Made by a program: the position numbers and the translations under genes. The notes under the pieces were generated by a model that saw only the letters and a list, made by a program, of their open reading frames with translations, was not told where the DNA came from and searched no databases. From Neckera pumila (Eukaryota > Streptophyta > Bryopsida > Hypnales > Neckeraceae): a stretch of DNA of 64,000 nt. Positions 1 to 64,000 of this stretch are shown in pieces. The stretch lies in contig OZ018416.1 in NCBI GenBank assembly GCA_963969595.1, positions 21,840,065 through 21,904,064 on the forward strand. The letters run 5' to 3'. How positions within the stretch are numbered: position 1 is the first letter of the stretch; each line of letters opens with the position of its first letter.

Positions 1-2285
1 CAGCGTTACGTGAGTCATTGGAAGGACTGGGTGTCATTGATTTGGACGTTCGAGAGTTTGCTGAGCTCATTGATATGCAGAAGAGAAGGGCTATTGCAAG
101 AAGGACAATAGCTGACAAGAAGAAGGAAACAAAAAAACAGGAGACTCGAGCAAACAAAGAGAAGAAAGAAGCGGAGCGCTTGATCAAGCTGGCTGAGAAA
201 GAAAATGAGGTAGAGAAGGAGGGGAAGGGGAAAGCCAAAGGTAAGAAGAAGGTTGAAGGTAGCGGCCAAGTTCCAGCATCTTCTACGGTTGACCAGAATT
301 TACAAATGCAAATCAAGGCTCGAAATGGAATGAAGCGGAAGGCGGTGTTTCCTGAGCTCACAAAAGAGATGGTCACACAAAGCACTCAAGTAGTATGCCT
401 TGTTGATGATGATGATGTCACCTTGGAGGAGTTGATACTGAACGCCTCAATCATCGACATCGAAGATGACATGACTCTTGATGCTCCAAATTGCTACGTT
501 GAGGTTATGGATTTCTTGAAGAAGGTAAGCTTTTGTTCTTTGGAATTAACAAATATATATTATCATTAATTCATTGAATGACATACATGGTTCTATAATA
601 AGAGTTGATTCACTTTCAAATTTTTCATTTGCAAATGGTGGCAGGGAAGGCTCGCACGTATGATGGAGTTGTAAACCAACATCCAGAAGTGGAACTTAAT
701 TATCTTTGATTGCCATGCAAATTTGTCAGTTCTGGAGGTGTCTACTCTAGTGAATTCGATGCCGTCGTGGAACTCCGACCCTGAGCTGGAGGCCCTCAAT
801 GGTGCTTTTTCCTTTGCGGAGAACCATTTGCAGGACCATGGCTGCATGATTCTGTTTCATTCACGATGCGCCGCTTTGAAGGGTGACATTGCTGGATTGT
901 GTGAGGCGTATCCTCAGTTTATAGAGAAGGCCAAGTGGTTGGGTATGAACCGTATGGACTTGACCTCCGCCATTGACAAGACATCAACGATAAGCATTTT
1001 TGAAATCTAAATGATTTGAGTATCAACTAGCTTTGTTAATTTGTTTATTTGTTTCTAATGTGTCATTGTTTCCAATGCTTGCAAACTTTGAAGTTCACCA
1101 TTACCATATTAGTGAAGGATTTTGGACAGAAAGGGAAATCAAAGTTCTCTTTCAAGTGCACAGAGGCAATGGTGAAGGGGAGAGTGGACCTTTTACGGCA
1201 TGACATGTTATTAAATTACACCATGGAGGACACTCAGTTGATCAACGAGGCAACAAGAATTCCGTGCTGGGGGGCTCGTGGAAAGGACACTAGATTTCTG
1301 CAATTCCTCATTGAAGGGACAACAGAAGAAAGAGATTTGGTTTTGGATTGCACAGCATCTATAGGTAAGTTCCAAATTTGAAGTTTAAGTATTTAAATCT
1401 TAATTCTTGTAATGATTCATGAAACTAATGAATTGTACACTGCTCATTGCAAGTGCATCTATTATAGCATGTTGTGGCACCGGGCGCCACATTGTGGCTT
1501 TGGAGGAGCAAAAGGATATCTTTGATGCCGTCCTTCTACCCATGAAGAAGAATATTCCGACCTCAATGGCAGTGGAAGTGAAAGACCTGCCAGGCCGCCA
1601 CCACCGGATGTAGCCTCTCAAGATCCGGACGCCATGACTGTGGTGGCACGGAAGTTTGTTCGGAGAGATAGACCTCGTAAGTAAGTTTCAACATTTTTTC
1701 TTTGTTTGTGTACATGATTCTTTTCATATTGTATGAATCTAATATTGTTTTATTTGTTTTTGCAACCGTCAAGCAGTGATACAATCACATGCATTGATGA
1801 AGAAAGGCCTTATTCGTTATATTGGACAAATGGTAGTCTCAATTTTATCCTCGAGTCAAAGATAAACAGTCATAACTATTCAATTTTGAGACTATTTGGA
1901 AATTTGAGACTTTAAAATATTACTATGTATAAAAACCTTTCATTTCCAAAAGGTTGCAGTCTCAACTTATCCTCGACTCGAGGATAAATCCATACAATTG
2001 TTTTAGGGCAAAAGTCTCAAAATTTGTTGATTGTCCAATTATAATGAATAAGGCCATAAGAAACAAAGTCTTCTTTTAAGTCCAGAGAAGACATTTGAGC
2101 TCCCTGTGTATGCTGAGCATATGGCATCGCAATATGTTGAGTTTGGTTGCTCTAAACCTAAATACCGTAAACATATATATGCTTTAAATGTTTTAGAGTT
2201 TATTGATAGGTCAACATCCGAGGATAAAGAAACTTCTGATTCATCTACAACAGAGGATTCCGTGGCCGAATCCACTACGACTTAG
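1..2285 (+). pseudogene. ParB-DNA methyltransferase-like protein, copy A (5'-truncated by window, degraded)
   Basis: This is a diverged homologue of the 29749-34511 gene, entered inside its exon 5; ALRESLE here matches ALRDSIE there. Exons that can be aligned are 1-524, 645-989, 1085-1364, 1468-1680, and 1777-1805 plus 2056-2285. Phases match copy B at each junction. The first exon encodes a lysine-rich coiled linker and an acidic stretch. The second has the motif IV region (NLIIFDCHANLS) where copy B has DLIIADYPDG. The third ends in the motif I start (VLDCTAS). Damage: TAA stop at 672; the intron 990-1084 has AT for GT at its donor and AA for AG at its acceptor; a one-base frame change near 1585-1600; and a 250-bp MITE in the last exon. 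It is almost certainly non-functional. The enzyme class is inferred from motif order, not shown. Confidence 0.7.
1806..2055. mobile_element. 250-bp MITE inserted in the last exon of copy A
   Basis: The terminal inverted repeats read GGCCTTATTCGTTATATTGG at the left and, on the reverse strand, GGCCTTATTCATTATAATTGG-like sequence at the right. Flanking octamers TGAAGAAA (1798-1805) and ATAAGAAA (2056-2063) agree at 6 of 8 positions and may be an aged 8-bp target duplication. Coding sequence homologous to the last exon of copy B resumes directly after the element. The interior has smaller inverted repeats (ATCCTCGA). There is no coding capacity. The superfamily is uncertain; hAT would fit an 8-bp duplication. 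Confidence 0.7.
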
Positions 2286-3192
2286 ACTCATAAGATTGAT
2301 ATATCTTGTGGGCCAAACTATTTTGTTTTGATTTCATTATGATTGGATTTGTGTGTTTTATGGCTATATCTTGGACGTCTTTTTTTGCAAGTGGATGCAC
2401 GATAGTTGGTGTCTCATGATTGTTAGTACTTTATTCACTGCAGAGAGCTTTCATATAACTACCTAAACCAATTATGCTTAACTTTTGTATCAATCATCTA
2501 GTGGTTGAGCTTTATAATTGTTTTCCTTTTTCGGGGAAACAATATGTCCACTTTGAACTTCAAATGTAGTATGCAATGGAATAAAAAAAATTGTTAAACA
2601 AAATGAATCCACTTGAAGATGACCAACAATGACTAGACCTCATTTTCACTTAGTAAAAGTCCATAATTATATGAAATACAATGATATTGGCAAAAAAAAT
2701 TCATGTGTAGGTAATAAATGTTTTCATTTATTCTTACAGTTGTTACTATAAACCAATTTTATGTGTTCATGTTCTAAACAAGTCCATACGTATTAAAATG
2801 AAGTGTTTTGCCTTCAAGATATATTTATCTTGAAGAGTCCCTCAATAAATGTTAATAGCAACTGCTTGTCCCTAATAATACAAAGATGTCTTCTTAATCA
2901 AGTTCTTATGCTTTTTACTCAAAAATTCCATAAATACTATTTACACTTTGTATGATATTCAACCTAAAACCCTTACCCCTAAAACCCAGAAACCATACAT
3001 TTGACACGCTTACTGACACCCCAAATCAAAGTACCAAACATCCACCTTTCCTCTTCACACTTTTCCATTGCCTAAATTCTATGAAATATGAGTGCAATAT
3101 ACTGCTGACATGAGGATCTCTAAAAAGATTTGCAAGTTAATAAAATTTTGGAGAAATGTACTAATATTATTGAAAAAATAGAATTACCTTCA
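2286..3192. other. 3' non-coding part of element A
   Basis: AT-rich DNA between the methyltransferase pseudogene and the right terminus. No open frame of note and no recognisable gene. Confidence 0.5.
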
Positions 3193-3284
3193 TCCACGGT
3201 CATAGGTTCCTTATCTATTTTTTTCTAAAAAAAATTTATCGCTCACAGGCTTACGGGCTCACAAGCTCACATGCTAGCAACCCT
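3193..3284 (-). repeat. Right terminal inverted repeat of element A
   Basis: Read on the minus strand from the outside: GTTGCTAGCATGTGAGC, then TTGTGAGCCC, GTAAGCC and TGTGAGCG units, an AT spacer, then CCTATGACCGTGG. Both ends of element B show the same order. The repeated TGTGAGC/TATGAGC units look like subterminal transposase-binding repeats (inference). Confidence 0.75.
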
Positions 3285-5100
3285 GTTGCCACAATGCCAC
3301 TCTAACAAGCATACTCATATTACAATAGCTTGTCAATCAAAGACAACCATTGATCTAAGAAATTCATGTCCATCTCTTAGGTATAAGAGCGCAAGGCATT
3401 GTAGAGAAAGGATCCTAGCCTTTTTGCAATTCAAGAATGACTATGGAGTCTAGTGTATGAATGTCACAACTTCAATTATGGCTTTTCATTTACAAGGTCA
3501 AACCAACAACCTAAAATCCCACTCTAGCATCCAATCTTGACGCCTACTAGTGTAATGAGCTAGTGCCACTAGCCAACCTGCTCATTACAATTAGTGTAAT
3601 TAGCCAACCTGCAATGAGCTAGTGCCATTAGCCAACCTCCAATTATTAGTACACAAATTAATTCAACTAGAGCAAAAATTTAATTAGTGCAAGTTTTCCT
3701 CACACTAATTTGGATGATATTAGATGAATGTGGTCTAGTTAGTGTGAAATTTTGGATAAATTGTAGATGATATATGGATGAATGTAGATGAATTTAAAAC
3801 AGAATTTAGAGGAGCACGGTCTATATCATGTGGCGTAGTATGAAAATAGTCTAGACTACCTTCATCTAAATTTCATCTTTTCATCTAATTAAATACTATG
3901 AACTTCCATATTATAATGCCTCATAAATTTGCATACTATCCAAATGAGTGAATTAGTGTTATTACTAGATACCTTTATTCAATTATTGTGCCCCCACACT
4001 AATAAGAGATAACGCTAATTCACACGAATTCCGAATTTATGGAAATTAGCAAGGTGTAGTTAAATGATAGTTTAAAGTATATTGAACAAATGAAATCAAA
4101 ATAATGTGGATAAACACTATCTTCATACTATCACAAATAATAAGATTGTCATCCAATGTATTTGCATCCAACTTCCAGTACACCCAACCTTAATCAACCA
4201 CTATCCAACCTTCATTCCGATTATAATAAAGGATCATACATTTTTTTAAATTCTCATACAAATTTGTAAATACATCAATGAAAAGAAAAATGTGCTTTGT
4301 ATGAATTAATGGGAAAGATATGTTGTAGGAGTTTTTATTATTTGTTATTTTAAATAAAAACTATATCATGATTGCATTTGTCTTGATTTTTGTTGTATTT
4401 TCATGTCCATAATTTTTCATTCATTTATTCTTTCTAAATCCATTGGACATCAAGACAATTTCTCAATGAAACCCTACCATTAACTAAAATCCCTAAAGCT
4501 TGCTCAAACCTTTTTGGTGTTGTGCTTCATTCTAGTTTATTATAAATTTTCCAAAGTAATCTTGCTGTATGTAATTTAAACACTTGGAAGATAACCTTTG
4601 AAAGACCAAGAAGTTATATATATGGTCTCATATTTTCTTAAGCAATTTTGAAGAGTTCATACACGGATTCCCATTTGTATCACAAAATTTATAATAATAA
4701 CCAATTCAAGCAATCTTCTTCACCCATTCTTCTAGGAAGATAAATTTCTCTACATTCAAAATATACTTCCTTAATACAATCAATCAAAATGGTCATAGCC
4801 TTTAGGGCAGACTTTTACGTATAAAGATCACCCAAATTAAATTTTGTAGCAAAGACAAAAGACTTTCTAAAATTTTGCATAGAAATGTGCAACATTCGCA
4901 ATTTGACAAGAAATGGAACTATTGCTTAGATCATAAAAGATTGGAGAAATAACTTTCTAACTACCATAGTACTAATATTAATATTGAACTTCAGCTTTTT
5001 GATTGCTTTTAGTTTGACAACAATGCAAAGCTATTCCTAAAATAGATTTTTCTCCCAACTCACATATAAATATAAACATCACAAAACTCGGCAAAACCAA
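3285..5100. other. Intergenic, AT-rich; short imperfect repeats at 3545-3655
   Basis: No gene seen. A block at about 3545-3655 repeats GAGCTAGTGCC and TAGCCAACCT two to three times in direct and partly inverted arrangement. The rest is AT-rich with no clear termini or ORF. GC content rises from about 5100 into the PrxQ 5' region. Confidence 0.5.
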
Positions 5101-5448
5101 TTCCATTGTGACACGGCATGAAGTTCACCTTTTTTCAAAGGATTAACAAATTCATGGAATTTGAGGAATTTTCGACGGTCGGATGGGGACCATGGTGGCG
5201 AATCCACGTTCACCCATCGGCTACCACACCCGCGCCCGCGATGCCACCCGCATCCAAAATCCACAATCCGCGATCCACATTCGCGACGCGTGCGACGACC
5301 AGCTCGCAGATGAGGCTGCTGCTGGACTCCCCCAAACCCAACAAAATTCCGACCAGCATTGCGAATTTCGAGCTTCGGTTTTACAGTTCTCTTGAAAATT
5401 TCTTAGAGTTTGCATTTCTCTTGAGAATTTTTGGGTTTGCGATTTTTG

Positions 5449-7688
5449 ATGTTTGCAATGGCGAGCGCCACCACCAGCTGCACTCTAGCCACCTCTGCTG
5501 CTGCTGCTGCTGCTGTTATCGCCTCTCGCCATGGCGGACCTGCAAAACCCAGAAACGCTGCCTTCGTGAACTCGGAGTTTTTCTCGACCCAGCAAGCTGC
5601 TCTCAGGATGGGAGCCTCCACGTCCACGCGCCCTGTTCCCTCGCGCCGAGCCTCCGCTCTCACCGTTTGCAAGGTACGTATACGCAGGACGAAATCTGAG
5701 TCGCATTGGGGTCGGTGGAGGAATTCAAGAACTCAAGAAATTGGGCTGCATTTCAATTTTGACTCATTATCGTAGACCTCGTGGAATGCTCACATTGCAT
5801 TTTGCGCGGTTCTTAAAGGATGAAATATGGGGTAAGAGATTGGATCGCTGGGAAGGATTGTGGAAGTTTTCAAGGTCCGCTACTTGAACTTGCCGCATTG
5901 GTGGACTTTTTACTGTTGTGAGGTCCAGGATTTGAATTTGTGGAAAGAGTTTGCGTCAAATATGGGGTCATAAAGTATCGGGTCGTTGTGAAGGACTGTG
6001 GAAATTTTCATGGTCCGCTGCTTAAATTTGCCGCATTGGTGCATCTTTTTGCTGCTGTGAGGTCGAGGATTTGAAGTTGTGGAAAGATTTTGCGTCAAAT
6101 ATGGGGTTGCTGTGAATGCCTGTGGGAGTTTGCATGGTTTCGCAGCATCGATGAATGAATTCTTTGCAGCTGTTAGGTGGAGGATTTGAATTTTGTGGAA
6201 AGATTTTCCGTCAGAGCGAATGTTTGGTTGTTTGGAATTGAGATGTTGAAGTTTTGATGAAATGTTGAACAGATATCAAATTACTTTGGTAAATGTCATT
6301 GCTGCTGTGAGGTCAAGAATTTGAATTTGTGGAAAGATTTTGCGTCAGGGCGAGAGTTTGGTTGCTTGGAAGCGAGATGTCGAAGTTTTGATGAAACGTT
6401 GAACGTGAATTTCTCTGCAGCTGGGTCGAGGATTTGAATTTGTGGAAAGATTTTGCATGAGAGCGAGGGTTTGGTTGTTTGGAAGCGAGATGTCGAAGTT
6501 TTGATGAAATGTTGAACAGATTTCGAAGGGCGATGTCGTGCCCCCTGTGGGTCTCAAGGACCAAGATGGGAGACTGGTGAACTTGGACAAGTTCAGAGGC
6601 AAGCCCTTGGTGCTCTACTTCTACCCGGCCGACGAGTCGCCGGGATGCACCAAGCAGGCTTGTGCATTCCGAGATTCCTACGAGAAGTTCACGAGGGCTG
6701 GTGCGGAGGTTGTGGGAGTGAGCGGTGATCCGCCCGCGTCTCACAAGGTACAACAACGCAATCCTATTAAGACTGAAATTTTTTTAAGACTTACCCCTGA
6801 AACGTCATGCATTCTTACCTCTTTTCCCTCATATTTTTTTAAGCCTTATACAGATCGTACCAATATGTGTCAATAGAGTAATTTTTTTCTTGACAATTGC
6901 TATTCCTTGACATCAGACCTTGACGCTCAAATTCACTTGTACTTGTTCTTGATGACAAATGACAAGGGAAATCGAAGTTTTTGGAATTACATACATGGAA
7001 ACCAATGCATTTGATACACTTCGAATGAGGACCATTACAGTTGTACAAACCTCATGAATTTTTGGACACTGGACATTGGATGTTTTGAAAGCTTTATTTT
7101 CTTAAATCCTAAGGGACAAAGATGTCCAATTTGGGCTCATGTCTTTTTGAGCCAGTTTGAGTTGGTCATTTGTGGACTTTGTTTTCTTCAATTTTATTTT
7201 TTTATCAACACATATAATGTCTTGATTGATTCTAGTGACATAAATATGGCCTCCTCTGAATTATATTTGTCACAATATAATCAATTGACGTGACCCTTTT
7301 CAAACCTGGAATCCTTTGTCGTTTAGGGGTTCGACACTCATATTTCTCCTTGATTTATTTCAATTTGATATTGGTGAATTCCAGTAGAATGCAGAACAAA
7401 AACTTGATAGGCTCCCAGTTCCATCCTTATCGTTATGCTCCGAAGTTTTGTGACCATGATGAGGACTTGCAGGCCTTCAAAGCAAAATACAGGCTGCCGT
7501 TCACTTTGCTGAGTGACGACGGCAACAAGCTGCGCAAGGACTGGGGGGTGCCCAGTGATCTATTTGGTGCTCTGGCGGGGCGACAGACTTACGTGATTGA
7601 CAAGGACGGCCGAGTGAAGTTGATCTTCAACAACCAATTTGAGCCGGAGAAGCACATTATTGAGACTCTCAATGTTCTGCAAGGCTAG
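5449..7688 (+). CDS. PRXQ: Peroxiredoxin Q, chloroplast (three exons)
   Basis: Thiol peroxidase that reduces peroxides in the chloroplast using thioredoxin. Exons are 5449-5673, 6520-6747 and 7473-7688, all phase 0 with GT-AG introns, giving 222 residues; plant PrxQ precursors are usually about 215-225. An ATG at 5458 is an alternative start three codons in. Residues 1 to about 70 are Ala/Ser/Arg-rich with few acidic residues, as in a transit peptide. The mature part has the PrxQ hallmark PGCTKQACAFRD, with peroxidatic Cys118 and resolving Cys123 (CX4C), then SGDPPASHK, PFTLLSDDGNK, KDWGVPSDLFGALAGRQTYV and a C-terminal EKHIIETL helix. All family motifs are intact, so it is likely functional. 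No neighbouring gene is visible. Upstream ATGs at 5118 and 5153 suggest transcription starts nearer the CDS. Confidence 0.96.
5836..6519 (+). repeat. Degenerate tandem repeat inside PrxQ intron 1
   Basis: About five diverged units, 112-139 bp apart, start near 5923, 6062, 6176, 6312 and 6424. Each carries a form of GGATTTGAATTTGTGGAAAG followed by TTTTGCGTCA; several also carry GATGTTGAAGTTTTGATGAA. The last unit ends with the real acceptor GTTGAACAG at 6511-6519. An earlier unit has the same GTTGAACAG near 6263-6271, so the 3' splice site itself has been duplicated. Confidence 0.75.
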
Positions 7689-8497
7689 AGTTTACATTGA
7701 CAAGATGGCACCAAGGTTAGCACCCCAGATTTGTGTCCATGTGGCATAGTTAGTAGAACTATCTCCAACAGACTCTTCATTCACATTGCTTTTATGACTA
7801 AAGATTTTTTGTAACTGTCCATGTGGTATCTTTAGAGGAACTTCCAAACAGACTCTTCATTCATGCTAGACTTTTGAGTCAAAGCCTTTTTTATTTAAGT
7901 CCGTGTGGTGTAGTTGGTAGAGCTTATTCTTCATTCACGTTGGATTCTTGATCAAAGTTTTTTTTAGGTTTTTTCCTTCTCAATACTAGGATTATGGACT
8001 ATTTGCAACTACCTTGTCAAATTAGAGTAAATTTTTTTAGAGTTTAGTAGATCCTTTCAAGTATTGTGGTTAAGGTATGTAACTACAATTTGGTCGTCAC
8101 AAATTGCTTGTCTTCAATTTTGAGTGACACCAAAAGGTGATGGTTTTGTTGTAATGTACATAGAATAATGAGCATTTGGAGTATGGTGTTGTATTTCTAC
8201 TTGTCGTGGGCATGAAGATCATAGTAGAGCCTTGTTATAAAGGTGTTAGGAGGTGGGTTTTTTTTTTTGTAATGAAGCTTTGTTTTTAAGTTTGTGAACA
8301 GTACCTCAACAGTTGGTTCTTGGCTTCAATCATGTGCAATAGGTCTAAATAATATATAGACACTATAACTTTAAAGGAAGTGATTATGCTAGATAATTTA
8401 TTAAGGTTAATTAAGGTGGTCCATACTAGAAATAACCTTCTCCTCTAACTATACAAGGACTATCAAATCTTGGAAGTGCTTCTTTGAGATTGTTAGG
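7689..8497. other. PrxQ 3' flank with a roughly 100-bp degenerate repeat
   Basis: No gene seen. Between about 7735 and 7960 three diverged copies of a unit appear, each with GTCCATGTGG or GTCCGTGTGG, then ACAGACTCTTCATTCA or a relative, then a T-run. They probably lie in the 3' untranslated region or just beyond it. No canonical polyadenylation site stands out. Confidence 0.5.
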
Positions 8498-9055
8498 GGG
8501 TGATTGCAAGAAACACTTGCCGATTTTGTTGCGTTTTCACAGTATTCACGTTTTTCTTTTTGGAGTACTTTAAAAATTGAAAAACGATTTTTAAATTTAA
8601 AAAAAATATGGCCAACGTATATACCTTTAAGATTAAGATATCTAGGGGAGGAAAAGTATAGGAAAATTTCCTAAGTGGGAGAAATAGAAAAGTGCCAAAT
8701 CTCAAGAAAATACACTTTGATGCTTTAATTAGTTAAAAATAGGAATAAAATAAAATAAAATAAAATAAAATAAAAATTGGCCATTTGTAATAACTCTATG
8801 GAGATGGTCATTCACCAAAAGAACCACCAAAATAATATTTTATATATTCTAAAATGTAAGAAGAAAGAAGCTCTCTTTGTGGACTTTCATACAGTACAAA
8901 ATTAATTATTTTCAAAATTCCTTCCCTACATAGCTATAAATCTACTAGAAGACCATTTCCTCCAATTTTAGCTCCAAATTCGTTTTTTTGGGGAAAAAAC
9001 AAATCAGCATGCAACGTGTGACACAAAATAGGACAAGTGTTTCTTGGAATCACCC
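8498..9055 (+). mobile_element. R3-family MITE-like element, copy a
   Basis: 558 bp bounded by GGGTGATTGCAAGAAACACT and the inverted AAGTGTTTCTTGGAATCACCC. The interior has AT-rich runs (AAAATAAAATAAA) and no ORF. At least four other copies with the same ends lie in this window (inner and outer copies at 17014-18605, and 41520, 48221, 53956). Confidence 0.8.
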
Positions 9056-9895
9056 TAGGGATAGTAGGCATTTAACCTTCTTCTTCATATTCAACTACAA
9101 TGCAATATGTGACAATGAAAGTAAAAGGATAGGGCTATGATATAAATCCATGCTTTCCATTTCCAAGACTTGGATGCCACTACCAAGATCATTGTACAAT
9201 GGGAGGACAAAAAGATACATGATGCCTATATGTGCCATTCAATTTTCTTTGCATAATACTCAAGTATAGAATACAATTGATTTTTTTGTCTCACCCAATT
9301 AACATTCAATATTTAGAGCTCTTAGACAACTAACCGTAATAGAAAATACTAAATAATTAGATACAAAAACATGACAAACCTCATTTTGCTTCTTTTGTTT
9401 TGGGACACTTCTTGATTCAGCGGTTGCTTGTTGCTCTCCTTTGGTTGCGAGCTACTTCATCAACGTTGTCCTTCTCCCCCCATATATAGTATTTGTGAGT
9501 TGAAAGACTATCGTTGGGCACAATGGCATCACAATTGCTTCTAGTAGGATAAGTTAAAGTAGTCTTTTCTAAAAGCGATCATGCTCTAAAAGCAATTATG
9601 ACATAGAAGTACAATTTGCTTTCTTCAATGTACCATCAGCATACATTTTAGGAGGTGGTTGCCTCTAGTGACCTCTGCATTTCAACTTCAAAAATTTGTA
9701 ATTAATTCTACAAAGGTCCAAAAAAACATAAAACAATTTGGGTTAGATGCCACTTCCATTTTTCTTCCTACAAAAATTTACTAAAAATTTTCTTCCCTAA
9801 AAATGCAATCAATTCTTAAATGGTTGCTTTAAGGGTAGCCTACCTTACTCCAGTATAGAGAACAGAATTAGCAGCTCATATTCAAAGCCGCCATA
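9056..9895. other. Intergenic, no gene seen
   Basis: AT-rich, no ORF with plausible coding character and no clear repeat boundaries. It ends where an R1 element starts. Confidence 0.5.
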
Positions 9896-10648
9896 TTAAC
9901 CCCTAAAGGACCAAACGGCGTTTTTTGGCAGCATAGCAATTTTGGGCAGCTCACTACAAATGGAAATTTTATTTTTTTTCTTTGAAATTTTCACACAATA
10001 TGTGCCCAAGGAGTAGCTTCAAGGCCCAACAATTTTTAGAACTTTTGACTATATATGGTTAAAAAGTTATTGGATGATATGTCATTTTCAACGTTCGGCG
10101 GGCAACTCAATTTTTTTTTTTAAATCACTTTTTTTTAAAATAAAAATTTAAAATTGGTCCTTTAGATTTACATATATGTGGAAAGCTTTGAATCATTCCA
10201 TTTTATTTATGAGATGAAAACTATAAGGTATTCTAGATTGCGAGCAATTATAGATTCTCTACTCTAAAATAAACTTTGGAGTTCTTTATTTAACTCAAAT
10301 TTTAATATTTTTCAAAATAAATAAAACCATAGGATGTATTTTGTTTATTACAACATTACAACCGTTGGGATTGGACATTTTATAATTCCATAATTAAATT
10401 CTTAACAAATCTAGTGTTTTGAATCATTCTCTACTTCTTTCTATTTACGATTTTTTTCCTATATGTTGTACAACTCCAAATGATTTGAAAATCTTCAAGC
10501 ATGTAGCCAGTGCACTACAAGATCCTAGGGTTACATAGGTCCAAAAATATTTTTTTTTCTAAAATTTGATACTTGTACTAGAAATGACAATTTTGGAGCA
10601 GTTTTGATGAAAACATACTTAACATAGTCAAAAACCTTTAAAGGTTAA
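9896..10648 (+). mobile_element. R1-family element, copy a (internally deleted)
   Basis: Starts TTAACCCCTAAAGGACCAAA and ends near CCTTTAAAGGTTAA, an imperfect inverted terminus. The interior matches the other R1 copies (GCAATTTTGGGCAGCTCAC, ATGTCATTTTCAACGTTCGG). At 753 bp it is about 180 bp shorter than copies b to d and lacks part of their right half. No coding capacity, so non-autonomous. Confidence 0.75.
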
Positions 10649-11178
10649 AGCACAATGGTCACTTAACAAGCAATAGGTAACAATGTAAAGATCTTAAAAA
10701 AAGTATTGTCACAATTGGAATTCCAGCCGGTGTCTACCAGCCAGCAATTTCAGATGAAAGATCGTTAGTAAATATTAAATTAACCGCTCTAGGAAGTCCA
10801 AAATAACAACGCATTACAAGGATATCAACAAGATGAAACATATTATTATTCAAAAGCAAGCATTATGCCAAATTTAACTACTTCTTGGACTTTTGAAAGT
10901 TCAAAATTAATAATAAATAAAAATATGGTCATCAAGAGACAATGCAAAACATTGGTAGGTCTATGCAAAATATCAAAATATCTATACAAAACATCTGGAA
11001 ATAATCATCTAGAGATTCTTATATGTTTTATCCAGAATTCACTAATCTGTCCAAAAGTAGTTAAATGTGGCATTATTGGGATTCCAATATCCATTTGCAT
11101 TTGAAGATTTGGGCAAGTGAATTTTATTGTAGAATTTCTCACTCCTATGCATTTAGATTCAATTTTTTATAAATCTAA
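10649..11178. other. Intergenic, no gene seen
   Basis: A 79-codon frame at 10865-11104 has no recognisable features and an AT-driven composition. No repeat boundaries seen. Confidence 0.45.
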
Positions 11179-11396
11179 CACTATAAGAAATCCCTATTTT
11201 AGGTGACGGGCCCTAATTTTTTGTGACAAATTTTAGGTGATGTCAATGTTGACAACCCAATGTTTTTATGTCAACAAAAATGTCCAACGTAACATCAATG
11301 TTGACATAAAAACATTGGGTTGTCAACATTGACATCACCTAAAATTTGTCATAAAAAATTGGGACTCGTTACCTAAAACGTGGGTTTCTTATAGTG
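11179..11396. mobile_element. CACTA-type MITE, 218 bp
   Basis: The ends are CACTATAAGAAA and its inverse TTTCTTATAGTG, close to the CACTACAAGAAA end of plant CACTA (En/Spm) elements. A 3-bp direct repeat TAA flanks it (11176-11178 and 11397-11399), the duplication size expected for that superfamily. The interior is a near-perfect foldback around GTTGACATAAAAACATTGGG. Confidence 0.85.
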
Positions 11397-12887
11397 TAAG
11401 CATCTAACTTAATTAATTGGCTACTTTTAGAAATGAGACTTTCAATTTAATATCTCATGAAAATCCTATGGTTACAATTTTGCTTGGCTTGCTTGAATTT
11501 CACTCAGGGCTTTCTTTTTTGACACAAGTGTGTTGAATAACACACTGCAAGGGATTTCCGTCAAGTAGAGACTTAGGGCTTGTTTTCAAAAATGTAGAAA
11601 AAGAGATTTGAAAACCGAAAGCATGGCTTGGATGTTTAGCAATAGATAATGCCTTTGAAATTTCAAGAGTGTCAATATAATTATCTTATCTTTATTCCTT
11701 ATCATCCAATTCCTTTCATGTTTTGATTTGTCGATTTCTATTTGTTTTCTAAGACACGCTTGTAGATCATTTTGTTCACTTAGGAAGGTTGTAGATAAAC
11801 TCTATTTGTCCAAACATAAAATATTACGTTTCAAATACAAAAATTTCAAATTATAAAACTTCTTTGTGATCTCTCTCAAAAGACCAGGAAAGTGGGAGGT
11901 CTTTAAATCAACCGGATTCTAAATGCGTCCCCATTTAGGAATGAGTGACATGCTCTTTGAAATATCTACTACTGTTCTTGATGAGGTTGTTGTTGATGAA
12001 GGTTAAAATGGATGATTGGCAAACCTCTTCCCTCAATGACTTTAATTTTATAAGCTTGGATAGTATTTATAATTTTTTCCCTTGAATGAATATAGATTGA
12101 AGTTGTTTGCTTTGACTTGCAATATTATGTGACTATTTTCGTTCCTCCTCCATTGTTGCAGACAAGGGTGACTTTTTCGGAATCAAAATCTAAAGATGGT
12201 GATACCTACACTTTATGCTTTATATATTTGGGTTTGCTACAAAGCGAGCTTGCAAGCGGGAGCCTAAGAATTTGTGAGTCTATGAGCTTGGATATTATTG
12301 TGTTTATTGAGGAAGCAAAGTAGATTCAAGGCCTATAATAGTTGGTTAAGAACTAATTTTTTATAAAGACATTTTCAAGGTTTAGGATTAAATATTCTTG
12401 TATAATTAGAAAGTGCACATTTATGGCTTTGTAGAATCCAATTGATTGTAATTGAATATTAGTGGCAAAATTTCCAAATTATAAAGTCAACAGAGGTTGC
12501 ATAAATTCTCAAAAAGCCCAAAGCGGGCTCCTTGAGCCTTTAAGGATTAATACAAAGATTACCTCTCCACCCTTTGACTTACAACACATAAAAAAAGGTA
12601 GCTCTTCATACCGCCGTTAAAAAATATCATGATATTTGATGGTGCATGTGATACTTCAATCGGATTTATACTATTGAATTATTGACAATATGTGACTTGA
12701 ATTTCATTTGATTTCAACAAAAATGGTCTATCTTTCATGAATTTCATTCCATTTTATGTAAACTAGGACAAGAGAACCACTTTCTTTGTGGCTTCATAAA
12801 TGAAGCTTTGATTATTTTAGAGTTGTTTTTTGTTTGCTTTCATCCATTTAAATAATCACTTATACCAACAAGAATTGCTTTAGGTTT
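11397..12887. other. Intergenic, no gene seen
   Basis: AT-rich. A 68-codon frame at 12117-12323 is not convincing. Around 12240-12290, AGCCTAAG and TGTGAGTCTATGAGC resemble the subterminal repeats of elements A and B, and could be a decayed end fragment. Confidence 0.4.
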
Positions 12888-13820
12888 TTAACCCCTAAAG
12901 GACCAACATGCGTTTTTTGGCCATATAGAATTTTTGGGTAGGTACGTACAATTAGAGATTTCCATATTTTAGGCTGAAATTTTAATAGAATGTGGGGGCA
13001 AGGAATATCTTTCATATGCACCAAGTTTCATGACATTTGGAAATACAAGTCAAAAGTTATGGCCTAATATGTTACTTTTTTTCGTAACTAGGCAGTCCGG
13101 ACAGATCAGAAAAATTCACTTTTTTTGAAAACATAAATTTGAAATTAGTTTTCTAGAGTTATATATAGGTAAAAAGCTTTGAATCATCCCATTTTGATCA
13201 ATGAGTCAAAAGTTATGAAGATTTTAAGTTTGCGGGCAATTATGGATTCTCTACTCTAAAATAAACTTTGAAGTCCATTATCTTACTCAGTTTTCAATAT
13301 TTTTTGAAAAAAATAGAACCTTAGGATGTAGATTATTTATTAAAACATTGCCGCCATTGGGATTAGCATTTTTCAATTCCATAATTAAATTCTTGACAAT
13401 TTTGTATTTTGAATCATTCTCTACTATCATCTACTTACTATTTTTTTCCTATATGTTGTACAACTCTTAATAAAGTGAAAATTTTCAAGCATGTAGCCAA
13501 CTTGTCTAGGAAAAAGAATCCAAAAAAGCACCATCATTTTGGACATTTTTTCATTGAAGAGTGAGCTTGTGAAGTGCTGCTGCCCTGTTTTTTGCAGGGC
13601 CCAAAAAATGGTTTTAGTGAATTTGAATGCTCATATCTTGCAATCCACGGGGTGGAAATTCCTGAAATTTTTAACATACGTTCTCAAGTCACCATACTAC
13701 AAGATCCTATGGTTACATGCGTCAAAAATAGTTTTTTTCCAAAAATTGGATACTTGTACTTAAAATGGCAATTTTTGAGCGTTTTTGGTGAGAACATAGT
13801 CATGGAACTTTAGGGTTTAA
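12888..13820 (+). mobile_element. R1-family element, copy b
   Basis: 933 bp from TTAACCCCTAAAGGACCAAC to an imperfect inverted ACTTTAGGGTTTAA. It shares its full interior with copies c (43232-44156) and d (55356-56296), including GTGAAGTGCTGCTGCCCTG or close relatives and the GCATGTAGCC segment. No ORF of coding character. Confidence 0.8.
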
Positions 13821-14760
13821 GAGCAATGAACAAGAGTTGAAGAATTTTGAGGCACAAATTTATTCCAATGTAATTATTATCAAATTAAAAATTATTAGCA
13901 ATTTATAAATTGGTGCATTTTCATTACCACTTATTTAATGTTCTATTATCATTAATTGCTCTTCTATAAGTTTTATTTTTGTGGTGCTAACTTTGTATAT
14001 GAAGGTGTTATGCTTTGAATTCACCTTAAATGTATTTTATGTTTGTGGATAATGCAATCTTGAACTTTATGGATTGTTAGAAAGATTCAATGAGCTATGG
14101 TTGTGATTGAGGCTACATGAAAATTAAAAAGTTGGCTTCATACCAAATACATTTATATTGAGAACGGTTGTTTCCAAGGGCATCACACTTTGGATCTTGC
14201 TTGAACCTTTGGTTTCTAAAGCAACACAAAATACATAGCACAAATTTAAGATTTAAAAAAGCCATAACCACTATATCTCTAGAAATCACAAATAAACAGG
14301 AAGAAAGTCTAACAATAGTGATAGAGGGAACAAGAAGCAAAAGGCGGCAAGTTCTAAGAGGTAACAATAAGCAAGAGGTGAGATACAAAATGACATTAGA
14401 GAAAATTTCAGGCCTTTGGAGGGCTGCTCCACAGCCCTTCGAGATATCCTGAAATTTATTTATTTTTTGCTCAAAATTTTTTTTTTCTCCTATTTTTCCC
14501 GTGCTGAAACTGCAGCAGTAGTGGCTCAGGAACCCATAATTCCGAATAATATTTTTTTTAAATAATAATAATAATAATAATAATTTTTTTTTTAAATTAA
14601 ATTTTAAAAAAAATTCTACAAAACTTGACTGCTCCAACGAGCAGTCAGAGACTCTGACTGCTCACCAAGAGCGTTTTTTAAGTTGACAGGCCATGCAAGA
14701 AATAGCATGGCATGACAACTTCGGACAACCCTCCATGGGGTTGAATTTTTCTTTGTAGTA
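13821..14760. other. Intergenic with short inverted and AT repeats
   Basis: No gene seen. An (AAT)n tract lies at about 14560-14583. A small inverted repeat built from GACTGCTC and GAGCAGTC lies at 14628-14665. Confidence 0.45.
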
Positions 14761-15115
14761 CAACAAAAAACAAGAAGAAGCAAGAATAAAGATGCAATGA
14801 GAAGCAATAAGAAGCACAAGTTAAGATGCAAGAAAATGCAACAAATAATAAGAAGAAGCAAGAATGAAGATGTAATAAGAAGCAATAAGAAGCATGAGTT
14901 AAAATGCAACAACAAGAAATTAAAAGCAAGAACTAAAAGGCAACAAAAGGTAAGAACAAATAAGCAACAAGAAGCAAGAATTGAGAAGCAAAAAGAAGCA
15001 AGATCTAAAAGATATTAATATGAAACAAGAATTAAGAAGCAATAAGAAACAAGAGCTAAAAGGAAACAAAAAGAAAAACTTGGGAAGAAACAAGAAACAA
15101 AGAAGAAGAAGCAAA
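14761..15115 (+). repeat. Purine-rich low-complexity tract (AAGAAGCAA-type)
   Basis: About 355 bp made almost wholly of A and G with regularly placed C, built from imperfect copies of AAGAAGCAAGAA and GCAACAAGAAGCAAG. It creates spurious Lys/Arg/Gln-rich frames on the plus strand and Leu/Phe-rich frames on the minus strand. It is a degenerate minisatellite, not a gene. Confidence 0.8.
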
Positions 15116-17013
15116 AATAGCCAAATGTTGCACGTTGAGGGGGCAACTTCAAAAAAATGGCGGCTAGGGTTTTAGAACCCTAGTCATGTAACTTGTCCTA
15201 GTCATATAAATGATTTGCCCTATTCATACGACTAACCAATATGACTACCGTATACTAAGCAACTAAGCTATTTTAACAACCAAATTTGATCCAAAGTGGA
15301 TATATATTGACATTGAAACTCCACAAAATGCATAAAGGAAAGCTACAAGGCCTTAAATCCTATAGTTAGAGCAAAAAAAAACATCCAAGTACATGCCATG
15401 CATCTGTAAAAGTATCTAAGTCCATGCACAAAATGTGCAGGAGCAAAAGTATTTAATGGAGGCACTATTTAAAAGCATTTTTGAAGCAAAAAATGGATGA
15501 TGCTTTTATAGTCTATAACTCTATATCCTTGTAAAAACATCCAAACAACCGTCTTTTAATTGCAATACAAGCGCTTGCATGCCACCACAATAAGCCTCAA
15601 TCTTCATATGAATAATTTTTTGACTTTTGTAGGGCCTACAGAGTCCCTCTATATGTAGCTTGTATGACATTGCTGAGATCCTTTTAAAAAATGAAGCAAA
15701 CTTCAATATATGACATATGTGAGTGTTTTACCTATATCCTTGACATAAAGCATGCACAACCATATTCTTTGTTGTTGGGCTTTGAACCCTAAGTTGGATA
15801 TCTAAGTATTGTTCAATTAGCATTCTAAGCAATGAATAATTGTTTTCTAAGTGATTTACATCTTAACTAAAACTGATCCAAATTGTAAAAGTTAGAGTTT
15901 TTTTTTGTGGTTTTGGAATTTAGATGGCTTCAGCAAATCTAGGTCAAAACTCTAGACTTCCAAATCCAAGTTGAGAAATTCAAAACAATTGTTAGCTTAA
16001 GTTGTAGAGCGCTACATGCTTGTTCTAAAATAGAAAAAAATCTTTATAGTGGGATATTTTCTCTAAAATTATAGATAGATGAAATTTTGTTTCTAATTCA
16101 TCTTTTAAGACTTCATCCAACATTTTCTTTTTAGCTTATATTAAGTCTAAATTAATTTTACTTTCAAGATTGGATTCTATAAATCACCTAAATTTTTTAT
16201 TTCCTTTTTTAATTTGAAGTAGATAAATTTTGATATTATTTATCTAAAACTAATTCACATGACTATATTCTATCCTCCTTAATTTTTTTCAATTTTCAAA
16301 ATGTGGTATGTTATTTGAAAACTTTTAAATTACCTAAATGATCTTGAATTTAAAGTTGGATTGCAGTAAATTCTTAGAAATGTGACTTAAACCTCCAATT
16401 TCTAATATAACTATGGTTTCTACAAGAAGAAAAATAACAAATTTAAGGACATGCCTTGGAATCCGTTTCTATTACATCTCTATTCTCCAATATGTATATT
16501 GTAAATTTGTAATTGTATCATGAAGTCCACATTGGTCTATTTTTGTTGTATTTTTGTGTCTTTGTATATTCAATTTAAATAACAACCTTTACAGCAAGGT
16601 GTATAAATTCTATCTATGATCTTATTCTTTTTCTTTCAACCTAATTCTTTCTACTTCCCCTTCTTGACTTTCTCCAAATTATTTTATATATTTATATTTT
16701 TTTCCTCTATTTTTTGGGATATTTTAGAATTGCAATCTTTGACTTCTATTACTACTAATTAATTTTCAATTATTCTAGAAATCAAATGAGTGTAATGGCA
16801 TAAGCCTCATAAATGCTAACTAAGTATACACTTAAGACCAAAAACTTTATTTGGTCAACTATGCATGTTATAATCAACAAATTTTTTTTATTAATATATA
16901 GTCAAACCTCTATAAAGGGGTCAAATTAGTCTTCTAATTATGCCCAAAGCTTCAAGTAGCAACTTGGAACCTTCACTTTTATTTTGAACGTTTAGACTCT
17001 CAAGGGTGAATGC
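15116..17013. other. Intergenic, no gene seen
   Basis: AT-rich, with no ORF over about 60 codons that looks coding and no clear element ends. Confidence 0.5.
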
Positions 17014-18605
17014 AAGAAACACCTGTATTATTTGTTGCATTTTCACAGTACTCATGCCTTTTTTTCTGGAGCACTTTAAAATTCAAAAAATAATTTTTAA
17101 TTTTTAATTAAATTATAATTAATGTATATAACTTTAAGATGAAGAAATCCCGGGAAGGTAAAGCATAAAAAAATTCTCTAAGTGGGAGAACTAGAGAAGT
17201 GCCAAATCTCAAGAAAATAGATGTTTTGATGCTTTGGGTGATTGCAAGAAACACCTGCCAATTTTGTTGCATTTTCACTGAGCTCATATTTTTCTTTTTG
17301 GAATACTATAAAATTAGAAAAATAATTTTTAAATTTAAAAAAGAACATGGCCAGCGTATATACCTTTAAGATGAAGATATCTAGGGAAGGAAAAGCATAG
17401 GAAAATTTCTTAAGTGGGAGATTTAGAAAACTGCCAAATCTCAAGAAAGTAGATACTTTGATGCTTTAATTAGTTAAAAACAGGAAAATAAATTAAATAA
17501 ATTAAATAAAAATTGGCCATTTGTAATAACTCTATGGAGATGGTCATTCACCAAAAGAACCACCAAAATAATATTCTATATATTCTAAAATGTAAGAAGA
17601 AAGAAGCTCTCTTTGTGGACTTCCATACTATGCAAAATTAACTATTTTCAAAATTCCTTCCATGCATAGCTATAAATCTAATAGAAGACCATTTCCTCCA
17701 AATTTTAGCTCCAAATTCATTTTTTGGGGTACTGAATAGTACTAAAAGCCCCCAAATTGGCAAGTGTGATATGAAATCAAGGGCTGTTTTTAGATAGGAA
17801 AACATTTTTAAAAATTGCAAAAATATTAGGCAAGGTGTATAATAGTCATGAGCACCTTCACTATAAATCTTAAGTCATTTGGATCTAGAATGCAAAAGTT
17901 ATGCCTAAAAAACAAATCAACATGCAGTGTGTAACACAAAATAGGACAATCGTTTCTTGCAATCACCCCTTTAATTAGTTAAAAATAGAAAAATAAATAA
18001 AATAAAAATTGGCCATTTGTAATAACTCTATGGAGATGGTCATTTACCAAAAGAACCACCCAAATAGTATTTTATGTATTCTAAAATGTAAAAAGAAAGA
18101 AGTTCTATTTGTGGACTTCCATACAATACAAAATTAGCTATTTTTAGAATTCTTTCCATGTATAGCTACAAGTCTATTAGAAGCTGGGCTTTTAATTTTG
18201 GCAAAATTTCGTCAGTTCTAACAGAAAGCAGCGAATGTAATGACATCCCTCCAAATTTAATGCTATCGGATGCTGCCAGAACATAGCTTCTACAGTGGAA
18301 AAAAAGCCCTAATTAGAAGACCATTCCCTCCAAATTTCAGCTTCAATTTCAAATTTTTGGATACTAAATTTAGTACTAAAAAACTCAAATTTGAAAAATG
18401 TGACATAAAATTGGGGGATGTTTTTATACAGTAAAACATTCTTGAAAATTGCAAAAGAAATAGTCAAGGTGTACAATGGTCATGACCACCTTACTTATAA
18501 ATTTTAAGTCATTTGGATCCAATATGCAGAAGTTATGCCAAAATTACTATGTCAGCATGCAGGGTATGATGCAAAATAGTACAAGTGTTTCAAATCGCAC
18601 TCCTC
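17014..18605 (+). mobile_element. R3-family element, outer copy split by a nested R3
   Basis: The left end is GGGTGAATGCAAGAAACACC. The sequence runs to GATGCTTT at 17235, is interrupted by a second R3 element (17236-17968), and resumes with CTTTAATTAGTTAAAAATAG, which in copy a follows GATG without a break. The right end at about 18576-18605 is degenerate. A segment at about 18184-18312 (GCTGGGCTTTTAATTTTGGC onward) is absent from copy a and may be another small insertion. Confidence 0.75.
17236..17968 (+). mobile_element. R3-family element, inner (nested) copy
   Basis: 733 bp bounded by GGGTGATTGCAAGAAACACC and TTTCTTGCAATCACCC. It sits inside another R3 copy. CTTT occurs on both sides where the uninterrupted family sequence has it once, so the target duplication is CTTT (4 bp), or TTT if the termini are one base longer. 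No ORF. Confidence 0.85.
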
Positions 18606-19190
18606 ACTTCCTCTTGCTCCATGGCCACTCAGGTATTGATTTTTCTCACACTCTTTTTTCTCCTCTTTGGATTAGATTTTTCCCAAGCTTCAAGTAATTT
18701 TCTAATTTCCTCAACCTTCAATTGACATCACTAGTTAAATACATTAGATTTTACTTTATATCAATCAATCTAATTAGCTGTCCATTTGTATCATCCATCA
18801 CAATCAATCAACCTCACCCTAAGGCCCAATACTGGGTAAAGGCAAGCCTAGTTTCCAATTGGGTTCTCAAGCTTGGTTCCACCTTGGTGTTGCAGTTCAA
18901 CTATAGGCTTTATTTCCTCTCTAATTTTTTCTTAAATCCTCAAAAAAAAAATTCATTGTCTCTTGTTGTTAATTGCTTTATTCCTCTCTACTTCCCTTTT
19001 AAGTCTTAAGAAAATTTAAATATATTCATTAAAATATAAACATGTGCCTTTCCAAATTATTTGATGCTTGTTTTACAACAGACATAACAGTCATACAAAA
19101 AACAATAATTTTTTTAACAAACATGAAATAAAGTCACACCTACACCCGAAAAAATGACTTCCATGGCCAAAATACAAGAGGGCCATTTAG
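18606..19190. other. Intergenic, no gene seen
   Basis: AT-rich; a 95-codon frame at 18722-19009 is hydrophobic and T-rich and shows no gene-like features. Confidence 0.45.
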
Positions 19191-19194
19191 ATTG

Positions 19195-19640
19195 ACCACC
19201 TTTTCCTTGGGCTGTCTAAAAAATAAAAAAATGACTGCCAGAAAAATGTGACTGCAAAATATGACAAAAAAAGAATATGACTGCAAAATATGTCTAAGGC
19301 AAAATTATAACTAGGCACTCTTCAAACATGTTCCCCGGCCAAATTTTCCTTGGGTTGCCCTAAAAGAAAAAAAAATGTCACGACTATGGAAATATGACTT
19401 CAAAATATGATTGAAGCAAAAATATGCTAGAAAAAAATTATGACTTGGCGTTCTCCAAACATTTTCCTTGTTGTTCCCTATGAAGTATTTTGGCGTTCTC
19501 AACGGGTGTATACTATACGCCCATGAAATACATGGCCAATATATGATTGGCAATCATATTTGTAGTCATATTTGTAGTCCTATTTCTCCCCAACTTGTTG
19601 GCCTCCAAGAATATGACTGCAAACAGTCCCTAGTCATATT
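19195..19640. repeat. Imperfect repeat block rich in ATATGACTGCAAA
   Basis: Two diverged copies of a roughly 150-bp unit (about 19195-19335 and 19340-19500) share TTTTCCTTGGG, AATATGACT and a CTCTTCAAAC/GTTCTCCAAAC segment. They are followed by inverted forms of the motif (GTCATATTTG, GTCATATTCTTGCAG). Possibly a decayed foldback element. Confidence 0.5.
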
Positions 19641-19672
19641 CTTGCAGTTAGCAATTACCCATTTTCTTGTAG

Positions 19673-19800
19673 TGGAAAGTTATAATTCCACTTGGGTTTG
19701 ATTTGTGGGACAAGCACCCACCTTTGGAGAATCTGTGCCCCTCTTGAGTTGGCCCTAAGATATTCAGATTGCTAATCATGATTGCAAGTAGCCTTGTCGA
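19673..19800 (+). repeat. R2 dispersed repeat, copy a
   Basis: Shares TATAATTCCACTTGG, GACAAGCACCCACC, TGTGCCCCT, GAGTTGGCCC and GATATTCAGATTGCTAAT with copies near 22830-23065, 25840-26065 and, inverted, 41090-41345. No coding capacity; class unknown. Confidence 0.65.
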
Positions 19801-21800
19801 CCTTGTTCTCTCAAAAAGAGGCAGACAATTGCACATGCCAAGGACTCAGGCAAGCTCATGATTCGGACTAGTAGCAATGGTATGAGTTTTGTTGAATCAG
19901 AAAATTGAAGTTTGGAGATTTAGTTGACTGCTGCCATCAGTGGTTTGAAGAACTTAATTTACATTTGAAATTCAATCCAAGGTACATAATCACAGCAACC
20001 TGTTTCTAAAACCGAACCCTCGTAAGGTAACTATACCTGAAATTGCACATTCAGCATGGTTTTCATTATTATATTGAAAAAAAAATTGTGGGGTCGCATT
20101 GGTAGTCAAAACGGGATTTTAGATTCTCTTAGAATGCATTTTCTGGACACCATTTGAATAAATTACAAATTTTCAAAGTGCTAAAAATAGGTGTACCTAA
20201 AAGCAATCATAGAGTCATATGAATAGTGGGAGTACATTTTAGGCAAGAATATCCAGTATGCAATTTTAGGAAGCGTACAATTTTAGGTGTGGTTACCTTA
20301 TATTCTTGTTTGAATATAAAACCTTAGTTCATGGGATCCATGGGTCAATTAAAATACTTTTTTTTGGTACTTAGAAAATCCATTGTTTATTCATGTGGTA
20401 TCCAGAAAATGTATGCTATAGGAATGTGGAATTGCTTTTTGTTGGAATTTCCAACAAAGATCTCTTATTTTAAGAAAGGTATGAGCACCCATCATCAAAT
20501 CTACCAAAGTACCAACACTTTGAATCTGACCATGGCTTGAGAAGGGACATGCCAAATTGTCAATGAAGGAAGCCATTGGAAGAAGCCATTGAGAGAAGCC
20601 ACTCGGAAAAGCCATTGAACAAGTGTCATTATGCAATCTACCATTTGTTTGCTATAATCTTTTCAACATGTCTTGTGATCAATTTATGGTACAATCGTCC
20701 TACTATCAATTATTGGCATTCTACTAAGATGGACTTTAGAAGCAAATATATTTGAGTTTTGAAGAAGATGTTATCTAGTACTTTCACTTCAACACATCTT
20801 TTCTTTTTATTGCTAATGAATAAAGGTTATTTCTTTCCTCAAATTGGCCCAATAAGTTTTTTTGAATTGCAATAAGAGGCTACCGACTAAGATTGTGTTG
20901 GCAAGTCCTTTTGCTACAATATTATTTCCAAAAAATCTAGGACTAACTTATTGCCAAGACTTCAATGAAATCAAAGATCTTCCTATAAATCTTACAGTCT
21001 TGTAAGTGGTATAATTCCACCCACGTTGCCCTAGTAGAAGGACACCTTACAATAGCCTCCATATGCAAGGATGTTATATATTGCTATGTACACCAAACAA
21101 GAACATGAAATGCATTCATCCATGTTTACAACAATGAGACAAGTGTCGTCCTGGCGCTTTCACAAAATAGATGATGAACTCCCATCCAACATATAAAGCA
21201 TGAAGAAAGGTCATAAAGATGCTTTTGGATTTTCTATTGGAACCATGTAGGGAAATAAGAGAGCTATATAAGAATCCAAAAGGGCAAAGATAGTCTCTCC
21301 CCTCGGGACCACAATGGCAAGCTATATGTTTTTGCTTTGGCCACTAATAATGTATCATTTTTTTTCAAAAATAAATTGACCGATATACATGTGAAATAAA
21401 TCCTAATTGATTTCCCATTCCTTTGTCTAAAAAAATTGCAAATCCAATAATTGTATCTGTACGGTGACCAACCGTCCACAATAAACTTCCTACCTTATTA
21501 ACCCTTGAAGGACGGGTTCACTTGGTCAATGGAAATCCATCCCTAACTTTTGGTACTATCTGCATCATTTGCTTAAGAAAAATCCAAGAGAACTCATTGG
21601 AGGTCAAACTATTGTGCAAGAACGTGCCGCCTTTCCACACCAAATTCCAAAGATGAACATGCGCACTTTTGTCTTGCATAGAAGATCCCGTGTCATCCAT
21701 TGGACAATATATAAACATTTGCCTTGTGGTCGTTCCAAGATTATTTAATCCATCAGTAAGTCATTCTTTCCTAGATACTTGGGCTCCTTCCGTCCGTCCG
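19801..21800. other. Intergenic, no gene seen; short GAAGCCATTG repeat
   Basis: At about 20567-20615 the unit GAAGCCATTGGA/GAAGCCATTGAG occurs four times in a row with changes. Several frames of 60-80 codons show no domain or composition suggesting a gene. Confidence 0.45.
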
Positions 21801-21957
21801 TCCTGTTGCAAAGGCAAGGCAGGCTTGTTGTACATTTGCTCCATATTACTATCCTGTTGCAAAGGCAAGGCAGGCTTGTTGTACACTTGCTCCATATGAC
21901 CATCCTGTTGCAAAGGCAAGGCAAGGCAGGGTTGTTGTACATTTGCTCCATATTATT
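21801..21957 (+). repeat. 51-bp tandem repeat, three copies
   Basis: Units begin at 21801, 21852 and 21903 with TCCTGTTGCAAAGGCAAGGC, followed by AGGCTTGTTGTACATTTGCT. The third has an extra GCAAG. It lies at the edge of a GC-rich block that continues to about 22640. Confidence 0.85.
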
Positions 21958-22002
21958 CCCTTCTTTCAGGCTATCCAACCTTGAGACCAACTCCAAATAA
22001 GA

Positions 22003-22640
22003 TTAGTTAACTCCCTCGGAAGGACGACGTCGTACATCCCCTTCCTGAGCCTCGTGGTAGGCTTGTCGATCTGCCAGGCCCCAAGGGCAACTCCTCTTAC
22101 ACCGAGCTTCGCCAACAGCGCGTGGATGCCGCCTTGGCTGCTGCAACTGGCAAAGCCTGCTTGCTCGAGCTTCCCCAGGGCGGAGATGCAAGACCGGAAG
22201 AGGAAGCGTCTCCGTCAGTGCAAGTAATTCAGTCAGTTGTTGCACCAGCAATCCCCAGAGACTGGACTGTCAAGTGGGAAGCAGTTACGGTCCGAAGGAC
22301 AATGGTAATGCCTGTGTGGTGTCTTGTTCGTTGTTCCTGTTGGGCATTTGCAGCTTGGGATTGATGAAAAAATCTGCCGCTGCTGCTGCATGCAAGCCTG
22401 CAAGGACGGAGGAAGGAGGCATTCCCACTTTCCCAGTTGATTGATTCCCAGGCTTGCATTTCAACGTACAAATCGTCGTAAGTTGGAGAATCTACCAGAT
22501 TTGATGCTATCGCTTCTAACGGAGTGGATCTAGCTGACAACCGTTCTGGAGTGGCAGGGAGTTCGAGCCAGTTGCCATTGGGGGCCGGAACTGGAAGCCC
22601 ATCCAGGTTGACCACGGGCCGAACTTTGAAACAACTCTGA
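22003..22640. pseudogene. GC-rich exon-like fragments, possibly captured host coding sequence
   Basis: This block is much richer in G+C than its surroundings. On the plus strand, about 22010-22223 reads as an open frame with RKDDVVHPLPEPRGRLVDLP and ELRQQRVDAALAAATGKACL, ending at a possible donor GTAATT. On the minus strand, about 22610-22430 reads LDGLPVPAPNGNWLELP and NLVDSPTYDDLYVEMQAWE. The composition looks like real coding sequence, but I recognise neither and they point in opposite directions. Part of the second fragment (GATCTAGCTGACAACCGTTC, minus-strand coding) recurs in the 294-bp array at 24540-25850. Capture by a transposon is an inference. Confidence 0.4.
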
Positions 22641-22829
22641 AATCTTCAAGAAGGGTATAAGGTAAACCAGCCTAAAGCCGCCAGCTTCCTATTTCCGCCA
22701 TCCTAGTTTTGGCCCCATTTCTGTCACTACACTCATCCAACTCCACTCACTTTCTTGACAAAATCAGAGCATTGATATCACCAAGACTAATGTGTCAATT
22801 TTTCATTGGTCCATACTTACGTGCTAATA

Positions 22830-23065
22830 GATACATGGAAGGGTGGTTATGGATTGTTGGTATGATGTTTATGACTCCAGTCTACAAGTGGTTTTGTAAT
22901 TTCAGGGTTGACACTTCAAAAATTTGCAGTAATTACAATTTTGATTGAAAAATTATAATTCCACTTGGATTTGAGTCGCGAAACAAGCGCACACCTCTGA
23001 AAAATACATGCCCTTCTTGGAATTGGCCCCAATATACTCAGATTGCAAATTAGGGTGGTAATAGG
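22830..23065 (+). repeat. R2 dispersed repeat, copy b
   Basis: Carries TATAATTCCACTTGGATTTG, AACAAGCGCACACCTCTG, TGCCCTTCTTGGAATTGGCC and TTAGGGTGGTAATAGGCTTG, as in copy c at 25840-26065. Upstream similarity extends to ACAAGTGGTTTTGTAATTT. Confidence 0.7.
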
Positions 23066-23303
23066 CTTGCCTACCTTAGTTGGGAAAGAAATCTCCAGCC
23101 CAGGGTCCGGAAGGTCCAGTTCTGTTCTCCAGTTTTGCAGAGCTGGAGGCCAGAGGTCTAGGCCTGGACCCCTCCAGCCCCCCAGTGGCAATCGGCTTTT
23201 AGACCATCTGCAATGCAACAATGGCAGAAAGGCCTTGTAACAATACATCCACGAGGCCTCTTAAGTACCAATTCTTTCCTTGGAAATTTTGCCCCAATGC
23301 AAA

Positions 23304-23592
23304 TATGGTTGTCATATCGGACAGAATTTTATTGTTCACGGACGAATCAGACGAATCTGCGTTGACTGGCTGCAAACTTTGGAGGCCAATAACTTTTGAA
23401 AAAATTGTCCAAATTGGGCGTGTGATATATTTTTCGGCATCTACAGTTTCTGTAGATGCCGAAAAATATATCACACGCCCAATTTGGACAATTTTTTCAA
23501 AAGTTATTGGCCTCCAAAGTTTGCAGCCAGTCAACGCAGATTCGTCTGATTCGTCCGTGAACAATAAAATTCTGTCCGATATGACAACCATA
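23304..23592. repeat. Perfect inverted repeat, 143-bp arms with a 3-nt loop
   Basis: Every base of 23304-23446 pairs with 23450-23592; the centre is CTACAG-TTT-CTGTAG at 23441-23455. Both strands therefore give almost the same open frame, which explains mirrored ORFs here. The flanks (CAAA at the left, AATGC at the right) stop matching at once. It could be a foldback element, a small-RNA precursor or an assembly artefact; perfect identity means it is young or maintained. No known miRNA sequence was recognised in the arms. Confidence 0.95.
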
Positions 23593-24024
23593 AATGCAAA
23601 AACGGCATCCAAACGTCAAATGGACTTTACGATATTATAAAAAGAAAGGAAGAAAAGAATTTACATTAAAGAAAGGACTTTTCAGGGAAATAAGGAAGGT
23701 TGAATTGATTAGCGCACATACCAAAAAAAAATTCTTGGCATCCATTGGCTACTACCACTTTTTGTCATGATGACTCCCATCAATCAACTTGCCGAGAGTT
23801 TTGCCGGGGTTGGCAAAATGACAAAATATGCCAATCCCGGGGGGTCCCATACCGAGCCCGTGAAAGTAGAGGTCTCCATATCGATTGCATTGGAGCACAA
23901 TTTTAAATCAGAATTCTTGTCCTTGCACAATGCCGATACAGTGCAAGGTGCCGGTTGCATTGTAGATGGTCTTACTTCTCTAGTGGGAATCGCTTACAGA
24001 GAGACTCAAATTTATTGGACCTAA
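23593..24024. other. Spacer between hairpin and MITE; weak ORF
   Basis: An 85-codon frame at 23767-24024 (starting MMTPINQLAESFAGVGKMTK) ends at the MITE boundary. No domain recognised; it may be a gene remnant. Confidence 0.3.
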
Positions 24025-24536
24025 GAGCATCGCCACCTATTCACTGCTAAGCTCTCAGACCGGGGTTTGGGCGGGGCCAGGAAGAAAAAGCGAGCCACCC
24101 ATTCACGGGGAAGGGACAAAAGAAGACTAGTCACTCCAAAATGAGCTCTCCAAACACTAGCTCCCCGTCCCCGCCACGCTTTGACTTGGGCCTTGATCTT
24201 ATTGGCTTTGTTGGTTAGTGGGCCATTTCTTAACTTTTTTTAATCGACTAGCATTTTGGTTGGCTTTGTTGGTTAGTGGGCCATTTCTTAACTTTTTTTA
24301 ATCGACTAGCATTTTGGTTGGCTTTGTTGGTTAGTGGGCCATTTCTTAACTTTTTTTAATCGACTAGCATTTTGGTTGGCTCTTAGTTATGACAAGTCAT
24401 TAATGCATGAGTTTGTCTTGTTTTGGAGTGTGCGCTTCCTGCGAATGGATGGCGCATGGAAAGCGGCCTAGAAGGAGGCGGGCCCCGGCCACCCCATTCC
24501 CCGAGCCGTTTTTGTGGAGAATGGGTGGCGATGCTC
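24025..24536. mobile_element. MITE, 512 bp, TAA target duplication
   Basis: The ends are GAGCATCGCCACCTATTC and, inverted, GAGCATCGCCACCCATTC. TAA flanks both sides (24022-24024 and 24537-24539), which fits PIF/Harbinger-type elements. Both subterminal parts are GC-rich (GGGCGGGGCCAGG near the left, GCGGGCCCCGGCC near the right). The interior holds a 58-bp minisatellite (24202-24375). Confidence 0.85.
24202..24375 (+). repeat. 58-bp minisatellite, three identical units
   Basis: Units start at 24202, 24260 and 24318 with TTGGCTTTGTTGGTTAGTGG and end CGACTAGCATTTTGG. A partial fourth unit begins at 24376. The copies appear identical, so the expansion is recent and lies inside the MITE. Confidence 0.92.
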
Positions 24537-24539
24537 TAA

Positions 24540-25850
24540 GATAAAGGGAGATGAAGAAGTTCAGAGACGCTATTCAAATATGATACACAAAAGATAGAAG
24601 AGGTCATTCAAAAGTTGAATTGGTAGATTGTTGTTCTAAAATTGTACTGTACAGAAATTCGACGTTTTCTATGTCTTCATGTTGTATGTTTTGTAATGAG
24701 TATCTACTCATTCTCTAAATTTTGTAGAGCACATTCGCTATTCAAATTAGAGGATCTAGTTGACAATCGTTCTTGAATGGCAGGGAGTTATTAATTTTTA
24801 ATTGCTAACAAATTTATCGGACCCAAGGTAAAGGGAGATGAAGAAGTTTAGAGAAGCTATTCAAATATAATAGATTAAAAATAGAAGAGGTCATTCAAAG
24901 TTGTTTTTTAATAGCATCACCCCTAATAGCTGAATTGGTAGATTGTTGTTCTTTTTAAGATTGTTCATAAATTTAACGTTTTCTATATCTTTGTGCTGTA
25001 TATTGTGTAATGAGTATCTATTTATTCTTTGAATTTTATAGAGCACATTTGCTATTCAAATACAATATGCAAAAGATATAAGAAGATCTAGCTGACAACC
25101 GTTCTTGAGTGGCAAGGACTTATCAACTTTTAATTGCTAACAAATTTATTGAACCAAAAGGTAGATGAAGAATTTCAAAGATGCTATTCAAATATGATGC
25201 GTTAAAGATATAAGAGGTCATTCAAAGTTGAATTGGTAGATTGTTGTTCTAAGATTGTACACAAATTTGATGTTTTCTATGTCTTCATATTGTACATTGT
25301 GTAATGAGTATTTACTTATTATCTAAATTTTGTAGAATACATTTGCTATTCAAATACAATATGCAAAAGATATAAGAAGATCTAGCTGACAACCGTTCTT
25401 GAGTGGCAAGGACTTATCAACTTTTAATTGCTAACAAATTTATTGAACCAAAAGGTAGATGAAGAATTTCAAAGATGCTATTCAAATATGATGCGTTAAA
25501 GATATAAGAGGTCATTCAAAGTTGAATTGGTAGATTGTTGTTCTAAGATTGTACACAAATTTGATGTTTTCTATGTCTTCATATTGTACATTGTGTAATG
25601 AGTATTTACTTATTATCTAAATTTTGTAGAATACATTTGCTATTCAAATACAATACGCAAAAGATATAAGAGGATCTAGCTGACAATTGTTCTTGAATGG
25701 TGGGGTGTTATCAATTTTTCATTGCTAACAAATTTATTGGACCTAAAGACAGATGAAGAAGTTTAGAGATGCTAATCAAATATGATGTGCAAAAGATATA
25801 AGAGGTCATTCAAAGTTGAATTGGTAGATTGTTGTTCTAAAATTGTACAC
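24540..25850 (+). repeat. Tandem array of ~294-bp units, about 4.5 copies
   Basis: GATCTAG-TGACAA marks unit positions 24753, 25085, 25379 and 25673; the last three are exactly 294 bp apart. The two central units are nearly identical; the outer ones are diverged and one carries an extra segment (TTTTTTAATAGCATCACCCC). Each has GAATTGGTAGATTGTTGTTC and TAATGAGTATTTACTTATTA-like parts. The GATCTAGCTGACAACCGTTC part is shared with the exon-like fragment at 22528, so the array seems to have grown from a piece of it. Confidence 0.85.
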
Positions 25851-26065
25851 AAAAGTTCATGAGTCTCTACTCTATAAGTGGTTCTGTAATTTAAAAGCAG
25901 CCTACTTTAGAAATTCAAAAAAATTCTAATTTTAATCAAAAAAATTCTAATTCTTCTTGGTTTTGATTTGTGAAACAAGTACACACCCGTTTGGAAAATA
26001 TGTGCCCTTTTGGAGTTGGCCCCAAGATATTCCTATTACTAATTAGGGTGGTAATAGGCTTGTAT
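25840..26065 (+). repeat. R2 dispersed repeat, copy c
   Basis: Directly follows the 294-bp array. Shares TATAAGTGGTTCTGTAATTT, GAAACAAGTACACACC, TGTGCCCTTTTGGAGTTGGC and TTAGGGTGGTAATAGGCTTG with copy b. Confidence 0.7.
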
Positions 26066-26724
26066 CTTAAAAATAGCTCTAGTAAAACTCAAAAATATCC
26101 TAAACGTTGGTTTGTATAAGTAAACAAAGAGTTTATGGGGTGACTCAGCTTTTTGCCCTTTTTTTCACATGTCATTCATTAATTTTCTATGGTCATGTGA
26201 TTTTTGCCTCGTCATTTACTTTGATAAAAAAAAACCTTATTTTTTGCATCCCATTAATTTTCTTTTAAGTTGCAGAAGCAATCAATAAAAAAGTCGACAA
26301 ATAAAATTACAGCTTGGTTCAAGTACTAAGTTGAAGGCATTTCATCAATACAAGGCAATTTATATACTGCTATATTTAGATAGTAATTTAACTTAAATTA
26401 ATTAAAAAGAAGGGTCCAATTTTTTTGCTAATTTTGGGACCAAACAACCAAATCTACAAATAAATGTAAAGAATGTTTGTCAAAATTCAAAAAATTCAAT
26501 AACAATCCATTGATTCAGATACTAGTTTATCATTTAACCATCTACACATCACTTACATATCATTTAACCATCTACACTTCACTTACATATCCGTCATGGG
26601 TTGTTTTACCTCCTACCATCCCACTTGTACAAAGAGCTTGTCTTCTCATCTCTAAACATTTATAGTAGATGGCTTTTGATGCCATGTTAGTCAATTGCCA
26701 CTATTTTTAAATTTAATATCAAAT

Positions 26725-26781
26725 TTTGAATATGAGAACTTGTACCAATATTAGTACAAGTTCTCATATTCAAAATTTGGT
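26725..26781. repeat. Perfect inverted repeat, about 24-bp arms
   Basis: AAATTTTGAATATGAGAACT plus TGTAC is repeated inverted after a short AATATTA-type loop. It would fold into a stable hairpin. No ORF. Confidence 0.8.
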
Positions 26782-28360
26782 ATGCCCTCAAGCTGCTCAA
26801 CCAAGAATCTGATGGGAGCTTGTGTGGGGTACTTGATAGAGAGGATGAGAAAATGTTGTATCTTTTTTATAAGCGGTTCATTTCCTATACTCCTAGCCTA
26901 GTTTTCTATTCACTTATATGACCTAAAATACTGAAATTAAGACAATAAATGATTGATTTCACATTTTTTTTCTTCCAAAGAAATGGTGACCATAGCACTA
27001 AAAAACACACGTGAAAGAGCAACAATCAATCCGGTTCCCGCGGACGGGGTAACCTTGGAGGAAGGTTAAGCGATAGCTGCCACTTGGGCCTGTGAAAACT
27101 ACTGGAACATAAGACTCCGTTCTTGCACTAGGAATCTTGGAAATCTTGACTAATGAGTAATTTATGCTCCTCACTACATCTGATTTCACATTTTCACATT
27201 GGCTGATTTTACATTTCCTGATTGCTGTTCATTGGTCTGCATGACTAACAAAATTACGGAAGTGTCGGGTTGTAGCCGTCCTAGCCGTCCTCCGTCCGTC
27301 CTCCCTTAACTTAGCTTCTGAAGTCTGAACTCTGAAGAGACACTTGCTTTCAGCGGTGTCTGGGAGAACTAAAATAAATCATTGCCACTCATCTGATTCT
27401 TCCTTTTAACTTAGAAGAGCGTGTGCCGTGTGGGGAGTTGGGAAGGAAGGAACTGGAGATTGCAATCGGGGTCGGTGCCAATGGTTCTCGGCAAGCCCCA
27501 CACGCAGACAAGTCAGAGATGCATGCAGTTGTTCTGTTCTTCGCAGAGCCAGACTAGCAGAGCACATGGAGCTCAAGGAATGTCAATCGTCTTAATTGCT
27601 GGGGATATATATGTTAAGCTTACTGTAGACAGACAGACGCCGAGCAGATGGTTCCAGGAGAAAAGCCGATGCCAAGTGCAAACGTGTCCCGAAAAAGTGA
27701 AAGAGAACCTTGCAACAATTAAACTGGAGAATGAAAAAAACAGAGTCCTGGCATGCACAGGCTTGCAGAAAAAGTTGACCGCTCCGACAAGGATTTGGTG
27801 CATGATATCAGGCCTCGCCCTGCTCTGCTCTGCTCTGCTCGATTGCTCGCCTTTGCGACTGACTCCAAACAACAGAAGTAGTAGTTTAGAGGGGGAAAAG
27901 CAGTAAGTGACGTTCAGCACTGAGCAGCCGGCTTGCCTTACGAAGTTTGACCGATTGCACAGCAGAATCGCCTGCATTACACTGCTTGGCACTGTGAGAT
28001 TGATCTCCCATTGTTCTCGCATTAGGGATAGTCACATCTTCTCGCTTCCATGAAGGTTGAGAAGATGTGGAGAGGAAAGTGGAGCCAATGAGAGCCCATT
28101 CTCCATGAAGAAGGTGTGACACCCCTTCTTGCTTCCTGTGGAGAAAGAGACTAGAGAAGTTACTTGTTGTGTCACTTTTCACTAAAAAAACCATCGCTTA
28201 AACTTCTTCACATCCATTCTTGACCTACGGAGAAAGAGAACAACCCTTCTCAACCTTTAGTGAAAGGAGCCGGCGCAAGCCACGGCAAGCCAACTACTAA
28301 ACGCCACGTCCCTCTTCTCAACCTTCACAAGATGGGATGAAGGAGCCGTGACTACCCCTA

Positions 28361-28480
28361 TTGTGAGATTAATCTCCCATTGTTCTGGCACCGTGAGATT
28401 GATCTCTCATTGTTCTGGCATTGTGAGATTAATCTCCCATTCTTCTGGCATTGTGAGATTAATCTCCCACCTTTCTGGCA
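28361..28480 (+). repeat. 30-bp tandem repeat, four units
   Basis: Units start at 28361, 28391, 28421 and 28451 as TTGTGAGATTAATCTCCCAT or close variants, followed by TGTTCTGGCA. A single related unit lies at about 27990-28017 (CTGTGAGATTGATCTCCCAT). GAGATTAATCTC within each unit is itself palindromic. Confidence 0.9.
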
Positions 28481-29035
28481 CGATTTCTGCCCAATGCTTA
28501 TGTAGCGCGGGAGGCCTTTGGGGGAAGGCCTCCCACTATACGTTCTGGGCTCATCTCACCTCCCCAAATCATTTCATTGCCCTCCAAAAGTCTTGCAACC
28601 ACATGTCCGGTTCTCAGCCAAATAGTTCGATTACAAAGCATACTTGTAGCAGGTACATTTAAATATTTGATTGAGATTTTTTGCCTTGGACAAGGTGAGT
28701 TTGGTACCTTGTTGTGACTCATTTCATTTACAAAAAATATCTCTCTTTGGGAGAGGTGGTTGATTTTGGTAACACTAAGCTAAGTTTAAAGGTACAATGT
28801 TATGTACACTTGAAAATTTCTTTGTAAAAGACCACACAGTGGATTTCAATGGACTTTGGAGTTGAGAGGATCAACATCACTACAAGCATGCTTCTCGTGA
28901 TTGTTGCTTGTAGACATAGCCTAGAAGTTTTATGAGAAAAAAAATGATATTTGTTTAATGTATTGTGTATAGTACATGATATTGCTAGGACTCTATGAGC
29001 AAACTTTGTGAAATTCTAAATAGTGTTAGTTAACT

Positions 29036-29049
29036 TTGCACCATAACAC
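29036..29049 (+). repeat. Left flanking direct repeat (target duplication) of element B
   Basis: TTGCACCATAACAC, identical to 40247-40260 immediately right of the element. At 14 bp it is longer than the usual 8-11 bp of MULEs; some matching bases may be chance. Confidence 0.8.
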
Positions 29050-29175
29050 GGGGATGCTAGTATGTGAGCCTATGAGCATGAGCCTGTGAGCTTGTGAGCC
29101 TATGAGCCTATGAGCCTTCAATTTTTTTTTTGAAATTTAGGGTTTGTAAATTTGTTAAAGACCTATGACCGTGGA
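29050..29175 (+). repeat. Left terminal inverted repeat of element B
   Basis: GATGCTAGTATGTGAGC, then CTATGAGC, ATGAGCC, TGTGAGC and TGTGAGCC units, a T/A spacer, and ACCTATGACCGTGG near 29160. It matches the right end in order and sequence, with mismatches. Confidence 0.85.
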
Positions 29176-29748
29176 ATTATATAAAAGGATCTACAATCCA
29201 AATGAACAACAAATGAATATGCCACCTTGTGATTTTGTACCAAAAATTGATCTATAGGCCTTCATGTAAATTTAAAGAATGAAAATGGTCCACCTATTTT
29301 ATTTTATTTTTATAACTATGCTTTAAAATTTTAAAAATATCTTGAACATGTAATACATAAAATAAACATAGTAGTCATATTTTATATACCAAATGAATGT
29401 GTAAATCCCAAATGACCTAAACCACTATTTTTCTAGTTGATGCCCTTTTGGAGGGAACTATTTTTAATTGATTTCATAATTAATCTAATGGTAGTAGTTT
29501 CATTGAATTCCAAGTTAAATTCAACTTCCTAAAATTTCATATAGTTTAGTGGTGGAGTATAAATCAAGGCTCATAAAGTATTGGCAATTTAGGCACAAGG
29601 TGAAGTTTTAGGGCAGCAAATGGGATTCGAATTGCTACACTGCTACATCATTGCTATGTTCAAATTACAAATTGCTACATCATGTATAGGCAAATTCAAT
29701 TTGAAAAACAAGACAATAGGAATAAAATATCAAATTATGAAAATAAAC

Positions 29749-32700
29749 TTAGATTTTGTCTGACTCAGATGCACTGAGTTCAAAATAAGAACATACTCTA
29801 GGATCATAAGATCTACGAGGAGATTGAGAAATTGAAGATGAATCAAATGAATCATTAGCATAAGCTAATGCTAAATCTTCAGCATAAACAGGGAGGCCAC
29901 GAGGACTAAGAGAGGGACTTCTAAAAAATCCAGGGTGCTGATAAAAAGGCAAGGTTTGCCTTGGCAATGGAGTCATCCAACTGCAAACAATAAACCATAT
30001 ATCAAAAATGGAGTAACAAATTAAAATACAAGGTATAGGATTTATAATTGAAGTTGTTGAAAAGGAATAATATAAGTAGAATAATATAAGAACTTACTTA
30101 CATAAGTCAAGTAGTGCAACGTCTTCAATTGGAGAGTCATCATCAATGTCCATACCATCACATGTGGTAGTAGAATCTAGATTTTTGGAGATGGTTATAG
30201 GTCTTTTTAGAGGCTTCAGTACCTCATCAAAGAGTTTGACATCACTTTCTAGTGCAAGGATATGGGGATTAGAAGAATGTGCCGCTTTAATAGAAGAACC
30301 TGAGTGAAACACAATATATAAATTATGAAACATCAAAATTGAAGAATAGAATTAAAAATCAAACAAAAAATAGAGAAAGAAGTAAGTCAATATTGTAGAT
30401 TACAATACCTGTAGAGGCAGTCATGTCTGCTACAATGCCACCTACAGGACTCAAGCCATGAACAAGAAGCTTCATTAGAACCTCAGACTTTTCTTTTGCA
30501 CCCCTCCATGGCTTGCCATCTTCCTTTCTACATAATTGACTTGCTATAGTAACAGAATTGAAGAGGACGTCGTTTGTGGCTAAATCAACTTCGGGAATAG
30601 AAGGATCATTAGTAATCACAAACTCCCGAGGCTGCCTTGTAATGGGAGAAGCAAATGATCAAACCAACAATAAAGCCTTGAACTTCATAGTCTGGAATGA
30701 AAATAAAATGAAATTAGAAAGTGCGCATAAAATCAAAGGAAATACAATAAAAAATGAATCAATGACAAAAATGAAAGTTTGAAATTGCAACTTACTTTTT
30801 TAGTTGGATTCATAGGATTAGCCAAGTGCAAACAATTAATGATAGTCCACTCATCCTTGACCTTCAACTTGTAGTTTTTGAAGAATCCTGCCACTTCTCT
30901 CTTCACCGTCAAACTATCAGGATAAAATAGAAGGAATGCTCCATCATCATAAAGATAGGTGAGACAGAATGCCATCATTATTTGGAGAAAACTTGGAATG
31001 TTGGCATTCCAGTGGGGAATTTGAGATGGTGGATTTGAAACCCCTGGAACTGGAAAACCATCTGGATAATCCGCAATGATGAGATCCACTGTAGGTTTCT
31101 TTTGAACTTTACCATCAAAAAAGAACTCCCTACCTTCACCAACCTACAAAGACAAATTTATAGAATGTTAATTCATAATTGAAGATGTTAAAGGCACAAA
31201 ACATTATGAATTCAAAGAGATGGATTTTGTAGAACATGTAAGATTTCATAACAATAAAACATGAAATAGCAAAGAAAATTAATAAAAAGAATGAACTCAC
31301 CTTTGATAGAAAAGATACAATGTCGTCATATGGCGCGCCAAATGTACCAGTCTTCTTTTTCTCCTCGATAATTCTAACAAAAGAATCATTTAAGATCAAC
31401 TCCAAGGATGTACGAGGGGACAACAAAGGAGCTAAAGTACCCATCATACCTTTAAGTTGGGGAGGAAGCTCAAAGATAGGAGAAGAAGTTGGCACCAAAA
31501 CCACAGGAGTAGAAATAGTCTTTTGTCGCTTTGAAGGGGGGAGGGTAGCCTCAACATATGAAGAAGAAGGTCCAGTAACAAGAAGGTCCAGTAACAAGAA
31601 GGTCCTTGAGACTATCTTCAATTGGCACATCTTCATTGGAATCATCAAGATGAACTATTTCTTTCTTTGGCTTAGATTTTGTCTTTCTTGTCTTCTTGGT
31701 TGCATCCTTATCCATCGTTGTAACTACGATTGTACCTTTAAGTGCAGGTTCAATGGAATCTCGAAGGGCAATGTCAAAAGTAGGAGGTCTTTTGAGAGGA
31801 CAATCCAAATACCACCCACACTTTTCCCAATGCAAGGGATCCCAAGAACTCATGATCCCCTCTGTGAACATGCAATCTTCACTTTCTTTGTCCAAGTAAT
31901 TTGCAAAGAAAGCAGGAGATTTGGAAATGGCTTTAGCAGGAAAAAGAATATACTTGAAGTATCTGTAAAGCACCCTTTGCATAACTGGTTTGAAGTTCAG
32001 CTGTTTATCAATCTTATGGTTCTTGTGGATCCCCTTATCCACATCAAATTCACGGAAAAATGCAGCATCCCACAACAATATGCGCATTGACTCTACATAA
32101 TCAAAGATTGTGGGCAAAGGATCCATACCATCTGGAAGATAGTTAATAGACACTCCCAGATCAGCTATTGTGGCATCAAATAGCTTTTCTGTTTCAACAG
32201 CCAACTGTGACATACAAAATTTAGATTAGAAGAATGTTATGATTGAACAAAAAGGTTCAAAGGAAGAATATGAAAAAAAAAATAAGACTAGTACTCACCT
32301 GAGCCCACCATGTAGCTTTATGAAACCACTCGGGGAAGTCAATATCATTGAATTTTGATTTAGGAAATTTGAGCGCTTTGCAAAGAGAAGGAGACTTGTT
32401 CCACCTCTCTAACCACTTGATCTTCATAGAAGTGTCCATTGCTGAAGTTGCTAGCATCCAAAGTTTCTCTTGAGTCATCTCTGGACTTTCATCGTGAGTT
32501 TCATAGTGAAACTTCACTTGCTCTAAGAAGGCAGTCGTGTGTTTTGGATCTGCAATAGGAAGTTGTTTCCTCAATTCAGAATGAGAAGCTATCTTGACCT
32601 TGTCAACAGCTTTAGAGACCCATTCATGAACTGCAGATGGAGTCCAATCTGCTGGATTGGGATATTTCTCATAAAATTTCCTTTGAGCAGCTGCAGCAGA

Positions 32701-34511
32701 CTCTCCCAACTTTTGCTGCATAAGATAATTGATGTATAAGAATAAGAAAAATGACACACGATGACAAATGATATATACAATGATTCATAGGATATTAATT
32801 CAAATTAACAATAAGAACAAAAAGAAGACATAAAAATTGAAAACAAAATATAAAGTGGCTAATAAAACTTTAAAAATTTACCTGGTATAAGACTCCGTTT
32901 AGAGCCTCAAGAGTGAGAGTGAACCATGTTCTTTGTTTTGACTTCTGCTTTGCTTCATCTGCAACAAGATCATCTTTGGAGACAAGTTTTCAAAATATGA
33001 GAGTGGTTGGCCAGCAATACTCTGAATGCGATAAAGTTTGTGAACAAGATTTATAGATTCATGGGATTTTTGGTTTCTCCTGGACAAACAAGATGTATTG
33101 TGTTAAAATTTGTGAAGTGAATATGAAAAAAAAAAAATATAGAATAGCAACAATTCCAATGTTTCAAACCAAACAACCTTTAGTGACTAAGAAGTGAAAT
33201 GAACCAAACTTTGATAAATAAAGAAAAGAGATTACCAATTCACTTCATATAATGCTGCCAACATAGTTGCAATATCTCCCTTAACCTCCAAAATAATACT
33301 TTCAACCACGTAATGTCAGATGAAGTCATCTGCATGATTGCGGTTGATTATAGGCAGCCATGCTTGTAGACGATGGTTGCCATCCCATACCATAAACATC
33401 TTGCCCGCAAAAACTTTGAGATCTTCATCATTTTCCAATTCTTTCTCAAATGCAACATTGGCCCTCACCCAATTGGCACTCCAGGATTTAACAATATCAT
33501 CCGTGACATCTATTGTCTTTCCTTCATTGTCCTCCAAAGCCACATAAAAAACTCCATTTTCTTCCATGTAACCGCAAGTAACAAAATGTGCAGCAAGGTT
33601 CATAACGTCATTCTTCAAAAAGGGCCTCACAACTGGCAAAGAAATCATACGACACAAAAGAATGTTGATTTTTGATTTTGCCTTTGGTTGATACCTCAAC
33701 CGCTCAAGAAGAGAAGATGTGTTGACAGTCTCTTTCTTCAAAAAGCCATGCAACTGTAACTCCAATTGATCCTCAGAAAGAGGCTGGTGTACGACATCTA
33801 ATCCCGGTGCATCTGGATCTCTTTGTGTCATGATCTCTGTAATGACATCAAAAAAAGATTAATATGTAATTTGACATAACAATTGTTAACTGTTGCAGCT
33901 TAGAAAGGCTCCAAAAATTTAGCATTGAAGGAAATCGTAATATACATAGCAAGCAAATTTATGTTCTAGAAGAGGCTGCCGTTAACAGCTAAGGTGTAGG
34001 ATGCTAAAACATTTGAGCAATGAATCTGAAATTTGAACCACGATGGAAAAAATTCTACGTCCCGAAAAGGGCTGCCGTTAACGGCTAGGGTGTAGGATGC
34101 TAAAACATTTCAGCAATGAATCTGAAATCTGAACTGCAGTGGAAGAAATTCTACATTCCAAAAAGGGCTGCCGTTAACGGCTGGGGTGTGAGAAGGTGAA
34201 AAATTACTATGTGCGACCTAATTTCTAATGCGCAGAATAGGAAAGTTTGACTCCCGAAAACGGCTGCCGTTAACGGCTGGGGTGTGAGAAGGTGAAAGAA
34301 ACTGCGCCATTGGACGGAATCCTAGCATACACTATTCTAAATCGGAACCCAAAAAAGCGCAGCCATTAACGGCTGGGGTTTAGAAAGGCCAAGAAAAAAG
34401 CCGCATACTTGGATTTCCTTCAATGCTTGCACTTGTCTCGTGATTTCTTCCTTGTCCATCTTGCCGCACAGATTCCGCTGTAGCCTCCACCGCAACCTCC
34501 GCCTCTTCCAT
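29749..34511 (-). pseudogene. ParB-like / beta-class DNA methyltransferase-like protein, copy B (nine exons)
   Basis: Inferred exons, 5' to 3' on the minus strand: 34511-34409, 33836-33236, 33079-32882, 32715-32299, 32204-31301, 31143-30796, 30691-30409, 30299-30098, 29980-29749; phases join to about 1,090 codons. Exon 2 has a ParB-like core, VWDGNHRLQAW near residue 185, followed by ALYEVNWRNQKSHESINLV, which resembles the ParB ENxQR region. Exon 5 is a Lys-rich linker. Exons 6-8 have methyltransferase features in beta-class order: DLIIADYPDGFP at the motif IV place (about 757), then a PVGGIVADMTASTGSS motif I (about 945) and HILALESD. The canonical (D/N/S)PP(Y/F/W) is not intact, so catalysis is uncertain. 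Breaks: TGA at 33318-33316 and 30661-30659, one-base loss near 32990, and a 16-bp duplication at 31567-31598. Fold assignments are by eye. Confidence 0.72.
33971..34390 (+). repeat. Five palindromic boxes at exact 96-bp spacing in intron 1 of the methyltransferase-like gene
   Basis: GCTGCC-type boxes start at 33975, 34071, 34167, 34263 and 34359, each step exactly 96 bp. The core is the perfect palindrome GCCGTTAACGGC in the middle three; the outer two have one change each. The sequence after it, TGGGGTGTGAGAAGGTGAAA, is kept in units 3 and 4. The rest of each unit has diverged strongly, while the palindrome has not. The array lies at 33837-34408 (intron 1), near the start of the divergent region. 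Its role as a protein-binding array is an inference. Confidence 0.9.
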
Positions 34512-36111
34512 GGTGATCGCTTCTTGTCCCTCCCTCGTTGGTTGTTGCCTCGGCGCCTTCAAAGACGACGTTCAAAGACAACACAAGAGTTAGCGTGAAA
34601 CTGGTCTCCAAAAAGAAAAAAAAAAACCCAAGGAAGAGATTGGTAGATACAGCTCAAGGGAATCTTCTAAATAACTTCTTCCATTTTTAAGATTTCAAGC
34701 CAAAAAATTTTATACCCATAGATTATACACGTCAAATTCACTCCAATTTTTTTCAGAATTTTAGAACACTTGAGCGAATTTACAAAAATCAGCAAAAATT
34801 GCTAAAAATAAAAGTGCTGGATTTTGCCTAAAAATCATCAGAAACTGAACATTTCAGGGAAGATTCTAAGATGCTGAATTATTTTTTAGGGCATAAGATA
34901 CTCAATATTTGTCCATTTTTTACATGCTATATACCGTTGGAATCGGGCTTTCGACGCGCATGAAACGATGCAAAGTTGCAAAATCTGCCTCTAAGAAAAA
35001 ATTTCACATATATTCAAACTCAATATCACTTGGGATAATTATTTCCTTACCATTGTGTTTGTGCTTCCTACCTCCTGCTCCAATTCCACTGTTGGGGCTA
35101 TTTGTTGTTGTTATTCTTCCTCCTCTTCTCCGTTAATATCTTGATCCCAATCACTACAACTTGAGGCAATATCTGGTTGAGCTTCGCAAGAGACGGATTC
35201 AACTTCCACGTTATCTTCTCCAATTGCTTCACATGAAACAATACCTTCATACGTCAAATTCCTCGTTGTGCCAGACAGATCAACCGCACTAATTAGAGGC
35301 ACCCATCTAGTCATTCTAGCCCTTAACAATTGCTTTCTACTTGAATAACAAAAACTACTTTTCTTCCTCCTCTTCTTCCTACCTTGAACTGGAGTGTCTA
35401 ACGCTAACAATGGAGAAAACAAATATCCTTGCATCTGAAATAATAAACTAGTAGGGCCTTACAATATCAACATCCTCCAATCCTCCATACTACATCACCC
35501 ACTTCTTGCAACATGCGTTTCTACATACTGCTTCATTCCACTCTGCAACCTTTCATATTCTAAGGAACTTCAACAGCTATTCTCCACAAAATTGGAATTC
35601 AATTTTATAAATAAGTGACGGCTTCATATGTCTGTTATTCATATTATCATCAATGAAAAAACCTTTACCTATCTCAAGATATGCAATTATCATTGCAAGT
35701 ATGTCAGGGATCGTGCAATATAAGGCATTTTGATCTATCGTCTCCTATCAGTGCCAGCTCTAATTCTACTAACATTGTCTGACAGAAAATGATACATTGT
35801 CAGTATTATAGTTCATTTATTATTTCTGATTTACTAATTGATATTATGCAGTACGCCGCCTTACCCAACTTCATTTCAAATGTTGTTGATATATCTTCTT
35901 CTAGAGCAAATCTTGATATGATACGCAATAACAAGCATTGAAATCATCAATCAAATTTCAAATTGTACGGCATCCCTGATATATGTCCGTTCATTTTAAA
36001 CAACCGTAGAAGCTTTCATTCTTCTTTATATTCGCACCCCTTGCATTTGTAAACATCATTGCTTGCTTCCTAATGCTGCAACTTCACTGCAACTTTATGT
36101 AACACTTCAGT
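34512..36111. promoter_or_regulatory. Divergent intergenic region of element B
   Basis: About 1.6 kb between the start codons of the two oppositely transcribed genes; it must hold both promoters and 5' leaders. No single TATA box stands out. It contains the candidate ORF 35111-35434. CACTTCAG just before the ATG at 36112 resembles a splice acceptor, so the transposase gene may have an upstream leader exon. Confidence 0.5.
35111..35434 (-). CDS. Candidate small third ORF of element B, 107 aa
   Basis: An ATG-started frame of 107 codons between the two main genes, on the same strand as the methyltransferase-like gene. It has a basic cluster GRKKRRKK near residue 20, which could act as a nuclear localisation signal, and a strongly acidic tail (SDWDQDINGEEEEE). 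There are no in-frame stops, unlike the two large genes. I recognise no domain. It could be an accessory transposon protein, an upstream exon of the methyltransferase-like gene, or chance; AG-GTATTG inside the frame is a possible splice donor. Confidence 0.4.
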   Translation of the reverse strand: MQGYLFSPLLALDTPVQGRKKRRKKSSFCYSSRKQLLRARMTRWVPLISAVDLSGTTRNLTYEGIVSCEAIGEDNVEVESVSCEAQPDIASSCSDWDQDINGEEEEE

Positions 36112-39100
36112 ATGGCTACTATTGTTGCAAGAGGTCATGAGGTCCCATTTGTTTTACCATTAGGTAGTCAAGGTTTTGTACATGTGCCCGCCCATCTCCT
36201 TCATGTCCCCTTTGGGTTCTCCCCTTCTTCTATTGTCATAGAAGAAGAAGTCCAAGATGACTATGGGGTTTTTAAGGAATCAATCTTGCAATCAAAATGT
36301 AGTGATCAAGAAGGGTTCTACTGGCTTCTTTTTGCAGGGCGCTTCAGAGTTTATGGTCTCTCGCCTGAGCTTTTGCCAACTTCAACTGAAATACTGACAC
36401 CCCTTCCTGATAATTCCAATGCTGAACTCCCACTTGTATGTCCAGTCAAAGTGGAATCTCTAGCTAGTGGATGGTCTGAGAATACAGTTATGTTCAATGT
36501 CAATAATGTCAAACGCGAGTCTCTAGAACCAGTCATAGAGTTATCAAGTGATTCTGAAGGCGAGACACCAATTCAAGTCTGTCAATCTTCTTCTTCAAAT
36601 GTTGCTTTGCCACCTACTGTGGAGTCATTTGTTCCTACTACCTTTCGTTCTTCCTTTAGTAGTCCCGCATCGTCTGGATTTTCTCGTCCTCCTCTTCCTC
36701 CCAATCATCGTGATTCCCTAACTGTATTACAGTGTCTACACAAATTGTCTTCTATGCCCGGATCACGGAATGAACTTGCCCAAATTGATTTTGATGCCAT
36801 TGAATATCAGAACGTCCAATTCCTCTCGGCTAGATTTGATGGTGATGTTCTTTTTGAGCTACCGCCGTGTCGTGGATCCACATGTGGGTCTAGGGGCATG
36901 GAGGGCATGGATAAACAATATGATGGTCATGCATGGAGTCGCACTATGACCTCTAACATCCATAACGACCTCAGTTTAAAATCCAAAAAGTCGCATTGTG
37001 TTGGGCATTTGATTTGTAAGAATCCGAAATGTGACTATTGCACACGAGCTTCAAAAAGTAACGAAACTGAGTGGATTGGGACTACCAAGCATCCTTTCAA
37101 CATAGGCCAGATTCCTCCACTAGAGTCTACTGTGCTTTGTAAAGTTTGTAGACATCCTCCTACTTGTCTCAGTCTATGTAACTCGCGGATTTATTATGTA
37201 CAGAGAACTACAAATTTGTCACGTGCAGCGATCCACTTGGGTGTTCATTCACATCCAGTTGCTGATGGCCAGTGTAGAGAGTCTCTCGAAGCAATCACCG
37301 GATTGATTGCTCACGAAGTGGCAAAGACTCCAACTGCTAAAACTTATGCCATTACCATAGCGGCAAGCAAGGAGTTCTTTGATACATTTTTTATTCACAA
37401 TGGACCCAGACCAAAGGAGATGCTCCATGGTGATGCATTAGAGAATGTCATGGATAAGTTCCAACTCCTTAGCTCGCCGAATGTGCGGAATATGATATCT
37501 TCTTTTAGGAACAACAACAAAGGAGGTGGTGAGATTCATCGGATTCTTGACATGAAGGGACGTGCCAAAATGGAGTATATCCATGATAGTGTATTTCCAG
37601 GACAAGGACAAGAGAAGGTCTATTTGTTCAAGATGCTTGTGGATGGACTTGGGAGCGGTGTTGATCTTGTACGACGGATGCAACCAAATGGCGACCTTGG
37701 AAATTGCTTCATCATGTTTGACCATGTGAAGAGGGTGAAATTATGGACAACTATTGCTTGTCACGTCTATGACTCTACTTATTGTAAAGTCATGACCATT
37801 GCCATCTGTGATATGCAGACTGAAGGCACCAAAGGTCAGATCATTTTTTGGCGTTGTCTGAATAAGGTCATGGCACAAAATGGGATGTCAAATCCAACCT
37901 TCAAGGGATTCATGTGCGATAGTGCTCAAGCCAACTTCAATGCAGTTCGCATTGTATATGGGTCGGGGGATCCATCCCTTCCAATGGTGGATCGTGAAAG
38001 GACTTGCTTGTTTCACTGGGCAACAAGTATGCACAAGCATACAGAGAAGCTAATTGCAAAAGAGTTCCAAAACCAGCATATCCGACTGTGCAAGCAATAT
38101 AAGGATGCAATATCAATGTCCAAGGCGGACAAGATGTATCTAGAAATTAGAGCGTGGTGGTATTCCTCCGGAGCTGCATCAGAACCGGTCATTCGTGAAC
38201 TTGAGGATTGACTGGCCTTTTGGCACTTTCGATATCGGCAGTGGGGTGGATTCATGGAAACGGTATGATCTTCACTCTCATTCTTTTTTTCATATTTTTT
38301 TCTACATTTCAAACCAATCCAATAATGACTTCATCATCATCTTTGCAGAAACTGACAACTGAAGAACTAGCAGACATCCCAACGTGCAACCTTGCAGAAA
38401 CAGTGCATAATAAATGGATGCAAGCTTCTGGCAAACGCGGGTCTGATTTGTTTGTAGCCACTTGCAATGATTGGGTTTGAGCTTTTATGCAAATGACGAA
38501 TTATAGGGCTTATCTTTGCGGAGGCCCTTCTGGGAAGGGCCCCTCTAAAGAAGATTTGAAATTGAAGAGAGCTATGGCATCTGGAGATGGGAAGAAAATT
38601 GCAGACGCTCTAAATCAGATGCCTGGAGCGGAAGACATCTGCACCCGAATTCCGCATTTGAAGGGAGAAGAGGTATTTGGGTCCGGCAAAAGAAAATTGG
38701 ATCTTCCAATCGGTTCTGAAGGTGATTCTCATCGCCCTGACAAGGTGAACTTTTCCCATCCTCGAGTTCAAATTAGATCAGCCGTTGCTAGTGTACAAAT
38801 CGGGGCTGAAAGTGAGGAATTTAATACAGTCATGCCCCATACCCAATCTGTGGTGGAAACAGATTGTAATACATCGGAGTGGCACATAGCGAGAATTTCA
38901 CACAAGTCAAGGAAGCAATGTCATGCCATTCAGAAGTACACACAAGCCAAATGCAAGCTACTAATTGTTAGACATGGTAAACCTACTGCTGCTCCTACTT
39001 ACAAAGGACAAAAGCGTGAATATAAGGGCACGGCTGTTCAGACCGAGGATTTCTGATTTTGTGCAGATCAAATTGCACGATGTGTCATGGGACCTAAACG

Positions 39101-39731
39101 TTCTCATGTTCTTACACGACCCGAGATTCCTAACGTCTGGCCTGTTCTTACTGGTACCAATCTTACTCGTACTGAAATCATAGAGTTGGAAGAAGCTGGA
39201 TTTCACCTGCAATCTAGTGTGCCAATGTCACCTCGACGTCTATTCACCTCATCTAGGGTATTTGAGCCTATGCTCTGGACTCATCCTCGACCAGCACATG
39301 CTGAAAGAATCCCTTCCATTCGAAATGGCAAGCAAGTTCGACGGAGTAGTAAGGCGCCCACTAAAAATCATCGCAATCAGTGGGAAAGTGCAAGGAATGT
39401 TACTGCAAGTATTACTAGTGTAAACTTCCTTCCTTATCCTGGACTTGGTGCTATTATTACGCTTTCTTCTGGGATTGAACCTAATCAGAAGGTTTATAGC
39501 ATTACTCTCTGCAATTTCCCATCTTGTACTTGTCCCCATTATGGAAGTATGAATGGGATGTCCATTGGAAAGCGTGGCATGTACGTTAACTGCAAACATC
39601 TTTATTATGTCTTTCGCTATTTGTGCAAATTGGATTATAAGATACATCCATTCATCCACGCTCCTACCCTCAGCTTGGACGAAGTTAAACAAGTGCTTAT
39701 TACGGCCGGAATCATCAAGACATACAAGTGA
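36112..39731 (+). pseudogene. MULE-type transposase with GCM/FLYWCH-like and SWIM zinc fingers (three in-frame TGA codons)
   Basis: Exons 36112-38262 and 38349-39731, joined in phase 0 across an 86-bp GT-AG intron, give about 1,177 codons. Residues 1 to about 240 are Ser/Pro-rich and unassigned. A WRKY-GCM/FLYWCH-like zinc finger spans about 295-381 (HCVGHLICKNPKCDYC ... GVHSHP). The MULE-type DDE domain follows: FDHVKR with D537, CDMQTEGTKG with E571, FKGFMCDSAQANF with D603, then CLFHW (C632, H635). The C-terminal SWIM finger is CTC at 39525-39533 and CKH at 39591-39599. It would cut and move element ends bearing the TIRs. In-frame TGA occurs at 38209, 38478 and 39054 with good coding sequence on both sides of each (for example AFWHFRYRQWGGF after the first). 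No frameshift was seen. Confidence 0.85.
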
Positions 39732-40054
39732 CCAAGTTAATTGACAGATATTAGCATGGTATAAAGTAGATATGTAGTACCGATATATTATCTTCAAAAT
39801 CTCCAAATTTGAGTAGCAAATTATTATATTTTTATTCCAATATGAATTCCTTGCTGCAATGAAAGAATATTTTATTATGTACACAGTGTTCCATGTCCTA
39901 TGATATTTTCATTGCATTTTTCTTCTTCTCATCTTTGAAATTGCCTCTAAATTATATATACTCTCACTTAATTGGTCCACCCTTGGACGGCCTCTCTAAA
40001 TGTAATATAAATTCCAAAACATGCAATAACGCCAACTTCCCAGGCTTTTAGATA

Positions 40055-40246
40055 TAAAACCCACGGTCATAGGTCTAGTGGTAATAGGGCATCTTTTCTA
40101 AATATAATAAACAAAATCAATCTTTTTACATTTTAACCAAATAAATTCACAAATTACATCAAGTTTTTTATTTTCAGGCTCTAGGCTCACACAATCCCCG
40201 CTCACCGCTCTCAGGCTCACGCTCACATGCTCACATGCTAGCGTCG
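40055..40246 (-). repeat. Right terminal inverted repeat of element B
   Basis: On the minus strand from the outside: GACGCTAGCATGTGAGCATG, TGAGCGTGAGCC and further GTGAGC units, an AT spacer, then ACCTATGACCGTGG at about 40058-40071. It pairs with 29050-29175. Confidence 0.85.
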
Positions 40247-40260
40247 TTGCACCATAACAC
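40247..40260 (+). repeat. Right flanking direct repeat (target duplication) of element B
   Basis: TTGCACCATAACAC, the second copy of 29036-29049. Confidence 0.8.
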
Positions 40261-41089
40261 AATGTAGAAATCATTGAATGGCCACCAAATTCTTTTGACC
40301 TTCAATCCTATAGCAAAAGTATGGAAGCAAGTCCACCATAGAGTGCAAAAAGTATGTAGATTCCATAACAAAAAACAAATGTGGACATCAATGAACTTGG
40401 CATGAGAGGATATACGTCAAGAAAGTATCCAAAAGTTAATTTCTACAATTGCAAACCAAATGGAAGATATAATAGCACTTCAAGGTGGCAGTATTCTTTG
40501 GTAGTAGATATATCATTTTTTTGCAAAGTAATTTCTAGTGAGCAAGACATAATGTAAAATTCACATCATAGTATACTTTTACAATACTATATCTTTCGAA
40601 TGATACCTTGTGGGACAATATTTGTTCAAATTTTTGTTTAATGCTTGAGCTTGTTTTCCTTTGCCTTGAAAGAAAATTGCAAAATATATTAAAACCGCAT
40701 AGAGGAAATTTTTATCTATATAGTGTGGTGAGTCTTTGTAACACGAACAATGTGAACAATGATGTTTCCAAAATACTTGTGCAATCAGATCTTAAAAAAT
40801 CATCATACATATTTTTCAATTAATTATTATGTAGAATTGTGAAAAACAAATAAAATAATTCACCAAAAATATAATTCCTATTTGTTCGACATTGAAATTT
40901 TATATGTTGATTAAGGTTCCATAAAGCAATAGATTTAATAGAATAGATTGATAAGATATTTTCAAAATGGTGTTAAAAAGGGAAAAATTGGAGGACCTCA
41001 TAGTGGGGGTGCAAGACAATACACCAATACAATGCCCTTTAGAAAGTAAGGTAGCCTCTACAAAGATTTTAATATAGACAATAATTAAA
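40261..41089. other. Intergenic, no gene seen
   Basis: AT-rich flank of element B. A 71-codon frame at 40608-40823 is not convincing. Confidence 0.45.
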
Positions 41090-41345
41090 TTGCTAATAAA
41101 ATCTATCAAAGGAAACAAGACTATTACCACCTTGATTAGCAATCTGAATATCTTGGGACAACTCCAATATGGGCACATATTTTTCAGAGGTGGGAGCTTG
41201 TTCCATGAATCAAATCCAAGTTGAATTATGATTTTCTGATCAAAATAAAAAATTTGTGAATTTTTGAAGTTGTCTGCCTTGAAATCATAAAACTCCTATA
41301 GAGTGGATTCATAAACATTTTATAAACAGCATATAACTACCTTTC
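41090..41345 (-). repeat. R2 dispersed repeat, copy d (inverted)
   Basis: On the minus strand it reads TAATTCAACTTGGATTTGAT, GAACAAGCTCCCACCTCTGA, TATGTGCCCATATTGGAGTT and GATATTCAGATTGCTAATCA, matching copies a to c. Confidence 0.7.
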
Positions 41346-41519
41346 CAAGTATCCAATGTTACTTAAGTATTCACCATTAAAAGATTGACACGGTACCCCT
41401 TGTTGGCATTAATGCAGGGATGTTGTTAAAAAAATGATTGGATTGGGATGCTTTTTGTTACAAACTTGGGGCCAAAAGTAGGATGACGGAATTAGGTAGT
41501 GATCAAAATTGGGCTAGTA

Positions 41520-42394
41520 GGTGATTGCAAGAAATACGTAAGATTTATTGAGTTTTTGATTTTCAGTATTTTAGTACTTTTTGTACTATGAATCACCTTC
41601 AATACTATTGGGGGCATAGAACATGAAATTTGCATGGTTGATTGGATTTAGATCTTCTATTTTTGACAACTTGTGATGTTCATCATTGGATGGCAAAGAT
41701 GTATGGCAATACTTAACTTGTCCTAAAAAAATGTTCACATTGATAGATTGGAGGCACTATGGCCTCCAACAGTTCTATTGAGTCATTTTGTGTACCTTAA
41801 AGTATTATTTTGAGCCACAAGCTACATTTTATGCTAAAAAATGAGACTTTCACATTTCTATTTAAAAAAATTAGAAAATGCACTTGAAATATTTATTTTG
41901 AAAGTGGCCATTGTTGCCAACTAAGAGCAAAGAAAGAAGATCAAAGCTAGAAAATTGTTTTTAATATTGCATAAATTCAATCTGAATATAGCACACTTTA
42001 GGCTAATGTACAACACACTTTAGACCAATATATTATACAGCACACTTAAGGCCAATGTATAGCACACTTAAAATATATTTTTGGAAATCCCTCTTCTAAA
42101 ATGGTGTATTTCTATTAGAACTAGCCTACCAAATTTGGCGTTGTAAATCTTCAAAAAAGGTCCTTGATAGTACTAAAACCCACCAAAATCGTATGTGTAA
42201 CATGTATTTGAAATTTAATCTCACCTGAATTACTTTTGAAAAAATTGAAATAATTCAAGTACATTTTCTATTGCTAGAAGAAGCTTATTTCTAAATTCCA
42301 TGTCCATTCAATCAAATTTGCAATACTTATGGCACAAAACAACTTCCATAGTGGACATGTGACAAAAAATAGGATAGGTGATTCTTGCAATCAC
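41520..42394 (+). mobile_element. R3-family element, copy c
   Basis: Bounded by GGTGATTGCAAGAAATACG and TGATTCTTGCAATCAC. About 875 bp, longer than copy a and diverged inside; the middle has a short repeat of AGCACACTTTAGG/AGCACACTTAAGG (about 41991-42070). No ORF. Confidence 0.65.
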
Positions 42395-43231
42395 TCTGGT
42401 CTACCTTAGTTTATTGAATATAGCTAATAATTTTTGAACAAGTGAGTCATTATTACATTCCTCAAAATATCAGCTTCCCAAATCCATAAGGATTTTCTTC
42501 AAATTAGCTTGCGAATTTGAGCTAGGAGGTAGAATGTGAAAAGATCACCATGCAATATAGTCACAAGGATTACTTACTTACTTTACTTCTAGAAGGCATT
42601 GTTGTAGCCTCAGGTCATCTTAGGTACATTTTTATAAAGGAATTATTTGAAATTGGAAAGTTGGATTGGCAATTCTTTTTTTTAGTAATAAGCTATTTGA
42701 CAATTGTTAAATATATTTTTTTAACTTTGCACAATCCTTCAATTGATCAGGGAAGTTGAACTATTTTCTTCATTGCATAGAAAAGTGACAGTCATGGCTT
42801 TCAATGAACTTATTACTTTTCATAGTATACTTGTTTTGTAAAGTTAGAAGAATGAATTTGGATTTTGCGTTATTTTGTGGACATGTTTTGGGATCAAGAT
42901 CTTTTCAATCATTTTAGCTTGCTTTATATTTAATTTCCTTGGATTTGGCAAAGTGACCAATTATTAATTTCCAAAACCATTTGGCCTCAAAAAAATGTAA
43001 TTGATTTTTGACAAAGGTGAATTCAAGCTATAGTATTTCCATTTTAAAAATCTTTTTTAGTATTAAATTTGTTGTAATACAAAATAGAAAGAAAAACTCA
43101 TTTCTATAAGTTATTACATCACATTATTGAACTAGGGTGAATTGGCCAAAGTCAAAGGAATGGGACAAATGGTTTGTAAGGTGAGCACACCTAATATGGA
43201 CACTATTAGCAATTGAATATAATTAATATTA
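42395..43231. other. Intergenic, no gene seen
   Basis: AT-rich. A 69-codon frame at 42550-42759 is hydrophobic and has no recognised domain. Confidence 0.45.
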
Positions 43232-44156
43232 TTAGCCCTTAAAGAACAAAACGACATTTTGTGACATCATGGTGATTTTAGACAGCTCATTATGAACTAA
43301 AATTTTGTTTTTTTGCTTTGAAAATTTCACAAAATATGTGCCCAAAGAGTAGCTCTAAGGCACAACAATTTTCGAAACTTTTGATTACATGATTAAAAGG
43401 TTATTGGATGATATGTCATTTTCAACAGTCGGCGGGCCACTCAAAAAAATTCAGAAAAATCACTTATAAAAAAAATAGAATTTTGAAATTGATTTTCTAG
43501 ATTTATATATACGTGGAAAGCTTTGAATCATTCCATTTTGATTTATGAGATGAAAATTATGAGGAGTGTTCTAGATTGTGGGCAGTTATGGATTCTCTAT
43601 TCTAAAATAAACTTTAAAGTCCTTTATTTAACTCAACTTTTAATATTTTTTGAAAAAAATAAAAGCATAGGATGTAGATTATTTATTACAAAAATTGGGA
43701 TTGACATTTTTCAATTCCATAATGAAATTCTTAACATTTAGTATTTTGAATTATTCTCTACTTCTTTCTACTTACTATTTTTTTCCTACATGTTGTACAA
43801 TTCCAAATGACGTGAAATTTTTCTAGCATGTAGCCAACTTGCTTTGAAAAATGAATGCAAAGAGTAACCACCATTTTTGACATTTTTTCATACAAATGTG
43901 ACCTTGTGAAGTGCAGCTGTCTGGTTTTTTGCAGGGCCAAAAAAAGGATTTTTGTCAATTCAAACACTAATATCTTGCAATCTACAAGGTGGAAAATTTT
44001 GAATTTTTTTCTACATATTCTCAAACGAGCTTACTACAAGATCCTAGGGTTACATGTGTCCAAAAATCTTTTCTTTTCTAAAATTTGGTATTTGTACTAA
44101 AAATGGCAATTTTGGAGCATTTTTGGTGAAAATAAAGTCTTTGACCTTTAGGAATT
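43232..44156 (+). mobile_element. R1-family element, copy c
   Basis: Starts TTAGCCCTTAAAGAACAAAA and ends CCTTTAGGAATTGA. 925 bp, alignable over its length with copy b (12888-13820), including TCATTTTCAACAGTCGGCGG and GTGAAGTGCAGCTGTCTGG. No coding frame. Confidence 0.78.
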
Positions 44157-45129
44157 GATCCCTAAAAGATCAAGTGGTTGTTGAACAATTAATTGAAAAC
44201 TTGGGTAGGTTATTAAGAAGTCAATTTTGAATGGATCTTTGTGAAATTTTGACAAAAGGTATAGATATGTAAAATTTTGTCAAGAATATGATTTTTATTT
44301 ATTTAGTGCCCGAATCAAAAACTATATTGTTGAAGATTTTTGGACAAGGTAGGTAGCTTCAAATAACATGTGAAAAATTCTCCTTTACCTTTGAAATTTG
44401 GAAGGTACGTAAGTAGAACAATGATAGGATAGAGTAAAATCCATGTGTAGTGCAAAAATTAAACTCTAGGAGGAGTTAAAGTCTATTGATCTTATCGGAT
44501 AGTGTTAGAAAAAAAGTTCTTCAGATGCTATAATCTTTCAATCTATGTGCTTAAAGTTTTTGATATTTTTACCATTTGTTCCCATAGTAGTCTACTACAA
44601 GTTTGTACAATCAAATTCTAAAAAATATTTTTTTTCATTTTTCTCTCATTGCCCTCAAAGATGGGAGTTTTTGATAGTTTATGCTCCAAATGTGGCCCAA
44701 TACTTAGATGTTAAACATAGATTATTTTTTATTAGATCTTATTGGCATGTGAAAGGAGGATTCCAATGCACTTTAGCACAAATTATTTAGACACCTTATA
44801 AATAAATTATGAAATTTTAAGGTTCTATTTATAGGTGTATCAAAATCAATACTAGGCTTTCTTAAATTCTCATATTGTGCATTTTTACACCTTGTATTAT
44901 AAATATCTAGGTTTCATTGTCAATATTTTATCTAATATAAATATCATATTTTAGATTGTGACAATTATAGAAGAATTTATCTTAAATATCAAATACACAA
45001 GGTTATAGAAACTTGCTTAGGTAGATTATGAAATTTTAGCCAAAGTTGGAAGGAGAGTCAAAAGCGGACAACTAACTGTATAGTGATATTGTACATTCCA
45101 AATCAATTAAATTAACTGTTTGACCTTTA
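44157..45129. other. Intergenic, no gene seen
   Basis: AT-rich; the 81-codon frame at 44545-44790 has no recognisable features. Confidence 0.4.
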
Positions 45130-45396
45130 TTTTTAAACTTCAACTCCAAATTTTTTTTTAGATACTAAATAATACTACCTCCCTCCCAATTGGCAAGTGT
45201 GACAAAAATTAGGGAATAAATTGTTAGTGAAAAGTTCAAAAAAATTAAATACAATATATAATAGTTATGAATACCTTATCTGTGAATCTTGAGTCATTTG
45301 GAGCCATAATACAAAATTTATGACCAATAAACAAATTAGTATATAAAGTGTTACAAAAAATAGTACATGTGACTTTTGCAATCATCTTTAAGAGCC
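45130..45396 (+). mobile_element. R3-family fragment (right part)
   Basis: Matches the right half of R3 copies (CCCAATTGGCAAGTGTGACA, GAGTCATTTGGAGCC, AGTACATGTGACTTTTGCAA). The left end is missing. Confidence 0.55.
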
Positions 45397-45699
45397 TTGA
45401 TATTTAGGGATCTTGTTTATGGATAGGATCTTTACTACTCAATTATAGTTTCATTTTCGATATCATTCCCTATGTCTCCAATAAATGCATTTACCAATTT
45501 GAGTTTTGTATTTTGAATTACAATTCAAATGTGTGATTTTGTATCTCTAGTAGAAAAGAAGCACTTTGAAGGTCATATAAGGAGACCCACTCCTTTTCTT
45601 GGATCCATTTCACGAGAATTGGCGCAAAAATACAGGGATTTTGTGTCGATTCTCATGAAACCAATCAAAATGCAATTCTAATCTTTCACAGTCAGTTTA

Positions 45700-47008
45700 T
45701 TACAATGGTGGTAATCTCTAAAGTCCCGTCGTCTCCTCAGAGGACAAAATTGATTTTGGATAGGTTCCTATGGACTAGATTTTTGATAGATTTTTTTGAA
45801 ACTTTTTCATAAGATAGAAAATTTTATTAGATTTTTGCAAATATAATTTAATTTCAATTGGTACTTAGGAAAAAAATTTATAACACCAAAATCAGCCAAG
45901 AATCGAACTTGGTAAGCAGAAAAAAAATCCACAAAAACCTGAAATAAATTTGTTTTAAATTTATTTCTCATAGATTGTATTTTTGTCTATGTGGAGAACT
46001 TTTATTCATTTCATTTGGAAATGTGACGTAAAAGTAATGGAGATTCTTATTTGGAAGCAATTAAAGCATCTTTAAAAAATTCACATACATAACTTGTTTT
46101 TGAGCTCAATTTTCACATTTTTCCAAAATGAAACGAAAATTCTAGAAGGTTAATTTTGATTGTTAAAACCATCTTGCCATTGGGATTAGTATGTTTTCAT
46201 TCCATCTTAGAGCAATTAACCCCTTAGCGCTCCAACGTCTAATTCCTAGACAACAAACAAATTGAAATTAACACTTCTTTCTCCTTACTGCTTGGATGAA
46301 AGTCATCCTAATTTGTGGAGATACTTTATCAAGTTGTTGTCCTATCTACTGGTTGGATTTGGTATTACTAGAGTACATAATTTTTTTAAATGAAAAATAT
46401 GGAAGTATGTCAAGTGATTGACTAAGTCGAAATTGCATTGACTCTAGTTCAAAATTGGCTTTGCAGAAATGAAGCCATAGATTTTCAGAATACAAAAATT
46501 TCAATTATGTTTTATTTGTAATCACATTTAGAGGGAATTTTGAAATTTCCCTTTCAAAATTTATAAAAAAATATTAATGATAGAATTGGTGGCTTAATGA
46601 CTCGTTTTTTTCCTCTATCACATACTTTTTTCTACTTAAATTTTTTTGAAGAATGAAAATCATGTTATTTTCTTAACTTCTATATTTTTTATATTTTCAA
46701 CTCAATTATTCATGATAAAATAAATTAATTCAAATTCTTATTAAAATAAAAAGATACAGAATCTCATTAATTAGTTTCCCATGATGCCAAAAAGTGTGAT
46801 TTCTTTACTTTGAACGCATTTATCTTGCAATCCATACAGTCAAAGCGTTTGAAATTTCTCCTATATCTTTTTATGCTAGTCTACAATAAGATCCTAAGGT
46901 TATGTATGCAAAAAAATACCATTTAATTTTGTTTCTGCTCTTTGCATTAGAAATGGCAATTTTCTGCGTTTTTTGACCAAAAAAGGCCTCAAAACTTTAT
47001 GGGTTAAT
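45700..47008 (+). mobile_element. R1b subfamily element, copy 1
   Basis: Begins GTAATCTCTAAAGTCCCGTC and ends near CTTTATGGGTTAA. It shares landmarks with copies starting at 47007 and 51983 (CAAAATTGATTTTGGATAGG and TATAATTTAATTTCAATTGG type segments). Its right part (CTTGCAATCCATACAGTC, AAATGGCAATTTTCTGCG) resembles the R1 right half, so R1 and R1b are related. No ORF. Confidence 0.55.
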
Positions 47009-48160
47009 AGTAATCCCTAAAGTCCCATTGTTCCCTTGGAAAACAAAGTGGATTTTAGAAAGGCTCCTATGGTCTCAATTTACATCATGACTTTTTGAAA
47101 TTATTTTTGAAGATATTGAAAATGTAAAATACATAAGCTTTTGAGGAATATAATTTTTATTTCATTTAGTGCCTGAAAACAAAATTTATCTCACCCTAAG
47201 CCCAAAAAACAGATCACTGGGCAGCATAAGAAAATCACAAGAAATCAAATTAAGATTTTTAAAATTTTGTTTATTATAGAAAGTATTTTTGTTTATATGG
47301 AAAGATTTTATTCATTCTATTTGGACTAGTGATGAGAGAGTTTTGGACAATCTTGTTTTGAGGGCATTTTAAGTATCTTCTTGAAAAAATCACATATAGA
47401 ATTCATTTATTAATGCAATTTCCAAAAAAATTCCAAAAAAATTGTTTGATAGGATCAAGGTTGCTTGCTAGAATAATCTCATTATTGGGATGACTATGTT
47501 TCAATTATGTATTAGAGCTACTAATGATTTAGTTTTTTGTTCAATCTTGCACCTACATCCAAAAGTGCTAGTATGTGAGTATAGAATCTATGAGCCCTTA
47601 AGCCTAGGAGGCTATATTATAGATACCTTCTACGGTTATAGGATGTCTATGTTATAGACTCTTTCCATATTATAGTGGTACATATATTTTGTAAACACTT
47701 TCAAATGGTTGTAGGTATATGCCTACAACTAGGTTCAAGGCTTGTAGGTTCATATCTCTACACTCACGCGCTAGCATCATTGCACCTACTTCAACTTAAT
47801 TGTCTTTACAATTCTCTAAAGAATGAAAATAAAGTGTGTTTTCTTTGAATTTTTTTTTTCAATTTAATTCTTCAACATAAATTTCTTTAATTCCGCATGT
47901 GTAATACAAAAATTTTAAGCTAAAAAGATTCAAAGCCTTCAAATGTTGAAAAAACAGTGCAATAAAATGGTTTTCTTCACTTCAAATGCAATATGTGGCA
48001 ATCCACGCGGTTTTAGTTTATGGTATTTCTTTCATACATTTTTATACCAGTCTAGTATAAGATCCTATAGTTAGATACGCAAAAAAGACAATTTCTATAG
48101 TTTTTTGTACTTTGCAATAGAAATGGCAGTTTTGAGTGAAATTTGATGAAAAGATAAAAT
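47007..48160 (+). mobile_element. R1b subfamily element, copy 2, interrupted by a MITE
   Basis: Starts TAATCCCTAAAGTCCCATTG immediately after copy 1 and follows the same order. It is split at 47557-47779 by a MITE of the element A/B family; family sequence resumes with TTCAACTTAATTGTC and AAAGAATGAAAAT, as in copy 3. Confidence 0.55.
47557..47779. mobile_element. 223-bp MITE of the element A/B family
   Basis: The left side has GTGCTAGTATGTGAGTATAG; the right side inverted is GATGCTAGCGCGTGAGTGTAG-like. It also has a CTACGGTTATAGG box, the inverted counterpart of CCTATGACCGTGG. Flanked by TTGCACCTAC on both sides (47547-47556 and 47780-47789), a 10-bp target duplication. The homologous R1b copy near 53215-53265 shows the unoccupied arrangement. 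It has no coding capacity and could be moved only by a transposase supplied in trans. Confidence 0.8.
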
Positions 48161-48220
48161 TACCATTCAGATTTTACTACTTTGAGGTGGAAATCCTCTT
48201 TTTCATCATTGCTTTTAGAT

Positions 48221-48940
48221 AGTTGCAAGAAAGACTTGTTGTTCTTGTTCCACTTTGGCCTGTTTTTGGCTAATATTCTCTATACTATGAATTTTGGAAA
48301 TGAATTTTTAACCATAAAATAAAATAATAATTAAAATTAGAATATTGCTAAAAACAACATATTTCCAAAATTTCAAATTAAAAAAATCTAGGTCAAAAGT
48401 TATTCACTAAATAGAGTGAGCTGAAATTTTGAAGAAAATAGACACTTTTGACATTTAAAATTGTAAAAAATAGGAAATTTTTTTATTTTATCTTTGAATT
48501 TGGGCATCTAGGAAGACTTCATGGTGACGAGATTTCATTAAATAAATGAAACCATCTTTAATGTTCAAAAGAGTGCGTGCAAAGAAGCCCTATTTGCAAG
48601 AACATGGAGGACATAAAATAATATATTTTTAGACATTCTTTGATAGGAACTTGTCCATGTAGAAAGAGCCTACCTAAAATTCAACTCTAGATGGGTACTC
48701 CATAGTACTAAAAACCTCTAATATTGAAAATGTGGCATATTAATGAAAAATTAATGATTTTCAAATTTAAAATACATTTTTAATGTTTTTGAAAAAAGAT
48801 GGGTCATGATTACATTCAAGACAACCATTTGTAGTAAATATTTCAAGTTCGTATGACTTTTGCTTTGAAAATTATTGTGAGGGAAATCTGTGGCATTCTC
48901 CCCTGTGATAAGTAACCAATAATTATGTTTCTTGCAATGG
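48221..48940 (+). mobile_element. R3-family element, copy d (diverged)
   Basis: Left end AGTTGCAAGAAAGACTTGTT, right end TTATGTTTCTTGCAATGG. Both are degenerate, and the interior aligns only in parts with other R3 copies. No ORF. Confidence 0.55.
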
Positions 48941-51375
48941 TCCTCCTAAGCTTGTAGAACCAAATACATAAAATGTTGGCGACTACTTTAGTCATTATAG
49001 ACTACATGTGGTTTAGTAGATTAATACTGCCAATAGTGGTTTAGTTTGGTTTCAATAGAAATGTCCCTCTTGTGACCAAACTTCATCATCATTTCTTTTG
49101 GCATAGAATATGAATGTAGAATGCCCAAAATAAATGGCAAGTCTGTAATGTAATCTTTCTCATGCCACATGAAGACGTTCTTTGAGTGTTGTTTGGTCTA
49201 CATCTTTACACTCAAAAAATAATTAGATCTCAATGTCAAATTTCTATCTTGGTACATCATTCATAGTACACTATATTCTACAATTCTACAAAATCATCAT
49301 GAGTGAATGTGACTTTTACTTTTCTGAGCTATGTCTAGATTTGCCTATATATGTTATATTCCTCAAAAGATTGGAGGGCTATAAACCTTTCACTTAATTT
49401 CTTCTTAATCCAAGCCTTCATCTAAACAAACATTATTGGTTGGTGTGTTGTTCTTCCAATAGATTCTGGGTCATTGGAGCTATGAGCAGGATCGGAGTTC
49501 AGCCATCCTCTTGGTTGGTATGTTGTTCTTGCAATAGATTCATTGGAGTTCAACAATCCTCTTTTGTATGATCCACGTAATAGTATGCTATTTCTATTAC
49601 ATTTAGATGCAACTGCAATTGCTTCATAGAGAACTATGCAATGTATCCACATTTTTTTTATTGAGATGTTTGGGATCATTCTTGTAACTTGCTAGGCTAC
49701 ATGTGTTCTATGAATGAAGAAGTGTAAGTTTTCTTCTATTCTCCCCCCTTATTTTGATTTTTCACATTCCAACTGGCTATTGAGCAATCCTCACATGTGT
49801 ACCCTTTAGTAAAATCTTCAACCCTTTCATAAAGTATGTAGTCATGAACATCCGCAATTGTATTGCCAAATCTTTGCCTACTAGAATGGGTCCACATGAT
49901 GTCTTAAAAACCAATAAGACCAAAATAATATATCATTTTGTATCTTGAATTGCATGTGTGACTTTAATTTGCATTTTGCATTCTACAAATGAAAATTAGA
50001 AAATGAAAATGCAATATAAATAGATCATGGACAAAAATAGAAGCCAATAAATTAATTAAATAAATTAAAAATAAACACAAAAAACACAAAAAATAATGAC
50101 AATATGGATATAGTTAAAGCTCTAAAGTAAAGAAAAGCTAATGTTGTGCCTCTGGGGTCTCTAAATCCTAAACCCAATGGCAATTCTTGTCCATGACAAA
50201 TAACTACAAAAAGAAAGTCACATACCCTAGAAATATCAGTTAGTCTATCAAAAAGTCTTTTAAAAACATAAGTCAGTGGCCCCACCTCTATTGTGGAAGA
50301 TAATACCATGAATCTATGAGAATTTGAAAATAATCACACCCTAAATTGTTAATATCCGTTAATTCAATACAAAAATTTAGAATAAGTCACAATTTTGGGG
50401 CCTGCAATCCTCAATACCTCATGTTTCTAATCATGTTTTAAATCTAGAACCTCAAGAGTTCCAATCATAATAGGAAAAAGATTAGAAACAAATAAAGAAA
50501 AACAAAAGGGGAGCATTGACAATTACATGATTAAAAAAATAAGTAGCAAAAAAAATTCAAGCCATCACACAAAAAAGAGGATTTCGTAAATAGATCTAGA
50601 ACACAAGAAGCGTGGATGGTGCTACAAGGATCATAGATGAGCTGTGGGATGTGGAGGGGAGTTTGAATTGTAAAAAGCAAGTGATATAAATTTATATTCC
50701 AAAAATAAGTTCCACTTAGTGCAATTGTAATACTCAACCTCCTCTCTACATAGATGACAACCTTACTACAAGATTGTCTTTACACATGAACAAATAGAAG
50801 AATCCTAAACTCTAAACAAATTGCTCTAGATGCCAAGAGTGCCCAAGCTTCCTTCATTAGAACCACCCTTAGTCCACAACTTAATTTTAGCCATCAGAAT
50901 TACAACAATTCAATGTCAATCTATGCTATGTCAAATCACAAGGACACCAATGATGATATCATTATTGAAGGCAACCTTATCTTCAAATTCCTAGTAGACC
51001 TCATTTTGTTGTTTTCATGATCAACAATACTTTGTTGAACTAGTTTTGGTAAGAGTCAAACCACACCCAAATCTGAATGGTCATCAAGCAAAAATACTTT
51101 TCACTTAGATTTGAAGCAATAGTCAAATGAATGGAAATGGTCAACAACAACACTAATGTACTATTGTTGATCCTAAAGATCAAGTTGTGAAGAGAGAAGC
51201 TTGATGTGTCTCACCATGACATCAACTTGATATTAAAGTTTTGATGGAGGACCCCAAACATTGATGTAGTTCTCCTTGTTTCCATCAAAACATAATAGGC
51301 AAGTAGCTAGGTGGCTCAAATTTGAGTTCAACATCGATGACTTTGTGTTGGATTCCTGCCATTTCAATATCAATG
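48941..51375. other. Intergenic, no gene seen
   Basis: AT-rich. GGTTGGTGTGTTGTTCTTCC and GGTTGGTATGTTGTTCTTGC (49438 and 49511) form a short direct duplication. Frames at 49422-49679 and 50052-50309 (minus) show no domain. Confidence 0.45.
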
Positions 51376-51561
51376 CACTATGAGAAACCCGCATCTTAGA
51401 TGACGGATTTTAGATGACGTCAAATGTAACAACCTCTGTTTAATTATCAACAATGATGTCATGATATTATGTAAACATTGTTGTTGGCATAAAAACAGCT
51501 AGGGGTTGTTACATTGACATCACCTAAAAACCGTCATGTAAGATGCAAGTTTCTTATAGTG
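51376..51561. mobile_element. CACTA-type MITE, 186 bp
   Basis: Ends CACTATGAGAAAC and, inverted, CACTATAAGAAAC, with ATG on both sides (51373-51375, 51562-51564). Subterminal CGCATCTTAGATGACGG pairs with its inverse (CCGTCATGTAAGATGC) at the right. Same superfamily as 11179-11396, with related interior motifs (ACATTGACATCACCTAAAA). Confidence 0.85.
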
Positions 51562-51982
51562 ATGTATCAAGCTATAATTGGAGCAATCCAAAAGGATTCA
51601 AATGAAGAGACTTGGAGGGGAGAAGGAGTAGGTTGGAGTGGAGCAGAAGCAACTCAGAGGGCAGCAAAATTATTGGGCACAACAACAACGGGATAGGGAG
51701 TGGCAACCCCCAATTCCTCCCTCCATCCAAGGGAGGGGCAATGAGGGGGTCAATCCTCCTTGGCCCACAATTATATGTTGGTTATTTTATACTATATATA
51801 TTTTTTCTAAACATAGGCAACCCAAGCAGCTCAAGAATTAAAATTGATATTCTAGATTTATATACACATAGAAAGCTTTTCATCATTATGTTTTGTTTAA
51901 TGAGATGAGAGTTATAAGTAATTTTAGTTTGTAGGCAACTGTGGAATCTCACTCTAAATTAAACTATGAAGTGCTTTATTTA
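51562..51982. other. Spacer plus R1 fragment
   Basis: From about 51840 the sequence follows the R1 interior (ATTCTAGATTTATATACACA, GAAAGCTTTTCATCATT, AAGTGCTTTATTTAACCCC). The 51640-51770 part is G-rich and unassigned. Confidence 0.45.
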
Positions 51983-53612
51983 ACCCCAAAAACACATTAT
52001 CTCTTCAAAGGACAAAATGGATTTTAGGTGGGCTCATTTAACCCCTAAAGGACTAAGTTGCGTTTTTTGGCAACACAGCAATTTTGGGGAGCTTACTACG
52101 GATGGAGTTTTTATTTTTTTTCTTTGAAAATTTTACACAACATGTACCCAAGGAGTAGCTTTAAGGCCCAACAATTTTCGTAACTATTGACTACATAGTT
52201 AAAAAGTTATTGCATGATATGTGATTTTCTTTGAACTTTGGGCATCTCGGGCAGCTCAAAAAATTTCTTTAAAAATGACTTTTAAAAAAAATAAAAAATT
52301 GAATTTGTTTTTTTAGATTTATATATACATGGAAAACTTGGAATCATTCAATTTCAATCTATGAGTCAAACGTTATGAGGAGTTTTAGTTTGCGGGTAGT
52401 TACGGTTTTTAAAGACTCCATACCTACCCTCAAATTTAAAATCCTCATAACTTTTGACTCATAGATTGAAATTGAATGATTCTAGGTTTTCCATGTATAT
52501 ATAAATCTAAAGAACCAAGTTCCAATCTTCTTTTTTTTTTAAAAGTCATTTTTAAAGAAATTTTTTGAGCTGCCCGAGATGCCCAAAGTTCAAAGAAAAT
52601 CACATATCATGTAATAACTTTTTAACTATGTAGTCAATAGTTACGAAAATTGTTGGGCCTTAAAGCTACTCCTTGGGCACATGTTGTGTAAAATTTTCAA
52701 AGAAAAAAAATAAAAACTCCTTCCGTAGTAAGCTGCCCAAAATTGCTATGTTGCCAAAAAACGCAGCTTGGTCCTTTAGGGGTTAACTTCAATTTCTAAT
52801 GAGTTTTTTTGAATTTTTTTTGTAATATAGAAAATACATTATCTTATAAGGAAATAATTTTAATTTCAATTGGTGCCCAGTAGCAAAAATTATTCCACAA
52901 TAACTTTATAATGGGGGAGACAAGGTAGCAAAAATCCACAAAAAATTGCAATAAATTTTTTTATTTTATTTCCTCATACATTACATTTTAGCCGAAATGA
53001 AAAGCTTTGATTTATTCCATTTGAATATGTGATGTGAAAGTTTGGAGCTTCTTGCAATCAAAGTATGGTTTAACAAAATAAAGTATAGGATTCATTTTTG
53101 AACTCAATTTTCAAATTTTTTCAAATTAAAAAGTTCTACAAGGTTACCTTTGATTGTTAGTACAATCTCACCATTAAGATTAGTGTGTTCTAATTCCATT
53201 GTAGAGCTATTCATGTTTCAATTTTTTCCCCTATCACATATATCTACTTCTACTTAATAATTATTTAAAGAATGAAAATGACATTATTTTTTTTTTAATT
53301 TTTTTTCTCTAGAATCTCAATTCAATACTTCTAAATAAATTTTTTTAATTCAAAATGTATAGTGCAAAAATTTTAAGCTAAGAAGATTCAAAGTAAAATA
53401 ATATAGTCATGGAATGTGCACAAAAATCAAATTTCTTTATAGACTTTAAACGCACATATCTTGCAATCTATATGGTGAAAGTTTTTTGAAATTTTTCCTA
53501 CACATACATGTGCAAAAAAATCAATTTGTAATGTTTTTTCTCTTTGCAATAGAAATGGTAATTTTGAGTGTTTTTTTATGAATGAAAGGCCTCTGGACTT
53601 TAGAAGTTAACT
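51983..53612 (+). mobile_element. R1b subfamily element, copy 3, split by a foldback R1 element
   Basis: Opens ACCCCAAAAACACATTATCT and CAAAATGGATTTTAGGTGGG, is interrupted at 52038-52786, resumes with TTCAATTTCTAATGAG, and ends near CTGGACTTTAGAAGTTAA. The order matches R1b copies 1 and 2. Confidence 0.55.
52038..52786. mobile_element. Foldback R1 element: 749-bp inverted repeat
   Basis: Two R1 left halves are joined head to head. The left arm starts TTAACCCCTAAAGGACTAAG and the right arm ends with the inverse, CCTTTAGGGGTTAA. Arms of about 370 bp pair closely throughout around a centre near 52412. Transcription of either strand would give a long hairpin RNA. It sits inside an R1b element. 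No ORF. Confidence 0.88.
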
Positions 53613-53955
53613 CAATTTTCACTTTTTTCTGGAAGGAAATAAAATCATAGGATCTAGATTGTTTATTACAACATTACAAACGCTAAAACTGGAAATTTTC
53701 AGTTCCATGACTAAATTCTTAACAATTTAGTAATTTTAACCATTCACTATTTCTTTCTGCTTTCTATTTACTTCAAGCATGAATATGGAATATTTTTTGT
53801 TCAAATTTTTAATATGTATTTTCAACTTTTTTTTTTGACATATGGAAAGTTGCAAGCTATAGGATCTATAAATTTTTGGATAAAAAGTTTGAAAGATGAA
53901 ACCTAACGATTTGGAAGGAATTGAAAATACATCTTTTTGAAATCCAAGCATCGTG
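53613..53955. other. R1-like fragment and spacer
   Basis: Contains an R1 interior stretch (CATAGGATCTAGATTGTTTA) then unassigned AT-rich DNA. No gene seen. Confidence 0.4.
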
Positions 53956-54690
53956 GGGTGATTGCATGAAACACTTGTTCTATTTTGCATCACCACCCGT
54001 TTTTTTTGGGCTTTTTTTGCCATAACTTTTGCAAGCTTTTGCTCCAAATGACTATGACTTATAGGTAAGGTATTCATGACTGTTATATACCTTGCCTAAT
54101 TTTTTGCAGATTTCAAAAATGTTTTATTGTCCAAAAATAGTCCCCAATTTTATGCCAAATTTGCCAATTGGGGGATTTTAGTACTACATAGTACCCCATA
54201 AAACAAATTTGAAGCTGAAATTTGGAGGAAATTGTCTTCTAGTAGACTTATAGCTATTCTCCAAAGTTTTTCAAAAACAATTTTCTTAATGTGGAGTAGA
54301 AGTCCACAAAGTAAGCTTATTTCAGCTTGCATTTCAAAACATGTAAAATATTACTTTGGTGTTTCTTTTGGTGAATGATCGGCTCCATAGAATTCTTACA
54401 AATGTGCAATTTTTTTTTTTAATTTTTTAATTTTTTTCCCAATTTTTAACTAATTAATACATCAAAGTCTTTATTTTCTTGAGATTTGGTACGTTTCTAT
54501 TTTTTCCTTTTTAGAGAATTTTCCTAGGCTCTTCCTTTGGTGGTTACTTTTATTTTAAAGGTATATATATTAACCACATTTCTAAAAAAATTTAGAAATT
54601 ATTTTTTAATTTTAAAGGGTTCCAAAAAAATCATGAGTACTGTTACAAAACAGAACAAATAATACATGTAGGTGTTTCTTGCAATCACCC
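53956..54690 (-). mobile_element. R3-family element, copy e (inverted)
   Basis: 735 bp bounded by GGGTGATTGCATGAAACACT and GGTGTTTCTTGCAATCACCC. On the minus strand it aligns with copy a and the inner nested copy. No ORF of coding character. Confidence 0.82.
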
Positions 54691-55355
54691 CATGATCTTG
54701 CAATTGGTAAGGTTTCTTATTTTGAAATTTTAAGAAGGCGTACTCTAACAAGTTGACTAAATGATCCTATAGTTGGATTTTTTTTAAATAGATATAGATA
54801 TAGATTATAGCCTTGTGTTGGACACTTGTATTTTGAAGCACTTTGGGGCCTCTAAACATGAAAGAACTTTAGGGGTTAATTTACATGAAGCTTTACTAGA
54901 GCAACTCCTCCCTTTATTAATTATTACAATATTGGCATTGATATGTTTTTCTTTTCTTTTAAGTATCAATAATTTAAGAATTAGTGAACATCTTTATAGA
55001 TATATGGTTCAGGGCATATGCCTTGTATCTATATTTGCAATTTAGATAGTTTTAAAAGTATGGTAGGACCATACATTGTCGGTTTGACAATTATGCATTA
55101 AAACATCAATAAGAAACTCTAAACATTTTATGATTGGTATACAATCTTATGTTTTACTTAGAATACAAATTATATATATACTAAAATATGATAAAACATT
55201 TAGAGTTGGATTGAAAATTCAACTACTAATGTCTTTCATATGGAAAGTCTTCAAGATCTAAATCTTATTATATTCAATACGTTACCATACCATCATGATG
55301 TAAGATATGTGGCCATTCTGTAATATACCAAATACATGGGAGGTGTAGTAATGAC
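54691..55355. other. Intergenic, no gene seen
   Basis: AT-rich; a 76-codon frame at 54815-55045 is hydrophobic with no recognised domain. Confidence 0.45.
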
Positions 55356-56296
55356 TTAACCCCTAAAGGTTTTTGACTATGTTTTCACCAAAACTGCTCC
55401 AAAACTGCCCTTTCTAATACAAGTACCAAATTGTAGAAAAAAAACATTTTTGAACACATGTAACCGTAGGATCTTGTAGTACACTGGTTTAAGAAGATGC
55501 GGAAAAAATTTCAGAATTTTCCACCATGTAGATTGCAAGATAATAGCGTTTGAATTGACAAAAATCCTTTTTTAATCACTGCAAAATCCGGGCAGCTGCC
55601 CTTTATAAGGTCATATTTGTATGAAAAAATGTCCAAAATGGTGGTTGCTATTTGGATTCATTATTAAAGGAAAGTTGGCTACATGCTTGAAAATTTTCAG
55701 ATCATTTGGAATTGTACAACATATAGGAAAAAAATAGTAAGTAGGAAGAGGTAGAGAATGACTCAAAATACTAAATTGTCAAGAATTTAATTATGGAATT
55801 GAAAAATGCCAATCCCAGCGGTTGTAATGTTGTAATGAACAATATACACCCAATGTTTTTTGTTTTATTCAAAAATACTGAAAATTGAGTTAGAAAAAGG
55901 ACTTCAAAGTTTATTTTAGAGTAGAGATTCCATAACTACCCTCCAACTAAGAATCCTCATAACTTTTGACTCGTTAATCCAAATGGAATGATTCAAAGCT
56001 TTCCAAGTATATATAGATCTATAAAACCAATTTCAAATTTTAATTTTTCAAAAAAGTGTTTTTTTAAGAATTTTTTTGAGCTGCCCGGGCTGCCCGCCGA
56101 ATGCGAAAAATTACATATCATGCAATAACTTTTTACCCATAAAGTCAAAAGTTATTAAAATTGTTGGGCCTTGAAGCTACTCCTCGGGCACATCTTGTGT
56201 TAAATTTCAAAGAAAAAATTAAAAATTTCCCTTTGTAGTAAGGTGCCCAAAATTGCTATGTTGCCAAAAAATGGTGTTTGGTCCTTTAGGGATTAA
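55356..56296 (-). mobile_element. R1-family element, copy d (inverted)
   Basis: 941 bp from TTAACCCCTAAAGGTTTTTG to GTCCTTTAGGGATTAA. On the minus strand it follows the same order as copies b and c. It shows that both R1 ends can be close to the perfect inverted TTAACCCCTAAAGG. Confidence 0.82.
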
Positions 56297-57290
56297 ATTG
56301 GAAGTACCATGTGTCATTGAATTTGATGCACCATGAATAAATTTTTTTTATTATAACTATTGTATGCATCTATTCACGCACCTTGTATGTCAAGTACACA
56401 AAAAACAAATTGAATGGGCTTCTTAGACCCTATTGGGCTTTGTAGTCAAATTTATCACTTCAAGGAACTTAGACTACAAGTCAAATAGATATATAAAACC
56501 TTTCAAACTTTGGATGAGATTAGAATAGTTATCCCTTTGCAAATTAGGTTTCTTAGAGATTGAATGTTGAATTATCAAAATTATGGATTTTTGAGGATTC
56601 TTACAATGTTTATACTCATAATATAATTGTTGGTAGGCAAGTTTCAATTAGGTAGGCAAAGTGTAATAAGATGGGTAAAAACTAAAGCGTGGTCCATAGT
56701 AGTTATGTCAAATTCTTTCTACTTCTAAATTCTTAGTCACAATTAGAATGTGAGAATGAATTGGTTAGTCTGTCTTCATTGGTTTAAATTGGCAAGTTTT
56801 TGATTGCTAAAATTTAGAAAGACAAGTGGCTTTTTCTATGATTCTCAATCTCATAAATATGGCCCTTTGATGTTCCACCTTGATTACTAGTTTGCAAAGA
56901 GTCAATTCAATATGAATATGAATAGTGAACTTACTCAGCATAGTAAACTGTGAACAGAGGAATCAATTGGAAGTCTATAGATTGTCCTTTTGAGTATTTG
57001 TCATCTTGCACACTTGTGCTTGCTTTAAAGGTGGCCTTACTAGTATCAATCACTGGCACTTGCTCTATGTCGTTTAATTTGGAAGTGAACATCTCTCCAT
57101 TTTGGACCACAGTTCTTTACTTCCATTTCAACATTCTTCTCTTCTATCTATACCTTAAATTAGGTTTGTTTTGTTTGTTTTATTTTGTTTGTTTTATTTT
57201 GTTTGATACGTTGGGATTTCAAAATCTATGAGGTATTTGATGGCATTCTTGGTACCATTGAAAAGCTCTTTGCAAAGAGGGGTGCACATA
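56297..57290. other. Intergenic, no gene seen
   Basis: AT-rich. A GTTTGTTTTATTTT microrepeat lies at about 57166-57205. The 93-codon frame at 56950-57231 is T-rich and not convincing. Confidence 0.45.
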
Positions 57291-57292
57291 CT

Positions 57293-57640
57293 TTGTTTTG
57301 TGGCATTTGGACCTAGGATGTGGAAGTTATTGAATTTAAAAAAAATTATGAAGTAAAACATTGAACTAAATTATCTTTTATTTTGGAATAACCATAACTT
57401 TCACATCGCATGTCCAAATGCCACGAAAACAAAGTATGTGCACTCCTTTGTGCATACTGTGCTTACTATTTCTCCTAGTTTTGTGGCATTTAGACCTAAG
57501 GTGTGAAAGTTACGAATTTTTTCAATTAAAATATGGAATAAATTATCTTTCATTTTGGAAAAACCATAACTAAGTTTCACATCGCATGTCCAAACACCAC
57601 AAAACAAAGCCCTTGCACTCCTTTGTACCTAAAGCTTTCT
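57293..57640 (+). repeat. Tandem duplication of a ~180-bp self-complementary unit
   Basis: Two copies each start TTTTGTGGCATTTGGACCTA (second copy TTTTGTGGCATTTAGACC) and include TCACATCGCATGTCCAAA then GCACTCCTTTGT. Within each unit GTGGCATTTGGACC and GGTCCAAATGCCAC-like parts are inverted. Confidence 0.7.
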
Positions 57641-60235
57641 ATTCATATCAACAAGAACGCAACCAAGCCTTGGCACTCCTTTTGTGCATAAAAGAGATTG
57701 AATTTCAAAGTCTACAAATTAGAAAATTAGAAATTTATTGTTACTTTTATTTCAGCTGTGGCAGCGGCACAAGCAACACTAGTTTGCTATGAAATTGAAC
57801 ACACATCCATTCCTTTATCCAAAATCCAACCAACTCTTGCTGATCTGCAGATCTGCAGTAAGTGGTGATTATGAGAGCATCAGGAGTTCAGCACTTCAGT
57901 CAGAGAATCGTAATATCTGGTAATTGTGCAATTGGAAGGTACGTCTCCGTCGTGGATTATATTCAATAGATATGAATCAGCATGCGGTTGCAAGATATTA
58001 ACCCCTAAACGTCTCAATCCTTTTCTGAATTTTTGCACATTTTTGCTTATATCTTTGTGCAGAAATATCATTTACCAGAATTTCATGAATTTGGTCATTA
58101 AGGAAGGTTGTCTTTTCTAGATTCAAGTATTACATTGGATGAATGAGAAGTTAGTTGCACAAAACAGTGCCCTGAAGCCCTCTGTTCATCGTCCAAAATA
58201 GGGATGTCGGTGCGCTTCAGGGTTAATCTTGCAATTGTTCTACTGTCCTTTACAATGCAGCTTCGTAGTAACTTAACTGGTCGAGAACTAAGCTGAGTGT
58301 GTGCCTCCACAACGGAACGTACCCCTTGACTGCCTCCACCGGCACGGCGGCGTGGCGTCTTCCCCTCTCTCAGCGTGGCCTCTGTCAGGACATGACTCCA
58401 CGATGCACAATTGCACACTAGGGGTGTCCATCCCAGTCAGTCCGTCTGTCCGGTCCCTTACTTTGTAGCTGGTCTTTTCTTGTTGGTGTTCCCCGCCAGG
58501 CCCCCTGTGTCATTTTCTTTTCTTTCTTTTTTTTTGGCAGTTAGGAAGCGGATCAAGCTCACAGTATGAATTTTATATCATATACAGTAGGTAATGACTA
58601 TGTATAGATATTTAGATATAGGCCTCCTAGTACGTACCATTCTTGAACAGGAAAGTCGACCGACCTTCTACAGTGTCAGTGTACATGGAATAATATCTGG
58701 GACAGTGGAACCTCAAGTCATGGGTAGGCTAAGCTTGAGTTCAAGAGACTCAACAGAGTTCCAAGGCATGGAAAGCAATCTGACAGACCCAACCGATGTG
58801 AAGTTCAAGAAGCTTCCGTAGTTGGCACAATCCCCCAAGACGGGGGCGTACTTAGGGACTAGGGCTCTCTGTACTCCCAGCTCAAGACAGGCAAGGTCCC
58901 CAGATGCTGCACTGAGATTAGAATTTAATTGCCCCACGATTTGACGTACGCCACTTGGTAGAGAATAAATGAATACATTTTCTATCGCTCAGGTGGCAAT
59001 TTACATAGTGAAAGGCTCCTGTATATGTATTTCTGCAGCAGCCTGAGTGCAAAACCTGCCTGCGAAAGCTAGACCACACCCTGCCACTAATGAACCGGCT
59101 ATAGAAACTGAGACAGACTACATATCATCCTAACACTTGAACTGACTGCATATCTATACATGCAGGTAATTAAATTAACAAGTAGCAATGCCCAACCAAT
59201 GATCCAATACGTACGCAAACTCCACAACACGCACAGAAAGTGCCGAACCGCGAGTTCAGATCCCTACACAAATAATTAGAGAACATTTCAAAACTTGAGA
59301 ACATTTCAAAACTTTTTCCCTGCAGTGATTCAAAACACAATTATACTGTATATTAGCAGTGACAAGACCGAATGATGAGACATATGATCCCAGGCCCGCC
59401 GCCCCCCCCCCCCGCCGGAGCCTTTCACATTCTTCTACTCAATCCACGGTGCTCTTCACACTTGTGTACCAGTGAACTCCTTCAGACAAACTCATCCGCA
59501 TAACACCAGTGCCAGATGCAAATTAAATCCCTCCATGGAAAAATCAACATCAAAAAAACAACAACAGTGGCACAACCATCTGTTGCGTTTTTTCATGTTG
59601 TCAAAGACTGAGCAAGCTGGGCTAGAAGATGGAGCTCGTTTGGAGGAGCACAACTGGTACAAAATTGATCAGAGCATTTGTTTGAATCCGCGCGCTAGCT
59701 TCCTGCAACAATCGTTCATCTACAAAAGCCTGAAATATTTGGGAGGAGACGAATCGGAAGTAAGTACTGCTGTCTAACAATATAATGACAGTTCACAACT
59801 CAGGAGATGAAGTTGTAGCAGCTGCGCGCATGAGATTCTCGTCTAGCTACTAAACAGACAGGAGAGAAGTTACTCCTGAATCAGCAGCTTGGAGTATGCT
59901 CGAAATGTAAGGAGAGAGAGATGATGGTCGAGTATGAGAGTGCTGGGGTTTTTATAACTGCGGGCTTTCCGGTCTGCCGTGCGGTGGTTTTAGGGTGTGA
60001 TGCACGAAGTAAGTTCAAGTCATGTTGCAATTGGTTTGCTGGCTAGCTCAAGCCGGTGATTTGCTGCCTGCATCTCAACTGCATTCGGTTCACTACACGT
60101 AAATCAAACTGGTACCATACATCCGGACAATCTTTGAGGATGAGTACATAGTAAAATCGGCAATGTACACAACAGTAACATCAAAACTTGTGTTCGTTTT
60201 GGAATTACCTTGAAGTTTTTATGTGAGGAGAATTA
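57641..60235. other. Slightly GC-richer region, no gene identified
   Basis: G+C rises between about 57840 and 60100. Open frames (58098-58418 minus, 58594-58821 plus, 59472-59777 plus) are short, overlap on both strands and show no domain. A short element with ends TTAACCCCTAAACG (57998) and an inverted TTAACCCTGAAGCG (about 58226) may be an R1-like solo MITE. A C14 run lies at 59402-59415. A possible minus-strand promoter is listed separately. Confidence 0.4.
59900..59960 (-). promoter_or_regulatory. Possible TATA-type promoter, minus strand
   Basis: On the minus strand TTATAAAAACCCC (around 59957-59945) is followed about 30 bp later by CATCATCTCTCTCTCC, a pyrimidine-rich start-site context common in plants. 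Downstream on that strand only very short frames follow, so if used it may make a non-coding or short-peptide transcript. Confidence 0.3.
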
Positions 60236-60566
60236 ATGGTGAATTTCGTTAAAATGGCGGTATTCCCAGTGCCATACTTTCCTTGTGCCATATTCCTTAT
60301 GCCATTTTTTCAGACCGTCCATTATGAACATCTAGAACAGGTATAGATTCCAGGCATCTAAGATTGTTGTAGATTTCAAACATCTAGGAACCATATAGAT
60401 TTCAAACTGACCGTTCTAAACAATCTGGATTGGCATAGATTTTAGATATCTAGGAAAGGCGTAGATTTTCAAAATGTATCAAAATCGTAGATTTTAGAAC
60501 GGCCATTCTGAACTGAAATAATGTGCCATTGTAATGGAATGCCGCCATTTTAACGAAATTCACCAT
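60236..60566. mobile_element. MITE, 331 bp
   Basis: TIRs of about 28 bp: ATGGTGAATTTCGTTAAAAT then GGCGG at the left, and the same inverted at the right. TTA precedes the left end and TTA lies one base beyond the right end, so a 3-bp TTA duplication is possible. The interior repeats TAGATTTCAAACATCTAG-like words in both orientations. Confidence 0.82.
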
Positions 60567-61526
60567 ATTAGTTTTACGTACAAATCCATTGTGGTCAGAA
60601 CTAGGAGTTTGCCCTCATGCCATTGCTGAATATTTTTAGTTTTTTTTCCATATAAAGATAAATGTGAGAAATAGCGAGAGCAATTGAAATTATATTTTTT
60701 TGACAAAGATGAATTTGCTATGAATTTTTGAAGTGTTCAGCCCATTATGGTCCAAATGAGTTTCTAGACTAGTACCTGATAACCAACAAAATTTGTATCG
60801 ATAATGCTCATCTTACACACCTAAAGCATCATTGCTTTTGAAGTGTTATAGGTCTAAATGTCACTAAAGTATAGAAATCTCAACCGTACAATCTTGTAGT
60901 GTAAGTGCTGTAGATGACTTGAATCAAATTTGGAAACATTTGCCATATAGATTGCAAGATAATAATGTTTCAGTGTTGAAAAAGGATGCTGAAATTTTCC
61001 TAGCAACACATTTGAAGGAAATATTGATTTCTAAACCTACTCAAATGAAAAACTTTAAACTATAAAGTGATTAAAAACTAGCATACAATTACATTAGTGA
61101 AAGAAAATATCATTCAATTGACTCATTGTCTCTGCAAAATGACTTTGAGTCTTTGATATGTCAAAAAAGAGCAAGAAAAGTTGCAAAAAACACATCTAAA
61201 GCTGAACTTCTTTCTACCATTACAAAAAAATATGGGCCCTACGGAAAGTCGTTAGAATTTTGGCAAATGTGCAAACACGGTGAATTTAAAAAAAAAATTA
61301 ATTTTTTTTTTAAAATTATTATTATTTTTAATATTAAAAAAGTATTTTTTAATTGAAAATCCGACAGGGCGCACCGGTTGACTACTCACCTTACAGATTT
61401 CTTGATGGCTTTTTGTGTTGATATTTTATGTAATGTAAAATGCTTCTCAATCATTCATAACTTCTTATATTGATATGAAATTCATTACAAAAATTTCATC
61501 CCTTGAAAGGGCTGTGAGTTTTGAAA
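60567..61526. other. Intergenic; R1-like scraps
   Basis: Around 60890-60975, CAATCTTGTAGTGTAAG and ATAGATTGCAAGATAATAAT resemble the inverted R1 right half. No gene seen. Confidence 0.4.
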
Positions 61527-61726
61527 CCGTGGTGCAATTATGGAAAAAAATAAAAATAAACAATTATTTTTTATTTTAAAAATTTTGGATGCTAACGTGG
61601 CACTATTAGTGCCACATCAAATTGATTATTTTTTTAATATTTTTTTGATGATTTAATATTTTTTTTCCAAAAAAAATAAATTTTTAAGAAAAATACATTT
61701 TTATTTTTTCTGTAATTGCACCACGG
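61527..61726. mobile_element. Foldback MITE, 200 bp
   Basis: Ends CCGTGGTGCAATTA and inverted TAATTGCACCACGG. The arms are A/T-rich and largely complementary; the centre is GTGGCACTATTAGTGCCAC. No clear target duplication. Confidence 0.78.
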
Positions 61727-62760
61727 GGGGGCTGCAAATAAAACACTAGCAGATTCTTTGAGGCCTCAGACTTTTTCTAATGTTAACTACACAAACTAGA
61801 CTAAGGTAGAGCCACCCATAACCGACCGAATAAGAAATTCCAACATGATCTAGAGTAGTGAAGGCAAAACAATTATCTTTTAGAGGTACATCGATAAAAA
61901 TGACAAGGATTGCAAAAAAATTGGTAATTTTATTGCTTGAATTGAAATTACTGGGAATTTTTGGAGGCAAAAAGTGCTCTGGACCCATTGCCAACCTCTA
62001 GACTCTTCCAATTCTGATCATTCAATAACTTTTTTCCTAATCATTGTTTCCTACTTGCTTTCTCACAACTTGGGACATGTATCATGCATTTATCAGTTCC
62101 AACCTTGAAAAAGAAAAAAAAAGCCATTGTAAGCTTGGTCAAAAATACATGCACCTATATAAAATTGTTAGATTTGAGCAACTTCCCAACTATTTTGAAT
62201 CCAAGGCTAATACCCATGTTGTTGGAGGTGAGTATTGCTTTAGGGTTGGCCATTGAAGGCTTGGAGTACTTGGACAAGGCAGAGGCGGGTAATGCTTCAG
62301 GATTGGTTGTGGCGGTCAATCCCTGCTCCATCGTTTGTGTCTTCTTAATGTAATGAAAATTTGAAGTTTAATTTCAAAATTGACATGTCTTTGAAAGTCA
62401 AAGGAGGAGTTTAGCCTTTGCAAATTTGAAGTTGAAGGAAAGTGCCTACACAAAATAGTGAAATTAGGTTGCCCCATACTAATTTCTCGACATTCAACAC
62501 TACATAAATATCTACAATCATTGCAAAAGAATGCAGTATTGAAGGAGCTATGTATATTGTATGGGTTGGTGCATTGTTCATGGCTCGGGTTTAGAGAATT
62601 GCATGCGCCTCCATGTGGACAAACAATGGCTCATGAGCTAACTTCTGTCATTGAAGGCAACCTAATTGTTGAGGCAACCCAATTTCACTATTTTGTGTAG
62701 TGAAAAATTGATACGAGAGGAATTGGATACGGGAAGACTGATTGAATCTAGAGAATCCTA
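61727..62760. other. Intergenic, no gene identified
   Basis: Frames at 61746-61994 (minus) and 62084-62353 (plus) show no domain or splice context that supports a gene. Confidence 0.4.
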
Positions 62761-64000
62761 AATTAATGGATAAGGAGAGGATGCAATGGCGGTTTCCTTT
62801 GGGAAAAATCCCGGCTCCTTCTACAAAAAGGAGGCCAATTGCTTGGGCAGCTCCGAGAACCGCCTTCGCTCTGTCCTCTGCAGCCCTGCCCGACTGACTC
62901 CCTTGCAAGCAAGTGTCTACTTGCAAGTCAGGGCAGTTCCGCCTTTCTCACGTACATTAGCTTTAGCTTACGTCAATGCAAAGGTCCTCCGGCCCTTTTG
63001 TGCAGATCCAATAAGCTCTGCTTATCTGCTGCATCCGAATCTCCTTGTAAATGGCGGACACCTACGAAAGGAAAGTGGGTCAATTGAATAATAGTTCCTT
63101 CGTTACTACGGTAGTGGAGCTAGGAGTCTAAATGAGTTATGGGTACCGTTGTACGTCAGCCAGCTGCTTGCACGGATAGCCAGTTGCAAAGAGCGAAAGC
63201 ATTTTGTCGCATTTTTTTTTGCGAAAATGCTTCCACTTCAACCCCGTCAAAGATAGACTTGCGGATAGGCGTGAGTTAATTAATGCACGACGGACTGGAT
63301 TCCCATTTCCAAGCCCGGATTCCAAGCTCTTCAGGAACTGGGCAACTGGCAGGCCACACTGCAGAAGCGGCGATACTGTATGATAAGTTGGGCGGGTGTC
63401 AGCAAGTCAGCTAGCTAGCTAGCTAGCCAGAGAGCATTTTAGAATGTGATTTTTGGGAGATCGAAACATCATGATCATCATTCTTGAGGAGTTCCCTTGG
63501 AAACAGGAAGAAAAATGCTTTGGGAGCGTAACCGTGACCGCGTGTCAAGGTACCAAAGCCAAAGCCACAGGAACAAACGAACCAGTTCGCAAACGCGATG
63601 CATGCTTTCCACAGGGAATCGTAAACATTTTGAATCTTTCTTTTGGATTTCTATCTCATGTTTACAAATTTCTCATTTTTGTTATTGCCTGGGAACCGGA
63701 GGCAAGGAGCTAGGCTTTGCAGTTAAACTGCATTGAGAAGAGATTTATGTGAAGAAGGTTGTGGAGGATCTTAACTAGAAAAAGCAAACCGGTGAACATT
63801 CTTGAACTTCAAGGTACATGAGACCCTTTGCTTTCCAGTGAATTGAGGTTCTTTTCACTGTAGAAAGTTTTGACTTCACGGGCTTGCCCATGAATCACGG
63901 GCCATCGTACAAGCGGAACAAGGAATAAATTCTCGTAGTAAGAGTGATACTACAGAAGGACGTCCTAGCTTCCTATTCAAAGAATGTTACAGCTAATGCT
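62761..64000. other. GC-richer region of uncertain origin, no gene identified
   Basis: Composition changes near 62780. A 101-codon frame at 62786-63091 (MAVSFGKNPGSFYKKEANCL onward) contains an inverted CTTGCAAG...CTTGCAAG segment. 62800-63120, including TAATAGTTCCTTCGTTACTA, reads to me like plant mitochondrial intergenic DNA, so a nuclear mitochondrial insertion is possible but unproven. A (CTAG)n run lies at 63408-63428. The last kilobase has short frames on both strands with no domain. Confidence 0.3.

Follow-up and report, generated by a model that had tools for sequence, protein, structure and literature searches.

A decayed MULE-type transposon with a ParB/methyltransferase-like gene head-to-head with its transposase

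Accessory genes combining ParB and methyltransferase parts are already on record in transposons of brown, green and red algae (excerpt of PMC12477816). As described in that excerpt, the algal gene resembles the one analyzed here in lying on the strand opposite the transposase and in joining a ParB-like domain and an N4C/N6A-type methyltransferase domain (here methyltransferase-like) in one protein, which has 1,104 amino acids there and about 1,090 codons here. The algal system belongs to the Sola1 superfamily and to another host, while ours is a MULE whose motif IV is not DPPY. An earlier note on this DNA knew of no described plant DNA transposon with such a gene; given the algal report, the gene type is not new to transposons. 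What is new is its occurrence in a MULE, in what is presumed to be a land plant, and with an altered active site.

Three further systems bear on the locus. Gene 50 of the Mycobacterium prophage prophiT46-2 (L047; 408 amino acids) has an N-terminal ParB domain and a C-terminal beta-class DNA methyltransferase, an arrangement that the plant protein resembles. Its motif I block aligns with the plant profile (hhalign E=1.5e-4, probability 51%), and its ParB part gave no profile alignment to the plant core. Unlike the plant protein, it is one small phage gene with a canonical DPF-S-GSG motif I and a full Pfam match. VANC of the Arabidopsis VANDAL elements is likewise an accessory gene of a plant MULE, and it targets tandem repeats that diverge rapidly and lie in noncoding element DNA; its binding and the loss of silencing are experimental results, those of our protein being predictions, and the excerpt of PMC10398659 mentions no ParB or methyltransferase domain in it. 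MULEs in general have duplications of 8-11 bp, as our element does, and a zinc finger, transposase and SWIM-like architecture that our element appears to share; the additions named in the consulted part of PMC6446971 are mudrB, vanB/vanC and, in 14 Phytophthora members, SET, with no DNA methyltransferase among them.

The window, the whole stretch of 64,000 nucleotides analyzed, contains element B and part of element A. Element B is a genuine MULE-type transposon, whose ends were set from four other copies in the genome:

29049 to 40249: the whole element B, 11,201 bp
29039 to 29048, plus strand: left target-site duplication CACCATAACA, 10 bp, register from other copies
29049 to 29117, plus strand: left terminal inverted repeat, containing simple repeats of the TGTGAGCC type
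29159 to 29174, plus strand: inner inverted repeat AGACCTATGACCGTGG, left copy
40061 to 40076, minus strand: inner inverted repeat AGACCTATGACCGTGG, right copy
40176 to 40249, minus strand: right terminal inverted repeat, from the same end comparison
40250 to 40259, plus strand: right target-site duplication CACCATAACA, 10 bp

In the register of the four copies, the true left end is CGGGGATGCTAGTATGTGAGC, beginning at 29049, and the right end, finishing at 40249, reads CAACGACGCTAGCATGTGAGC as its reverse complement. The ends had been called matched; they are similar well beyond shuffled sequence (alignment score 54, against a best of 28 among 200 shuffles), but the pairing is imperfect. The CCTATGACCGTGG core of the inner repeat recurs close to the end of element A. 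The 14-bp direct repeat that had been noticed is also real and exact (29036-29049 and 40247-40260), but it is not a 14-bp target-site duplication, because other copies show 10 bp: the right-side TTG and the left-side C are element sequence, and the extra matches are due to chance. A 10/10 duplication is present in five of the six copies checked (four of the five whose flanks were read, among them the window copy, and also the C4 copy) and was not seen at the C1:27.26M copy. Ten base pairs is a normal length for a MULE, inside the 8-11 bp range.

The transposase gene has two exons in a single frame of 1,177 codons, interrupted by three in-frame TGA codons:

36112 to 38262, plus strand: exon 1, with a ubiquitin/PB1-like N-terminus, a WRKY-GCM1-like zinc finger and the start of the putative DDE region
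38349 to 39731, plus strand: exon 2, with SWIM-like C-x-C..C-x-H at its end and two in-frame TGA codons

MULEs are associated with a WRKY-GCM1-type zinc finger placed before the catalytic domain. The WRKY/GCM-like and ISCth4-like matches of the transposase, together with the 10-bp duplication, support the proposed MULE-type element with its transposase. The SWIM-like signature was read by eye, is kept in copies L030 and L043, and has lost one cysteine in L003; Pfam gave no match for this C-terminal finger. The structure model is poor in the catalytic part, and the best 50 of 520 Foldseek matches to it are mostly unrelated proteins, such as ion channels. The exon 1 TGA sits where the relatives that reach this site have Trp.

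Opposite the transposase lies the second gene, whose nine exons, as the earlier note had proposed, run from 34511 to 29749 with GT..AG junctions throughout:

34409 to 34511, minus strand: exon 1
33944 to 34406: five repeats of about 96 bp with a TTAAC-centered palindrome (GCCGTTAACGGC), in intron 1 of this gene and between the two genes
33236 to 33836, minus strand: exon 2, ParB/Srx-like core (WDGNHRLQAW); in-frame TGA at a site that is Trp in the family consensus
32882 to 33079, minus strand: exon 3; 1-nt frameshift absent from L031 and L032
32299 to 32715, minus strand: exon 4
31301 to 32204, minus strand: exon 5; frame shifted by a 16-bp tandem duplication (31561-31592) absent from L031 and L032
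30796 to 31143, minus strand: exon 6, methyltransferase motif-IV position (DLIIADYPDGFPVP)
30409 to 30691, minus strand: exon 7, motif X/I region (GKPWRGAKEK..GGIVADMTASTG); in-frame TGA where L031 has Arg
30098 to 30299, minus strand: exon 8, end of motif I and motif II (HILALESD); donor 30098 preferred to 30102, as it preserves the frame into exon 9
29749 to 29980, minus strand: exon 9

Two in-frame TGA codons (exons 2 and 7) and two frameshifts (exons 3 and 5), which the earlier account lacked, add to the stops in the transposase; the window copy is therefore dead and non-functional. TGA does not serve as a sense codon of one meaning, since Trp, Arg and, in one copy, Gln stand in its place elsewhere, and some copies also have a stop. 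Pairwise dN and dS among three close copies (exons 2, 4, 6 and 7) are 0.020/0.061, 0.023/0.035 and 0.023/0.041, values that would fit past selection and subsequent neutral decay without being decisive. A search of the protein database with the spliced 1,091-residue protein (residues 36-1000) gave no relative, probably because the genes there are split into exons, and scans of viral contigs and genome contigs likewise returned none.

What does the second gene encode? Exon 2 is supported as encoding a ParB/Srx-like core by a structure model (pLDDT 80.4) whose matches are one-sided, though individually weak. The first 14 Foldseek matches in the PDB are sulfiredoxins, with PadC, Arabidopsis Srx and SbnI lower; ParB/Srx-type proteins make up 18 of 48 matches, none at E<=0.001. 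In the VIA comparison, all 17 of the 17 matches listed are Noc, ParB, Srx, SbnI or PadC. Box II of the ParB/sulfiredoxin fold is a G-x-x-R motif, and DGNHR conforms to it, as the predicted core does to the fold overall. Every letter of DGNHR is kept in at least 90% of 58 sequences; the motif is also present in L033, L035, L045, L046 and element A, and reads EGNHR in L043. By sequence, Pfam ParB_N had no match across the host genome, the core found weak unrelated matches in the PDB, and exon 2 alone found none in the PHROGs. The structure search agrees with the ParB-like core that had been proposed.

The C-terminus is supported as DNA-methyltransferase-like by its sequence matches. Four of the five proteins scanned match PHROG DNA methyltransferase families, all on the motif I part (element B, E=1.7e-4; element A, E=4.4e-7; L033, E=1.9e-6; L044, E=4.5e-3), and in the alignment the motif IV position lies upstream of the X/I region with its motif I and of an acidic motif II; the earlier note had read the order as IV, then I. 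NCBIfam returned citryl-CoA lyase for element B (E=0.17) and DNA methyltransferase for element A (E=0.095). A tblastn search of phages with exons 6-8 gave 21 records on the motif I region, all with E of 1 or worse; of the 20 listed, 16 are annotated as a DNA methylase of some kind and four as hypothetical or unknown, at most a hint toward methylases. The beta-class N6A/N4C catalytic motif is [DNS]PP[YFW]. Here DPPY is absent and D/N-x-P-[DE]-[GN] takes its place; the variants read are DYPDG, DVPEG, DMPEG, DCPEN, NVPEN and DCHAN, and motif IV deviates in all copies in which exon 6 was read. We therefore call the protein methyltransferase-like and do not assign it to the beta class. With DPPY replaced, methylation is unproven, and the earlier suggestion of self-marking or self-protection by this means is only a possibility.

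The two genes belong together across the family. We scored 64 transposase places of 825 and 150 ParB-like exon matches of 478 first-look candidates; the 64 places represent 64 of 69 rows, the window copy included, the other five rows being further pieces of counted places, and the remaining 63 of the 150 exon rows were also checked. At 36 of the 64 places a ParB-like exon lies divergently (head-to-head) upstream within 15 kb, where chance predicts about 0.01 per place. By transposase identity, pairing is found at 31 of 34 places at 76% or above and at five of 30 below. Four of five upstream stretches that were read directly carry the second gene, two of the four being distant copies, L033 and L035, that the exon-match list had missed. 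On C4, a 12.1-kb element flanked by a 10-bp duplication of its own carries both genes, the transposase at 42% identity and the other at 34%, and the pair persists in subfamilies at 42-59% transposase identity, where the second protein is about 30-36% identical. Other copies thus do not always lack the gene. Element A has the layout of element B, as had been proposed, and its transposase starts beyond the window, about 9 kb away (L048):

1 to 3285, plus strand: element A, with a terminal repeat of the type seen in element B and the C-terminal part of a distant ParB-MTase-like gene

The divergent pair recurs in most close copies, in distant subfamilies, in the C4 element and in element A, which rejects chance co-location.

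How might the second protein act? Probably the gene is a tool for handling or protecting the element's own DNA. On balance we favor the reading that element B belongs, as a decayed member, to an autonomous MULE-type family with two genes, the second of which encodes a protein acting on element DNA. The ParB/Srx-like core would let this protein bind that DNA, with the palindromic array between the genes as its probable loading site. By a stricter core pattern, the array has four units in element B, six in L032 and 12 in L031, so that its length differs among copies. There the SAM-methyltransferase-like domain would either modify the DNA or serve as a SAM-binding regulator, and the element would escape silencing or be prepared for transposition.

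A serious rival to methylation is a VANC-like anti-silencing factor, which would bind the array and remove silencing marks without methylating, the methyltransferase fold being a pseudo-enzyme or SAM sensor. We regard it as a possible, though not the likelier, account. The non-DPPY motif IV fits it, as does an array of varying length (five, six and 12 units) in a noncoding gap, a feature shared with VANC targets in Arabidopsis MULEs (excerpt of PMC10398659). Against it, distant copies preserve motif I and the acidic residue of motif II, which argues for SAM binding. Only tentatively, and with some doubt, do we carry our favored reading of a protein acting on element DNA further, to a long-standing ParB-guided system of self-targeting modification or silencing escape, loaded at the array, whose non-canonical D-x-P-[DE]-G site would make an unusual modification or use SAM as a signal, on its own DNA only.

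The tight head-to-head linkage with the transposase would also suit a transposition cofactor that, like mudrB in maize MuDR, serves integration or end synapsis and is unrelated to silencing; MULEs are known to have accessory genes whose function is unknown or lies in integration (consulted part of PMC6446971). We consider this unlikely: bacterial and phage relatives of both domains work in DNA binding and modification (excerpt of PMC12704722, and general knowledge), and the present results contain no sign of an integration role. That the domains are misassigned, with unrelated folds in place of ParB/Srx and methyltransferase, is very improbable, given that the same PHROG methyltransferases turn up for independent copies and that the best structure matches are one-sided for ParB/Srx. 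Host-gene capture is common in MULEs (same part of PMC6446971), but a captured fragment as in Pack-MULEs, useless to the element, is rejected as having next to no likelihood, with at least 150 ParB-like exon matches listed, many stop-free, and the pair maintained at 36 of 64 places and in divergent subfamilies (42-59% transposase identity), the C4 element and element A.

The question that this family addresses is whether the transposons in multicellular plants are able to write epigenetic marks, and not just suffer or erase them. The family is abundant, a single genome having at least 150 ParB-like exon matches and at least 64 transposase places, and its many comparable copies, altered catalytic motif and variable array length make the question testable. 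As far as its sequence indicates, the second gene is equipped for element-specific DNA recognition and for SAM chemistry, and the family also has a candidate recognition array.

Comparison with other copies sets the ends of element B, the MULE-type transposon described in the earlier note:

29049-40249: whole element, with a plus-strand transposase and a minus-strand nine-exon ParB-methyltransferase-like gene

The left end is CGGGGATGCTAGTATGTGAGC and the right end, reverse-complemented, is CAACGACGCTAGCATGTGAGC; inward of both lie TGTGAGCC-type simple repeats, followed by an inverted CCTATGACCGTGG box. In four other copies, the left ends read GGGGATGCTA preceded by C or T, and the right ends read ..GTCGTTG, one of them ..ATCGTTG. 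The 14-bp direct repeat first noticed around the element is present as an exact repeat, but the true target-site duplication is 10 bp, as its register is set by four other genomic copies. Read from the flanks, the window copy has a 10-bp duplication, and so do those at C6:17.77M, C3:4.16M, and C3:26.50M; no duplication is visible in the flanks of the C1:27.26M copy. A perfect 10-bp duplication, AAGCCACCTA, flanks a sixth copy, on C4, which belongs to a distant subfamily. The duplication of element B falls within the 8-11 bp range for MULEs (PMC6446971, available portion). Both genes of the window copy are broken, the minus-strand gene by two TGA codons, an exon 3 frameshift, and a 16-bp duplication, and the transposase by three TGA codons. 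The frameshift and the 16-bp duplication are missing in two other copies, L031 and L032.

Other copies hold both genes, a point on which the earlier reading depended. The window's own genome (339.5 Mb, 18 contigs) contains at least 69 matches to the transposase (64 of 825 first-look candidates scored) and at least 150 to exon 2, the ParB/Srx-like core (478 candidates; in a few cases, one exon is counted as two partial matches). Five of the 69 transposase matches are extra pieces of counted places, and the resulting 64 places, window copy included, were paired with all 150 listed exon-2 matches in batches of 87 and 63. Exon 2 lies divergently upstream, within 15 kb, at 36 of the 64 listed places, with about 0.01 per place expected by chance; none of the latter 63 exon-2 matches lies within 20 kb of any listed place. 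Pairing was found at 31 of the 34 listed places with at least 76% transposase identity and at 5 of the 30 below, the latter being a lower bound because L033 and L035, unpaired in the list, carry the gene on direct reading. Among five upstream stretches read directly, four contain the gene (L031, L032, L033, and L035); tblastn did not find it in L034. A third subfamily is represented by the 12,147-bp C4 element (L043/L044), in which both genes are present, with identities of 42% for the transposase and 34% for the exon 2-3 region. The window begins within element A and includes its right part. This element repeats the layout of element B: the start of its transposase and its right end are about 12.5 kb apart, and the transposase is 33% identical over the first 207 residues, the part compared.

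Many exon-2 copies (e.g., C1:10160455 and C2:31033962) are about 36-39% identical to that of the window, often with an uninterrupted 192-codon frame, and this group may have been recently amplified; one member, C4:7753672, pairs with its own transposase. The ParB-like exon also has 120 relatives in the protein database (P0024-P0143). Since these stem from several sequence sources, this genome seems to be one of many that carry the family.

Between both coding regions lies a tandem array:

Intron 1 of the minus-strand gene: five units of ~96 bp, each with GCCGTTAACGGC at its centre

When a stricter core pattern is applied, the window has 4 units, L032 has 6, and L031 has 12. Among the sequences that span the gap (which L044, L045, and L046 do not), TRF detects a 182 bp × 3.1 repeat in L035 and a 236 bp × 6.0 repeat with a palindrome in L034, and no repeat with a period of at least 10 in L033 and L043. 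The six 236-bp repeats of L034 (C7:16114968-16122967, at 4142-5565, palindrome GTCGGATCCGAC) lie upstream of a distant transposase copy; L034 possibly represents a subfamily in which the gene was lost, replaced, or strongly diverged.

Elsewhere in the window, 23298-23598 (301 bp) matches its own reverse complement at 97.7% and is foldback-like, and 52038-52786 (~750 bp) does so at 93%, with parts repeated at 55922-56299, 43232-43599, and 9896-10250. A dispersed repeat of ~600-950 bp occurs in both orientations (43237-44152, 55362-56291, 12887-13821, and 9896-10509), its copies being roughly 75-82% identical. Tandem repeats at 24202-25853 comprise exact units spaced 58 bp apart, then ~290-bp units. 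An apparently multi-exon peroxiredoxin (BCP/PrxQ-like) gene occupies 5118-7688, with internal repeats at 5823-6527; in the PDB, a BCP homologue is matched by its ORF at 7290-7688 (E=1e-10).

The domains of the minus-strand gene are assigned by remote similarity. The joined exons 6-8 of element B match PHROG family 3008, "DNA methyltransferase" (E=1.7e-4). Element A matches 18293 (E=4.4e-7) and 3008 (1.8e-3), L033 matches 3008 (E=1.9e-6) and 18293 (1.5e-5), and L044 matches 18293 (E=4.5e-3); L046, which lacks exon 8, has no PHROG match. The same part gives sub-cut-off matches to Pfam N6_N4_Mtase (E=0.21 and 0.083). Over motif I, a profile built from six plant sequences can be aligned to a phage ParB_N + N6_N4_Mtase protein, L047 (Mycobacterium prophage prophiT46-2 gene 50; E=1.5e-4, probability 51%); the plant ParB-core profile gave no alignment with it. 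In beta-class DNA methyltransferases, motif IV comes first, followed by X/I. The alignment bears out this order, as first read: the motif IV position precedes PWRG[AP][RK]EK, which is motif X-like (element A has PCWGARGK there), then [DG]-[IVL]-V-x-D-x-x-[AC]-[ASG]-x-G and HI-x-ALE. At the motif IV position, none of the eight sequences read retains the catalytic DPPY:

Residues at the motif IV position
DYPDG: element B and L031
DVPEG: L033 and L035
DMPEG: L046
DCPEN: L045
NVPEN: L044
DCHAN: element A

Apart from that of element A, all these variants combine D or N with the second P and with an acidic residue. Because DPPY is not kept, we call the domain methyltransferase-like, and mainly because of this altered motif we make no claim of methylation.

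In Ectocarpus, Sola1-1 encodes a 1,104-aa ParB + methyltransferase protein opposite its transposase, an arrangement like that of element B; according to the available portion of the same paper, green and red algal transposons also encode similar proteins (its refs 50 and 51, the latter the Bostrychia genome), and the algal proteins possibly bind and modify their own element (PMC12477816). ParB-methyltransferase fusions also occur in phages, bacteria, and archaea (PMC12704722, available portion). Since the algal genes are published, neither the idea nor the gene type is new to the literature. Reference 50 for the algal proteins is reportedly Iyer, Abhiman and Aravind 2011. No description of such a gene in a land-plant transposon or MULE was found in the literature searched, which mostly excluded subscription papers.

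The family, the gene arrangement, and its conservation across subfamilies are established, as are the domains at the level of remote similarity; the observation in the earlier note was sound, and its anatomy of the element was right, but its reading of the function is unproven. The ParB-like protein would probably load onto DNA at the array, the methyltransferase-like domain would use SAM, and silencing or transposition of the element may be affected. The strongest rival to this reading is a factor that only binds DNA, like VANC, the anti-silencing protein of Arabidopsis MULEs, followed by a cofactor of transposition.
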